A stretch of 64,000 nucleotides of DNA from Hydractinia symbiolongicarpus (Eukaryota; Cnidaria; Hydrozoa; Anthoathecata; Hydractiniidae): assembly GCF_029227915.1 (NCBI RefSeq), contig NC_079882.1, positions 13,102,501 to 13,166,500 of the forward strand, written 5' to 3'. The first letter of the stretch is position 1. Each line of letters begins with the position of its first letter. The notes under the pieces are model-generated. The model was not told the origin of the DNA and ran no database searches. It was given only the letters and a program-made list of their open reading frames with translations. The position numbers and the translations under genes were made by a program. Below, one piece after another: positions 1-64,000 of this stretch.

Positions 1-510
1 TCTGTGATATCCCCGCCAAAGGAAGTATCTTCGATCAGGCTCTCCGTGTCATCGAGCACGTTCTCGAGTAGCGGCAACATTTCGATGTTATCAGCCTTTT
101 CATTGACATTATCCAATTTGTTAAGGATCCCCTGGGCCATAGTCTTACTACCCTTGTTTGGCATTGTGGTATAGTCGGTGAAGCCTATGGCTACCATGCC
201 TCCTTTACGTAAATCTCTCGCTATTGCTGTAGCGGTTTTAAATTCACCTTGTAGTTCGAACTGCCGTAATGTCTCGCGTTAGGTTGCTGCCTCAGCCCCT
301 TACTTAGGTGTTTTTAAAGCGAGTCGACTTTTCCTTTGACCACCCCCCATTATGATTCTCTAGACTATCGCCTGTACCTGCACTACTGGCCCTCGGCTGC
401 TCTTCTGTCGTAGAGCTGGGGAGATTGTCAGGCCTACTAAACTCCTCAGGCTCATTCTTGAATATCTTCCTCTGGCGTAAAGCCTTCGTTATCATATCCT
501 GGATTTTCAT
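1..510 (-). pseudogene. Broken Polinton A gene of unknown function
   Basis: A 68-codon frame begins with ATG at 510, just upstream of and divergent from the capsid gene, and ends at a stop at 304-306. A second minus-strand frame is open from 278 to the window edge and reads as a plausible soluble protein with a charged, helical character. The two frames differ, so this is probably one gene with a frameshift or small deletion near 280-305. I recognise no domain. Its place next to the capsid gene would suit another virion protein, but that is inference. The 3' end lies outside the window. Confidence 0.45.
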
Positions 511-543
511 CTATTTATTCAACACGCAATTCCCTACAAATAA

Positions 544-1826
544 ATGTACGGAACTAAGCTAGATCCTAACAAGGAAATCAAAACCATGCGGGCAATGAAG
601 GGGAATAAGCAGCGTGTCAAGATCTACCACAACCCCAGTACGATTAACCAGAACGAAGACTTGTACGTGGACGTACCCAATTTGGGTAAAGATGATGTAA
701 TTTTTCCAAGCTCTCTCAAACTCCAATTCGACCTGGAGCTCACAAGTAATAACACGAAGCGCCCCCATTGTCAGCAACATAAGCAAAGCCCTGGTTCAAA
801 ACCTTCGCATAAGCTTGAACAGCCACGAAGCGCAGAACATCTCGGACTACAACACCCTGGCGGTGTATCGGGATCTGTGGATCCCAAAGTTTGACCGAGA
901 GAACAACCTAATTCTAGAAGATATCAATCTCAATGATGGTACCATCAGAGCTCTACAAGTAAAAGCTAGCGACCATGTAGGAAATGATGCAGAAAAAGCG
1001 ATCGTGGCAGCTTACGGCAACACCTTTTGCATCCCTATCGGCAAAATGTTCAAGCTTACGAGGGATCTACCATTCTATCAAGCAGGCTTTCACAACAGGC
1101 TGCAGTTCGTAATAGATTTTGCAGTTCACGACCAAGTCATCAAGGATGCTGGTACGGCTACTCCGGGGTCTACCGCAGCCAAACCGGCTGACAGTGCGTA
1201 CAAGATCTCCAACATTTGCTTGGAATTTGACAAGGTTACCAACAAGGATCTCGCTAGTGCTATGATCTTAAGGTACAGAAAGTTCGCCCTATGAGCGTGT
1301 ACTACGCAGCAAGTTTATAACGATGAAGAAAGCCGACACCTCATACAACTTGCAAATCGACACCCCCACCAAGAGCTTGAAGGGTGTCTTACTACTATTC
1401 GTAGATCCCGACAAAGTGAAATCTTACAGTGGAGTCAATGAGGTCCTCTACAATCCAAAGATCGAGAAAATCACGATTACGGTGGAAGGTGAGCCGAATG
1501 AACTCTACTCGCATGCTATGCTCCCAAAAGATCATCTCGAGCAAATCATTGAACTCTTCCGATTCCACGATAGCAAAGTGACCATCGGTCAGTTCTTCAC
1601 GGAGCGCTACGCCCTGTTCATTGATTTCCGCAGTAGTCCAGATCACAGTCTCCATGGTTCTGACAGACCCTTGCAAAGTCTTAGCGATGGCATCACTTTG
1701 CACATGACCAAGAAAGATACCAAGAAATCTAACGATACAAGTGAGGGTATCCGCTGCTATGTGTACTTGCTCCAAGATGCGCAGTTGAACATCTTGGATG
1801 GGCGCTTCCACTCTGTAGAATATTAG
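544..1826 (+). pseudogene. Polinton major capsid protein, frameshifted
   Basis: Three open stretches in different frames (544-894, 815-1294, 1323-1826) follow one another with coding character throughout. The last one ends in a pattern typical of Polinton/adintovirus double-jelly-roll capsid proteins: a FIDFR strand, a LHGSDRPLQS turn, an SDG turn, then a strand reading VYLLQDAQLNI and a final SVEY. The first stretch has the charged N-terminal strand region expected for jelly roll one. At least two frameshifts (about 760-815 and 1290-1320) break the gene. In the family this protein forms hexon-like capsomers; here no intact product can be made. The gene is followed after 7 bases by the next ORF, suggesting one former transcription unit. 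Confidence 0.75.
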
Positions 1827-1833
1827 AATAAAG

Positions 1834-2226
1834 ATGGCAACTATTGGTGTACTCGTAGCAGGCGCAGCGATTAACGCGCTCGCGTTTAGCAGGTCTAATT
1901 TCCTATTCTCTAAGCTATCGGGGGATGGTGAGCGCAGCAGGCATGATAAAGCGATCGAACTACTCCAGGCTGACCAGGCAGCTTGGGTACGTCACAGACA
2001 GGCAAAGATCGACTGGTACAATCAGCAACGGGAGCTAAAGCGTCAAGCTAGCGAAAGTCTGAAGAAGTTTGATGAGGGTATGAGAGACTATTACATCGCG
2101 CCTATCGAGAAAGCTCCCAAACTATCCGACTACCATATACCTTCGAAGCAACAACAAGACGGCGAGCTCACGTTTATCGTAAGATCCTTGGCCCTCCTTG
2201 GTTTTGCAGCGTACAAGTACATGTAA
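1834..2226 (+). CDS. Small predicted membrane protein of Polinton A
   Basis: This intact 130-codon ORF starts 7 bases after the capsid remnant. Residues about 3-17 form a small Gly/Ala-rich hydrophobic segment (GVLVAGAAINAL). The middle is a charged helical stretch rich in Gln, Lys, Arg and Glu, and residues about 112-127 form a second hydrophobic segment (FIVRSLALLGFAAYKYM). Two membrane segments around a coiled region fit the short membrane or virion-associated proteins of Polintons, but I do not recognise a named family. Its place between capsid and integrase is the only functional hint. Confidence 0.5.
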   Translation: MATIGVLVAGAAINALAFSRSNFLFSKLSGDGERSRHDKAIELLQADQAAWVRHRQAKIDWYNQQRELKRQASESLKKFDEGMRDYYIAPIEKAPKLSDYHIPSKQQQDGELTFIVRSLALLGFAAYKYM

Positions 2227-2250
2227 AGAACATTTTTTGACATTTAATAA

Positions 2251-3236
2251 ATGTCAAAAGCACATATAGTTACGACTGAGGAAGCTGAAAAGCTAAGTCA
2301 AATCTACTACTCTCCGGAACATCTCTGGACTGGTCGAAAAGCGATCAAATTACTCGCTGAACACTTTGGACTTTCTAAAAAGAGAGTTATTCACTGCCTC
2401 TCTCGCCAACTGCTCTGGCTCAGGCATATTCGAGGGCCCAAGCATATCAATTACCCTCATTTCACTATTACAAAGCCGAATGAAATGCACCAATTTGATT
2501 TGCTCTATATGCCTCATGACAAAGTCTATGAAAACACGTATAAATACATCCTCACAGGCATTGACGTGGCCTCGAGGTATAAGGTAGCTAGAACCCTGAG
2601 AACGAAAAAGGCTAGAGAGGTTGCGGACATGCTCAAGGATATTTACAAGGCAGGACTTCTCCGATATCCGAAGACCTTTCAGTCCAACAATGGTTCGGAA
2701 TTCAAGTCGGACGTGACAAAGCTGTTAGAAAGTAAAGAGGTCGAGATAAAGCGTGCAACTACCAAATACCACCACACTTTCACGGCGTTTGTCGAGTCGT
2801 ATAACAAGGTGCTTGCGGAGAGACTCTTCAAACCTCAAGATGCGCAAGAGCTTGCCTCTGACGAAACTAGTAGCGCTTGGGTTAAACACTTGTACACTAT
2901 CGTCAAAAGCATGAACAATTCCAAAACGGCTATGATCGACATGAAGCCTTCGAAAGCCATCAAGCTGAATGAAGTCCTGATGAAAAGTGAGCAGCACCCG
3001 AAGGAAAAGCCTCTACCGGATGACGGCTTATACTTGTATCTGCTGTAACCTGGAGAAGAGCACGGTGATGCTAAAAGACGCGAGACAGACGCTTGTCGGA
3101 GCAAGAAAACGTATAGACTGGACCGTATCGTGACAGGCACGAGGCTGTTATACTATCGGCAGATGGGCCTGATCGAAGCTTTGTGTCAGAGGAGTTGATG
3201 TTAATACCGGAGGGTGTTGAATTACCTCCGGAGCAT
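2251..3236 (+). pseudogene. Polinton A integrase, catalytic mutation and nonsense stop
   Basis: The ORF 2251-3048 encodes 265 residues of a retroviral-type (rve, DDE) integrase. An N-terminal helical DNA-binding region (residues 1-70) precedes the core. The first catalytic Asp lies in QFDLLYMP and the Glu in AFVESYNKV. The second Asp position reads SNNGSEF, whereas copy B reads CDNGSEF, so this acidic residue is Asn here. The frame stops at 3046-3048 right after LYLYLL; copy B has Gln at that point and continues for about 65 more residues, and matching but damaged sequence persists here to about 3236. The enzyme would join element ends to target DNA; this copy is very probably inactive. Confidence 0.85.
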
Positions 3237-3293
3237 GTAAAAGAGTGGTAAATTGTTGATTTTGTGGCTTGTAGGAGCTACAAAAACTGTGAC

Positions 3294-3704
3294 TTAGTCC
3301 TCTACTGCTGGGACACCCAGGTCGTACAAGTCGTCTCGACCAAGATCGATAAGCTTGAAGTGGCATATGTATCGCTTCAAGTGTTCTTCTTCGATGAACT
3401 TATTGAGGGTGTGTACACCGTTGGGATTGTCAATGACGACAATCTCTTCGGAGTTTGGAAATTTCTCTTTGAACCAACTCCTCATCCTAGGGATATCGTG
3501 TCTTTGAATACGCGCTTCATAGTACGGGAAATCGTGGTATTTATCGCCGTTAGGTGTCGTATGCTTGAGAAAAATCATAATAACAATTTCCCCGGACTGT
3601 TCTGATTGAATGTATTGATCCAGCCATTCAAGCTCACTAGCCTTTTGTTTAATTAACTGGCGCTGCTCCTCAAGTTTCCTCTGTAATTTTGCAAGATAAT
3701 ACAT
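3294..3704 (-). CDS. Conserved-looking 136-residue Polinton protein with N-terminal coiled coil
   Basis: An intact ORF starting at ATG 3704. Residues 1-35 form a Lys/Glu/Gln-rich helix likely to be a coiled coil. The rest is a compact mixed-charge domain with aromatic residues (DKYHDFPYYEARI) and a C-terminal stretch of alternating hydrophobic residues. It is downstream of the ATPase on the same strand (gap about 90 bases) and convergent with the integrase. Copy B has a different, shorter coiled-coil/membrane protein at the same position, so this slot varies between copies. I do not recognise the family. Confidence 0.55.
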   Translation of the reverse strand: MYYLAKLQRKLEEQRQLIKQKASELEWLDQYIQSEQSGEIVIMIFLKHTTPNGDKYHDFPYYEARIQRHDIPRMRSWFKEKFPNSEEIVVIDNPNGVHTLNKFIEEEHLKRYICHFKLIDLGRDDLYDLGVPAVED

Positions 3705-3796
3705 TTTTATCTTACTGTTTTGGGCCCCGGTTTTGGTACGAATAATCCATGCTACTCCACAAGCTTCCAGGCTCTGGGGTGCTCCAGCCTAACAAC

Positions 3797-4354
3797 CTAC
3801 AGGCAAGCGTGTTTGGACTTGCGCAGTCCTGCTTTAATCGAACCCCAATCGTTGATCATGTTGGTTTCTTCATCCACCAGCTTCATATCGCTGCGTTCGT
3901 GGGGGTACCAAAGGAACAGCTGCTTCTTCTGTCGGCGGAGTTTCTTTGGAAGAGCTGTATACGATTGAGTTAATAGCCATAGACTATGCCTTTTGTGCCT
4001 CCCACTTATGGCCAATTCGAGCAGGGGTTGACGACGCTTATCCAGGCTCTCGTCGGCTATTAGATCATCGATGATGAACAGGCTCTCTTCACCGGCTAGG
4101 ATCCTGGCTAGATGCTCGATCCAGTTAAACAATTGCCCCTCTGGATCAATCATGAACACGTAGTCGTCCCGCGAGAGACATGCCCTTTCCAAGTAAGTGC
4201 TATTCCAGTGAATGGTTGGGCATAGGATCACGATATTGTGAAAGTGTCCCCTGTACTCGCCCTCTAACAGGTCGAGTACGCGCTGGGTCTTTCCGCAGCC
4301 CATGGGCCCTATGAGAATTGCCATATGCGGGTCTCTGACTATGTCAAGGGTCAT
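3797..4354 (-). CDS. Polinton A genome-packaging ATPase (FtsK/HerA type)
   Basis: The 185-codon ORF shows a P-loop GPMGCGKTQ at residues about 17-25, a Walker B strand SLFIIDDLIAD near residue 90, and a sensor-like LLTQSYTALP near residue 128. This layout fits the A32-like packaging ATPases of Polintons and related viruses, which drive DNA into preformed capsids. Length is slightly short: copy B carries several more C-terminal codons, and here a stop follows KSKHACL although related codons continue beyond it. The damage is therefore small and the motor core looks intact. It lies 48 bases after the 83-residue gene on the same strand, in the same order as in copy B. Confidence 0.85.
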   Translation of the reverse strand: MTLDIVRDPHMAILIGPMGCGKTQRVLDLLEGEYRGHFHNIVILCPTIHWNSTYLERACLSRDDYVFMIDPEGQLFNWIEHLARILAGEESLFIIDDLIADESLDKRRQPLLELAISGRHKRHSLWLLTQSYTALPKKLRRQKKQLFLWYPHERSDMKLVDEETNMINDWGSIKAGLRKSKHACL

Positions 4355-4402
4355 TTATTTCACTCGTGTCTGCCGTGGGGCAGACATGAGCCTTATGGGT
4401 GC

Positions 4403-4654
4403 CTACTTGGTTTTTGGCACTAACGAAGCGGGTATCCAGCCTTTTGCTGCTCCCATCTCATGCAAGCCTCTACCTGCTGTGAAATACGCAACCATTTTCA
4501 ATACGTCGTTAGTATCCATCTTGGTACTGGGGCTCGAAATCCCGAGGAACTTTTTACCTGCCATGGCATATACGAACGTGAACCCAAGGTCCAGTACCGA
4601 CTCGTATATCATATCGATGATCTCCTTTTGCTGAGGTGTCACGTTTGAACTCAT
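4403..4654 (-). CDS. Small conserved Polinton protein (83 residues)
   Basis: The ORF begins MSSNVTPQQKEIIDMIYES. It has a clear homologue in copy B at 61884-62183, where the same order (this gene, then ATPase) is kept. The shared core includes GISSPSTKMDTNDV and an AYFTAGRG block, with moderately hydrophobic helices (LGFTFVYAMAGKKF) that could sit in a membrane or a capsid shell. I do not recognise a named family. Conservation of sequence and position in two diverged copies argues that it is a real gene. Function unknown; a minor virion component is possible. Confidence 0.65.
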   Translation of the reverse strand: MSSNVTPQQKEIIDMIYESVLDLGFTFVYAMAGKKFLGISSPSTKMDTNDVLKMVAYFTAGRGLHEMGAAKGWIPASLVPKTK

Positions 4655-4666
4655 TTATATTATGGA

Positions 4667-4716
4667 TTAGCGCATTCGAAAAATGTCAATATCAGGCTTT
4701 GGTTCTGGCTTGGCTT
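4667..4716 (-). pseudogene. 3' stub of Polinton membrane-protein gene
   Basis: The minus strand encodes PEPKPDIDIFRMR and a stop, the same C-terminal end as the 106-residue membrane protein of copy B at 61551-61871. Nothing matching the rest of that protein follows beyond 4716, where the sequence changes to AT-rich filler. This marks the truncation point of copy A. Confidence 0.75.
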
Positions 4717-5179
4717 AAGCTTTAAACAGAATGTAAAAATTCGCTATAGAACAAAATTAATTGAATTTTAAGCAGATAGTGGTACATTAGACAAATAAGC
4801 AAATATTTATTTGCTGCCATTTTGTTTCTTTTATAACGCACTATAAGTGTGCCAAGTTTGATTCCAATTCGCAATGCTCTTATCATTTTACTTATAAATA
4901 TTTTTATTACATTTTGTTTTTTGTATTTGTTTTTTGTTTTATTAATTGGTGATTTTTTTTTCGATTTCGATTCTATTTTCTCGATCGGAATTTTTTTCTT
5001 TTGTAAATTCGAATTCTATTTTTGAGATTTGAACTATCTTATCTCGATTCAAATTCTTTTTTCTCGCTTTAAACTTTTTTTTAGATGCACTCGCTCGGCC
5101 GCCCGTAAATGCGTAATTACACACCATATGCAGGTAAATACACCATATGCAGGCAAACCACAAGCTAGAGATTTTACCG
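4717..5179. other. AT-rich low-complexity spacer
   Basis: The stretch is mostly T-rich runs. At 4950-5080 it holds an irregular repetition of TCGAT/GATTC words inside poly-T. A short direct repeat (acaccatatgcagg) sits at about 5120-5155. No coding signal was found. Confidence 0.6.
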
Positions 5180-6022
5180 TCCAGGTACAGAAAATGTAAC
5201 CATGTATCTGATCAATCGACTTGACAGCAATCAAAAACTCAAGGGTAAAAACATCCCATTTGATCGCCTTTAAACAACCTTTATCCTTGCGACATGGCTT
5301 CTCACTGAAAGACATGTAACTTGCGTTGGTACCCGGATTACAAACAGAAGGGGTTTACCGAAGGGTATCAAAAACGTTGATAAGCGGGAAGTCCTTTCGA
5401 CTGAATTTTATTGGGATGACAAGAACGATCTCATCTTGGGTTCGTATGTTGTTAGTACCTCGACAAAAAAAAAGAATGTAATGATCCTTTCCACCTACAG
5501 ACCCTTTCTTGGCACCACTATTGACGATGGGAAGAACAAAGCTATGCTGTACAAGCTTTACGATTTTACCAAAGGTGGGACAGATATAGTTGATTAACGG
5601 ATGGAGTTTTACACCAGTAAACTTAAATCGCGAAAATGGTCGCATCTACTTTATTTGCGCTGAATAATAAAATTGATTCTTTGAAACAAGGTTCTTTTGA
5701 TTTTGGAATGTCCCTTGTTTTCAGTCTTGTTGGTCCTTTCGTCAAGCAACGTGTTCCGGCAAACCTAAAGCCAGGCATCAAACAGAAAACTGCATTGACA
5801 CTTGCATCAATGGGTATCCCGAATGCCGTGATTCCAACACCGGTCAATGCTAGATTTCCCGCCGTATATAAAAGGAAAAGAAGATGCAAATTTTGTATTG
5901 AAGGGATGGAACATGGTGTAACTCAAGACAAATTACTAAGTCAAAAATCGTTATGTCAATCGTGCGGTAATAGTACATGTCAGAAACATCTTGTCCGTAT
6001 TTGCCATAGTTGTATGGACTAA
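5180..6022 (+). pseudogene. piggyBac-type transposase, C-terminal half, decayed
   Basis: The plus strand reads as the second half of a piggyBac-like (DDE_Tnp_1_7) transposase in broken frames. A stretch at about 5190-5350 gives FILATWLL and VGTRITNRRGLPKGIKN, and 5395-5590 gives EFYWDDKND, STYRPF and YDFTKGGTDIVD, all family hallmarks. In-frame stops lie near 5270 and 5595. A frame change near 5630 leads into the 128-codon ORF at 5636-6022, which ends in the Cys/His-rich zinc-ribbon tail of piggyBac proteins (RRCKFC, LCQSCGNSTC, HLVRICHSC). The N-terminal half and the terminal inverted repeats are not visible. It is a dead fragment; whether an old host-domesticated copy exists elsewhere cannot be told here. 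Confidence 0.8.
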
Positions 6023-7669
6023 CTTTATCCAGTTGTCTTGTTTTATTTTATTTTACTGCTTTAGTTTTTACTAGTTTTTACTAAATTTCCTCAGCTTTTT
6101 ATATATTTTACTGATATAAAGTATGGAAATTTACTTCGTTTTACCCTGATTTTCCTACTTTTTACGTATAAAATTTTGGAAATTGTTGATTTATTTGATA
6201 ACTTTTCAGACTAATTTAGCCTTTCTTGAATCTTGTGGTTTCATTAGGTATTGTGAATACTTCATAAAAAATTCAGGTCTAGAAAAATATTTTTTATTCA
6301 GTTGTGGGCCTAATAGTAATGTACCTCAACCGTGCAATATTCATACTTGACCATATAAGTTTTTCATAATTTCTCGCTTTTTCATGAGAGATTTTAGAGG
6401 CGTAAAACCACCTTTTCTTGAATCAAATTTGATTTTAGGTTAATTTAGTATATACTATTTGCCTACAACCAAGTTATATTATTTTTTCATTTTTTTTTTT
6501 CATCCGTCCTGTTGATTTAAGGATGACATAGATATTTTACTGTTTTCGGCTGACCATGATTACTCACAGGTCATTTTATAGATGATTTTTATTATCTCAA
6601 AGGATTCATTTTATGTTAAATAAAGTGTATTCAAAATTTCAAATCAAAAGGACTTGTCGATCCGGCACGGTACCAGTTAGATCCCGGTGACACGGTATGA
6701 ATGGGGAACAAGAGTTTAAACGTAGAATTATAAATAAAGGAAAAAATCCATAATATATATTAAACAGGCGGGAAATTATGCCCAGTGTGGTAACGTTGAA
6801 ATTTACATATGGCCATGTCAAAAGAGCTTAACTCCAAAATTTTACTAAATATGCTCAGCATCTGATTCAGAAGATAATCCACCAGCTCAGTTTGTAGAAA
6901 TATGTCAACTATTTTCCTTATTTTACTTATGTAAACAGAGGTTCTTTTTTATCAATTTTACTTCTCAATTGTTACTAAAGGTTTATGGAGATACATCTTG
7001 TGATATAGTGGGCGCAACTTTGACTTGGAGTTAGGTGTTAATCTATAAAGTGACAACAGCAAAACTTTTTGAAAAATTGCACTTAACGGGACTTGCACTT
7101 TTGCACGACATATCCTGCAACCTGCTTGCATAGTATAACCTCATCGACAGCACTAGATTGACTGCGTTGTCTGAGCTAGGTAGAAATGGCAGGTTGCGGC
7201 CCTAACATATTTATGTCTCAGATTCCGTGACTGCCTAATAGACCGTGCAGACGAAAATGTGTAAATTGGTATAAAGGTAACATCTGCGATGAAGAAGGGT
7301 TGTCAATTATGATTTACGACCACAAAATCTCCGTCAATGCGATTTTAGCCGTATTATTATAAACGCTTAAAAAGAAAAGTTTTTTGTAGACTAGAATATT
7401 TTCTTTATTTCTGTGACTTCTCGTTTTTTGTATTTACAGTTTGCAGCTATGTATAAAGTAACAAAAATTTTAATATCAATTTAATAGTATTTACCGAAAC
7501 TGTGCATGGGTAATATTAACTTCTACGATGAAGATCTGTGTCAATTAATCATTGCAAACAATTAAGTCTCCACCAGTGTATTCAGACACATTTGTAAATA
7601 AACTTCTTTAAAGAAAACGTTTTATGTAGAAACCAAGTTAAGAGTTGATTATGATGAATATTTTTAGTA
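6023..7669. other. Noncoding stretch with a degenerate direct duplication
   Basis: No gene is visible. Segments at about 7240-7390 and 7497-7635 are diverged copies of each other: each has a taaaggtaac/gggtaatatt word, then a cgatgaaga block, tgtcaatta, and an aaagaaaa-cgtttt-tgtaga end. The second copy ends just upstream of the ATG at 7670, so it may overlap the promoter or 5' leader of the next gene. Confidence 0.45.
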
Positions 7670-8533
7670 ATGATTCCATCATTTAAAGGCTTTGTGGCTA
7701 TCTCTGCTTCTATAGCAGGTATTATTTTACTGTACGCCATCGTTACAACACAACGAAAATTTACCTTGCAGGAAAGTAGATCAAAAATTACGAAATATAA
7801 AACTTTCAAATGTTTTAAATGGGTCATGCTTTGCGGCGATTCAAACATGAGGAATATCTATTTTGACTTAATAAAAAATCTTGACAGGAAAATTACTAAT
7901 AAATATGGCAGCATTAGGTATGTTATAAAATCCCATTTAAACTCTGATGGCGACTCAAGATGGTTTGATCGAGATAAAATCTTTTATATTAAAAACGGTC
8001 GTTGTATCCGTGCAAGTTTTAGATTTATGAATGAAGCTGTCACACAATTACGACGAGTAAACAACACATGGTCAACCATAAGACATATCAATGACTTTCC
8101 CACAGTACAAGCTGAACAGTTTCGACAAAGTGGACATCCTGATCTTTTTTATTTCACTCACGGTTTATGGGGTATTTATAAAATATCAGAGAAGACAAGC
8201 TGCAATGAAAGGTTCCAACTTATAAGTGAGATACTTAAATCATTCTCAATGACGATGAAAGTGATATGGCAAAGTAATCCATCGATTAGTTTTTATGCTA
8301 AAATCTCGAATGAACAACTCGTATGGGACGTTAAATGCCAAAGGAGGTTTGCTCGTAACAAACACATTCCTATGTTTAATCTGTTCGAGTATATCAATGA
8401 TGACAAGGAGGATCGTGTTATTAATCAAGATATTCACGTTGCAAAAAGTACGTCCAAATATGTCGTCAATATGATATGGCAAGAAATGTATCGCAAGAGC
8501 ACTCTTAAGGCAAATAAATATTTATACCTGTAG
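7670..8533 (+). CDS. Membrane-anchored SGNH/PC-esterase-like protein
   Basis: This intronless 287-codon ORF has a short N-terminus, one hydrophobic segment at residues 7-25 and a following basic stretch, typical of a type II membrane protein of the Golgi or ER. Residues 50-66 read KWVMLCGDSNMRNIYFD, which matches the nucleophile block of SGNH hydrolases and the GDS motif of PC-esterases (PCED1/NXPE/CASD1-like). A Trp/His-rich middle (HPDLFYFTHGLWGIYK) fits block III. Near the C-terminus D254 and H256 could supply the other two catalytic residues, but they are spaced D-x-H, one residue closer than the usual D-x-x-H. Members act on acyl groups of glycans. Substrate unknown. Single-exon structure might reflect a retrocopy or a lineage-specific family. 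Confidence 0.65.
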   Translation: MIPSFKGFVAISASIAGIILLYAIVTTQRKFTLQESRSKITKYKTFKCFKWVMLCGDSNMRNIYFDLIKNLDRKITNKYGSIRYVIKSHLNSDGDSRWFDRDKIFYIKNGRCIRASFRFMNEAVTQLRRVNNTWSTIRHINDFPTVQAEQFRQSGHPDLFYFTHGLWGIYKISEKTSCNERFQLISEILKSFSMTMKVIWQSNPSISFYAKISNEQLVWDVKCQRRFARNKHIPMFNLFEYINDDKEDRVINQDIHVAKSTSKYVVNMIWQEMYRKSTLKANKYLYL

Positions 8534-8867
8534 ACTATTATGCTTGCACCGTAGATAATTTAGGTCTGCTTGGTTTATTCTAATAAATCAGCCAGCAGCA
8601 AATTTGTTTTTGAAACACGAACAAATTTCGCGATCATACCCAAACAATATCTATAACGTTTTCCAAAGGATGTGAATATTATTGCAAATAAAAAACTTAA
8701 AAATTATTTTCTGTTATAACGCCACTCCCGCTTTGCCCCACATTGGCATGCCACCCTCTCTTTGTGATTTGCAAAATTGTCAGTTGAAACAAAAACATGC
8801 TAAAGCCTGTCGTTAAAAAATATTAAAACTGTTGTCTCCTTATTAAAATTGGGACTCTTGTTTAAGT

Positions 8868-9245
8868 TTATATCACAGTAAAAGGTGTAGCTGCGTTTAG
8901 TCTGAGAAAGATATTTCGAAAAATTCTGTTGCAGCCAACTGTATTTGGATACTTCCAATTTTTACCCAAAGGTAACTAACAGCATCCATAATCCAAGGTG
9001 TAGTTTAGTAAAATTCAGATTAGTGAAGATAACACAAACATAAACAATATTGGCTAACATAAAAATTGTCTATATAAAACTGAATAAAAGGCTAAAAACA
9101 ACGTAAATAAACAAGGCTAGCGAGCTAGTTGGTTTTAGGCTGGTCCCCGTAATCTACGTTTGTAGCCGAAATCTTAAAACGGCTTGTTTCAATTAATATA
9201 TGGCTAAAAAACGTGTCAATATATTTTATCTTATCTGCAAAAAGA
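8868..9245 (+). repeat. Dispersed GTAGCT-rich repeat, copy 1
   Basis: This segment begins with a word like cagtaaaaggtgtagctgc. It includes ttgcagccaactgtatttg and a later block ctacgtttgtagc, then aaatcttaaaac, and ends with tatggctaaaaaacgtg. The same ordered blocks occur at 13612-13930 and 14520-14850. Likely a short nonautonomous element family. Confidence 0.6.
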
Positions 9246-10025
9246 TATAAAAAACAAACAAGAAGCCATGCGGCTTAAAGATTTCCGCCATTAGCAATAA
9301 TCAGAACTTTGAAGAAGACTACTGTAAATCATAGCTAACTTAACTTACATAAACTTCATTTCTCTATAAGAACAATTTTAAAAGAAAAATAATAAACCTG
9401 AAAATTTATGAACAATAAAAACAAAATAAGAACAGCGGCAAGGCTGAAAATTTATCTATTTTCTCTTTTTCTCTGAAAAACAGCTTGGAAAATATCTTTG
9501 AAGGTGGAGCAAATAAATTTTTTACATAATCAGTTACGAAAGGTAACTTTTTTTTATAACACACTTGTCACGATTTTATAGCTATAATACATTATCTTTC
9601 ACCAAAAATATTCAGCCTCAACAATTCCTCTTTAAATTAAAATTCATGAATAATTAACTAGTTCTGCTGAATATAGCTTTAGTCTACGTGCTTGCAAAGT
9701 TGTACAGAATGAAATGACGTAATTGCTAAAGAGAAACGTTAATAACATCGAAGATGGCGCATTATAAGACGATTTTCATTATGCTACACTGAACGAGCTT
9801 TAACTTTCGATAGCATATAAACTTAAAATAAAGTATTGTTCATTGGATAATAAAACAATTTTTTGCACTGTTAGGATTCTTATTGGCTTAAAACTCATTT
9901 TAGCCTCGTTCTTAGAAAAAAATCTGTCAAAACGAGAATTTAGGCTTTAGCCTGGATAAGTTTCGGGCGTCCAGCCTTGCTGCGCTGTGTCTCTCTATCT
10001 ATCTATCTCCTCAGACGATTTTAAA

Positions 10026-10051
10026 GATTTCCGCCTTCGCTGGCGGAAATC
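10026..10051. repeat. Perfect hairpin inside inverted TCTA/TAGA microsatellites
   Basis: The arms gatttccgcc and ggcggaaatc pair perfectly around a 6-base loop. The hairpin is flanked by tctatctatctatc at about 9994-10008 and by its complement-like run agatagatagata at about 10097-10110. The whole 110-base unit therefore looks like a small foldback element. Confidence 0.6.
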
Positions 10052-10278
10052 AATAAAACTAATACAAAGCTTTATAGGTGGCTGATTAGCTAGCTAGATA
10101 GATAGATAACAGGGGATAAACAAAAATGCAAACAAACAAAAAAATGCCCGAAAGGTAGTTTTGAACGAAACTGCAATCATGCTAAACGCGAATAGTGTTT
10201 CGCATAGCAAAAAAAAAAAAAAAAAACAGTTAAGAAACTTTTTTTCTTTGTCATTGAGTTGCTTCGATTTTCTTGCAA

Positions 10279-10690
10279 AATGTCTGACTACTTAAAGCGT
10301 AAACAATTTATCAAGGTGTTTGCTAATTGTTTTAACGAAGCAAGAGCAGATATTTGTGCGAATGGTTTCTGGATTACAGATGACGTAACTTGACGGGAGA
10401 GCCTTCGACCCTAATGCACAACAATACAAGAATCAATCCATCAAACAGTGCTTTGTAAAAAAAACTGAAAATAAACGCCATTACAATGATAGAATCAAAA
10501 TTGATTAATGAAGTTTTCAGCGTAAGCGATGGGTGGTGAATGCCGTATGTTTAATTCACGATTAGGTGAGTTATTGGCGATGGAAATTAGAAAATTCGGT
10601 TACGAACAAAACTCAACCTTTCATTGTTACGATCAATGTTGCTTTGTTTACGTGTTCTCGTTTCACACGAAAAAAATATTGAAATTGCAG
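10279..10690 (+). pseudogene. Decayed transposon-associated reading frame
   Basis: The plus strand gives a short frame ending GFWITDDVT, then in a shifted frame GRAFDPNAQQYKNQS and FVKKTENKRHYNDR, and later a stretch LLRSMLLCLRVLVS. These blocks, in this order, are familiar from a protein tail often linked to cnidarian LINE or recombinase-type retroelements. Multiple stops and frame changes show it is dead. The family name is uncertain; only the order of blocks is used. Confidence 0.45.
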
Positions 10691-11994
10691 TAAAAACATC
10701 GAAAACATTGAATATATTTTGAGTTAAGTAAACCTGCTAAATATGTCTGTAGAAAAGTGTTACAAGCAAATATAACTAACGAAGAGTTTATCAAAAATTG
10801 TCCATAAAGCTAAAGCTATGCAAAAAAAATTTCTTAAAGGATTCAAGGCAATTGTAACTGTAATTGTAAACGAAGATGGTCGAGAAGAATTGGGATATGT
10901 TTGCGAAAGAAATGAAAGCTTAACACATAAAACCTGCTAAAGACGGACAAAATAAAAATGATCCCAATTAAGGCAGCATTTTGAATTCAAGTTTGCATGC
11001 TGGATCAATCATACTAAAGCAGGGCGAGATGATTCTACAGCAACTAAAAAATTTAGCCCTCTATGAAAGCGAATAAGTATGAACGTGTTGGCGCGTAGGA
11101 ATTCGTAAAATACGAGTATGAAGATGTTTCAATAGAGATCATATAGAAGGCATGTTATAACCATTTTGCTGCCATTCTACCAAACGGCATGGTTCGGCTT
11201 TCCAAACGGTCATGGAGCTCCCACCACCGTCGTTCAATCTAGAGTTCAGAAAGAGTATTTAAATAACAAAAAAATGTTTTGTTTTGATCAGAAATAAACA
11301 ATACACCCAAAGCTTATAGAAAGTCGCTGGCCCATAAATTACTTAATCTGTTGGATCCTCTAAATCCCCATGATCCTTGTCTTAAATAAGCATGCATTGT
11401 GGACATCACTACAGTTTGAGTACCTTTGTCAATACGTATATAGGCTGAAATTATGCGATGTTCGTAAAGGATTCTAGATACCATCGGCTGATTAATTCAG
11501 GTTTTGAATTGGTTACCCAAACCTTTAACCTTAGAGTCTTTTTGCTTGATGGGTCCATGCAACCACAAATAGTCAAGGGAACCCCATTAACCTATCATGA
11601 CCATTCAGTGATAATCCTTCTGATCTGGACGCCGCTCCTCTAACTGTTCAGGCACAAATTCAAACATCAAATCCTGAGCCAAATGTCGTGGTACTTTAAG
11701 GTCATATTTTTGCCTAAGTTTTTGATGCAAATACGAAGCCATTGAGTTCTCTCTGTATAGTTTGTCTTGCTAAGGCACAGCAATGCCAGCCTTCAGGTAT
11801 CCCTGAAGATTGTGTTTATTTTGTAGTCTGTATGTAGTTTTATTTCTTTTGTATGTACCTAGCCTAAAGTTTTATGTTAAATGTTACACTTGAGTAACTT
11901 TATGTTACTTGTTAGTATTTTAATGTATGTTATTACTGTCTTGTTCTTCTGTTCTCATGTCTGTTAACGACCTATTGTGTTACTTTTAAAGCCC

Positions 11995-12830
11995 GGAAAA
12001 ATCCACGGGTTCGCCCTTCCTTCAAGTTTACCCATCACAACAAAGTTGATAAAAATATATCGCATTTGATATTCGTGTTTCCGTGGCACGACTTTTTAAC
12101 TCAGCGTGGCGACTGCGCAGAGACAGACAAAATACGGCTATTATTAATGATAGTCGTTAGCCCGTACAAAAATCCACGGGGTCGCCTGTCGTTTAAATTA
12201 ACCCGTTCCAACAAAGTGGACAGAAATATATCGCATTTGGTTTGGTGCGCATTTTAAAAATTTCGTGTTTCCGTTACGGGACGCGGCTTTCGCGGACACA
12301 CAGTCAGACAGACGACGGCTATTATTAAAGAGACTAGTCGTTGCCCGTGGAAAAATGCACGGCTTCGCCTGGCCATTATATTTAGCCGTCGCAACAAAGT
12401 GGATAAAAATATATCGCATTTGATATTCGTGTTTCCGTAACATCATTTTCTAACTTGGCGGGATGTCCGCGCAGAGACAGACGCGCGACGGCTATTATTA
12501 AAGAGACTAGTCGTTGCCCGTGGAAAAATGCACGGCTTCGCCCGTCCATTATATTTAGCCGTCGCAACAAAGTGGATAAAAATATATCGCATTTGATATT
12601 CGTGTTTCAGTAACATCATTTTCTAACTCAGCAGGGGGTCCGCGCAGAGACAGACAGACGATGGCTAAAATTATAGAGACTAGCCAGTAACCCATGGAAA
12701 ATCCACGGGGTCGGCCGTCCTTTATATATCGCATTTTGCGTTTCCGCCACGAGAATCGCCTATCGCGGACAGACAGACAAAATACGTCTATTATTAAAGA
12801 GACTAGCCGGGAGAACCGGCGTCGAATCGC
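11995..12830. repeat. Tandem repeat, unit about 175-180 bp, five diverged copies
   Basis: Each unit contains a cgtggaaaaatccacggg foldback, tcgcc, caacaaagtgga, atatatcgcatttg, cgtgtttccgt, cgcagagacagacag, and ggctattattaaagagactag. The caacaaagt word recurs at about 12037, 12210, 12390 and 12566, and a shortened fifth unit starts near 12700. Small minus-strand frames in this block repeat the same peptide and are by-products of the repeat. A lone fragment with the gacagccaaaatacggctattattaaag part lies at about 15137-15170. The satellite-like array ends at about 12820. Confidence 0.85.
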
Positions 12831-13139
12831 CGGGTTAATCCACAAGTAGCTGTTGTTGAACGCCCTGAGGAGCGCTTAAAAAGAACAGCAAACTGCGCGA
12901 CACGGTCAAGTGGAGCCCTGTAGTACGGGTATGCAGTATGTTGTAAATCAAGTGAAGCGCATACACATAGTGTTGCGACTTTAATATATTTTTTAAAAAA
13001 TAACTTTCCCACAACGATATCTGAAATAAAAACAGAGTTTGCAAACCGTTGTTACTCCGTCATACCCAAAACCATTGGTCAATGTTATTTTAATTTGCGG
13101 AATAAGTTTTTGTGAAAATTAAAAAATTAATGGTTACAA

Positions 13140-13560
13140 CAGGCGGAGCACTTACTTAAACAGTGTCGCACAAGCGTATAGGGATAATACCCTTTTGAAA
13201 AAAACTTTCTCGCAGACTCTGTTATAATAAAAACAAAACAAACAGTCCATTGCTAACACGGGGGTGAGCGGTTAGTCCAGGTAAACAGTGTTGCACATCC
13301 GTACAGGCGTAATTCTCGAGAAAGCTTAAAAATTAATTGTCACAGTGGGTTGACACCTTGGTAGGGGTAAACCACGTGGCACCATGCGCATAGGCGTAAC
13401 AGCCTTTTTTAAAAAACAATCTGTTGTTAACAATGGGATAAGCGTTTAGTACAGTTAAACAGAGTTGAACAGGCGTATAGGCGTAATACCCTTTTCTAAA
13501 AAAACTTCATTGAAACTTCGGTTTATATAAATAAAAACACAAGGAACCAGCCTGTTGTTA
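13140..13560. repeat. Degenerate tandem repeat of about 100 bp
   Basis: Imperfect units share the words ttaaacagtgttgcac, gcgtataggcgtaatac, ccctttt and aaaaaactt. They start near 13155, 13270, 13362 and 13452, and a detached unit is at about 14350-14460. Divergence is high. The detached unit is followed by a repeat copy at 14520, as the 13452 unit is by the copy at 13612, so a block of roughly 900 bases seems duplicated. Confidence 0.6.
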
Positions 13561-13611
13561 CCCGTCCAGCTAAAACAATCGCTCAGTCATTTTATTTGCA
13601 AAAGTTTTCCG

Positions 13612-13930
13612 GAAAGCAATAAAAGATGTAGCTATCTAGCTATAACTGCATTTAGCATAATAATTATTGCTTAAGAATATTGTTGTAGCCAAACTGCATT
13701 TTTATACTCTCATCTTTTAGCCAAGTATAGGAGCTAGCTAAATGGCTACAGCCTGGACATATTAATAAATGTTGGATGGGGTTTTGGGTAGGGTTGGGTT
13801 ATACCATTTTTGAAGGCTCTAGCTAGCTAGCGAGCCTTCAAAATTTTCGTTCCTGGCCAAAAATCCTAAAACTGGTGCGTTTAAGAACTGTACGTGACTA
13901 AAAAACGTGACAATATATTTATCTTAACAT
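13612..13930 (+). repeat. Dispersed GTAGCT-rich repeat, copy 2
   Basis: It shares the ordered blocks of copy 1: aataaaagatgtagct, tgttgtagccaaactgcattt, gctagctaaatggctac, and the end tgactaaaaaacgtgacaat. The cctaaaactggtgcgttt block matches the aaatcttaa-ggttt block of the other copies. Confidence 0.6.
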
Positions 13931-14519
13931 TTTTGAACATACAAAAGAAAATATTGCAAAAAAAATAGAACACGAAAAGGTGAAACAGACCTACAAACAA
14001 CACCGACCACCATCACTTCGTCATCATGTTCCTTCGTTGGCTTGTCAAGGCTGCGGAAATCTTGGATTGGTTTTTCAAGGAATCAGGCGTTTTGATTGGT
14101 GTATAGTACGTGCGAGCGGTCAAAACAAAGTCAGTTAAACTATCAGTAAAATTGTCCGATTTGTTTTCTGTAGCACCTAAGCGGAATCGGCGATTAAGAT
14201 CACGGTGGTAACTATTGTTAAAAATGGCGTATTAAAATAATTGCATTCCTTTTAATCACTTCATTTATTTTTTATAGTTAAGTTATTACATTAAAGAAAT
14301 AAATTTATTTCTTAAATTTATTTTAATCAATAATAAGATTTACAGAGAGGACAGTTAAACAGAGTTGAACAGACGTATAGGCGTAATACCCTTTTCCTAA
14401 AAAGTTTTATCACAATTTCGGTTAAATAAAAACACATGTAACAGCCAGTCGTTACTTAGTCCAGCTAAAAATATAACTGAGCCATTAAATTTTGTGGTTT
14501 ATATTATAATATGTTTTCA

Positions 14520-14850
14520 TGACAGTAATAAAAGGTGTAGCTACTTAACTCCTTTAGCATCAGAATTATTGAGAATTTTGTAGTAGCCAAACTGTATTTT
14601 GCTACTTTCACTTTTAGTGTCACGGGAACCAAGAGCTAGCTAAATAGCCACAACCTCAAGTACAAATAAATAACAATATACTAGGCTAAATGAAATCAAA
14701 ATAATCGGAAGAAATAAAGCTAGCTATAGTTAGCTGGCTTTAGCAGGATGCTACTTTGAAATCTACGTTTGTAGCTAGACAAAATCTTAAGATTGGTTTG
14801 TTTTAAGATTTATACATGGCTAGAAAACGTGATGAAGTATTTGTCTTAAC
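14520..14850 (+). repeat. Dispersed GTAGCT-rich repeat, copy 3
   Basis: It contains aataaaaggtgtagctac, tagtagccaaactgtattt, gctagctaaatagccac, atctacgtttgtagc, cttaagattggtttgtttt and catggctagaaaacgtgatg. It is the best-preserved copy and lies about 900 bases after copy 2, to which it is more similar than to copy 1. Confidence 0.6.
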
Positions 14851-15179
14851 ATGTGAAAACACACAGTAAATAAATAATCCTATAGATTCAAAGTATTTAG
14901 AAGAGAAAAGGATCGAAATAGACCTACAAACCTCATACCATCACTTTCTAACCAAAAAAGGCCTTCGTAAGCGTAGCATGTTTTCTCCGTCGGCATTTTG
15001 GAGACCGCGAAAAACTTGGATCGTTTATTAGTGAAAATCGAGCCTGTTGATTGGTCAATTACGCCCGAGCGGTCAAAACGAAGCTGCAGGGACGCTGGGA
15101 TTTTCCATGTGCCTCGCTATTTAAGATGCCATGTTGCGTAAAGACAGCCAAAATACGGCTATTATTAAAGAGATGTGAA

Positions 15180-17167
15180 ACTTAACTATATTTTCCTCCA
15201 CTGACATAAGACAACGTTGATTGTGTGAAGCTGAACTTTTGAAATTTTAGAATTTACTGCCACTTGCACTACCGTAATTTATCAAGTTCCAACCTCTCTC
15301 CCAGAGCGTGTTGCCTATTTTTCATATCCAGACAGCGAGATACACCTTCCCAATAATTTCCTAATTTGCTGTGAAGAGACATTACTGCGCATTAATAAAG
15401 GACATTGATTTGGCTAAAATTATCTAAGAAAATATCGTCTTTGTTACAAGACTAAAAATGTGTGTATCTGTTGGTCCAGGGCAAGCAACATGGTGGCTTG
15501 AAATATCACTTGTCTCCTCGTGTATTTTTTTTTTTAAGAAGCAATGGCTTTAAGTAAAAAAGAGCATAAGTTCGAGTTCGAGTCCATGGAATATAAAAAG
15601 GAGTTAAAAGATGCAAGACTCTGGGTAGAGATTTGGTGATAACAAAGTTCGATTATCTTCATTTTATTTGTCAACCTGGAAAGATGAAACGCGTACGCGA
15701 TTCATCCTCATATCAAAAAACGCTACAGGCCCTGGGATCGAGGTTGTTTATTTGTGCGTTTTGTCCTTCTCTTTAATGACCTAAGGAACGGACAGACATG
15801 AACACAGACTTAGCGTATTAATATATTTAGAGTCGTTGAGTGGCCCGTGGAAAAGGGAAGTAAATAATTACGGAATTATATTTTAAAGACGTCATGAATG
15901 ACCCGTCTATATACGAAAATAATTTTTTAACCTGTTGTTTTTATGGTGTAGTGCATGAAAGTCTAATCAAATCAATGCATAGAATCATTTGGTTTTGACA
16001 CAAGGTTAAGGAGAGTCAGTTAAAAGGATTGTCGATGACATCATCCACCCGTTGGGTTTGTTCGGGGAATTGACCCAATTTTGGTCCCAGGTGGTTCCTA
16101 ATTAACCACGCGGGAGTTAATGTCTGCATTCGTTTCAAAGTTTTTTGTGCCTTAAGTTACAAGCGCAACGCAAAGACAACAATAATTTTTAAAATGCTGT
16201 TGACGTCAATCCGTCTTATTGTATCAGTCAACAAAGCAATAATTGTTCAGACTATATCCCCTTTGCTTGTTACGGAATCAAAGATTACTAGAGTCACTGC
16301 ATTGCGCTTTAAACTTCATGGGCACATAACTGGATGTGAGTTGTTCTGGTGATGTCAGTTGTTTCATCCCAGCGCCAATTTATTTGATTCGGGACAAAAA
16401 GCATTTAAAACTCAGCCATTCGACAAAACACAAGTGCTTCATCTAAAAATCTAGTTTTCTGCCATTTCCCTATACTAAATAATGAACTTCTGACTGACGT
16501 GCAGGCATATCTAACGTAAAACACCTTTTTCACTTATTTTACAAACATACAAATTCTAGTGAGGAATAAGAAGTAAAAAATAGAGTCACTTTACTTATTT
16601 AATCCTTGAGTTGAGCAGCCGGTCATTGCTATGAGGGTAGCAGTTAAACATAATTATTGACAGTAAAAATTATATATATTATTTCATTTAAGGCTATCCG
16701 TAAAATCCTTAAAATGTTTACAAAAAAAATTCTGAAACGTATATAACAAAAGTTGACCCTATTCAGGTTGGCGTATTATTTACTCCCGGTTCAACTTATT
16801 AGGATGTCAATTAGACAAAAATAAAATAAAATGATACGCCCTATTGTACGTCCTTTAAATACAATTTTTGGTGCATTTTTGCTCCACAGGGCACCAGAAT
16901 TCACAAAACTAGTAATGTCAGAAAGATATTAACGCCTTTGAGTCTAAACGGGTGTTAGTATGAAAGGGCTTTCAACGAATTTTCAAATGATAAAAAATTA
17001 GCTGCTAGAAGTTTCAGGGCCATTCGGTTGACCGTTCTAATGTTAAGCAAAAGTATAGGGCATTTTAGTTCTTTTTCAGTGTTTTCCTTATTTCATACGT
17101 CATTTTTGACTAAATCATGGCACTGAATTACTTTCAGTAGCTAAGCAAAAGCCAGAAAATAAAAAAA
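15180..17167. other. Noncoding stretch downstream of the RNA-repair gene
   Basis: No gene signal was found on either strand. The part from 16015 to 16140 (gatgacatcatccacccg, tggtcccaggtggttcctaa, taaccacgcggg) is a diverged copy of sequence at 29770-29910 and so belongs to a dispersed repeat. The 3' end of the minus-strand gene is at 17168, so part of this stretch may be its 3' untranslated region. Confidence 0.45.
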
Positions 17168-18714
17168 TTATCGCTTAAAAATTATAGTTACAATCACGTC
17201 GCCTAATTCGTTTTGCAAACTCTCTGTGAATGATTGCACTAACTTTTTGCTTCCTTCTAAGGACGACGTTCCAAAATATATCGTGTCGCTTAAAACAACT
17301 CCAGGATATACTTTCAAACCACGTTGAATTAACGTTCTGATTAGCGTTCCAAGTCGAGCTTCCGCTAGGACCATACCTTTCCACATAGCCACAGGATCCG
17401 AAGTAGTCAGTTTGAGACGAATTTCTCCTTTCATTTTGATAGAGGTAGGCGCCGTAAACAATAACTGTTGAATACTTGAACGACTCGACTCTCTGAAACA
17501 TTCTACTAATGGTTGAATGTAAAGTTCCGGTACAAACCCTTTAAAGAGTGTTTTCCATTCATCTTCATTAACTTCAGAAAGGTACTTAAAAAATTGCAAT
17601 AGTACTTTTTCGAAACCTTTCATGCTTTCAAAGCCTTTCACAAATAAGTCAATAGATAATTCAAGGATAAATTTTGACAACATGTGAACGAGATGAAATG
17701 TGCGAACACAGTGAAAAGCATTACCTTTTAAATGTTTCCTCGATAATACCGCACAGACAACGTCAATAATCATCCCAAAGTCATCTAAACCAATCCTTGA
17801 TTCTATTGGTCGAACGACGTCTTCTAAGAATATTAACCCATCCAACGCACGCTTACTAGTTTTGTCGTCGCATTGTTTATATAAAGATTTTATGTGTGTT
17901 TTACAAGAACTCATAACAGCTGCGATGACAATATCAAACTCAATGGGGCATGAGTTGATGTATTCGAATTTAATTTTCAATCTTGGACAACGAATAGCAG
18001 AAGCAACATTGATGTACTTCACGCCATACGTTTTAAGCTTTTCTGCGAGCAACTTAATATAATGATCTACGCTTTTATCGTTAGGAGCTAGAATGCACAA
18101 ATCAACATCCGTTCTTCGGTTTAGCACATATGAACCAAATGGTAGAATCTCCTTTACTCCGTTGGCCGTACCTGTCACGTCGTTCCATGCTGCAGCAATA
18201 AAACTTATCCCTTCGCTAACAGCCAGCTTGTATGCTTCGGTTTGACGACAACCCATACGATCTAGCATACATTCAACGGTCATCTTATATGGATCTGGAA
18301 GTTTTTCCCGTACATGAAATAGTTGAAAATCTATGTCCGGATGTGCATAAGCCAAACCACGGACTGAATCCACATTGGTACTTTGATCATCCCAAAATTT
18401 TACCTCTTTGACGCTTGGGAATGCTTCAAGCAAACTATTGACGTAATTTCTTTTATATTTACTTACCTCGCCACTATATCTGCTACGAGTAGTTGGTTTG
18501 AGCATAAATCTACCAAAGGACATTCCATTCTCAAGCGTGATGCTTTTAACAGCTTGCCTTAGATCTTCGATTCGCGCTGTCAGTAGTACCGACATCGAGC
18601 ACGCTCGATCTTTGTGATCAAAGTATTCTTTTAAAGACGGACCTGGGTGCACGTGTAGAGGTGATTGAAGAGATTGTATTTTTGACAACCAGCCGTCGTA
18701 TGGCCAAGGTGTGC
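17168..18714 (-). CDS. Exon 4: HAD phosphatase remainder plus nucleotidyltransferase
   Basis: The acceptor is a T-run ending in GCAG before 18714; the first full residues TPWPYDGW continue the HAD domain begun in exon 3, as expected for HAD_SAK proteins. HAD motif II is VLLTAR and motif IV is VKFWDDQ, so with the exon 3 motif DFDGT the phosphatase set is complete. A polymerase-beta-fold nucleotidyltransferase follows: FGSYVLNRRTDVDLCI gives the GS signature and two acidic residues, and PIEFDIVIA the third. The C-terminal 250 residues are helical, as in poly(A) polymerase-like proteins. The stop is TAA at 17168-17170. Confidence 0.85.
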
Positions 18715-21700
18715 CTGCAAAAAAACAATTACAAAAGTAATTGAAAATTAGTACTTATTATACAGCTTCTCCGCGTTAAAATTAAATTTGCCTTTCCAAG
18801 GCCCCGGCGTCGAGTCTTTTGTGTGTATAGGGTATTCTTGTTAATTGAGACTGCTACTTTTATTCAGAGGGAAAAATTATTATTAACTAGAACTCGGACA
18901 AGTGCTATTCTTTTTCATTTCCTCAGAATATAAAATATCCGCCTAAATGCGACATTTTTTTTACTTGGTTTCTTGGTGGTCTTATTTAACGAAGTATACT
19001 GTGATAATCTTGGCATCAGGTTTGCTGGTGCTGTTGAACACGCCATTTTAAAAAATGCACTGGATTTAATTTGATTGTTCTTAACAGTAAGAGAAACAAC
19101 CCATAAGGAATAAATTTATTCACATCAATGTTAACTTTGTTTAATACCAAAATGATAGAATAGGAAAATAAGATTTAGAATATGTTAAGAGTGTTTGTAT
19201 GGTAATTTTTTTCAGTTTCAACAAAGTTAACTTTACCCTATTAAGGCCTGAACTTTAGGGGCTCCCCAAATCCAGGGAGAAGGGCTGCTGGCGCTCGCTT
19301 TATATCTCCTAAACAAGAAGAATTTAACACAAAACTTGATGACGTCATTGATTTGACGATGACGTCTGCAGTTTTCAAAATCCCTTAATTTTTACCTAAT
19401 ATTTTCCTCAATACTTTACAGTTAAATGGAACGGTCATGCTCAATTAATAAACTCTCCATCAGAGTGAATTTGAAATCACTAGACTCTTTCTCAAGCACA
19501 GGGAAGTTGTGAAACTTTATCCTTTAGAATTATTTTGATAGTTCTATCATTACAATTTTATTACTGTGGTTATATTTAGTATATATCTCGAACGTTTATA
19601 TATATTGGATGAGTTGTAGATTTTGTCGTGTTTTTTTCTTAATATCTCTAAAAACTGCTCTAACTACTTTTCAGGACGTTTGAAGACAAAATTCGAGTAA
19701 AAAAAATTTTGATTTTTGGAATCGACACGATCCTACAATTTCCTGTTGCTATGACAACTATAACTACATTTAAAAAAAAGGGGAAAGCTATCCAAAGAGT
19801 AAGTCCCTACTAGTTCAAAATTTATTTTAAAAATTCTGAAAAGGGGAGCCTTAACCCTGCTTGAATTGATTTGAAAAAACAATGTTAAGCTTTCAAAGAA
19901 AAAACCCGAAAACGTCATGGGACAAGTGTTAAAAAAAAAACATGCGTAGTCGTCCACCAAAGCACCATTTGAGGGGCGTTTATTTATATTTACATTTTTA
20001 CAACGCATACTTTCATAGATTATGCTTCTCCTTCTCCTTTGTCTTATAAGTTACATTGGTAACGAAAAATTTCGGACGGAATAACTTTCGGATATTTTTT
20101 TGTCGGAAAATTTTTCCGTCTGAAATTTGTGTCTGCTGAAAGTTTTTCTGTCCGAAAATTTTGGTTTTTCTATTTTTTTAAAAAAAGGACTAGAGCATAG
20201 AAATTATATATAGGGTAATCAGAAAATCAATAAATGCAGTTTTAAAATTATTATTTTCGTTATGATAACGTAAGCTGTTTTGAAGGCTACTCTCGCAAGA
20301 GGACGATGCGAAAAGTAACGTTTGTTATTGTGTAGTTTACAATAAACAATAAAGTAATAAACTGGCATGCAGGCAAATAATGTACAAATTATTACCTGTC
20401 ATTTCTTGATACAGTTTTCTTCCTTCTGTTGGACCAGGCGTATGAAATAAAGTTCCATCGAAATCAAAGATATACAACGACTTCACAACGCGTGGGCCAA
20501 AATACATTCCAGCTTCTTTTTCCACATGGTTCTGATTTTCTTCGCCACTCCCATCATTTAAATAATCGATCCCGTCTTCATTCTCAGGCCCGCACAAAGT
20601 GCCTAGGAAAACGCTGAATTGTTTAGGGTCGGTACACATTTTACTTACGCTCGCACTGATTGCAATTTGCACCCCAACTACACCAGAAAGAATCACTTCT
20701 TCTTCGAGGTTTTTTATAATTTCTTTTTCCAGCCATTTCTGCGCTTGTTTCGCAGGAGTTTTTTTGGCATGTGATATTGTAACATGAGGTAATTTCAATG
20801 TGCACAACTTTTCATCCAACTCCTTAACCAGCACAGCTTGAATATAACTGTTTTCAATAAAACCAGTCATTTTTACTCGACTATGCTTTCCGACGGGTGT
20901 ATTTTTCACATCTGTTAAGGTTGGCGCATGCCTGATTGTCATATGATCTCCAGAAATAACCCTATGATTTGGCGGAAAATGTTTCAGCAACTTTTTTTGG
21001 GAACATTCATCTAAGTAAAGAGCGGAATACAAAACATCTTGTGCGGTTGAAGAATGAGTTGATTTCGCTTTGATCTTATTCAAATCTTTTGTCATTATAT
21101 CAATTATTGAAATATCCGAATTAGAATTTATGTAGGCTGCGTTGTTATCCAGCTCCCATCTTAAAAACATTTCTTTATGGATAACATCAGTAACTTGATG
21201 AATTCCACGTTTGCAATATCTTTGTCTCTGTGATTCATCTTCGCATAAGATCTCCACCACACTGCATTTATATCCACACAACAGTGCAAGACGTTCGTAT
21301 ATTTGATACTCCCACCTCTGCGAATGAGTGTTATCCACGATTATTAGGTTAGTCTCCTCTTCCATTCCAGCAACGAACCTATCACGACAATAAGCATGCG
21401 CGGCGGAAATTTTTTCACCGGTAAACGCATATGAATCGCTTGTTTTAAAGTACCCGTCAGCATTACACACTTTTATAGATAAGTCATTTTTTTCGGAGTT
21501 TAGTAAATGTTGCACAAAATGCGACTTCCCACTACCAGGTAATCCTCTTAAAATAAGTACAGTTCCTTTTGATATTTGTCCAGAATCTATCGAAGAAAGC
21601 GACTTCTCAAAAGACAAGGCAGTTTTTTCAAATATTATCTTATCGTGTGAAAGTAACCCCGCCATATATTCATTAGATATTTCCTCTGGAATTAACCGTG

Positions 21701-24178
21701 TATGTAATAACTTCTTGAGGTACGAATATATTAAAGATGGCAGCTTATCAGATATACAAAACAAGCTATTGTGCAGGTTACCAATGGTAACATAAAAACC
21801 ATCATCTCCACGCTCTTTTCCTGTTGAGCAAATACGTAGACCATGAACAGCTTGTTCACCAAAATATGTATTCTTGAAATGTTCATACAAAAACGGACTA
21901 ATTGAATCCATTTCTAGTTGTTTACATAATGGTCGACTAAGCTTCAGCAACGTAATATGTGGTCTGTAGACGTCGTGATTTTCAACTAATCGGATACCAG
22001 CGTCTTTTAGCTTAGCTTTGGCAATTTTTGCAAATTTATGAAAAACATTGTGGTGTTGTACTTCAGCGTGAATTACCAGACCACGAAAGTTATTGACACG
22101 TTTCACAGTTAATCCAGCTTTATCTAATGGCAGCATACAGACCAAAATATCTTCGAGAGCGATTAATACTTGAGCAGCTTTTTCTTTGTCATCGTCGTTC
22201 TCAAGTCGCATCATACATATTGTGATGTGTGCTAAGGAAGTTCTAATGATCCCATCCTCAAGTCGATCATCACACGACAAAATATGATCTTGTACCTAAA
22301 CATGTATTGATTATTATGCGAAAACGGTAAAAAGCAATTCTTACAAAGCACAAAAAAAATACGAAGTTTTAAAAGATGTTTAAGACACAGGAAGCAACCG
22401 TGTGTACAGTAAGCCAACGTAATTAATGTGGTCTGCAATACCAAAGTACGAATAAATAATACTTTTGATTATTAAGTTTTATTCTTAAGTGTGATGATAT
22501 TTTGTTAAAATGACACCGACATTTAATTTTCAAAACATGGATAAGCAAAAAACATAGACATAAAGACTGCAGCATTAAGGCCTAAATAAAATTAACGATA
22601 TATACCTTTCGCATATTTTCTTTAATTTCCATGCTGGTGATGGGAAGGCACATAAAGTAATTTGGTCTGTCTTTGTCATTGTATGATTTCGTTTTCTCCT
22701 CCACAACTTGATCTTCTGTTTTTTCTACAATGTGTTCCTTGATATCTTTATAACATTCCACTATATCGGTTAGGGTTTCGGTGTGACCAGTTGAGCCATA
22801 AACCTTATCCATTCTATCGTTCTTGTCCCATATTTTTGTTTGTTTATATTTGAAATATTGGATTCGATGTTTTGGAATTGCAAGAACATTATAATCCACC
22901 GATGCAAGATCCTCCCAAGAAAAAGCTGAAAATGGCTTCTCAATTACACCAATAAATCTGTCTAAATAACCAACTATAAAATCTTCTGTTGGTAATGAGT
23001 TGTCCCAGAGAATGCGATTGATAACATCAATAGCTGTCCTCATGGATTTCTTTTTCGTGTTGAAACTCGATTTTTCTTCATTGTTGATATCAATTTTCTT
23101 TTTCTTTTTCGTTTTTACTTTTGAATGATGCGCAGGTTTTCTTTCATCCTGGTCATTTTTTTTTACAAATTGTAAAACTTCCACATCCTTTTCTGCATTC
23201 TTACCGCTGTTGTTATTATCAAGAGCTGAGTGATCATTCCAATACTCGACAGCAGTGGAAACAAGAGAATATAACATCGGCGTACCAACTCTTTCAGAAG
23301 CAGAATCTTCCATTAACTTTATAAGATCATTGTCTTTGTTAGAAGACTTAATAGTCGGGATAGCAATAGGATACTGCTCTAAAATTAAATATTTAGCCAT
23401 TTTAAATAAAAAAAATGTTTGGCAACATGAAATTTAAAATTGAAGTCACAAGGAAATAAACATTGACTTCGCTATCTCAAAAATTGTATTATATTTGTAG
23501 AAAGGCAAATATTAAATAAAACTCGAATGTGCTGAAATTAGTATCAATAGATAAAATAAGAAAATAAATTGAAAAGCGGTTCACCCTAACCCCATTGGAC
23601 AAAACTCTCCCTTCAAACATCTATACGAATAAAACATATCGGACTCAAAAACATCTAACAAGAGAGGAAAGTTATAACTGAACGCTTTCACAGCATCCGA
23701 AGCTGGGTTTGCCTAAAGTTAACATATCTTATTTCTGCACACACCAACAGGTTGTCTATAAAAAAAAGATAAAATTACACTCTTTTTAATTTGTTAATTG
23801 TATGCATAGTTTAGGGATAACCGGCTAATGTATCTTATAAAATATGAATCATTAACTGAGCCAAGAAAATCGCACGATCAATTTCTCTGTCCTCCTCAAC
23901 AAGTAATAACTTTTTTAATCAAGCTAAAGAGCTGTGATTTTCCTCAAAAAGTAGTAGTTATATGTATATCACAGAAGTAGAAATTCAAAATAACAACAAA
24001 AGTTCTCACTGGACAAGTAAAAAACAATTTTCTTAGTGTGATCCATTTGATAAATGACCTTAATAACTTCCATCTTTGTTGTATTAATTTTTACTTCATC
24101 CATATAAATAGCTTTTAAAGCTTCCAACTCTTCAAATATGCTGCCATCAAAATTAGTTGTCTCGCGCGATTCTGCCAT
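17168..24178 (-). CDS. Multidomain RNA-repair protein: RWD-MJ1316-2H-kinase-2H-HAD-nucleotidyltransferase
   Basis: Four exons on the minus strand (24178-24010, 23378-22606, 22295-20396, 18714-17168) join with GT-AG borders and matching phases (1, 0, 1) into one 1462-residue frame. Domains in order: RWD (about 14-106), a Lys-rich linker, MJ1316 RNA-end recognition (about 170-244), AKAP7-type 2H phosphoesterase (about 295-515, H337 and H427), P-loop polynucleotide kinase (565-572 GLPGSGKS, D635), a second 2H of SAK type (H765, H818), HAD phosphatase (D925, T993, DD1046-1047) and nucleotidyltransferase (G1121-S1122, D1130, D1132, D1188). In known families these modules recognise and open 2',3'-cyclic phosphates, phosphorylate 5'-OH ends, remove 3' phosphates and add nucleotides. 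Together they suggest healing and tailing of cleaved RNA. No ligase and no signal peptide are seen. Domain calls are by motif, the joint function is inference. Confidence 0.85.
20040..20165. repeat. Foldback-rich CGGA/TCCG segment in intron 3
   Basis: Repeated complementary words (ttcggacgga, ttcggat, cggaaaatttttccg, tttttctgtccgaaaatttt) make several overlapping stems in this intronic stretch. It may be the remnant of a foldback element. Intron 3 (18715-20395) otherwise shows no coding signal. Confidence 0.5.
20396..22295 (-). CDS. Exon 3: two 2H phosphoesterases around a P-loop kinase, and HAD motif I
   Basis: The acceptor (TTTAG before 22295) makes the exon begin VQDHILSCDDRL, which completes the AKAP7-type 2H domain started by PNYFMCLPIT at the end of exon 2. 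HITICMMRL and HITLLKLSR are the paired H-x-T motifs. GLPGSGKS and LIIVDNTHSQRWE are the Walker A and B regions of a polynucleotide-kinase-like domain. Then YSALYLDE, GDHMTIRHAP and LPHVTISHA mark the 2H-SAK phosphoesterase. The exon ends just after FDFDGTLFHTPGP, HAD motif I. The donor is ACAG-GTAAT. Confidence 0.88.
22606..23378 (-). CDS. Exon 2: RWD second half and MJ1316 domain
   Basis: The strong acceptor ATTTTAG places the exon start at 23378, so the ATG at 23400 is intronic and is not a start. QYPIAIPTIK and GTPMLYSLVSTAVEYW complete the RWD domain of exon 1. A basic stretch (KVKTKKKKK) follows. The MJ1316 (DUF504) domain shows RILWDN, DFIVGYLDRF, IPKHRIQYFKY, WDKNDRMDKVYGS. In proteins such as LENG9 this domain accompanies a 2H domain, as here. 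The donor is CGAAAG-GTATAT, phase 0. Confidence 0.85.
24010..24178 (-). CDS. Exon 1: start and RWD first half
   Basis: ATG at 24178 begins MAESRETTNFDGSIFEELEA, with the family pattern EELEALKAIYMDEV at residues 16-29. The donor CCA-GTGAGA at 24009 leaves phase 1. Joining to 23378 gives FYLSKQYP, the expected central RWD strand before the YP motif, which supports both borders. RWD domains bind proteins, often in ubiquitin or translation-control settings. Confidence 0.8.
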
Positions 24179-24446
24179 ACTGTATATATTTTACAAATGC
24201 TAAATAGAAAAAAATATTTTTTTATAATTTAACAGTTAAACTACTGAACAGTTAAATAACCTGTCCTACGATACCTAAAGTACAATACATAATTTTACTT
24301 TCATTACAATACGGTAAAAGCATAATAAATCCTATACACAAACTCATATTATTTTTGTACAAAAAGAGATATTTGAAAGAAGAAGCATGAACATTAATAA
24401 AAAAGCTTTTTATATATTCATTAAAATTAAATATATTGTATATACT

Positions 24447-24545
24447 TACAATAACAATAAATACAATAGTGCAAGCCCAGCCTATATTTTTTCCTTGGAT
24501 AATACCTCTCAATGGAGATAAATAAGACAGTTTATACATTGTCAT
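24447..24545 (-). CDS. Possible first exon of an unidentified membrane protein
   Basis: From ATG 24545 the frame gives about 33 residues, ending in a hydrophobic run (WACTIVFIVIV) before an excellent donor GTAAGTATA at about 24446. This would be a signal anchor. No matching downstream exon was found, and joining to the RNA-repair exon at 24178 puts that ATG out of frame. It could be chance in AT-rich sequence or an upstream leader exon. Confidence 0.2.
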
Positions 24546-24559
24546 AATATAGCATTTGA

Positions 24560-27205
24560 TTGTTGCATATTTTCAGCGAAAAAAAAAATGAACAGTATAG
24601 TCACAACAGCCGACCCTTTCTAAGTCTAATTCAAACCTCTGTAAATTTTACTGTAAATTCTACTGTAAAATTTTCTTACAAAGCTCTTATGTTTTTCTTC
24701 CTGTAAATGGAATTTATCTAACTCAAAGCTTCCATAATTGTTCCAAAATTTCAAATTTTAAAGATTTTTTGTAAAATTAAAATTCTTATTTATATATATA
24801 TGGACTTACCATAAATCGTGTAACAGGGGCAGATAAAGAAATTTAAACAAGTAAGTCTATTTTTTTAAAAATTTACTAAGAAATGGGCGTTAAAAAACGC
24901 AAGGCGTTTAAGGGCGTTTTTAACTTAGCGCATAAAATCCCATTTTAAAAATACATTAAAACAAATATGAGGAAATCCAAGCAGGGACAGGTCTATATAT
25001 TAGCCAGTTTACTTAAAATGGCATGTTTCATAAAGTGACCAGTTTGCACACCGTGTTGAGGTCAAAATTTCTGCACACAAAATTTCGAGTATTTTAACCC
25101 TCTATTCAGGAGGCATTTTTTTAAGAACTACAAATTTTTGTATGCCGCATGGCTTACTCTACGCTGGAGAGCATATTTCAATAGATTTTTGGTGACCAGC
25201 TGAATAAGAGTACCGTTTTATGAAAGCGTGTGTGAGAAAAAAAAGCAGAATAAAATTTATACAAGACAACATAAAATTATATTTTATTAAATATAAATTA
25301 CATTTTTTAAGTGAATAAGCCATTTTCCGTTTTTATATAACTAACAAAAATTTTTATTTCCCAGTGATTTTTTATCTTACTAGTTCAAAAATAGTACGAA
25401 AGTTTTTCTGCTCAATTTATCTGCATTCTAACTAGCTAAAAACACATTAGAAACATTACAAAATCTACTTCTATCTAAACACCATGCATCGATAAACAAA
25501 GTTCACCAGAAAATAGGATTTTTCGAGGTCTTGTAAAGTAAACCATTCTTTCAATCTAAAATCGTTAATTTAAAAAGAGCAACTTATTCCACTTCACATC
25601 TGCTTTTAATTCAAAAATTCGTAATGCCAGGCGCAACAACTTTCTTTATCCAACTTAACCAAGATAGAGCAAAGCTTTAATAAAAAAAAAAACATCATGC
25701 GTTTCCTTTCTCCAGCTGACAGAAAAACTTTGTACCAACACCACACATGCTACGGTTTCAAAATTTCGTATTCAGTTCAGAATGAATCTCTTCACAAGTC
25801 AGTCACAATAAATTTATCAGGGGGTAGTTGTACAATTTTTGTCAAGTTCTTATTTCTTTGTTGTTTTATGGCCTTAATAACAAATCTTTAAAAGTAAATA
25901 TGTTGTTTATTATTTTATTTTTGTTGCGGAAAACTATTGTGCAAAAAAGTAAAGCATCAGTTGTTTTTGTTTTTAATGGTATTTCACAAGCCACTACCCC
26001 TTAATGAATATTCTCCCCTTATTCCACTTACTTTGTTAAAATTACTGGGGTTGGCTTATGCGTTTTACAGTCACATGTTATCATTATTTATATTCTTTAC
26101 CCCCTAATACAACAAATAATTCACAGTACTGTTGTATCTTATTTCGTATTGTAAATGTAGAATAAATATATATAGCTAGCAGTAAAAAGACCTTCGTTAC
26201 TTCTCCGCCATATTCTCGTAAACTAACATGCGACAAGAACAAATGCAACATAAATCATAATATGCAAAGTGGACATAATTCGGGAGATGGCAGACACAGT
26301 AATGATCGCACGGATGTACAGTATACCACAAGTACAGCGAGATTAAAATAGGATACACTACAATTTTTACACTACAATTTTGTGCCCCCCTAATAAAACA
26401 ACTCACAGGATAATTAAGCAGCTTCTTACTTATTTACGTCATATCATTGACGAATATGCGCTCCACTATATAATACATGCATGTGTGTATTTGTGTAGAA
26501 ATTCTATAGAAATTCAACCCAGAACATATTACGAAAGCCACCCTGGAATATTTTTATGCTCAAACGAAATACTTTTTTGAAATTGCAACAACAAGCCTTT
26601 TGACAAAAATTAAGTACGTCCACCAGACTAGCTTGACATACCCTAAATCCGCCACTGTGTAAACTGGCCCTTTATTAAATTGTGAACATTTTAATAATTT
26701 GGTCTGAGAACACCCAATAAAATTACAGTGACATTAAAAATTGGTACATTAGATGTGCCACTTACAAGAGGATAAAAAACCATTAATGTAAAAATAAACC
26801 ATTAATGTAAAAATAATTTTGAGGTCCAAAATAAAGTTGCACACAGCAGTAACACAGTGAAAACTTCTAAATTAAACTACACCTCTTGATTAGATGTCTG
26901 TTACATCCTATAAGACACAAATCGCTTGTTTAAACTGTTAAAAGCAAAATATTCCAAAATTAACACACTTAAGTTGAAATTTGCATCTTCTTTTAATTAA
27001 GCTTTATATACCTTGACTGAAAATGTGATCTATCTTATAAACCGTTTTTTGAAAAAACATGGCATATGTTCCAACCCTCCTGTTTTGAGCAGGAAACTCC
27101 CGGTTTTGAACATACCCTCCCGTACTCCTTAAAAGAATATAGATATATATATGTGCATATTTTACTTGGCTAGCCGCACAAATATGGAGAGTCCTAGAGT
27201 ATTCA
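24560..27205. other. Noncoding AT-rich stretch
   Basis: No gene was supported. Small features are a direct duplication (aaccattaatgtaaaaataa, two copies at about 26780-26818), (AT)n at 27138-27155, and an internal block at 24884-24945 with two gggcgtt words and a gcgtttaag/aaaacgc pairing. Short ORFs here have no recognisable domains. Confidence 0.45.
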
Positions 27206-27209
27206 ATGC

Positions 27210-27455
27210 TCATTTTGAGCTACACAGACCCAATTAGGGCCTGCGCTCTACTAGACAACTCCCGGCAACATCCCACGGCCCACACAGTGTGCCATCTCCG
27301 CAATTTTCCTCACATGGCTTGGGTTAACCAAGTCTATGGTAACTAGCTATAGTAACTTTCACTCGCCCATGTTGAATCATTGTCAAGAGGAATCGAACCC
27401 CGGTCTCCCGCACAGACTACAAGAGCTATAACCACTAATCTACAGTGCCGTTTAA
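27210..27455 (-). mobile_element. tRNA-derived SINE
   Basis: Read on the minus strand, a box-A-like word tagattagtggttatagc (about 27428-27446) is followed some 35 bases on by a box B ggttcgattcc (27389-27399), the internal RNA polymerase III promoter of a tRNA. No acceptor stem pairs around it, and an unrelated body with gatggcacactgtgtgggcc and gtctagtagagcgcaggccc continues to about 27210. That head-plus-body layout is what tRNA-derived SINEs show. The end at 27210 is approximate. Confidence 0.7.
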
Positions 27456-29099
27456 AAGAATATTCTCCCGTTTAAGCAGCATTTACCTTCAAAAAATTTT
27501 AAAATCAATGTAAAATAATTCAAAAAAAATCTTCCTGCATTCAGCCAGACCAGGAAACTTGTTGATTCTCTCGCAATTCAGTTACCATTTTGTCTCTGTT
27601 TACGTAGGTAACTCATGTATGCGATAAAATTGCATAAAAACCATACATTTACGTTAGGTAAGTTCACCCAGCCAAAATTTAAATTCTTAAAATAATGTGC
27701 AATCATATTCATTCTTCTTTAATGACTAGAACATCTCCAACCTTGTTACCGCTTGAAAATACCTGATGATTTATTAAAACAATGTAAATCTGCATGTAGT
27801 CAATACAATCTAGCTCATTTATCTAAGGAATATATAACATCATCATTTGTTAGTTTTACATTTACGTTAACCATTTCATTGCTTAATGTTGTAAAGTGGT
27901 CGCAAACTATACAGCAGTAATTATTATAGCAGGATTTTATTAATATGTACTTACGCTATGAGATTTGTGTGGTGTAAAACAGCCCTAAACACCTTGGCAA
28001 TTCTGGGAAATGCATTTTCCTAGCATCTAGAGGCTCTCAAAATCTCAAAATTTTCTCTAAATTCTGAACTAAGTTCACTCAATCTCCCATTTTAGAGGAT
28101 TCCAAGGTTGGAAGGCATGACATGGTTTTATCAACATAGGCCACCATCAAAAATATGTTGTGTTCGCGTCCTGAAGACCCTGAAAAAATGAGGCGTTGGG
28201 GCGGTCGGGTGCCCTCTAAAAAAAGTTTAACAGTTCTGGTGCTAAATATACATAGCTAATGCATACAGCAATGCTTTTTTTCTGAACCGATCTAGCTACT
28301 TATAAAAGAAAGTACAACCATGGTGTCAGGGCAGTTACAGTGGCAAGAGCTTAAGAGCTGCAGCTAGCAATAATACGAAAAAATGTCCAGTGTTTGTTGC
28401 ATATCAGAATCAAAAGGAAGTGGTATATACTTGTTATTCTTTTACCTCTACTTAACCACAAATCAATTTAACCACCAATCAATCTTTTTCGATTTTCTTT
28501 AAGTTTGTTGTAACAGCATTAAATCTACTTGATATATATATATGAAGGTATGTGTAGGTGTAATAACTACGAAATTTAATGGGCCGTTTGAGGATGGTGC
28601 AATCAGTTGTAAACAACGACGCCATTATAGTTGTTTTGCTTTCGTTTTTATTTCGCACCTGGGCCGGGACCTCGAGGTCCCCAGAAAACCCATTATTTTG
28701 GAGCGATCCGCAATCTGGTCCCTGCCATTTGCATGCGATTTTTTCTATTCTAACACGTATTTTCTTGTTTAAGCATGTATTCACAAGGTCGTTTAATACC
28801 TCGTTAATAAAATTATTTTCTTAATCGTATTAATTTTCACGGTTTTTTTGGTTTTTGCCCACAATCGCAAAAATTTGTAATTATGTTATAACCGCGAAAA
28901 TTAGTACCCACAAAAAATTAAAAAGAAACGAATTTCTTAAAAAAATTTCACTCTTCTGCCAAAGTGCGGTTAAAAACAAAAATACAAATTAATTGAATTT
29001 ACAAATTAATTGATATATGCTTTTTTCCTAATCAATTACCCCTTCACGCAAAATAGCTTATATCTTTCTACAATTATATGACTACTTACGTAGGGACAA
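27456..29099. other. Noncoding stretch
   Basis: No supported gene. Overlapping frames on both strands around 28479-28824 share one GC-richer patch (ctgggccgggacctcgaggtcc) and lack any domain, so they are treated as chance or repeat-derived. Confidence 0.4.
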
Positions 29100-29104
29100 A
29101 TCTC

Positions 29105-29325
29105 TTCCTCAGGGGTTAAGTAGGCGCTAGGGGCTTTTACATCAGGGGGACGAGGATGCGAAGGGGCAAGACGTAATTGCTTTCTTGTTTCCACAAGACC
29201 TCAAACTGATGGAGGGTTGATGATGTAAGGGATGATGAATCAGAATAGGGGTGTGAAGATATCACAGCTGTAGCATTTGATGCCGATGATGACGTAAGCG
29301 GTACCAATGGAGAAGGACGCATCGG
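29105..29325 (-). pseudogene. Unidentified decayed coding fragment
   Basis: The minus strand gives a Ser/Thr-rich frame (29322-29137) and, in another frame from about 29200, a stretch with PSHPRPPDVKAPSAYLTPEEE that runs into a donor-like TAC-GTAAGT at about 29088. The two frames together look like one coding piece with a frameshift. No family was recognised; transposon origin is as likely as a host exon. Confidence 0.3.
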
Positions 29326-29529
29326 ATTTGATTTATTTTGATAACCAATATAAACTTTTTAAAGACAAGTAAAGAGATACAGTTGAACTCATATAATTCG
29401 AACTCCTGTAATTTGAATAATTATGTAAAACTAGTCGATAAAGGCAGGATAACAATGAAAAAGAAGCTTCATTTGAATTTTGATGCATCAGCAACCAATC
29501 CACAAAAAAATTTAGAACCTTGTTTTCAC

Positions 29530-29930
29530 GTTGCCTCTATTGTGGAGAGCTCAAACTGCTGATCAAGAAAATATATGTGATCATGTGCTTTTAACGAACG
29601 GTTAATGAGATTTAAGGGTTTAAGAATGTTGCCGACGTCAGCAATTGCCCGGGAAGACCCAAAATATTTTCAGAAATTTTGTACCTGTTGCCTTCATCGT
29701 ATAGATCTTGAAACGCTGATCAAGAAAATGAATAGGATTAAATGTTTTTGACAAACGGTTGCAGAGATATTAAGGTTTGAAGGTTTTTCGATGACGTCAT
29801 TAACCCGTCCATTCCGAAACGGATTTGGGGACCCAAGTTTGGGAAACTTACCCAAATTGGTCCTAGGTGGTCCCTAGTTAACCTACGCGGTGAAAAATCC
29901 CTGACGTCACCACTTCGTTTCCAAGTTATT
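29530..29930. repeat. Degenerate duplicated repeat with ATGACGTCAT blocks
   Basis: Segments at about 29525-29640 and 29685-29800 share ctgatcaagaaaat, acgaacggtt/acaaacggtt, gagat-ttaagg-ttt and gacgtca, with a period near 157 bases. The following block (taacccgtcc, ggtcctaggtggtccctagt, taacctacgcgg) matches 16015-16140. The 128-codon frame at 29930-30316 starts inside this repeat context and has no recognisable domain. Confidence 0.5.
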
Positions 29931-29939
29931 TGGCCTCAA

Positions 29940-31139
29940 ATTTTAAAGTAGTGTTAGTGACGTCGCGCCGTAACGTCAAAGAAATTAACATATTAGACAT
30001 AACTTTTTCGGCAACATCAAAGGAGAATGAACAAATCCACTTTACCTGTCACAGCCAGACGGACACACTCTCCGTATTATTAAGAGAAGGTGAAACAGAT
30101 TCTTGGATTCGAACGTTTTACGTTTTCGATTTTTTTTATGCTACTCACCAACATCTGAATTCTGTAAAAAAACGCCCATTAACAAATAATGACAAATCAA
30201 TTTTTACAGATTCAAAAATTGATTTTAATAAGCCGAAAATCAATCAACAGGACAATGAAGGGAAATTGGCCGAGGAATCTTACACGGGGTTTGATATGTA
30301 TATTTTCGTTAAATAGACATACACGTGGTCACTCTTTAAATATTTTTTTGGTAATAATTGTGTTGAGCATTCAAATATGAAAACTACTATCTTAGAAAAG
30401 GCATAACTGAGTTTGTTAAAGGAGGGAACAGTTAAAAAGAAACATCTGATACTTTAACCTTAAAATTCTGGTGTTGCAAGAGGTAAACGATCAGTTTGTT
30501 GTTTTGGTTGTGTGAAAGAAGTTAATAAATCAAAGTTATTTAACGAGGAGCATTTAGATACCGATGTTTCTGCTGGTGTTGCAAAGGTTGTGTAATTTTG
30601 TGACATTTTTACACAAAATAGAATTGAAAACAAAATGTTATAAACTATTTAGCTATCTTCTTTTTAAAGTTGGGAGATTAAAGTTGGAAAATCGTTAAAA
30701 GGGTTGAACCCGGTTGCACATCAAAGAAGAAGTGAAAGCTTAGGATTCTCTCGGAATTTCAAATGTTTTCGTGCCGATTATTTTGGGCATGAAGTCCATG
30801 TTGATCAAAATGAAAAATTAGTTACGTACGTTACACATGTAGCTCATGATCTCATGATGGGTACTCTTGCATGATTGTGACGAACACGACTATGCCTGTA
30901 AAAAATAACGCCTTGATAAATAAAATAATTTTCAGTAAGTTGCAACACAAATATTGCAAGTTAAATGGTGAAATAATAAATGGAATATGTGGGATCAAAT
31001 TTATATCGTCAGAGGTGGAGAATTTAAACTTATTTGTCATTCAAAACAAATGCGTCGATTTAACCTTTTAAAAGCACAAAATCGACCGAGGTAAGTATAA
31101 TTTGCCTCACTCTGGGTAATACATAATGGACGATGAATG
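29940..31139. other. Noncoding stretch with one unsupported frame
   Basis: An open frame at 29930-30316 shows no domain, begins at a non-ATG codon and overlaps repeat sequence, so it was not called as a gene. Nothing else coding was seen. Confidence 0.35.
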
Positions 31140-31785
31140 ACCAGTGTTTTAAGGCAAATTATGCAAACTGAAAATTTGATTCCATCAAATATTTTGTTGC
31201 TATGTTTGATGGAATGTTTGAAAAGAATTTGAATGTTTGATGGAATAGAATTTTCCCTTTGCGTATTTTGATCAAACATTTTTAGTAGTTTGATAGTTTT
31301 CATTTCCATCATGAAAATGGATGGTAAAGCATCAATGGCGGTGCTGGTCGTTTTAAACAAGTTAGTAGATTCTGACGACGAAAAAAACACACGAGAAAAA
31401 CAAAGGAACGCGTTTAAAGAAAAAGACAATATGGATTTTACAATAACATTGTTCAAGAACTAAAAATGGAGGACCGATTCAATTTCAAGGAGATGTTACG
31501 GTTCGTAGCAAATGAATAAAAACGTTCAAAAGTCGAAACGTTTGATAAAAAACTCTATCAAACCGATCAAACATCAAATTTTCCTATTTTAATAAAGAAA
31601 AATGTTTGAAAATATGTTCAGGAACATTTTTTTATCTAACACCATCATAAACGATTTTTCCTTATTTTACAAAAAAAATGAGAAATTATGCATATATACG
31701 CAAACCGATCAAACATTCCATCAAACATCAGAAAATGTCGTTGTTTGATGAAATCTTTGATCAGTTTGCGCCGGCCTTTAGGGCA
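31140..31785. repeat. Repeat rich in TTTGATGGAATGTTTGA words and their complements
   Basis: The word tttgatggaatgttt and its reverse complement recur at about 31206, 31232 and 31710. A longer block cgcaaaccgatcaaacattcc near 31698 is echoed on the opposite strand at its end (tttgatcagtttgcg, about 31758). The arrangement suggests a foldback or nested MITE. Confidence 0.4.
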
Positions 31786-32249
31786 ACTTTTTCCTAATTT
31801 CCGCTAACTACAAATTACCAAGCCAAGGACCATATCTAAAGAAGCAACGAGCATGTCAAGCATGCGATTAGAGGCAAATTAGGCGGAAACACCTTGCATA
31901 CACAGCAAGAAAAACTTTCATTCAAAGTATTTAAAAATTCAATCTCCAAGTTACGCCTTCTTGATGTAATTTTTCGGATTAATTTGCTGTCTGCCTGGTA
32001 TATTTGGAATAATTCGCTTCCTTAGTCGATGTTGTGCAAAGATCAGACAATATTTCAATTTTCTCTTTCCGCACAGCATATATCTACCACGAACCAACTT
32101 TCCAAAAAGCGATGCTTGTTAAAAATAATATGTGAATTATTATTTTTTCAACAGTAACTGCAAATTGTTATACATAACCTACCTTTTGTACATTCTTCAT
32201 CATAATACCTCATGCCATTTAGGCCCACAATTTCCAAGTCGCTTTTTTC

Positions 32250-32508
32250 ACATTTGAGTACGCACATTCAGAACTATATAAAGTATATTTGCTTGATCGT
32301 CGTTGTAAATAGGACCGTGCGTTGTTAGATTATATTGATGGCAACGCGGGTTAAAAAAAGTGTTAGGTGAGTCACCTGGCTTTTGCTGGTTGGTGTTCAC
32401 CACAACACGAACACGACTTTCAGTCTTACACTCATTTAAACAAAATATTCGGCTGGAATTGTCAGAAAACTTCTTCTGCAACATGTATTTCGGTTGAATC
32501 AGCAAACT
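32250..32508 (-). CDS. Possible exon of a PAN/apple-like secreted protein
   Basis: A minus-strand frame opens right after a good acceptor (TTTTACTTTTAG at about 32509). It encodes CLNECKTES, a VVNTNQQKPG strand and RCHQYNLTTHG. This Cys pattern and the N-T-rich ends resemble PAN/apple domains common in cnidarian surface proteins. No neighbouring exon was found. It may be a lone remnant. Confidence 0.3.
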
Positions 32509-32519
32509 AAAAGTAAAAT

Positions 32520-34760
32520 TATTGTGTCAGAAGAGAAAAAATGAAGAATGTAACTACACGCTCATTTATATAAGAATGATTTGATACAAACACGAGCCTC
32601 AGATTTCGCCAACGAAGGGATCAAGTCATTCCCTTGTAAAAATTGAGACGAATTGACTCATCGAGACAAAAATGGACACATCTTTTTCTAATAATCATGA
32701 TGTTTTGTAAATTTTTACTTGTCTAAACTTTAATTTGAACTTTTCAAAATGCGATGACATTTAAAAACGAATAAGAAAAACCAAAGTATAACCTAAGTAA
32801 TGAGTTTCTAGTGTCTGATAATCGAGCCTCGAATTATTTTTAAAATTTTGAAACTTGAGCCTTGATGATTCTTTTACAAAGAAATCTAATAAAAGAATGT
32901 GTGTATTAATCGTGTACTAATACCAACTTTCTTCCCAGTGCTCATTGTCTCCACGCTTAAAAATGAGACAAAGGGACCTTGGAACGTGGTTGGTGATAAT
33001 GCGATTTTGTGGAAAAATACTAAAATGTTTTTATAGATATTTCCCTGAATATTGCTTTTCCTGTTTAAGTTTTTATTTTAGACTTAGTCTACGTCTAAAC
33101 ATTTTAAAAAACACCAATCAAATATCATAGGACTTAAAAAAGACTCTTATAGACCAAGACTGTTAGACTATTAATCATCTTGAACGTGTTTTTATGTCTG
33201 AATTTGCTTCAAAGAGTGCAAAAAAAAGATCTGCAATAATTTCCTCGCAGTAAAAATTTTTGGATTTTTTTAAACAATAAAAACCATATAGGAGTAATTA
33301 TGGCCTGAATTTAAACGATTTCATTTTTTGTCATAAACACAGGCTCGATCATTGGGCTCCAAAAATGTTTCTATATATTTCGTGGATGGCAACACAATTT
33401 TGAATTTCCTGCTTTGGTAATGCATCTCCGGACAGCTGTGGTATCTTTAAATCAAAACATTAGGAGAAATCAGAAGACAACGTCGATTTTGAAGCTTGAA
33501 GGTTTGCTTATACTTGGATTTTTGGAAAATCAGAATTAATGATCGTTGTGTTGTTGGAGCTTCTAACAATGCTCAAAAATATAAGAAAAATACGTAATTC
33601 AGACACAAATCTCTGCCTAAGATGACAGTCTTGAGCTAAAATTTTGGAAGTGTCCTGATTCGAAGTTTTATTTCAAATTTTATTTTTAAGAAGTACAGTG
33701 TTATATGTCCGATCATTTTGAACATGGGAGACCCACTGATGTTATCTAACAGCCTACACTATATTTGAAATGATGTGTTGAAGAGCCAAAAAAGCAGGTT
33801 TTACATCCAAAAAGCGAGACCTACAAAAAAGAAGCATCGGTAGAACCAGCCGGTGAAGAAGTTGCTTTATTGAGGCTGAGACATGAGGCACAGAAAATTT
33901 ATTTCAGGTAAAATTTTATCAGGAGTGGGAGGAGAGCAGCTGGTCTAATTTCTATTGTATGTAATTACTGTCGCACATAGAAACATACTCAACAATTTCA
34001 TTTAAACATCTTTGCATATATATTCAGTGGCTATTTATCCACTAAACATCTCCGGAAGTATATATGCTCCAGAAAATTGTTCCAAGCGTGACACTGATTT
34101 ATTTGAATAAACATTATCTTTTCCACTCTAATTGTGCATGATTCTTGTGGTAAATAAACAACAAAGTTAGCATAAGTTATTCCAGTTACATACATTTGAT
34201 GCTGAATTTGTGTACAATAAGGATGGCTAGGTTTAAAGGTATAGACAAGCTCAGGTGTATCAGACATGACATTAATGCAAGAGTTATACCATGTAACATA
34301 ATCAAGCATACTTTTATCGGGGGTATGATTTCCACCCCCCCCCCCTTCATTTTAATTTTATTTTTATTTTTTATTAAGGAAATATTTTTACTGGGTACAC
34401 ATGTCAACTAAAAGCTGTTATAAATATGTGTCTAGTTAAAATATATAAAAAGTCATTATACCTTAATATATATACATAAATGATAAAACCAAGTATGATG
34501 GACACACGAGAAAGTTAAGGACTGGTCAAAAATAAAGAAGTCAGGTGAAAAGGAGGTTAAAATAACTAGGAAAAAATAGATTGAAAGCAGAGAAAAACTG
34601 GAAAACTTAAACCAATCAATTATATCAAATATTAGTTGCACAAAATAAAATAATAAACAAACGAAATAAATAATTAGTACCTAAATTATTACATAAAAAT
34701 AAGCCTTGCGAAAAAAACCAATTTAAAAGACTGTAGAAATGTCTAAAAGACCTAAGTATT
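32520..34760. other. Noncoding stretch
   Basis: No gene supported. A plus-strand frame at about 33780-33908 (rich in Glu and Lys, followed by a donor-like AG-GTAAAA) could be an exon but has no partner or domain. A poly-C run lies at about 34334-34345. Confidence 0.35.
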
Positions 34761-34764
34761 ATTA

Positions 34765-36050
34765 AGTAACTAATTGAATTCATTTAAAAATGTTTTAAAA
34801 TCAGACATGCCTAAAGAACGGGCCTCTAGAGAAAGCGTTTTATAAATTTTTGCTCCGATAAAATAAAAGCTTTTTCTGGCATACTCCGGTTTTATTTTAT
34901 TATTATTTCTCGTGTTTATTTCATGATCTTGAGCATTTACTATTGATTTAAGCCGATTGTTCGGATCACTATAATCTCTAAACTATACACAACACACAAA
35001 GCTCTCCTGTGCAGGAAATCCATTTTGTTATGCGAGTGTTTGTGAGTGCCTAGAGACGCAACCCCACAATAGATGAACGTTGGCATCACCATACTTTGAT
35101 AAATTGATTTGGCGGTTGCAAGTTCGACTTCGTATATGATTTTCGACAAAAGGTTTAAACGGGATGAGGCTTTCTTATAACATTTTCCAAAGAAAGTATT
35201 CATCGAGAGCGAACTTTCGATAAGGACACCAAGATACTTATATTCCTTTGCTATCAAGACGTTCTGATGGTCAACTGTGATGTTAAAGTTGACAAGCTGA
35301 TTTTTTACTTTCTTTGATATTAAAAATAATAGAGCCTCAGTTTTTTTTCTTTCTTCAGATTAATTATAAGTTCGTTTTCTTTGCACTACGATGAAACGGC
35401 ATCGAGATTTGCGTTCATCTTCAATCAGCATATTTAATGAGCTTTGAATATTTAGTGACATTGCCAAGATCATTGAAAATCATTAAAAACAAAAAAAGAC
35501 CAAGGATAGACCCTTGCGGTACTCCAGAACAAATACCAAAGCTTTCGGATTCACATTTGAAGTTTGACATTTTCTGTACGACAAAAAAGACAATCTGTAA
35601 ACCAATCTAGTTTTACAATCATGTATTCCATATTTCGGAAGTTTCGATAGCAATTTAGAATGACTAATTGTGTCAAGATCTATAAAACATGCACCAACCA
35701 TATCTTCTTTATCAACATGTGAACAAAATGTCATCTAATAATATGGTAACTGCTTGTTCGGTTGACATACCTTTACAAAAACCAAATTGACGTGAATACA
35801 ATAGTTCGTTTTCCTCCAAATAGCTGTAAAGCTGACTATGAACAATTTTCTCAAGAATTTTGGAAAGAATTGGTAAGATTGATATTGGTCGATAATTGTC
35901 AAAAGTAGATCGAGTACAAGATTTGTAAACCGGTATAATTTTGGCAACCTTCCAGGCAGTTGGTATAATCCCAGTTGATATCGATAGATTTATAATGTCG
36001 CATAAATGATGTTTTATTGAATTGATAATAAACGATAAAATTTGTTGAAT
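34765..36050 (-). mobile_element. Decayed non-LTR retrotransposon (LINE), reverse transcriptase part
   Basis: Reading downward from 36050, frames give NYRPISILP-type and ILEKIVHSQLYSYLEE-type blocks (about 35800-35900), ACFIDL-DTISHSKLLSKLPKYGI (about 35620-35690), a short degraded catalytic region, then KYLGVLIESSLSMNTF and MPTFIYCGVASLG (35250-35040) and a tail with YARKSFYFIGAKIY (about 34860). These are the successive fingers, palm and thumb blocks of a CR1/Jockey-like LINE reverse transcriptase. Several frame changes and stops show it is dead. The 5' part (endonuclease) is missing. Confidence 0.8.
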
Positions 36051-36828
36051 TCAATATTAATCGATTTCGACAAAATGCATCCTGCATATATCGTCTACAG
36101 GTTTTACAGTCATGTATCGCCTGCTTAGTACGTTACTTGTTTAATAAAGATATCAAAAGCGAGCTTGATTAAATTTATATACATATTTATATATATAATA
36201 AAACTTGTGCATCACATGGTACTGATTTGTATCTTTTTAATTCCATCTTAAATCAAAGAGACAAAGAGAAGTTAAAGAGATAATTAAACAACCTGTTGTT
36301 AATCCAGTTTATGGTAAAATTGTATTCATGTTTCTCATTTTTTAAACGTACTTTCTTTCTTAGATCAGCTGTTATCCAACCATGCGCCATCAGCTTTTTC
36401 AAAGAATCGTTAACAAGAGAGTAAATTTTGAAGGCCTAAAAACTAAAATATTCAAATTCTAATATGTATTTATTGCTGAATTAATTGAATAATAATTCAT
36501 TAAAATTAAACTTGTTTAAAAGTTATTATATTTGAATCATGTTCATACATAACAAGATTTGTATCCTGGAATTTCCAGAATTTTCCAGCCGCAGGGCTTT
36601 TTGTTTTCTATTTGAAGTGTTTATACGGGGGTGCAATATTTATGAGAATGTTTCGTTTCTGTTATCAATGTCTAAAACGTCTGTATACGAGGTTGTTTTT
36701 TGTTTCCGTTTAAACCTATTTCAGGGTTCGCAAAGCCCGTTTTAGCGAAAGCTTCTGGGGCGCCGCCTGAGGCCCTGCTTGGGGGGCTTAAGCGCTTCCC
36801 AAGGCCCCCAGCTGTATATTCAAATTTT

Positions 36829-36866
36829 CTTAGTAGGTCATGATGCTGCGCATCATGACCTACTTA
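36829..36866. repeat. Hairpin with 12-bp perfect arms
   Basis: The arms taggtcatgatg and catcatgaccta pair around a 5-base loop, extended by imperfect pairs on both sides. It sits in a locally GC-rich patch and may be the end of a small foldback element. Confidence 0.6.
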
Positions 36867-37039
36867 GAACATTTGCTAGATCCGCCCTGATTTCTCCTTT
36901 ATATGTACGAAATACCCAGTATTTATACGTTATATTAGTTAAGAAATGTTTGGAGGAAAGAGTATTTAAATTTATGTGAAGCTGAATGAGCATACACAGA
37001 TCTAAAAAAATCTTATACTTTTTAAGGGATTACAAAGCC

Positions 37040-37215
37040 TTACATAAAAGGATTACAAACAAAATGGGATTACAAAGTGCGATAAAATGAGTTACAAATT
37101 GCGATGGGATTACAAAGAACGACAAAATGGGTTACAAATTGCGATTGGACTACAAAGTGCGACAAAATTGGATTACAAAGTGAGATAGCAATGTGCGATA
37201 GAATTGCAAATTGAT
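37040..37215. repeat. Short-period GATTACAAA repeat
   Basis: Words of the form gggattacaaagtgcgacaaaat and gggttacaaattgcgat alternate about seven times with a period of roughly 20-24 bases. A second array of the same words is at 47690-47800. The minus-strand frame over it is repeat-driven. Confidence 0.7.
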
Positions 37216-38799
37216 ACGCTACAACATTAAATATGAAACCTTTGTGAGAGATTTTATTGGTTGTTAAACAAGTTTTCCGTCTGGTGAACGCCTGCAAGTC
37301 GTTTCGTGTTAACTTTTAAAGCTGCCAAAATACAGGCGTCAGAAAAATTCTAATGCGCAGGTACTTCGTCTTTTTTCTAAAAAAAAATATTAAAAGTGCT
37401 AAAAATAGGACTAATCTTCTGGCTTTAAAAAAAAAATGTCGTGGAAAAATAAAATTGTCTAGAAAGACCTTTTGATAAAAAACAGGCTTTAAGAAGCAGT
37501 AAACTTAGAGTTGAGTCTTGTTGTTCGTATTTTATGAGGCTGGGAGATTTCTATGCAGTTCCTAAGAAAGTAATGAGATTAACCAATGTCTACCAGCAGA
37601 ACCAATATTTTGTATTATAGCCATTTAATTTTTTGTAGCACTAGCGTTTAGTCTACGTTTGGAACTTTATAATATTGAAAAATGTTTATCACCGACTGTG
37701 AAATCTTCCCTCGTAAATAATTTCCACCAAATCTTTCTGTTGTAGAGATGCCAAGGAATTTGTCGGCTATTAACTGCAATGATCATTAAAATTCTTATTT
37801 TATTTTGATCACCAAATAACTTGTAATTTAATATTTTACCCTAATGAAAGTCAAAATAATTATTCAGTTCAAAATCGGGAAAAATGGACTGTTCTATAAA
37901 TGAGTATAAACTATTATTTTAGGAATTCCAAACAATGTTAAAAGTCAAAATCGTTAAAACTGTTAAAATGTGCGAAAAAACCACACGCGAGAATAAGGTT
38001 GTTCCTAACTTGTTCTTATCTACCATGATGTAAGGAAATTGTAGCATCTCGCAAATCATTTAAAGCTCCTCTCAATATCATCGTATTATTTTGTACTCCT
38101 GCTGGTTTAAAGATAAAAATCTTCTATTGATCTTCATTTAATGCGCTATTAAGTGGTGTGTTTTCAAAGTGTTAAGTCGCTCTGAGCTTTAACAAAGGCG
38201 TGTGTTTCTCTAACAAACTGGTGCTCCCATTGTTGAGCTTAGGCAAATATGAAAGCTGTTTAAAAACTCAAACGAACGTTTCAGGTTATTCTGTATGATT
38301 CGATACTTGCCATCAGCTTCTGCATGATATTATTAACTATGTTTAGCGTTGCCGTAACAGCTGTTGCTTGTTTCAAACATCAATTATTCATAAGACTCGC
38401 TTTTGGTGTACTCATGCGAGGCCTAAAAATATAAACATAAATAATATGCTATAAATCGATCAAGCACCCACTGGGAAGGGTTGACCATCAATCAGTAGAT
38501 TATTTTTATAGGTAAGTCGATTAAAAATGTGATATGGATATGTTTTTGATACTGCATCAATAAAAGGTTTAAGACATAAAAGTTACAGTTTCACATAGTT
38601 TATGGTTTTAATTAAAGAGTTTCGCGTAGGTTCTACAAGCCGCATAGGTGGCGATCTTGTTGAAAACAAAGTTAAGTTGGTATGGTGCAAAAAGGCAAAG
38701 ATGATAAAACAAAATGATAGCTTGTCGAACCGGGCGCCTGAATGGGATACTTGTTTTGGTATAACGTAGATTTATGGAATTTTACTTTAGATTTCCATC

Positions 38800-41700
38800 A
38801 TGAAGTGGTACCTCGCTCTGTTAATAGTATATCTTATACAATATGCATCTTTGAAACCGCTAGATGATGATAACCAAGGTAACCTTATTTTTTCTGCATG
38901 GATGTCTAAAGATTGACCGAAATGAATTTGATTATTTTAATACGATAGTACGAAGCAATCAATTTACTGATTGTTTTTTAAGTACAAGAAGGTGATGACA
39001 AACGAGACAAAATCAGTACAGAGCCTGAGAAACCTAGTCCTGCCGACATCCCAGCTGACGATAGTGCTGCAGCTGTTGATGCACCATCAGATTCATCGCA
39101 AGGTGATCCTTCTGCAGCTCTAGAAAAGCTTGGTTCCGAAGGCGATGATGCCACGAAACCTACTGAAGGTGCTGAAAAAAAAGACAACACTGGCGACTCG
39201 GACACAGCAAACGCTGACGCAGTAAAGAAGGACACCGCTGGTGATGCCGATGCTGCCAAAAAAGACGATACAGGTGACGCAGTAACTTCCCCCGCTCCTA
39301 CTACTGTGGTTGTTACTACAGGCAAGATTGATGGAGGTGCAACAACTACCGCTACTCCTTCAAAAGAGGTAACAGCTACGGATGCTCCTTCCAAAGAAGG
39401 GACTGCTACGGATGCACCTGCAACAACAGTCAAACCGTCAGGTAAGATGAAGTGCAAATTTTTTTAGGCGGTAATTTTTAGGTGCTAAAAAAGCATCAAT
39501 ATTTAAATAAACTTGCTCAAAAGAAATAGAACTTGAAAAACTTACTACTATCATTATACACAATTGATGCTTGAAAACAATTTTTGCTTGATGACAGGGT
39601 CAAGCACAGTAGGAATTAAAAAAGATACTATAACAGCACCAACACCTAGCAACAGACCTTCAACTTTACCAAGTACGTCAAACAAACCTCCGACTACTGT
39701 GCCAACTACAGTAATACCAACAACGGTCAAGAAGACCACCAAACATGCGAGCACAACAAAAAAACATCACTCCACCGCTGCACCAACCAAGAAGAAAGAA
39801 GGTAACTTTCAGATTAAACAAGAACGTTGTATTCAAGTATTACACATGAATACTTGTTGTATGTTCCACTATCAACTTTCAACAACCGCATCTACACACA
39901 TTCAGAAGATCATCATAAACACAAACACACGCATACGTACACATATATCAAGCAGTATAAATTTAATACGCTATCGTATTTAGTGGGAGCTTCACAAGCA
40001 ATAAAAAGATCTGGTTTGGTTACTCGCCGTACGACTACTCATAAACCAACGACATCAATATTTGACTTACCTTCGAAACGACATACTACTTCAGGTAAAA
40101 AAAAATGTGTGCAAAACCTGTCGGAAAAACCGAACAATACGGATTTCCGAAGTTGTGAAACAAACACGCAAACACGCATTTCTGCTCACAAGATCGTGTC
40201 TGAACTGACTTGAAAGCTCGCGCCTTGTTTGATAGGTAATGCTGTAAAGAAAGACAAAAGTAAGCCGAACCCCACGACTAAACCACATCTAATAAAAGGT
40301 AAAACAGGATCGTCGGCAGGTTTACTCTGCTGTCTGCAGACCTTAATGTTTAAACATTGAACAACGTGTTTGTAATCTTGTTGTCATTGTTTTTTTTAGA
40401 AATATGTTGTTGTTTGTTTGTTTTGTTGTTATTCTCGGCGTAGTTGTTTATAATTGTTGTTGTTGTTTTTTTTTAATTTCTCTTTTCTTTTTCGTTTACT
40501 TTTTAGCAACCACAGGTGCACCAACGAGTACCAGTCCGCCAGAAAAAAAAACCGTCGAAAAATCTGACAATAACACTTTGACAATGAAAGGTTTGTTGTG
40601 CATATTGAACGCTAAGATATCTGCAGCTGCTATTCTGGAGTGCTTTTTTCCTTATTTATAACATGTTTTTCAGGCACAACCTTTCATGTTGGTGTTAGAT
40701 TTTTGGACGAAAAATTTACAGACGATTTAAATTTCCCAAAAAACCCAGTTTATCAAAGTTTAAAGAAACATGTTATGACAACTGTAAGTAGCTGGATGAG
40801 CAAGTTAAATTCTAAGTAGCGGAATCAACGAGTCGAGTTTTCAGTAGCTGAATGACAAATCAAACTCCTTCTTCCTATAGGTCGCAGAGGTATACAAGAA
40901 CTACAAAGATTATAAACAAGTTGTGGTGATTAAATTTAGGTATGTTGTGGTAGGGTGTTTGTTTTAACTTCTTCCAGTCCCATACCTAGCCGTGCCAGAA
41001 TTTATTTATAGTGTTTACCGATCTCTTCTGCTTCGCAGTCAGCATAAAAAAGGATTAATATTCTACGCTGGTGTGGTTACCCGACCTGGTTTCTATTTTG
41101 ACTCCACAATCATAAATTTATAAAAATCGAAAAAGTGAAACTTATGGACCCGCAAAAAATAGTACCCGTTATTTATGTTTTTCCATACCTTTTAGTGACA
41201 GCGAGAAAAAAGATACATCCGGTGGCGATGATAAAAGAGACGAGTATGTATTTATTTATTAATTTATTTTCTCTTAAATCTTAATTATAACTGCATCTAA
41301 AGTGAATTAGGGTTGGGATTAGGGATCAAATCAAATTTGTTATTAATATTTCAGTAATTATATTATGTCGGGGGTTGCAGCTGCATGTGTCATAGTTGAA
41401 ATTTAGTTTAATTTATTTCAATCACTTCGACTTGATCTCTGCACGCTTGAAATGACATTTGTTATCCATCCTGATAATATATATTTTTTGTGACAGCATT
41501 GGCAATCCTGGAGTAATTGTCGACTTTTACCTTCGTTTCTACACTGCGTCTACCCATTTGGACAAGTTAACTGAAGCACTGCAATCAGGCAAACTTGGCA
41601 CGCATCCTGTCTCTCCACTATTTGTGAGGGCATGTAAGTATAATGTATGTTTAAGTGGTTCATCACATAACATTTCAAGTTATATAACTTCCTGTGTGGT

Positions 41701-42451
41701 TTCATATTTAGATATTGCTGAGCCAAAAGGTCGTGTTTGTACTCCTGACTGTAAGATTCAATGCTATTCGTATTGCGATGCAGGATGTTGTAATCTTCAT
41801 GTTATTCAGCACATTGATATGCCAACACAATCTCCAGTAGATGCTTTAATTCAGCAGCAACAGCAACAACTGCAACAGCCATGCCAAGGAGCTACTTGTA
41901 CCTCAAGTCCTCCCCCTCCACAAACTCCTTGTGAAGGTTCTTCATGTCAACCAGCCATGCCACAAATGCCATGTCAAGGAGCTTCTTGTGCACCACAAAT
42001 GCCTATGCCTCAGATGCCTTGCCTAGGGCCTTCATGCCAACCAGCCATGCCTCAGATGCCCTGCCAAGGAGCTTCATGCCAACCAGCTATGCCTCCGGTA
42101 CCCTGCCAAGGAGCTTCATGTCAACAAGCCATGCCTCAGATGCCCTGCCAGGGGGCTTCATGTGCTCCACAAATGCAGCAGATGCCATGTCAAGGAATGT
42201 CATGCCAACCCCAAATAAACCCTTGTAGGGGCTCATCCTGCACACCTCCACCACAAATGATGCCTCAACCCATGCCTTTCATAAACTATGCCCCAATGCC
42301 ACCTCCCATGATGCAGCAGTGCCCTCCATCATGCAGTCAAATTTGTGCACCATCATGTCCAAACCAATGTTGTGGCATGCCGCCACAAATGCCAATGCAA
42401 CAAATGCAATCACCTTACGGTGCTGCACGATGTGGACCAAGAGGTTGTTAA
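38800..42451 (+). CDS. Secreted SEA-domain protein with two minicollagen-type cysteine domains (likely nematocyst protein)
   Basis: Eleven exons (38800-38878, 38983-39441, 39598-39801, 39984-40094, 40236-40298, 40507-40590, 40674-40783, 40881-40939, 41196-41243, 41497-41633, 41712-42451) join in frame by GT-AG borders into 697 residues. A signal peptide (about 1-18) and an acidic stretch ending in KR (33-34) resemble the pre-pro regions of nematocyst proteins. An Asp/Ala/Thr-rich then Thr/Ser/Pro/Lys-rich mucin-like part (35-333) follows, then a SEA domain (about 337-450). The end has CRD1 (461-478) and CRD2 (655-672), both C-x3-C-x3-C-x3-C-x3-CC, around nine PCxGxxC repeats. No membrane anchor is present. 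Minicollagen CRDs crosslink by disulfide exchange in the capsule wall; a role in wall or tubule matrix is inferred. Confidence 0.85.
41712..42451 (+). CDS. Terminal exon: CRD1, PCxGxxC repeats, CRD2
   Basis: After the acceptor TCATATTTAG the exon reads CTPDCKIQCYSYCDAGCC, an exact minicollagen CRD spacing. A Gln run (QQQQQLQQ) is followed by nine units of a Pro/Cys/Met/Gln-rich repeat, the clearest being MPCQGASCQPA. A Pro/Met linker leads to CPPSCSQICAPSCPNQCC, a second exact CRD. The stop is TAA at 42449-42451. The frame stays open through the preceding intron, so one long frame from 41459 is partly intronic. Confidence 0.88.
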
Positions 42452-43779
42452 TATGAATGAAGCACCAAATAACAACGTACGCACGTTAACGCAGTTATCT
42501 TACATTTTTGTATCTAACCGAACGTCTGTATATAAACATATTTTTATATAAAAATACCATGTATGTATTTTAACACTTAACTTTTTCTAAGCTGAATTCT
42601 TGTTTTGATTTTCGCTGGCGCTGCAGAATCTTTAAAATCACTTGATGAAAAAAAGAAATTTATTGATTCTGTAACTGATTGAAAGCTGGACTATAAAGTT
42701 AAAAAAAAATGTTTAGATGAAACAACTTTTATTTTTATTTTTTACGTTTCTAAGAAATAATTATCAACCTCGTTCCAAGGGCAATTTTTCGTTTTTTTTT
42801 ATATCATTTCTTCTCGCCGTCCGAGATTATCAAAAAGAGAAAATGTGCCTGGGGACGAGGTTGAAATAATTATTTATCGGTGGATTGTGATAAATTCCGG
42901 TTATTATGCGTAATAACATAAAGAAAGATCTTTTTTTATTATCTTTTCTGAGCCCAATCTATTATTTTTTAAAGCTTATGATTTATTTTAGAACGTTTGG
43001 CAACCTGAAAAAGTCTCTTCGTGATAAACATTTTCGCGTTTTCACAGCCTACAGACATTGATAGTATTTTCCCGTGCGGTTTTCCGTGCTCGATATATAA
43101 AAACAGTAAGTGACAATAATACGGCCTCCGATGACTATATTCACTTCATTGTATTGATACTCCCCCAAGTCTCAAATGGTCAATTCGTCTTAATACCCGA
43201 TAAAAGAAAAGTACCGTTGTGATCAATGCGGAAAGTGTGTATCAAACCGTAAAAGTTGCTAAGAAAGAAGAATGATACGCTCCTATTTCCAACAAACGAA
43301 CTCGCGTCCGCAGATGAATAACCATAACGCATACACAATACGCATGCTTTTATAAGCAACATTTTAAATGCGATATTCTGACCCAACTTAGAACATGGAC
43401 GGGACGGACCATCCTTTAACACGGTGGCCCAATTTTGACATGCTGCTCTGGCAATTGACAGGCCAGGACCAACTTTAAACATGGCGGTTAAATTTATTTG
43501 AATGCATTAAGACCTTATTAACATCATGAGAACTAGAAGATCTGTGTCTTCTGTTACAAATACAACATCTTCTATGCAACAGTAATCCAGAACTGTCTTT
43601 GCGATGAGAACATCTGCATTACCAACACTCTTTTCTATGCCTCAGACAACCTTTTCGTTACCCTGAGATTCCCCCACCATTACCAGGGTACAGACTCAGT
43701 GACGTTGAGCTTTCGCCGCAGTAGGAATAGACAATTTTGGACCTCTGTACGTTAATAACATTTACAACAATGCCAATGA
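42452..43779. other. Intergenic stretch between the SEA/CRD gene and a BEL/Pao remnant
   Basis: No gene is visible. The first part is probably the 3' untranslated region of the preceding gene. A small internal repetition (gaccaac-ttaaacatggcgg-like words) lies at about 43380-43490. Confidence 0.4.
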
Positions 43780-44240
43780 AAGACCAGTTATGAATAAAGC
43801 GTGGGTAACCTTGTTCACCTGCGCATCGAGCAAAGCCTTGGTGTTAGATCTAGTTCCTAGGCCCGATATTCGTCATCATTCATTAGTAGCTTTCGAAGAT
43901 TCATTTCGAGACGTGTTTGTCCAGATCATATAATCTCAGACAATGGTAGAAATTTTATTTCAGGTGATACGCAAACTTATATTTCAAATCTAAAAATAAA
44001 TTGGCATTTTAACCTCCCTCTTGCTCCATGCACGGAGGTTTTTTCGAAAGACTTGTGCGCAGTACAAAGGAACTATTAAGAAAGCATTTAAGGTCGACTA
44101 AACTCTCATTTGAAGAGATGCAAACAGTTTTGTATGAGATCGAGTGCTTATTAATCATTGAACACTTTAGAATAAAATCCGCGTCCAATTTTTTTCTATG
44201 CCAGATCTGTCATAAACGCGTAAATACTATATACTTATTT
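43780..44240 (+). mobile_element. BEL/Pao retrotransposon integrase fragment
   Basis: Broken frames give TLFTCASSKALVLDLVP, then HIISDNGRNFISG with the catalytic D-N-G, then INWHFNLPLAPC. From about 44028 come HGGFFERLVRSTKELLRKHL and EEMQTVLYEIEC, a run of blocks typical of BEL/Pao integrase. Frame changes occur near 43890 and 44025. No LTR was recognised. Confidence 0.8.
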
Positions 44241-44460
44241 TAACGGCCCTACGAGCAGTAAGTTATTCGAGTATTTAAAATTATACGGACGTTAAAAAGA
44301 ATATTGAATCATAATCTAAAAAAATAGGCGTTGTTTTCTTTCAAAGTCAGTGAGCATAAAATGTACCAGCTTTTATGCTCAAAAGACTAATGCGCAAAAA
44401 TAATTTGTAAGTAACTACGATAGCAATCGCACGCGTTTAAATCCAAGAAAATCAAAAACT

Positions 44461-46648
44461 ATGAGGCTACTATTTTTCATGTTCTTTGGGGTGCTGCATG
44501 GTCTGCAGTTACCATTTCTCAACATGGGAATAAGTTTGCCATCTATACCAAGAATTGGCTTTTCGTTGCCAGATCCGCTATTCAACCAGCAAGATGATGG
44601 CATGCTAGATGCGAGGGATGAGGATGGCATGATAGATGGAATGATACCAAATTTCCCATTTAGAGAGGGAAAAATGTTAAATGAAAAAGACGTCAAAACC
44701 AAAAATAACACATTTGTTAAAGGTCAGGACGAGATTAGATCAAACTTTATCGAGTTCGTCTTTTTTTTTTGACATTGCCTGCATTTTCTGCATTAGCTAT
44801 TCGGACAGGTATTCGGACAGATAGATTTAGTAGCAAACGTTTTAATGCTATTATTTAACTTCAGTATCTCTATACAGCTAGCTGTTAACTATGATTATGA
44901 TATTTTCTCATAGCTAATTTTAGGACTAGCTATATTTCTTCAAGAATAATGTTCGCCAAAGCTTCTTTTTTATAGCAGAATAAACTTTTATGATGTGTAA
45001 TGAGTTGGATGTGCAATGAGTTGGATGTACAATGAGTTGGATTAGTTCCAAATACAAATAATACTCAATCTGCATGAAAGATCATTTTGTAAAGCCGCTC
45101 TTTCACGATCAACTTTTATATAATAATGAGCATATAAACCACCTGTTTTTCATTTCTCCCAACCATCAAATAAATTCAACCCTGTGAATTTTAATTTCCT
45201 TTCCTGACATTTTTTATTAATGAAATATTTTGTCTCTTTCTCTCTCTCTCGTGTATGTTTCTTTCACGTTTACATGCTTTGGTACCATGTAACAATGCGT
45301 CGACTCTCTTTTTAGATGGCTACAAATATACAACAATTAACAAAACAGGACCTGGTTTTTTCTCCTATATGACTGAGGTTGTTGATGATGGCAAGAAAGG
45401 AAACAAATCCAAATTTGATATCTCCTCGAAACTTTTCAAGGGCGGAAGTCTTCTTAATTTGATAAACGGCGGAGTTATGACAGATGGAAAGGTTGGTCGT
45501 TACGATTTTAAAATTCTTTTTAAGAACCTAAAAGTAATTACTTGTATGCAGGTACTTGAACAGCTTTTACAAACCTTTAATTTTTCGTAATTATTTTTTT
45601 TTTTTTTAGAAAAAATGTAAGAAATGTTCGCCTGGTAAATATTGTGATCCAATGTTTGGCAAATGTCGTAAACAGTTAAGTGAAGGGAATATATGCATGC
45701 TCATTAATCAATGCGAGAAAGGTCTGAGATGTGTGTGGGGAAGATGCAACAGAGCTGAGGCTGGTGCACCAGGTAACTTTTTCAACAGCTTATGTAGATC
45801 CGCAAAATAATTCTTGACAAACAAACTTAAAAAGGTCTATTCGTGAAAAAAAGACTTGCGAAATATTTCAAAATCACTGATTCTCAAAAAATAAGGTAAA
45901 AATATAGAAAGCGTAAGACAGAAAAAATCATATAAAAAAATGTTTTGCAAGCAATGTAATTTCTAGGATTGTAATAATCGCTTATAGAGAAAAAGAGAGG
46001 TTACCTATATTTTCTTGGTGCCCTGATTGGTGTAAAACTGTATTTGCAGGAACATTTTGCAAGAAGAAGGATCAATGTGACGGGGATGCATGTTGCATTA
46101 GGACTGAAGGAAGCTTCCATGCTATGTGCATCCCCCCTCTTGATGAAGGTGCTGTGTGCGGACAGCAAAGTGAAAACAGTTTCATGAACCTGCTTTCTCC
46201 TGAACGGAATAAGGAAGATAAGCAATGCAGCCCATGTAAGCCAGGCCTTAAATGTGGCGGAGTTGGGTAAGAAGTAGTATTTTTTATTTCAGTTCTTGTT
46301 TGAATATTATGTTTTAAAACACGAAAATGTCAATGCGATAATCATATTTTGAGTTTTTTATTTCTATTCTAAAGAAATATGCACTACAAAAAATGTGTTC
46401 CACTAAGTTACTCCGAGGAACCTAAAGAAGCAAATAATGATAGCAGTGGTGACAAAGATGATGAAGAGAAAAAACAAAAAGATGACAAAATTGACAATGA
46501 TGAGGATGATAACAGCGGGATGAAGGAAAGTTCAAAAGATGATGATGATGATGATGACAATAATGATGATGTCGATCCGAAAGAGGAAGGGATACCAGTT
46601 CAAACCAAGCCGAAGAAAAAGAAGAAACAGAGGGGCGAGAAAGTATAA
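44461..46648 (+). CDS. dkk3-like: Dickkopf-3-like secreted protein
   Basis: Five exons (44461-44722, 45316-45491, 45610-45772, 46050-46266, 46375-46648) join in frame into 363 residues. A signal peptide covers about residues 1-16. Exon 3 holds a first cysteine domain (CKKCSPGKYCD, QCEKGLRCVWGRC). Exons 4-5 hold a colipase-fold domain (FCKKKDQC, DACCIRTEG, MCIPPLDEGAVC, then a long insert with FMNLLSPE, and CSPCKPGLKC, KKCVPL). The long insert between cysteines is characteristic of Dickkopf-3 rather than DKK1/2/4. The C-terminus is unusual: a strongly acidic Asp/Glu tail with a seven-Asp run, then a basic KPKKKKKQRGEKV end. A Dkk3-type gene is reported from Hydra nematocytes, which fits the neighbouring gene. 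Exon 1 uses a weaker donor (AAAG-GTCAGG). Confidence 0.8.
45001..45050. repeat. Short tandem repeat in intron 1 of the Dkk3-like gene
   Basis: Three copies of a 16-base unit aatgagttggatgtgc, the third ending in gattag. Confidence 0.75.
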
Positions 46649-47930
46649 ACTTGGCGAGAAAGTGTAAACGTGGCAAAGTGTAAATTCAAATTTTAAGAAA
46701 ACTATTTGTACGTACTTGTGACAGAAAAATAATATTTGTTTATATCATTCCCGACGGGTAAAAAGTGATGAAATTTTCAATTTCTTTACGACTTTCGAAG
46801 TTCGCTACCACAAGTAATTGCGTAGGCTATTTCTTTATTAGATTTAGACATTTTGAACTTGTAAATGTTCAGAGTGGACTTAGAACTTCTTAAAATGTGA
46901 ATTCTTAGAAAATGCTAATTGTAACCGACGTCAGCAATTCACCAATTTCGGGTTCTTCGTGTATTATTTCGGTGTGCGGGCGTGCTAAAGAATGTGGCTA
47001 GCAACTTTTCAACGCTGTCTGCCTGTGTGCAAAAGTAGTGACTTTGCTACCGGCTGTAGAGCATTGACTGTTTGATAGTTTTGTCCATATTTTGATAATA
47101 AGAAGGAAAAAATGCCTTCGTCTCAATATTTTTTCCACGATTGTAGTGTTTATTGAAAACCGATTTTCAGAGCCTTTCTTTAAGTCTTTTTGCAAGAAAC
47201 TGCCCTGTTTTAGCCTGATTATTGTCCAAGAAATTGTGAATCAGTTCCCTGTAAGATGATTTCGTTCACTACACGCTCGTCACGCTTAAGAAACATGAAT
47301 GGCGGAAAAACCCGTTTTGAATTCACAAACGTTCTAGGCAGCATTGCTCATAACAATAATATTGTAATACTATCACAAAAATATGCACTGGAATCATCAA
47401 TTCAAACGCCAGAATACTACCACATTTTATTTCATCAGGATGTTATAACGCAGCACAACAACTCCATCAACTCCAACAACAGAAGCACCAGACAATTAGA
47501 TTAGAAAATTCACTAAAAACATCGGTTTGAGCAACAGAATCATCAAAATATTTGTCATTCCCCAAACCGTTTTTATTGCAAAACGCGTCAGCTTTTTTAT
47601 TACAAAACGAGCCGATAATTTTTTACAAAACGCGGCACAAGCTTAATATCTTTCGCAAAATATGTCGGAAATCAAAAAGTATGACGAAGGTGGAATTACA
47701 AAGTGCGACAGATCGAAGGATTACAAATTGCGATAGGTCGAAGGATTACAAAGTGCCACTAAATGGGTTACAAATTCCAGTGAGATTTCAAAGTTACACC
47801 TACAAATGCAATAGAAACCGAGCATATTGAACACGGGTGTTTCCCTCATCTAGTCTACAAATACAAAAATACTATTTTTAGTGGCAGTATCGGAAAAATA
47901 AAAAATTGTAAAATTAAACTGTACATAAAA
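46649..47930. other. Noncoding stretch with GATTACAAA repeats
   Basis: No gene was supported. The segment 47690-47800 has the same gattacaaagtgcga and ggttacaaattcc words as the array at 37040-37215. The small frame at 47256-47504 shows no domain. Confidence 0.45.
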
Positions 47931-47934
47931 ACGG

Positions 47935-50100
47935 TTAAACCAGTTGCACAAAGAGGAGAGAGAGGAGAACCTCTTCACTTTATGAAAAGAACGAACTGAA
48001 CAGACTAGATAAACAAGGAATAATAGAAGATGTTACTAAGTACCCCACTGCATGGCTCAACCCATTAGTAATTGCACCTAAAGACAACAATAACGTAGGA
48101 GTTTGCATAGACATGCGTTTTGCAATAAGTCGATAACCAGAAGATGTTTTCCATTCCCCACCATAGACGACCTGTTAGTACAGGGTTCAGGGTTCAAGCG
48201 TATTTGTTAGATCAGAACAGTGCTTTTTACTAGTAAGAATTAGAAGAGAATTCAAAATATATCACCGAATTCCAGTCAGCCAACAAAACAACATGCCATA
48301 AGAACGGTTTTAGCGGGATTTAGTGGAACATTGAATATCGCGGATGATATTTTAATTTTTGCTTAATGCGCAACATGATGAAATTTTAGGAAAAGTTTTA
48401 ACGCTTAGAGGAAAGAGGTGTCACATTAAATCTAAACAAATGTTTATTTTGCAAAGAAACACTTGACTTTGGTGGCTACACCTTTACAAAAGATGGCATA
48501 AAACCGAGCGAAAATAAATTAAATGCAATTAAAAATGTAACTCGCCTAGAACATCAAAAATCTATCTGAAGGTTTCTTCGGTAATGTAATTACTTAGAAA
48601 TGTTTATAGCAGATTTCAGTAAAACACGTGCGCTTAGACAACTGATAAATTACGATGCGGAGTGGACCGACGAATGTGAAAATGCATTCTGCAATTTGAA
48701 AAATAAATTAAGTAGCGAGAGTTGCATAGCCTATTTTAACGAAAAACACGAACATGTTTTATATACAGATGCCAATCCCTACGAAGTTTGCGCCATTTTA
48801 CTTAAAAAAGATAAGAAAAAAGGTTTGGAAAGTAGTCTCCTATGCGTCACGTGCTCTAACTGAAATTAAGCAAAGGTACTCACAGATGGAGCGTGAAAAA
48901 CATCGTGTATACCGGCGAGAATTTACGATATTTCATGTTCAAAAAGCGTTATACCACATCTTGGATAATTTAAAATGCCAAGTGCCTTTACGAATTTAGA
49001 GATTTTTATTACGTCTGCAACCACATATTTCAAATTTCCTTTACATAAAAGGAGAAAACAATACATCGGACTATACCAGTCGCCATCCTGTGGTTTTCAT
49101 TAAACGATAGTAAGATTGAGACAAAGAGATAAAATTTTACAGAACTTAACTAAATTGATTCGTTCCAGTCAACGGTACAAATTAGATAAACCAGATAATT
49201 ACCCAGAGCTTAAACCCAGTAACATAGAAACGCTGAAACAGTATCGTAAAATAAAAGATGAGTTAACAGTAGCGCGAGGGGATGAATTATTCCTTTCTTC
49301 CTCCAAGCTTAGTCTTATTCCGACAGAGGATAATTATGCCACGAGTCTTTCAAGACGTATCAGTTAAGCTGACACATATTTAGAATAAACAGGACTCAAG
49401 TTTTATTACGTACGAAGTTATTCCTTCTTGGGAATGGATCAAACTAACGAAACAAAAGAATCAACAACCGTTAAACGTCATGCTTATACCCAAAAAAGAA
49501 AAAGTAAATATGGATTATTTAGGTCCTTTTCCTAATAGACAGTACATATTTGTCGCAAGTGATCAACGATCTAGATTTCCTGGAGTGAAGTGGAGTTTAC
49601 AAATCCTACGTCTGCTAGCAAGTTATTAAGCACTCTAGATATTTAGTACATACGGTATTCCAAATGTCATTGCATAAGACAATGGGCTACCATTTAAATC
49701 ACATGAAATCAAAGAGTATTTACAATCAAAAAGAATTGTACACCATTAAACAAAATAGCACGGGGAGAGTTTATCGAATGAATGAATTGAAAACAGAAAA
49801 CATACAATTTCCTTTTTGCCTATCGCAATAGGCCTCACTTCACAACCATGGTACCATCAAAGTTACGTTACAAATAACCATTCGCGAGTACTAAAATATA
49901 AAACGATCTGCACCAACAAGAAGACCAACGAAAGAAACTCTGACAAGTGACATCACGCAAAACCACACAATGTCAATATTAAGACATTTATTGTCAAACA
50001 ATATAAAAAGAACAAGCTGTCACCTTTATTTGAACCACACCCTTACAAGAGGACTGCAACAAAAGGCAGAGGAGATGAAACGCTTTTCCATACAAACAAC
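47935..50100 (+). mobile_element. Ty3/gypsy-type LTR retrotransposon pol remnant
   Basis: Plus-strand frames in order: KNELNRLDKQGIIEDVT and AWLNPLVIAPKD (reverse transcriptase start, about 47980-48090), degraded palm sequence, KCN-type connection near 48500, then AEWTDECENAFCNLK and HVLYTDANPYEVCAILLKKD (RNase H, 48650-48810) followed in another frame by VSYASRALTEIKQRYSQMERE. The part from 49500 gives MDYLGPFPNRQYIFVASDQ (integrase core). Many frame changes and stops are present. No LTR pair was identified, so the ends are approximate. Confidence 0.8.
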
Positions 50101-51559
50101 TCTTTTAGGACTGGAAACTTAGTACTATGTGGTATATTACTGAGTTTCCAGTCATAAAAGAGGAAGAGTTTAAAGCTACCAATTTTAAAAGAATGTATTT
50201 TGTTCGTTTTTGTTTATGTTATAGAAGCCATTTTGACTTTAAATCGACGTGTATATAATATGGCGATGGAAAGATTTTCTTTCATGTTTTATGTTGCGTA
50301 CAAAATTTTATTTTAAAGGACAGAAAAGATGATAAAAAACGATTTTTATGCAAGAACATTATTTGTATTTAAAACAAGTCTATAAAATTTAACCTAGTTT
50401 TCTTTGTGATCTTCTTCGTCAGTAATCATGTCGAAAGCGTTTCTGTTGTAATAATGTAATTGATGTTTTGTTTGAGCACCTAATTTAGAGATTTCAGACC
50501 ATGTTTTTCGATTGGGTGTCCCTACTCTCCAGTAGAGAATTCGAAGTTTTGTATATAGAGGAAGGACGTGTGTGGGTAAAAGCATGACCTAACAAACAAA
50601 GGCTTCATCAGACGCACAGGCTTTGTTTCTTATACCGTTCTCTGCTCGGGTAGCGAAATTGATCCATGATAGAATCAAAACAACCCGACCTGGCCTCCGC
50701 GGCCGGTCATTATGAAGGGTCTGCTTATAAGGAAAGGGTTACCTCTATATATATCTTTCGCGATTTGTTTGTTGGCCATGCTTAACAGATTTGGTAAGTA
50801 ATCGATAACAAACCACGTGCGATTATTAGCGAGGTGAAAAAGGAAAGGGAAAAAATGTGCTGTCTCGTTGCTAAAGAAGACTAAGTCACGTGATTTTGTG
50901 GGTTGAGAGCACCACTGCGCCTCGGGTAAGTGACGTAATGTACAGTTTGTGAGTAGCGAATATAAAACAAGGCAGATGAGGGGCAGTGCTAAAGGCGTGG
51001 ATCACGTGCGCCTGGAGTAATCTGGATGAATAGAAAACTAGGCTAACGGCCGAGCTAACGTGTATGTACAGTGCTAACAGTCGATAAGTGTGCACAAAGT
51101 TAGAGTCTTCATTGTAAAGGGGTAAAGAAAATGGTGAAGGTACTCATACACCCTTCCCTCCCGTGTATACGTACTCTCGAAACGCGGGTCCACGGTAAAG
51201 CTGGCTGTATTTGCTGGAGTAAAATGTTTTCTTTGGCAAACGCACATGGGATTGTTGAACTACGCGGTGAGTGGGGTCTGTTCAGGGCCAAGTGCGTAAG
51301 AAAGGGCCGCGCGAACTGAAATTAAAATAGCCAAAGGAGCAATTTAAAACCAAAAATACGACTAAAAACATAAGGGGTTGATATCGAATATTGATGAAAT
51401 AACAAAAGTTGTATTGACAGTCGTGTTTCATATGTAATATGCATAACATGTTAATTCGTTACAAATAGAACAATATCTATTTTATTTTATCCGTACCACA
51501 TGGTAGCGTTAATTGTTTGTAATACATTCTATTTCATAAGGATACAGCCGGTATCGCAA

Positions 51560-51805
51560 TAGGTTACTTCGGTAAAACATCCAGTGATGGTGGTTAGCTA
51601 GGTTACATTCTCATGTTAAAAAACGCAATATTGCTGTTTCCCAGGTGTTTTAAAACTGTTCTTTTTTCGTATTACGGTGGGTTACGTCGGTAAAACTTCC
51701 AAAGTGGTTGCGGTTAGCTTAGTTGGGTACTCATGTTGTTTTAGTACAAAAAATCGCAATATCGCTGTTTCCCACGTGTTTCATAACAGTGTTTTCGTAT
51801 TGTTG
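51560..51805. repeat. Tandem duplication, unit about 118 bp
   Basis: Two units share ggttac-tcggtaaaac-tcc, ggttagct, ctcatgtt, aaaa-cgcaatat-gctgtttccca-gtgtttyataac and ttttcgtatt. The first starts near 51562 and the second near 51680. Confidence 0.8.
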
Positions 51806-52029
51806 TCTAGTGTCGTAATAACTTATTTGATACAGGTCTAGCAAAACAAACGACATTAGGCGATTGGACTTCAAAATTCCGCCATTATTATTACGTCATT
51901 GTTTATTTTTACCAACATGATAGTCGGTTTTTTGCATCACAATTTTTAATTCGATTGGTAACGAAGATGTATGTGCCAATGTCGAGGGATCCATATCGGT
52001 AAATCAGAGGCAAACAACGTGTTGAAACA

Positions 52030-52225
52030 AGGGCCTAAAAAGAGAAAAAGGGATCATCCTTACAGAAGATATGGTAACCGATCTGTTCTAGCATGATAAC
52101 TAGTAAAGGGATTGGTAGGGACGGGGGCCTAAAAAGAGGGAGAAAGGGATGTTTCTTACAGAAGATATGGTTACCCATCTTTTCTGGCATGACAACTAGT
52201 TATGTAAATACAAAGGGATTGGTAG
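52030..52225. repeat. Tandem duplication, unit about 94-100 bp
   Basis: Two units begin with gggcctaaaaagag, then share aaagggat, ttacagaagatatggt, and end in aaagggattggtagg. The second unit carries a small insertion (ttatgtaaatac). Confidence 0.8.
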
Positions 52226-52468
52226 GTGGTTCGTGTTAGAGGAAATAATAATCTTGTAAAGTAAATAATGATCTTGAAAATTTTCAGGTTTATAAGTCTT
52301 AAATCATTTTGGGTTTGAGTGCTAGTGAGAACCTTACGGTTGCTTATACAACCCTTGCCTTGACAAGTAAATCCTTGATATTTTTATGCCACATATTTTC
52401 AATAACGGGAAATAATTTTTTTGATTGTAGTATTGTCCTTGGAATAGTGTGTGAGGAAAACTAGATAC

Positions 52469-52850
52469 CTAGATACCTTTGAGTATTATCTGTTTTAGTA
52501 GGTCTTTTATTTTTTTCATGTTTTCTTGTATTAGTTTTTTGGGGTATCCTCGGTTTTTAAGGACCCATTCCAAATTTTTTAATGCTTTCTTGAGCATATC
52601 ATCCTTGGTAATAAGCATTCTGTATCTTAGGGATTGGGAGTATATAATGGAGGATTTCGTAAATGCTGGACGGAAGGAGTTGTAGTGGAGGAGGCTAAAT
52701 GTATCCGTGGGATTGGTGTACAAATAATTTACCAAAAGTACTTGTCAATTTTTCGAGATAGAATCAAATGGTGGCAGAGTAAACTGTTTATGATAGTTTT
52801 ATTGGGTTTAGAATATGGATTTACTTCAAACGACCCTGGTAAACTGTGAT
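52469..52850 (-). mobile_element. Retroelement reverse-transcriptase C-terminal fragment (possibly Penelope-like)
   Basis: The minus-strand frame reads TDTFSLLHYNSFRPAFTKSS, SIIYSQSLRYRM, then VLKNRGYPKKLIQENMKK. This order (a Y/HF-SxHP-type block, IPYSQALR-type block, RGYP block) is known from the region after the reverse transcriptase core in Penelope-like and some tyrosine-recombinase or LINE elements. Upstream codons toward 52850 are degraded. The specific class is uncertain. Confidence 0.55.
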
Positions 52851-52890
52851 GATGATGATAATGATGATGATGATGATGATGACGATGATT
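52847..52890. repeat. GAT microsatellite
   Basis: An uninterrupted run of gatgatgat with one gataat and one gacgat variant. Confidence 0.9.
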
Positions 52891-53186
52891 AGGTCAACTA
52901 AGCTAGTTATTTAATCAGCAAAAAATAAAGTTAGTAGTAGCAAGGAATGAACATAAGTGGTTTTGACCTCCTTTGACACCTTTACCCCCTCAAAACCCTG
53001 CCTCCACCACCTCCACCCCCACCCCAGCCCTACCCTCCCAAAATCGGAAAATCCGACGGCATCCGAAAAAAAATCCGATAGCATCCCGAAACCCGATAAA
53101 TCTAACGAATGCGCACACGCCGATAGTAATAATGCTGACATCAACAAAAACTAACGCATGCACAATAGGAGAAAGTCCCGTACTCG

Positions 53187-53570
53187 ATGGCCGTGCTATT
53201 TGAAGTCTACATTGGAGGTGTAAAAAGAAGAATGGAACGCTCAAAATGCCCACAATGTAGACAATTTTTACCCATGGATAAATTCAGGCTTAAGGATGAT
53301 GGGCAGAGGACAAAATCCTGCATCTGGTGCCTTAAGGCTAGACAGGCTGCCGCCCTCGAAGAACGTCGGAAAAAATATGGTAATGGTAAAATGTGCCTCT
53401 GTTGCGGGGAGCTTAAATTTGACTTCGAGTATAGGATACTAAACAAAAAGAGCCCAAGATTTAGCACAAATTGTATCGAGTGCCTGCTCAAGAACGCTTA
53501 CAGGGATGAGCAAATCCGAAAAAGGTATTTCGATTGGTTATATCGTGGAAAAGAATGTACCCCATTATAA
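53187..53570 (+). CDS. Zinc-finger protein of Polinton B
   Basis: A 127-codon ORF; an internal ATG near 53232 (MERSKCPQC) is the more likely start because the preceding residues are not conserved-looking. Two zinc-ribbon-like units are visible: CPQCRQFLPMDKF with CIWC, and CLCCGELKFDFEY with CIEC. The first unit resembles that of the HNH protein at 59632 (CSNCNQPLCLNNF with CIKC), so the two may be related. A role in DNA binding is likely; no catalytic motif was seen. Confidence 0.6.
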   Translation: MAVLFEVYIGGVKRRMERSKCPQCRQFLPMDKFRLKDDGQRTKSCIWCLKARQAAALEERRKKYGNGKMCLCCGELKFDFEYRILNKKSPRFSTNCIECLLKNAYRDEQIRKRYFDWLYRGKECTPL

Positions 53571-53691
53571 TACCGTTACTTACTACTATAACAAAGCGAA
53601 GGAGCAAATCTCGAGAGGTTCGACGCTCCACGATGAAGTCCAGCAGATCACCATCGAAGATAAATAACAGGGAATCACCGACCTCAAACAC

Positions 53692-54365
53692 ATGTTCGCA
53701 AAGGAATCTAAGCAACCCACGAACCCCGAAGGTATAGAGGATATCCAGCACATATTCGATGAACATGACGCACAGATGTTAGAAGACGGAAATCGTGTCA
53801 AGACATGGCGATTCAATAAGAATCTAAACCAACCACTGACAGATGCGATAATGCAAAAAATCACGCCTCATATCGATTTGAGAGTCACTGAGGTCTGCAG
53901 TTTCAACTGTGATATTCACAAAGGTGGTGGTGACGTGTCTGATTACCACAAGTCCAAGAGCGCCAAGTCATTATCGAGCATTGCAGAAATCGAAGCCTTC
54001 ATAGAGCAATGCGAGATGAAGCGTTTGGATCTGGAAGATGCGGAGATTTTGACAAGGCCTATCTACCACCCGACAGAACCATCGAAACCCCGGGATCGTA
54101 CGAGGGCAAAATTGTCTTCAAGCACTTGCAGATCAAAATAATTTCATCAAGAGAGCCCCTACTTGGATGTGAACCTCTTCCGGACTGGTTGTGCGGCAAA
54201 AGGTGCATCTACAGCTTTGACAAGACAGACGAAAGAACAGACAGCTTGTGCTTCTGGAGATGCCTAGCCGTTCATTACCGGGAAGAGCGAACGCAGCGTG
54301 AAATGTTCATCACAAGGCCAGCCCTCAAACTGGCTCGTGAGTACTACGAGGACCCCAAGCTGTAG
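53692..54365 (+). pseudogene. Polinton B DNA polymerase, N-terminal part
   Basis: Two overlapping frames (53692-54141, then 54009-54365) carry the N-terminal region of a Polinton polymerase. The second includes DRTIETPGSYEGKIVFKH, LLGCEPLPDWL, and SLCFWRCLAVHYREER, the last a block usual in this region of Polinton polymerases. A frameshift lies between about 54030 and 54140, and an in-frame stop occurs upstream near 53667. At 54365 the coding sequence is cut by the nested transposon and resumes near 56490. Confidence 0.75.
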
Positions 54366-55115
54366 GCACTTCAAGTCACGTGACAATTCCCGTTGATCAA
54401 AAATTGCGCAATTTCACGGGAAATTCTGACGGGAAATTTTCTGTGATTTATTTTTGTTATCACATTTATATATAAACATCTGGGCACCTTCGGCACCTCT
54501 AGAAGTATAAACTTGGGCAGATATTGAAACTAGGCACATACGAGTTTATATAACGACCTGAGCCAATATTGGAGAAGCAGATATGTTGTTGTGGGGCCGA
54601 AGAGAAGACGAAAAAAGCTGATATTTGGAGGTAAAACTAAATTTAAGGAGTTGGCTCACCTTTCAAATGTATTTTTAACTATCTGTTTACCAAGTATTTG
54701 TTATTTTGTGTACTCTAGACTTTTCTTAGTGCAGCAGTTTCGTGTTTATAAAAACTGTATATTTACTTTTTCTCCTAAAACGCATATTTAGTAAAGGCCA
54801 ACCGCCATTTTAGGTTTGTTACTTTACTTTAGTTACTTTAGCTAGTTTTATTATTCTTATTTGGTAAAGCTGTTTTATATGTAGTTATAACTAGCTTAGC
54901 TAAGTGAAGCTCTCCTCAAGCACTAGCTAGAAAACATTTTTCAAATTTCAGCTTAATATTTAGCTAGCTAGAGCTTAACCAGTTTTATAAATAACTTTTT
55001 TTATAGACAGAATATAACAAATCATGAGTTTGACAAATAGAGATGTAATTGAGTGGTTTAAGACATTCAAAATGTATGTGAACAGTTTTGTAGCAATTTT
55101 CTGAAAGATAGGACA

Positions 55116-55592
55116 ATGTTTAATGATAAAACACTCTTTAATAAAATTAAGAGAGTCGTCGACAAGGACAGATTTTTTAAAAGGAAAAATGGTAATTTTA
55201 AAGAATTTGGTGATACTGCTTTTTCGTTGCCTCTTATTGCCACACACGTTTCTCTTTCTGCTACAAATAAAGAAAGGACATTAATGCAGAAAGTAAACGT
55301 ACTTAAAGAAGAAGGAAGGGATTTAAAAAGAAAGTTAAGTGAACTTGAAGGTGTAGAAAAAGTAGTGCAAACATATGCTAGCCAAATAACAGCTTTAGAA
55401 GAAGTAAATAAAAAATTGAAATCGGTAGCTTTGGATACTTCCCACGATGGACATGTTTTCGAAAGAAAATATACTATCTTAAAGAAAGATTATAATGAAC
55501 AGGAAAAAAAACTTGAGAAGTCAGAAAGAAAATTCAGTTGTTTTGTTGAAAAGTATGGTAGTGAGAGAATAAGAAACTTGAATAAAAAATAA
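55116..55592 (+). CDS. Coiled-coil ORF inside the nested transposon
   Basis: A 158-codon ORF of which residues 50-158 are Lys/Glu/Leu-rich with heptad-like spacing (LKEEGRDLKRKLSELEG). The N-terminal part is basic. A second frame at about 55600-55830 continues the same character (ELNSERKSLKKKAWYLNKK) and may be a frameshifted extension. It looks like a captured piece of a host gene, since transposases do not show this composition. No family was recognised. Confidence 0.45.
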   Translation: MFNDKTLFNKIKRVVDKDRFFKRKNGNFKEFGDTAFSLPLIATHVSLSATNKERTLMQKVNVLKEEGRDLKRKLSELEGVEKVVQTYASQITALEEVNKKLKSVALDTSHDGHVFERKYTILKKDYNEQEKKLEKSERKFSCFVEKYGSERIRNLNKK

Positions 55593-55797
55593 AACGTAGA
55601 GATGAAAACATTGCTGAAAAAACAAAAAAAATAGACGAATTGAATTCTGAAAAAAGTGAATGCGAAAGAAGAAAAGGAGAATGAATTTGTATCTGTAATA
55701 GACGAGTTGAACTCTGAAAGAAAATCGTTAAAAAAGAAAGCATGGTATTTAAATAAAAAGCTAAGTGAAAGTGTGACTAATCACGGTGACCTTAAAG

Positions 55798-56115
55798 ATC
55801 TTTCAGGAAAATTTTGGACACATCCATTACTTATATATTAGTTTTCTAAGCAGTAACTTTCATAAAACAATTCAAATATATGTTTTATTGGTATTTTTAT
55901 TAGTTTTAACCATATTTGGTCATTATGTTTTCACAAATCTGGTCTGTAAAATACACACTTTTATCACGTGATAATCTTTCAGGAAAATTTTGGGCACATC
56001 CTTTACCTATATATTGGTTTTCTGAGCAGTAACTTTTATGAAAACACTTCGAGTAATGTTTTATTGGTATTTTTATTAGTTTTAACCATATTTGGTCATT
56101 TCCATAATGGCAGAG
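55798..56115. repeat. Direct duplication inside the nested transposon
   Basis: Segments at about 55798-55930 and 55977-56110 share ctttcaggaaaattttgg, cacatcc, gagcagtaacttt and tgttttattggtatttttat with few differences. Confidence 0.85.
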
Positions 56116-56489
56116 TTGTGACGTGATATTTTGAATAATAAAAATGATGATAAAAAATATACGTGTTTATTAATATCCTCTAAAAATTTAAAGTTATTCC
56201 TAATTCTAGAACGAAAGATATGAGAATTTCAGTTCAGGCGATTTTGTCGTTAAAACGGACTTTTTTATACCCTGTTTTTTGTGCCATTTTATTTCCCCTT
56301 TTTCTGCAGAATATTGCAATGGAATTGTTCAAAAAATGCCATCAATTGCACATACTAAAATGTCCATAACTTTGGTTCTACTCAACATACAGAGGTCATT
56401 GACCTCTCGTTGGATTTTTCTTAGTCTGTAGAACAATCTTAATTTGCTTTAGTGCTTGATTTGGGATTCAACAAAAATGCCCTGAAGTG

Positions 56490-59400
56490 CCTAGCTAAAG
56501 CGTGAAGATGTGCGCCCTACAAAGCTGGTGGACTTCGAGGGTATTGTCAAGCACTCCAAGATCAACATCAGAGTCTTTGAGCCAAACGAACTCGGAAAAG
56601 GCCCCATGGCGGCTAGTCTATGGTCAGAATCAGTACAAGAAGGGGTTCGACACGATCAACCTTGGTATGCTAGAGGGTCACTGCTACTACATCAAGAAGA
56701 TGGATGTTTTGACTCAACACTGGGAATGCCAGGCCTTTAAATCAACGCTTTACGCAAAGCAACAACCTCGCGCGACACAAGAATAACGATTGTGAAGGTG
56801 TCAAGACGACAATCATTTGCAAAGGCAAAAAGGTCGAGCGCATGCCGAGCAAATCAGAAAAGGTCTTTTACCCCGATAAGGGTTTCAGCTACGCAGCGTG
56901 TCAATGGATAGAAGCCATGTCAGAGCAAACCGGAAATCATATACACCACGCGCTCTGTGGGCATGGCGGAGAGCAAGTGATTCGTTACGAGAAGAGAGAC
57001 AACGATTTCTACAAGGTAGACGACTATGAACCCTAGACCAAAACAGTCTACGAATATCACGGCTGCAAGTGGCATGGATGCACCTGTCAACCGTAGAGAA
57101 CCAAAGCAGATAAGAATCGGTACTCCGCGACTCTGGATAAAAAAGAGTCTATCCAAAAACTTGGCTACAACCTGGTCACCACATGGGAGTGCGAGAACCC
57201 CCCAAATGTTAAGAGGCTCTTCAAGAAAGAATTTCCACCCTATCCCCACTTCATTGCCTTTGACTTTGAAGCTCTCCTGGCACCATTACACCAGCAGCAA
57301 ACGGCCGATCTAACATACCTTTCAGAGCATATCCCGTTAAGTATTGCCATTCATGATAGTCTTCAAGAACATCCAACGTTCATCATTCATGAAAGCCCCA
57401 AGGCGTTGGTGCGGAAAGTTGTTGAGCAACTCGAGCAGAGGCAAGCCCGCATAGTTAAAGAGGTGAGGTCGAAAGGCTGCACCCCAAGCCCAATGCTGTT
57501 CTTACGCTCCCGAACCAAACCCAAAAAGCTTGGAACGAATGGTTGAACCAAGTGACGGTAATAGGTTACAACAGCGGCAAGTATGATATCAACCTGATCA
57601 AGCGGTACTTTGTCGAGCGAATTGCGGATGATGACGAGGATCAAAGTGGCAAAGAAGGATAACGACTACATGTTCCTCACCACTTCAAAGTTCAAATTCC
57701 TAGACATTAAAAACTTTCTTTCGCCAGGGATGAGCTATGAAGGTTGGTGCAAGTCATTGGATTGCAACCTCAAAAAGCTGGTGTTCCCGTACGAGTGGTT
57801 GTCGAGATATGACAAGCTGAATCATATCGGCCCCGTCGATCATGAGGCCTTCTATAGCAACCTCAGCGGTAAAAACACCCTCTCACCCGAAGATTGCCAG
57901 GCGTTGCGGGATGAGTTTTACAAGAGGGGGTGTGTTACTATGATGGACTGGTTGGCCGAGTACAACCTGGCGGACGTGGTACCCTTTGTCGAAGCTGTCA
58001 ATAAGACGAGAACTACATACTACGAGGATGAGATTGACATTCTGAAGGACGCCGTGAGTATACCAGGTGTATCGATCCGCTACGTTCTGAACAAATCCCT
58101 GTGCCTGAACCCCGAAATAGAGCTTTATGCACCGGGGGACCCCTGCATGCACAAGTGCCAAGACAACTGCGTCAAAAACCGATGCAAGGCCTGCATCGAG
58201 ATCAAAAAAGCATGCGATGAGTGCACCAGGAATGAGGCTTATGATCTCCTGCAAACAGGCATGATAGGTGGCCCCGCTATCGTCTTCTGTAGGTATCATG
58301 AGCGAAATGTGATAGCCATAAGATCTCACATCCATGACAGCCCACGCAGGTGCAAGATCATACTAGGTTATGACGCGACCATGCTCTACCCTAGCACCCT
58401 GCTGCAGGACTTCCCTTGTGGGAAGGAGAAGCTGATAAAGATGGCCGACCCCGTTGGAGGATTGGAAGCTCTGGTGCAAGGTGTTCTGGATGGATCGCTC
58501 TTTAGTTTTGCCCAAGTTGACGTCGAAGTGCCTGCCGAGCTGTACGACAAGTTCAGCGAAATGGCCCCGCTATTTGTGGTGAAGGAGATCCCTGATAGCC
58601 AAATACCTCAGCATATGCACGAGTATTTGACCAAGACCGGGCGGAAACGTATCCCCGGCACTAGGAAGCTCCTGGGGTTGATGAAAGCGGAGAAGATCCT
58701 GCTGTGTACAGCCCTGCTCAAGTGGTATCTGGAGAGTGGGTTAGTAGTCACGGCATGTTACCAGTTCCTCAAGTACTCCAGGGGCAAGCCATTCGCGTGG
58801 TTCCCGGAAGAGATTGCGGATGCGGAGATACAGCAAAGTTGAAAGGCAACAGCTTCTAGGGAAAAATAATCGAAGACCTGGCAGGGCATGCCAACACCAC
58901 CTTTACCAGGGACGAGAAGGTGGTAGATGCGGCAATGAGGAGCCCATACCTGGAAGATTTGGAAGAGATTGGAGACGCGTACGAGGTGAGAAGGTGAGAA
59001 GCAAGGGGTTGCCATCAATCGCGCCTATCAATGTGGGATATATGTTTACCAATTAACCAAGTTGTGCATGCTGGAGTTCTATTATGATTTTCTGGATCGG
59101 TACGTCGATCGCCGGGATTTTGAGTACATATATATGGATACGGATAGCGCTTATTTTGCCATCTCTGGAGATGAGCTACGTGATGTCGTTCGCCATGAAC
59201 TCCTAGAGCAGTACGACGCTGATGTGAAAAATTGGCTAGTCACCGACAGATACTCGAGTCGGACGGGAGGTCTGTTCAAACCCGAATTCATCGGGTCTCG
59301 AATGATCGCTTTGACCGCCAAGTGCTATTTCGTTGAAAGCAAGGAGGGTTAGAAATTCTCCTGCAAAGGAATGTTGAAAGGGCAGAATGAAGTAACTTGG

Positions 59401-59574
59401 TCAAGGTATATGGAAGCACTGAACGGCGAGCTAAATACCGCTAAAAATGTAGGCTTCCGGGTTCATAACCATGGCATGGTGACGTATGAGCAGAACAAGC
59501 TGGGGCTCTCAGCGTTCTATGGTAAGCGGAAGGTGCTCGAGGACCGTATACATACGGTGCCTTTAGAATTGTAA
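56490..59574 (+). pseudogene. Polinton B DNA polymerase, exonuclease and polymerase parts
   Basis: The gene resumes with RPTKLVDFEGIVKHSKINI near 56510 and continues through several frames. FIAFDFEALL near 57250 is exonuclease motif I and a YNSGKYDIN stretch near 57570 is exonuclease motif II. The 410-codon frame 57610-58842 carries a Cys-rich insert and polymerase motif A (GYDATMLYPS, near 58365). Frame changes follow near 58840 and 59055. YMDTDSAYF near 59131 is motif C. A stop at 59350-59352 precedes a last conserved stretch to 59574. The protein would replicate the element by protein priming; at least five breaks make it nonfunctional. Confidence 0.85.
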
Positions 59575-59631
59575 GTCGAGTGTTAGCTGTGTCCGCACGT
59601 TGTTGTCTACTGGGTGTAGACAACAACAAAA

Positions 59632-60138
59632 ATGAATGTCAGGTGCTGTTCAAACTGTAATCAACCTTTATGTTTGAATAATTTCAAATTAGACAAAAGA
59701 GGACAACTGACAAAACAATGCATCAAATGCCTGGATAGTAAGAAGGCGTCATATGAAAGTACAAGGTGCCCGCATCAAAAACGAAAGATCCAGTGCAAGG
59801 ATTGTGATTTCCCTGGTTATCAGCATAACCTTATTCTAGCCAGGATTCATTATGCTTTAAACCATGACACGGAGCCTCTACTGAGTACCTGGGGTGCGGC
59901 ATTTGCACCCTTATAGGGTATATCCAAGACCAATTCAAAGATGGGATGTGCTGGGGGAACCGAGGGCAGTGGCAGTTTGACCACAAAATCCCACTCAAGT
60001 ATCAAGAGAATGGGGAATATCCCAGCGAAGATGTGCAACTCGAGAGACTCCATTACACCAACCTGCAACCAATGTGGATCGCGGATAATCAAAGCAAGGG
60101 CCATCGATATATATCTGAGTAAAGTAAGTCGCGTTGAA
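59632..60138 (+). pseudogene. Zinc-finger HNH endonuclease, one frameshift
   Basis: The ORF 59632-59916 starts with a zinc-ribbon unit (CCSNCNQPLCLNNF, CIKC) and a second Cys/His unit (CPHQKRKIQCKDC) as in zinc-finger HNH proteins of large DNA viruses. After a one-step frame change near 59865-59910 the sequence continues YIQDQFKDGMCWGNRGQWQF-type residues, DHKIPL, and LHYTNLQPMW, which are the HNH core and its typical follow-up. These enzymes cut DNA and often spread as homing genes. It sits directly after the polymerase. Confidence 0.7.
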
Positions 60139-60689
60139 TAGATTTGTGTTTTTCTCAAAACTTTGAGTCACTCCTCTTCAGTATGAATCGGTAAAAACAA
60201 GAACAAACTCATTTGCCCCATCTATTCAAAAATGATAAACATTTCTGAATGATCAAGATGTATGTATGATGTGTAAACGACCTAACCGGTGATGCGTGAA
60301 TTTTCACACAGGTAATACCCAAGGTGATACTGAATAGCTATATACGAAGCTCGATATATATTAAAATTGTGGTAGCAGGCTTAGACCTGGCTGAAGGGTA
60401 CGGATGGGCGGGCAAGACCATGCCTTACCTGGAGTCGGCTGTCTCGCCCCGGTTTCTACCACACACTGTGCCAGTCGGAAAAGATTGTGCCAAAATGCCT
60501 GTTAAATGTCAGTACGCTAGGCCTGCAAAGCAGAACAGCACTGAAAATCACCTCGGATATGGAAAACAAAAGGCTCTGAGTGGGTATACTCGCAGAATCA
60601 AAACCCCTCTGGGTTCAAACAACATCAACAAAAAAACAACAGCAAAGCACCCAGAGGAATCCCTTACGAGGGTTTTGCTTTGAAAAAAC
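60139..60689 (+). other. Spacer with an unsupported 119-codon frame
   Basis: An open frame at 60324-60683 has no recognisable domain and an irregular composition; a stretch at about 60530-60665 contains many Lys/Asn codons. It ends just before the membrane-protein gene at 60690. It could be a decayed small Polinton gene. Nothing else is visible here. Confidence 0.3.
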
Positions 60690-61310
60690 ATGCCATACGA
60701 AATATGCCTATATATCGTTGTACTCCTGCCATACGTCTTGATACTCGCTTTCCTCTATCGCTATCGACGCATAATAAAGAGAATGTCAGATCTCGCTGAT
60801 ATATTTGATGTAGTCGACACACCAGCGCCAGAGCAACGTGACAAACCTGTCGGCAAGCGTCAAGCTTTGAAGGATGCTATACGTAGAGGGCAAAAGCATC
60901 TCTTGCCGAAAAAGTGCACAGAGGCCTTTGTTGACAAGGCCCCTGAGGTGATCGAAAAAGCTTATACGGACTTTGTTCAACGTGAGCTCCGGGAGAAGGG
61001 TGAAAAGACGGCCAAAGCCCTATCATCACAAGCCATTAACATGTACACCAAGGTTGTGGGGCGCATTGTACAGCTCGACAGCGAACAAGCCCTGTTCAAA
61101 GACATTGAGGACGACCCCATAATCAAGGATTCCATCGCTGATCTTGGCTTACTAGTATATTCCGCCTTTGGTAAATTCCTAACTCCTCTTCTAGTTGCGG
61201 CGCACACCTTGAATCACACTCAGTTATCCGCGTCCATGGTACCTGAAGAGATAGCTGATGAAGAACAAGAGAACAATGGGGAACAATTTATCAAAGATAC
61301 GATTGGATAA
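60690..61310 (+). CDS. Polinton B membrane-anchored helical protein
   Basis: A 206-codon ORF with an N-terminal hydrophobic segment at residues 5-23 (ICLYIVVLLPYVLILAFLY) followed by RYRRIIKR, so it is probably anchored with the rest exposed. The body is helical and charged, with a second weakly hydrophobic segment near residue 160 (LLVYSAFGKFLTPLLVAA) and an acidic C-terminus. An internal ATG (MSDLADIF, residue 32) is an alternative start that would remove the anchor. Family not recognised; a virion or membrane-remodelling role is speculative. Confidence 0.6.
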   Translation: MPYEICLYIVVLLPYVLILAFLYRYRRIIKRMSDLADIFDVVDTPAPEQRDKPVGKRQALKDAIRRGQKHLLPKKCTEAFVDKAPEVIEKAYTDFVQRELREKGEKTAKALSSQAINMYTKVVGRIVQLDSEQALFKDIEDDPIIKDSIADLGLLVYSAFGKFLTPLLVAAHTLNHTQLSASMVPEEIADEEQENNGEQFIKDTIG

Positions 61311-61351
61311 TTTATGAACGATCGAGAAATTTGCCCCACAAGTTATACAGA

Positions 61352-61513
61352 ATGTCACCCATAGGCTATTCGGATTGGTGCAGCATGACGGGGGACTGTG
61401 GTATACACGATTGCGAAATATTGACACCAGTGGCCGATAGATTCCCATCACACGTGTCCATTCTAGAGACAAGGGGATATATGAACAAGAGCGTGTATAA
61501 AGGTCGATATTAG
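61352..61513 (+). CDS. Small Cys-containing ORF of Polinton B
   Basis: A 53-codon ATG ORF between two better supported genes on the same strand, 37 bases before the next one. It contains WCSMTGDCGIHDCE. No family was recognised; its place and intact frame are the only support. Confidence 0.4.
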   Translation: MSPIGYSDWCSMTGDCGIHDCEILTPVADRFPSHVSILETRGYMNKSVYKGRY

Positions 61514-61550
61514 ATCCGGGTTCTTTTGGTAGGTTTTCAACCTACAAGAG

Positions 61551-61871
61551 ATGAACGAAGAACAAGCACAAAAAGTGAGGGTAATTACAAAGCCAGTAAA
61601 GCACCCGGGCAGAGTAGCACAGGGCCACAAGTTGGCTGAAATCATGAAGAGCAGGAACAAAGAAAAGAAAGCGGCCAAAGCAAGTACTGGTACCAGTCGC
61701 GTACAGTCAGGTGCCCTTGTCGGTCGAGGCCTCCTTGCCCTTCTCGCAGGGTGTCTTGGTGTATTCTACATCTTCCGTAAAAAGCCGATCCAGCAGCCGG
61801 CTGAAGCATTGGAGCCACAGACAGCCAGGCCAGAACCAAAGCCTGATATTGACATTTTTCGAATGCGCTAA
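61551..61871 (+). CDS. Basic single-pass membrane protein of Polinton B
   Basis: A 106-codon ORF with a Lys/Arg-rich N-terminal half, a hydrophobic segment at about residues 54-75 (GRGLLALLAGCLGVFYIF), and a Pro/Glu-rich tail ending PDIDIFRMR. The same tail is found at the truncated edge of copy A, so the gene is shared. It is followed after 12 bases by the next gene in both copies. Confidence 0.6.
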   Translation: MNEEQAQKVRVITKPVKHPGRVAQGHKLAEIMKSRNKEKKAAKASTGTSRVQSGALVGRGLLALLAGCLGVFYIFRKKPIQQPAEALEPQTARPEPKPDIDIFRMR

Positions 61872-61883
61872 GCCATAACATAA

Positions 61884-62183
61884 ATGAGTTCAAACGTGTC
61901 ACCTCAGCAAAAGGAGATCATCGATATGATCTACGAAACAGTCGTGGACCTTAGGTTCACCTTTGCCTATGGCATGGTGGGGAAGAAATACCTCGGGATC
62001 TCGAGCCCCAGCACCAAGATGGATACTAACGATGTTATGAAAATGGTGGTATACTTCACAGCAGGTAGAGGCTCGCGCGAAATGGCTGTCAGCAAGGGTT
62101 TGGATCCCTGCATCCATAGTTTCAAAGCCGAAATAAGCAGCTATGTGTTTGTGTGTACCCCGGTACACATAAGCCTGAAATAA
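61884..62183 (+). CDS. Small conserved Polinton protein (copy B)
   Basis: Homologue of the minus-strand ORF 4403-4654 in copy A: shared start MSSNV-PQQKEIIDMIYE, core GISSPSTKMDTNDV and YFTAGRG. Past GLDPCIHSFK the two differ, and the extra C-terminal residues here may come from a frame change, as the ORF runs almost into the ATPase start at 62185. Same gene order as copy A. Confidence 0.6.
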   Translation: MSSNVSPQQKEIIDMIYETVVDLRFTFAYGMVGKKYLGISSPSTKMDTNDVMKMVVYFTAGRGSREMAVSKGLDPCIHSFKAEISSYVFVCTPVHISLK

Positions 62184-62184
62184 A

Positions 62185-62779
62185 ATGACTCTAGGCATCG
62201 TTAAGGACCCGCCTACGGCGATCTTCACAGGGCCTACAAGCTGCGGGAAAACTCAGCGCGTCTTGGATCTGCTTGAGCACGAGTACAGACACCACTATCA
62301 CAACATTGTCATCCTTTGTCCTACCCTCCGCTAGAACAAGACTTATCTAGATAGAGCGTCGCTATGGGAAGATGACTATGTGTTCCTCATAAATCCCGGA
62401 GATTTACTCCTGGAGTGGGTAGAAAAATTGTCAGGCTTGCTGGTAGCTGGGGAGACACTCTTCATTGTAGACGATATGATCGCTGACGAAAGGCTCGATA
62501 AACGTCGCCAGCCTCTCTTAAAGCTCGCAATTTCGGGGAGACACCGAAGACATTAGGTGTGGTTACTGAACCAATAGTATACTGCGTTACCAAAGAACCT
62601 ACGAAGGCAAAAGAAGCAATTGTTTATATGGTACCCCACGAAAGGAGCGACATGAAGCTGGTGGATGTGGAAACCAACATGATCTCGGATTGAGAGAGCA
62701 TCAAGACCCAGCTGAAAAAGTCCCAGCATGCGTGCTTGTATGTGAGATTGGAACACCGTCGGACTTGGACTTGGACTAA
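62185..62779 (+). pseudogene. Polinton B packaging ATPase, broken
   Basis: The sequence is homologous to the ATPase at 3797-4354, with Walker B region TLFIVDDMIAD. The P-loop reads GPTSCGKTQ. In-frame TAG stops lie at 62332-62334, 62554-62556 and 62575-62577, and a one-base frame change near 62630 follows the WYP block. The C-terminal end (HACLYVRLEH) continues beyond the point where copy A stops. It cannot give a full motor protein. Confidence 0.85.
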
Positions 62780-62794
62780 ATCAGCTAAATAAAT

Positions 62795-62995
62795 ATGTCT
62801 TCTATCGAAAAATTACGAGAGGAAGATATCCGAAAATTGGAGGAAACAATCAAGGACTTGGAAGCAGATCTCGAGGAAAGAAATTGGGAGCTATATAGGA
62901 TAAATCTGAGGGATAAATACAACAGCCGGTTCGCTTTAATCGCCTGCGCCTCGTCGCTGGCTCTTACCATGATCCACTATATGATGAAATATTAA
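62795..62995 (+). CDS. Small coiled-coil, tail-anchored protein of Polinton B
   Basis: An intact 66-codon ORF. Residues 3-40 are a strongly charged helix (EEDIRKLEETIKDLEADLEE), and residues 46-63 are hydrophobic (FALIACASSLALTMIHYMM), suggesting a tail anchor. It occupies the position held by the unrelated-looking 136-residue ORF in copy A, after the ATPase and facing the integrase. Confidence 0.6.
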   Translation: MSSIEKLREEDIRKLEETIKDLEADLEERNWELYRINLRDKYNSRFALIACASSLALTMIHYMMKY

Positions 62996-63018
62996 GACCA
63001 TTTCACGTCATGAAAATA

Positions 63019-63238
63019 GGTGGTCTTAGTAAGACCACCCTGTCTGGTATGCTAGGAGGAGGAAGTACAAAATGTGGCTTGGTGACGCTATTACTGGTTC
63101 CAGGGGTGTACTCAGATCTGAGTACACCCAACCAAACACAGTTTTACCGACGGAACCAGGAGCCACGTGGTCAAAATATGTGTCGGTGGCACCGACACAT
63201 ATTAAACTGACCGGTTCGCCCGCTGCAGGTGAACCGGT
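63019..63238. promoter_or_regulatory. Cluster of four palindromes between convergent genes
   Basis: Within 220 bases lie a 21-base palindrome (63019-63039, ggtggtctta/taagaccacc), a 26-base perfect palindrome (63104-63129, around agatct), a 13-bp-arm hairpin with a 3-base loop (63175-63203) and an 8-bp-arm hairpin (63210-63217 with 63231-63238). The second is enclosed by further paired words: ctggttcc (63094) with ggaaccag (63152), and gtggct (63074) with agccac (63161). They sit exactly between the 3' ends of the plus-strand genes and the minus-strand integrase, so a two-way terminator or RNA processing role is possible. Confidence 0.75.
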
Positions 63239-63266
63239 AAAATGACCATCTGGCTCGAGAAATTTA

Positions 63267-64000
63267 CTATTCTTTAACATGCTCCGGAGGTACTTCAATA
63301 CCCTCGGGTACTAGCATCAACTCCTCCGCCACAAAGCTTCGATCAGGCCCACCATCGAGATAGTGTAACAACCTCGTGCCTGTCACGATACGATCAAGTC
63401 TATACGTTTTCTTGCTCCACCATGCGTCTGTCGCGCGTTTTTTAGCATCTCCGTGTTCTTCTCCAGGTTGCAGCAAGTACAAGTATAAGCCATCATCGGG
63501 TAGAGGCTTTTCCTCCGGGTGCTGCTCACTTTTCATAAGCGGGACTTCATCCAGCATGATGGCTTTCGAAGGTTTCATGTCGATCATGACGGTCTTGCTA
63601 TTGTTCAGACTTTTCACTATAGTGTACAAGTGCTTGACCCATATGGTACTAGTTTCGTTAGAGGCAAGCTCTTGCGCATCTTGGGGCTTGAACAGTCTCT
63701 GCGCGAGCACCTTGTTGTAGGACTCTACAAAAGCTGTTAAAGTGTGGTGGTACTTCGTAGTCGCTCGCTTGATCTCGACCCCTTTACCTTCTAGCAGCTT
63801 GCTCACGTCCGACTTGAACTCACTACCGTTGTCGCATTGGAAGGTCTTTGGATAGCGGAGAGGTCCCGCTTTGTAAATATCCTTGATCATGTCAGCGACT
63901 TCGCTGGCTTTTTTTGGTTCTCAAGGGTCTAGCTACTTTGTAGCGCGAAGCTACATCGATGCCTGTGAGGTTATATTTGTACGTATTGCCGTAGACCTTG
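63267..64000 (-). pseudogene. Polinton B integrase, core residues intact, one frameshift
   Basis: The ORF 63890-63267 (207 codons) covers most of the DDE core and the C-terminal domain: the second Asp in CDNGSEFKSD and the Glu in AFVESYNKV are present. It ends naturally at EVPPEHVKE, about 65 residues beyond the nonsense stop of copy A. Upstream, bases 63900-64000 encode NTYKYNLTGIDVASRYKVAR in another frame; the change falls in a run of A residues at about 63908-63914 (plus-strand T run), so it may be a true frameshift or a sequencing or assembly error. The N-terminus lies beyond the window. Confidence 0.8.

Follow-up and report, generated by a model that had tools for sequence, protein, structure and literature searches.

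Can a SEA domain, an animal mucin module, be part of a nematocyst protein, and what would it do there? The question arises from a gene of Hydractinia symbiolongicarpus that had been predicted to encode a candidate nematocyst protein, in which two minicollagen-type cysteine domains (CRDs) follow a SEA domain and, ahead of it, a mucin-like stalk. We analysed this gene in its window, the whole 64 kb stretch of DNA under study, in which mobile-element genes are also present elsewhere. In the nematocyst, cnidocyte, SEA and mucin literature we found no description of a protein with both SEA and CRDs, a mention in the Hydra nematocyst proteome (JBC 2012) being possible; nor did we find literature under the locus name LOC130655235 or literature linking a SEA domain with the cnidocyte. 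The term 'SEA domain' is absent from the Nematostella matrisome paper, the available text of the Hydractinia single-cell and polyp-expression papers does not name the gene, and the accessible part of a coral microarray study names a SEA protein without a nematocyst link.

Gene structure and isoforms

The gene lies on the forward strand at 38800..42451, from ATG to stop, which are the exact bounds assigned to it in the original prediction, and encodes 697 aa in 11 exons (38800-38878, 38983-39441, 39598-39801, 39984-40094, 40236-40298, 40507-40590, 40674-40783, 40881-40939, 41196-41243, 41497-41633 and 41712-42451). Ten of ten introns are GT-AG, the stop codon ends at 42451, and two RefSeq isoforms (P0001 and P0002) concur with the model. 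These isoforms, X2 and X4, respectively, belong to the nearest database protein, uncharacterized LOC130655235 of H. symbiolongicarpus. They share 675 and 570 identities with the window model; the lone mismatch in each falls in the codon spanning the border of exon 10 and intron 10, and the sequences are otherwise the same at all common exonic residues. Exon 5 is missing from X2 and exons 3-5 are missing from X4, suggesting that stalk length is alternatively spliced; exons 2-6 are every one of phase 1-1.

Both RefSeq isoforms keep intron 10 (41634..41711, forward strand), a 78-nt in-frame open segment whose retention inserts 26 aa behind strand beta4 of the SEA domain; the insert carries three Cys and one sequon for N-glycosylation. 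The predicted structure of P0002 (X4, intron 10 retained) still has beta4, and the insert is absent from all six homologues that span this point. The intron 10-spliced transcript is probably the main form, and the retained form could be genuine or could represent incompletely spliced RNA.

Conservation of the SEA and CRD combination

Homologue searches over 5.8 billion proteins, run with length and word limits and in one case scoring the best 7991 candidates, identified, in addition to the RefSeq isoforms, at least eight homologues (P0003-P0010). All six that reach the C-terminus (P0003-P0008) contain SEA, CRD1 and CRD2 in one frame, with two exact CRDs each; the N-terminus is missing from P0004 and P0006. 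Five of these six come from contigs of 2.2 kb or less, as transcripts would be, and P0007 came without contig data. CRDs are absent from P0009 and P0010: P0010 ends at the end of the SEA domain, and P0009, perhaps a mis-joined model, departs from the family sequence directly after it. We take the P0009 label to denote an Aurelia gene set, and the placeable matches to be hydrozoan, plus scyphozoan by label. Among the organism-labelled matches listed, with the same length and word limits and with one search scoring the best 7991 candidates, none was labelled Hydra, Clytia or anthozoan, an unexpected pattern if this were a capsule protein of general use.

The mobile-element genes of the window raise the concern that two genes, or transposon debris, were wrongly joined by eye. 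RefSeq isoforms link the SEA and CRD exons, and in each of the six homologues a single open frame spans SEA, CRD1 and CRD2, in five cases on a contig of 2.2 kb or less; the SEA-CRD join is thus no artefact, and we give this explanation practically no chance. The pairing of SEA and CRD in a single protein, proposed from this one gene, recurs in the RefSeq models and in six homologues.

The SEA domain

The SEA domain is encoded by exons 7-10 (40674..41633, forward strand); its Pfam stretch covers aa 336-422, and in relatives the modelled fold continues approximately to where exon 10 ends. Its predicted presence was confirmed by PF01390, which scores 27.0 bits on the whole window protein, over the curated cut-off of 26.4, and 32.2 bits on the isolated piece. 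None of the eight homologues reaches this cut-off (P0004 26.2 bits, P0010 23.9, P0008 20.2, P0006 18.7, P0007 18.4, P0009 17.3 and P0005 14.5), and P0003 gives no match up to E 1. Precomputed domain labels assign SEA to P0001, P0002 and P0004. The predicted structures of two family members have the SEA fold, with MUC16 nearest; apart from this domain and the signal helix, the models are mostly below pLDDT 50, and they do not resolve the CRDs. PDB sequence searches with the SEA piece and a nine-member profile gave weak matches only, to the mouse transmembrane-protease SEA 2e7v (E 0.63) and to 2plc and 1aod (E 0.64-0.71), the latter two taken as chance, and the SEA call therefore rests on Pfam and the fold comparison.

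Signal peptide, propeptide and stalk

Exon 1 (38800..38878, forward strand) encodes the signal peptide and the start of an acidic propeptide (MKWYLALLIVYLIQYASLKPLDDDNQ). The signal peptide was called by eye, its sole support being a hydrophobic segment at the N-terminus, where hydropathy over 19 residues reaches its maximum for the protein. The propeptide ends at a KR pair (aa 33-34, codons 39000..39005, forward strand) in the context EGDD-KR-DK; among the six homologues with an N-terminus, the pair at this place is KR in five and KK in P0003. It is followed by a Cys-free, Thr-rich stalk encoded by exons 2-6 (38983..40590, forward strand). With 28% S+T and 10% P, the stalk has the T/S/P-rich character of the predicted mucin-like region; it is K/D-rich as well, making the match only moderate. 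KR or RR pairs occur at aa 33, 255, 262, 279 and 403, the first at the propeptide end, the last in the SEA loop and the other three in the stalk. No second hydrophobic segment was found in the window protein, in which the best 19-residue hydropathy past residue 30 is 0.52. A membrane mucin was ruled out, as this hydropathy scan revealed no transmembrane segment after the SEA domain.

The cysteine-rich C-terminal half

Two exact Cx3Cx3Cx3Cx3CC domains are present, as predicted: CRD1 (CTPDCKIQCYSYCDAGCC, aa 461-478, 41738..41791, forward strand), with Ser at position 11, and CRD2 (CPPSCSQICAPSCPNQCC, aa 655-672, 42320..42373, forward strand), with Pro11 and Pro14. The pattern has no other match in the six frames of the 64 kb, and when the Cys-rich tail was shuffled 200,000 times, at least one match arose in 0.076% of the shuffles and two in 0.0015%. 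Between the CRDs lies a P/Q/M-rich linker with nine CX4C units, mostly CQGxSC (aa 509-628, 41882..42241, forward strand), which partly follows a 42-nt tandem period; a C-terminal CGPRGC is encoded at 42431..42448 of the same strand. The window protein shares an inter-CRD linker of 8-10 CX4C units with P0003, P0004 and P0005; the linker is P/A-rich and Cys-free in P0007 and P0008, and is of neither kind in P0006. Gly-X-Y runs of at least four triplets occur in none of 11 sequences, in keeping with the absence of collagen noted in the original prediction, and a collagen or minicollagen, for which 12-16 Gly-X-Y repeats are expected, was rejected on this basis.

Residue rules for CRDs place Pro at position 11 and, for the C-CRD fold, Val or Ile at 4 and Pro at 14 (PMC4863159). 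CRD2 has Pro11 in 7/7, Pro14 in 6/7 and Ile4 in 3/7 sequences. CRD1 takes the form C-TPD-C-Kxx-C-[YF]SY-C-DxG-CC, with Ser11 in all seven sequences and Pro11 in none. Judged by these residue patterns, the two domains are not equivalent and CRD1 is a conserved type of its own; as Ser11 replaces Pro11, CRD1 may not fold like known CRDs. Among PDB sequences, CRD2 matched nematocyst CRDs alone and the nearest to CRD1 were the CRDs of NOWA; no PDB sequence matched the Cys-rich tail as a whole up to E 1.

Basic residues in the beta2-beta3 loop of the SEA domain

The beta2-beta3 loop is the site at which SEA domains are cut, by autoproteolysis in MUC1 and by furin in Notch2 and GPR126, including human GPR126, and the halves of cut domains are described as associated until force or ligand separates them (PMC6954182). 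In the window protein, this loop contains a KR pair (aa 403-404, codons 41233..41238, forward strand) in the context GGDD-KR-DD, which we propose as a cleavage site. A cut here would divide the ~70 kDa chain into an N-terminal part of ~39 kDa and a C-terminal part of ~31 kDa, with glycans adding to the mass of the former. An Arg lies 7-9 residues ahead of beta3 in all nine distinct members, with loops of 19 to 26 residues; the site is dibasic (KR or RR after D or E) in six (the window protein, P0004, P0006, P0007, P0009 and P0010) and a single Arg in three (P0003, P0005 and P0008). The shuffle product of 1e-7 for the loop Arg is descriptive only and not a probability, because the loops are charged, the members are related and the position band was picked after looking. 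The hexamer GDDKRD occurs twice in the window protein, at the propeptide end and in the SEA loop, and 2 of 20,000 shuffles of residues 1-450 repeated any KR-containing 6-mer.

The GS of GSVVV or GSIVA at the start of beta3, which autoproteolysis requires, is found in 0/9 members, and the furin consensus (R/K)-X-K-R is likewise found in no SEA loop (0/9); an autoproteolytic SEA and furin itself as the obvious protease were therefore both rejected. A KR end is conserved among diverse nematocyst propeptides, and HEK293 cells left the KR propeptide of Cnidoin uncut (PMC4321713), so a special protease has to be assumed.

Exon 9 (41196..41243, forward strand; 48 nt, phase 2-2) encodes the last part of beta2 and the greater part of the SEA loop with its KR, covering 15 of the 20 loop residues in the P0002 model, with the last five encoded by exon 10. 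Its omission would keep the frame, remove the KR and shorten the loop. Both RefSeq isoforms (X2 and X4) include exon 9, and skipping was not seen in them.

All Cys of the window protein are C-terminal to the SEA-loop KR. Among the other members, the only Cys N-terminal to the loop Arg are P0003 residue 18, P0005 residue 26 and P0009 residue 11, which lie in or near the hydrophobic start; six of the nine have none (P0004 and P0006 are without N-terminus, and P0009 and P0010 are without CRDs). With Cys beyond the first 26 residues confined to the C-terminal side of the loop Arg, no disulfide would be expected across the two halves after a cut. Taken together, these sequence features give cleavage of the SEA loop somewhat less than an even chance.

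Proposed function

Three features suggest a nematocyst role: the presence of CRDs, an acidic propeptide ending in KR, and an order of CRD, linker and CRD as in CPP-1. By its sequence, the protein is likely to be a variant within the class of nematocyst proteins already known to carry CRDs. Cnidocyte expression, predicted from propeptide and CRDs, is highly probable: the same inference proved right for Nematostella NvNCol-7 (PMC12549020). Once secreted by the cnidocyte, the protein would work like CPP-1, Cnidoin, NOWA and the minicollagens. Its acidic N-terminal propeptide would be cut off at the KR before entry into the growing nematocyst vesicle, and its C-terminal half (CRD1, the CX4C or proline-rich linker, and CRD2) would enter the disulfide polymer of wall or tubule via CRD2, perhaps with CRD1 and the CX4C units too, an incorporation that we consider very likely. 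The SEA domain would then display on the polymer a Thr-rich, Cys-free stalk of ~300 residues. A CRD-type nematocyst structural protein with a SEA-displayed stalk, whether cleaved or not, is on the whole the probable reading.

A protease of the nematocyst-propeptide type may in addition nick the basic site in the beta2-beta3 loop, leaving two chains joined by the SEA beta-sheet alone, and the stalk half would then be a large removable propeptide or a coat released by force. Force-dependent release of the stalk seems unlikely. We are equally doubtful that a protease-nicked SEA domain acts as a detachable joint, through which a mucin coat on the CRD-cross-linked wall or tubule is shed by discharge shear and for which exon 9 could switch between releasable and fixed forms. 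Because every Cys of the window protein is C-terminal to the possible loop cut, only the C-terminal half could be locked by disulfides. Of the 'glycosylated disulfide-locked layer' originally envisaged, the lockable C-terminal half thus stands; the glycosylated half contains no Cys and may be removable.

A Dickkopf-like secreted gene follows some 2 kb further downstream on the forward strand. Against a Dickkopf_N cut-off of 25 bits, a piece of this gene joined by eye from three presumed exons scores 20 bits (E 9e-4). The Chironex venom/nematocyst proteome includes Dkk3, as does, according to the same paper, that of Hydra (PMC3517583); as nematocyst context, this neighbour is circumstantial.

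Comparison with known proteins

CPP-1 (cnidarian proline-rich protein 1), a protein of the Hydra capsule wall, also has a proline-rich linker between two CRDs and no collagen (PMC6910907), and P0007 and P0008 resemble it in their P/A-rich inter-CRD linkers. Unlike the family described here, CPP-1 is given no SEA domain or mucin stalk in the available text of that paper (PMC6910907), and our protein has a CRD1 without Pro11 and, in Hydractinia, a linker rich in CX4C units. In Cnidoin, the Hydra capsule elastomer, CRDs similarly flank a non-collagen centre and a large putative propeptide ends in KR, whereas that centre is Gly/Gln-rich and silk-like and the available description includes no SEA (PMC4321713). 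NOWA is likewise a non-collagen nematocyst protein with C-terminal CRDs and an extracellular domain (a C-type lectin), combining eight CRDs with the lectin in contrast to the two CRDs and SEA found here (PMC10014300). Minicollagens, including NvNCol-7, share the signal peptide, KR propeptide and terminal CRDs (PMC7981951, PMC12549020), and the window protein differs from them in having no Gly-X-Y. NSP4 is another CRD protein, recorded in a nematocyst-gene survey of Myxozoa (PMC6134521). The SEA fold is shared with MUC1/MUC16, Notch2 and GPR126, and a basic residue in the beta2-beta3 loop is shared with Notch2 and GPR126 (Arg in 9/9 and dibasic in 6/9 members here). Unlike all of these, our protein is secreted and seemingly CRD-anchored, with GS and the furin consensus each in 0/9 members.

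Alternative explanations

Several observations count against the main reading. PF01390 is below cut-off in seven of the eight homologues and without a match in P0003, and no match is labelled Hydra, Clytia or anthozoan; Ser11 is fixed in CRD1 (7/7), and retention of intron 10 sets three Cys beside the SEA domain. Three of nine loops are monobasic, none has the furin consensus, and the Hydractinia stalk has three other dibasic pairs. The monobasic loops, together with the absence of GS and of the furin consensus from all nine members, favour a loop that remains uncut, with the SEA-bearing mucin-like stalk locked permanently into the wall by the CRDs, as in the original prediction. SEA domains that do not cleave exist, and in-frame skipping of exon 9, which both RefSeq isoforms include, could yield an uncuttable form. 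This explanation, to which we assign a nearly even chance, is set against an Arg that holds the same loop place in 9/9 members though the loops range in size between 19 and 26 residues, and against the segregation of Cys to the C-terminal side.

That segregation would also fit removal of everything from the N-terminus through the loop KR, leaving a CPP-1-like CRD-linker-CRD protein as the mature form, with SEA as a folding or shielding module. The putative propeptide of Cnidoin has 90 residues and ends in KR (PMC4321713), the charged minicollagen propeptide has been suggested to prevent early cross-linking (PMC4863159), and stalk length here differs by exon skipping and among members. However, the first KR site, itself conserved, would be redundant, the conserved second half of SEA would be left unfolded unless the N-terminal half stays bound, and cleaved SEA halves are reported to remain associated (PMC6954182), making this outcome fairly unlikely. 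We regard as quite improbable a function outside the nematocyst altogether, as a secreted mucin or a matrix or periderm protein of epithelial or gland cells in which CRD motifs were gained or borrowed. A SEA domain with Thr-rich stalks is typical of epithelial mucins, CRD1 is divergent, and no Hydra-labelled match was among the matches listed; hyperdisulfide peptides are also known elsewhere, for example, the beta-ginkgotides (PMC5522442). Yet CRD2 matches nematocyst CRDs alone among PDB sequences, CRDs with a minicollagen propeptide correctly foretold the cnidocyte expression of NvNCol-7 (PMC12549020), and the protein has no second hydrophobic segment, unlike membrane-tethered mucins.

Implications

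With the reading of this protein as a CRD-type nematocyst structural component, an animal mucin module is added to those found among the probable proteins of the nematocyst wall, and the family, which may be a marker restricted within cnidarians, provides a concrete case in which the SEA loop may be processed in a protein that is not membrane-bound. If the N-terminal part is a large propeptide, it would bear on how a reactive disulfide polymer avoids early setting; if it is a releasable coat, it would bear on fast tubule eversion without sticking. Should the detachable joint prove true, a secreted organelle would have reused the principle of force-sensitive SEA domains seen in Notch and MUC1.

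Genomic surroundings of the SEA-CRD gene

Mobile-element genes occupy two stretches of the window (2251–4354 and about 53100–63920), with domain matches to an rve integrase on the forward strand and a Pox_A32-like ATPase on the reverse strand; we take both stretches to be Polinton/Maverick-like. Compared by eye, the integrase-like reading frames at 2251–3045 and 63270–63920 are very similar. Large reading frames on the reverse strand (17171–23433) matched HAD_SAK_1, AKAP7 2H phosphoesterase-like, AAA_33 and MJ1316 domains, together with a nucleotidyltransferase match under its cut-off; they appear to encode a Swiss Army Knife-type RNA-repair protein with several domains. Upstream of the SEA-CRD gene, inspection by eye revealed reverse-transcriptase-like fragments of a non-LTR element (34943–36050, reverse strand) and short imperfect forward-strand repeats of the type GGATTACAAA..GCGA..AAATG (37040–37215).

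Among homologues of the SEA-CRD protein, the annotated gene model P0009, whose label is presumably that of a jellyfish, retains the SEA part and then departs from the family sequence, probably through a misprediction that hides the CRDs.

Directly downstream of the SEA-CRD gene, on the same strand, lies a secreted Dickkopf-like gene (44461–46648, forward strand) whose product has an acidic C-terminal tail. Dkk3 has been identified in the nematocyst proteome (PMC3517583), and the SEA-CRD and Dickkopf-like genes may therefore be adjoining cnidocyte genes.
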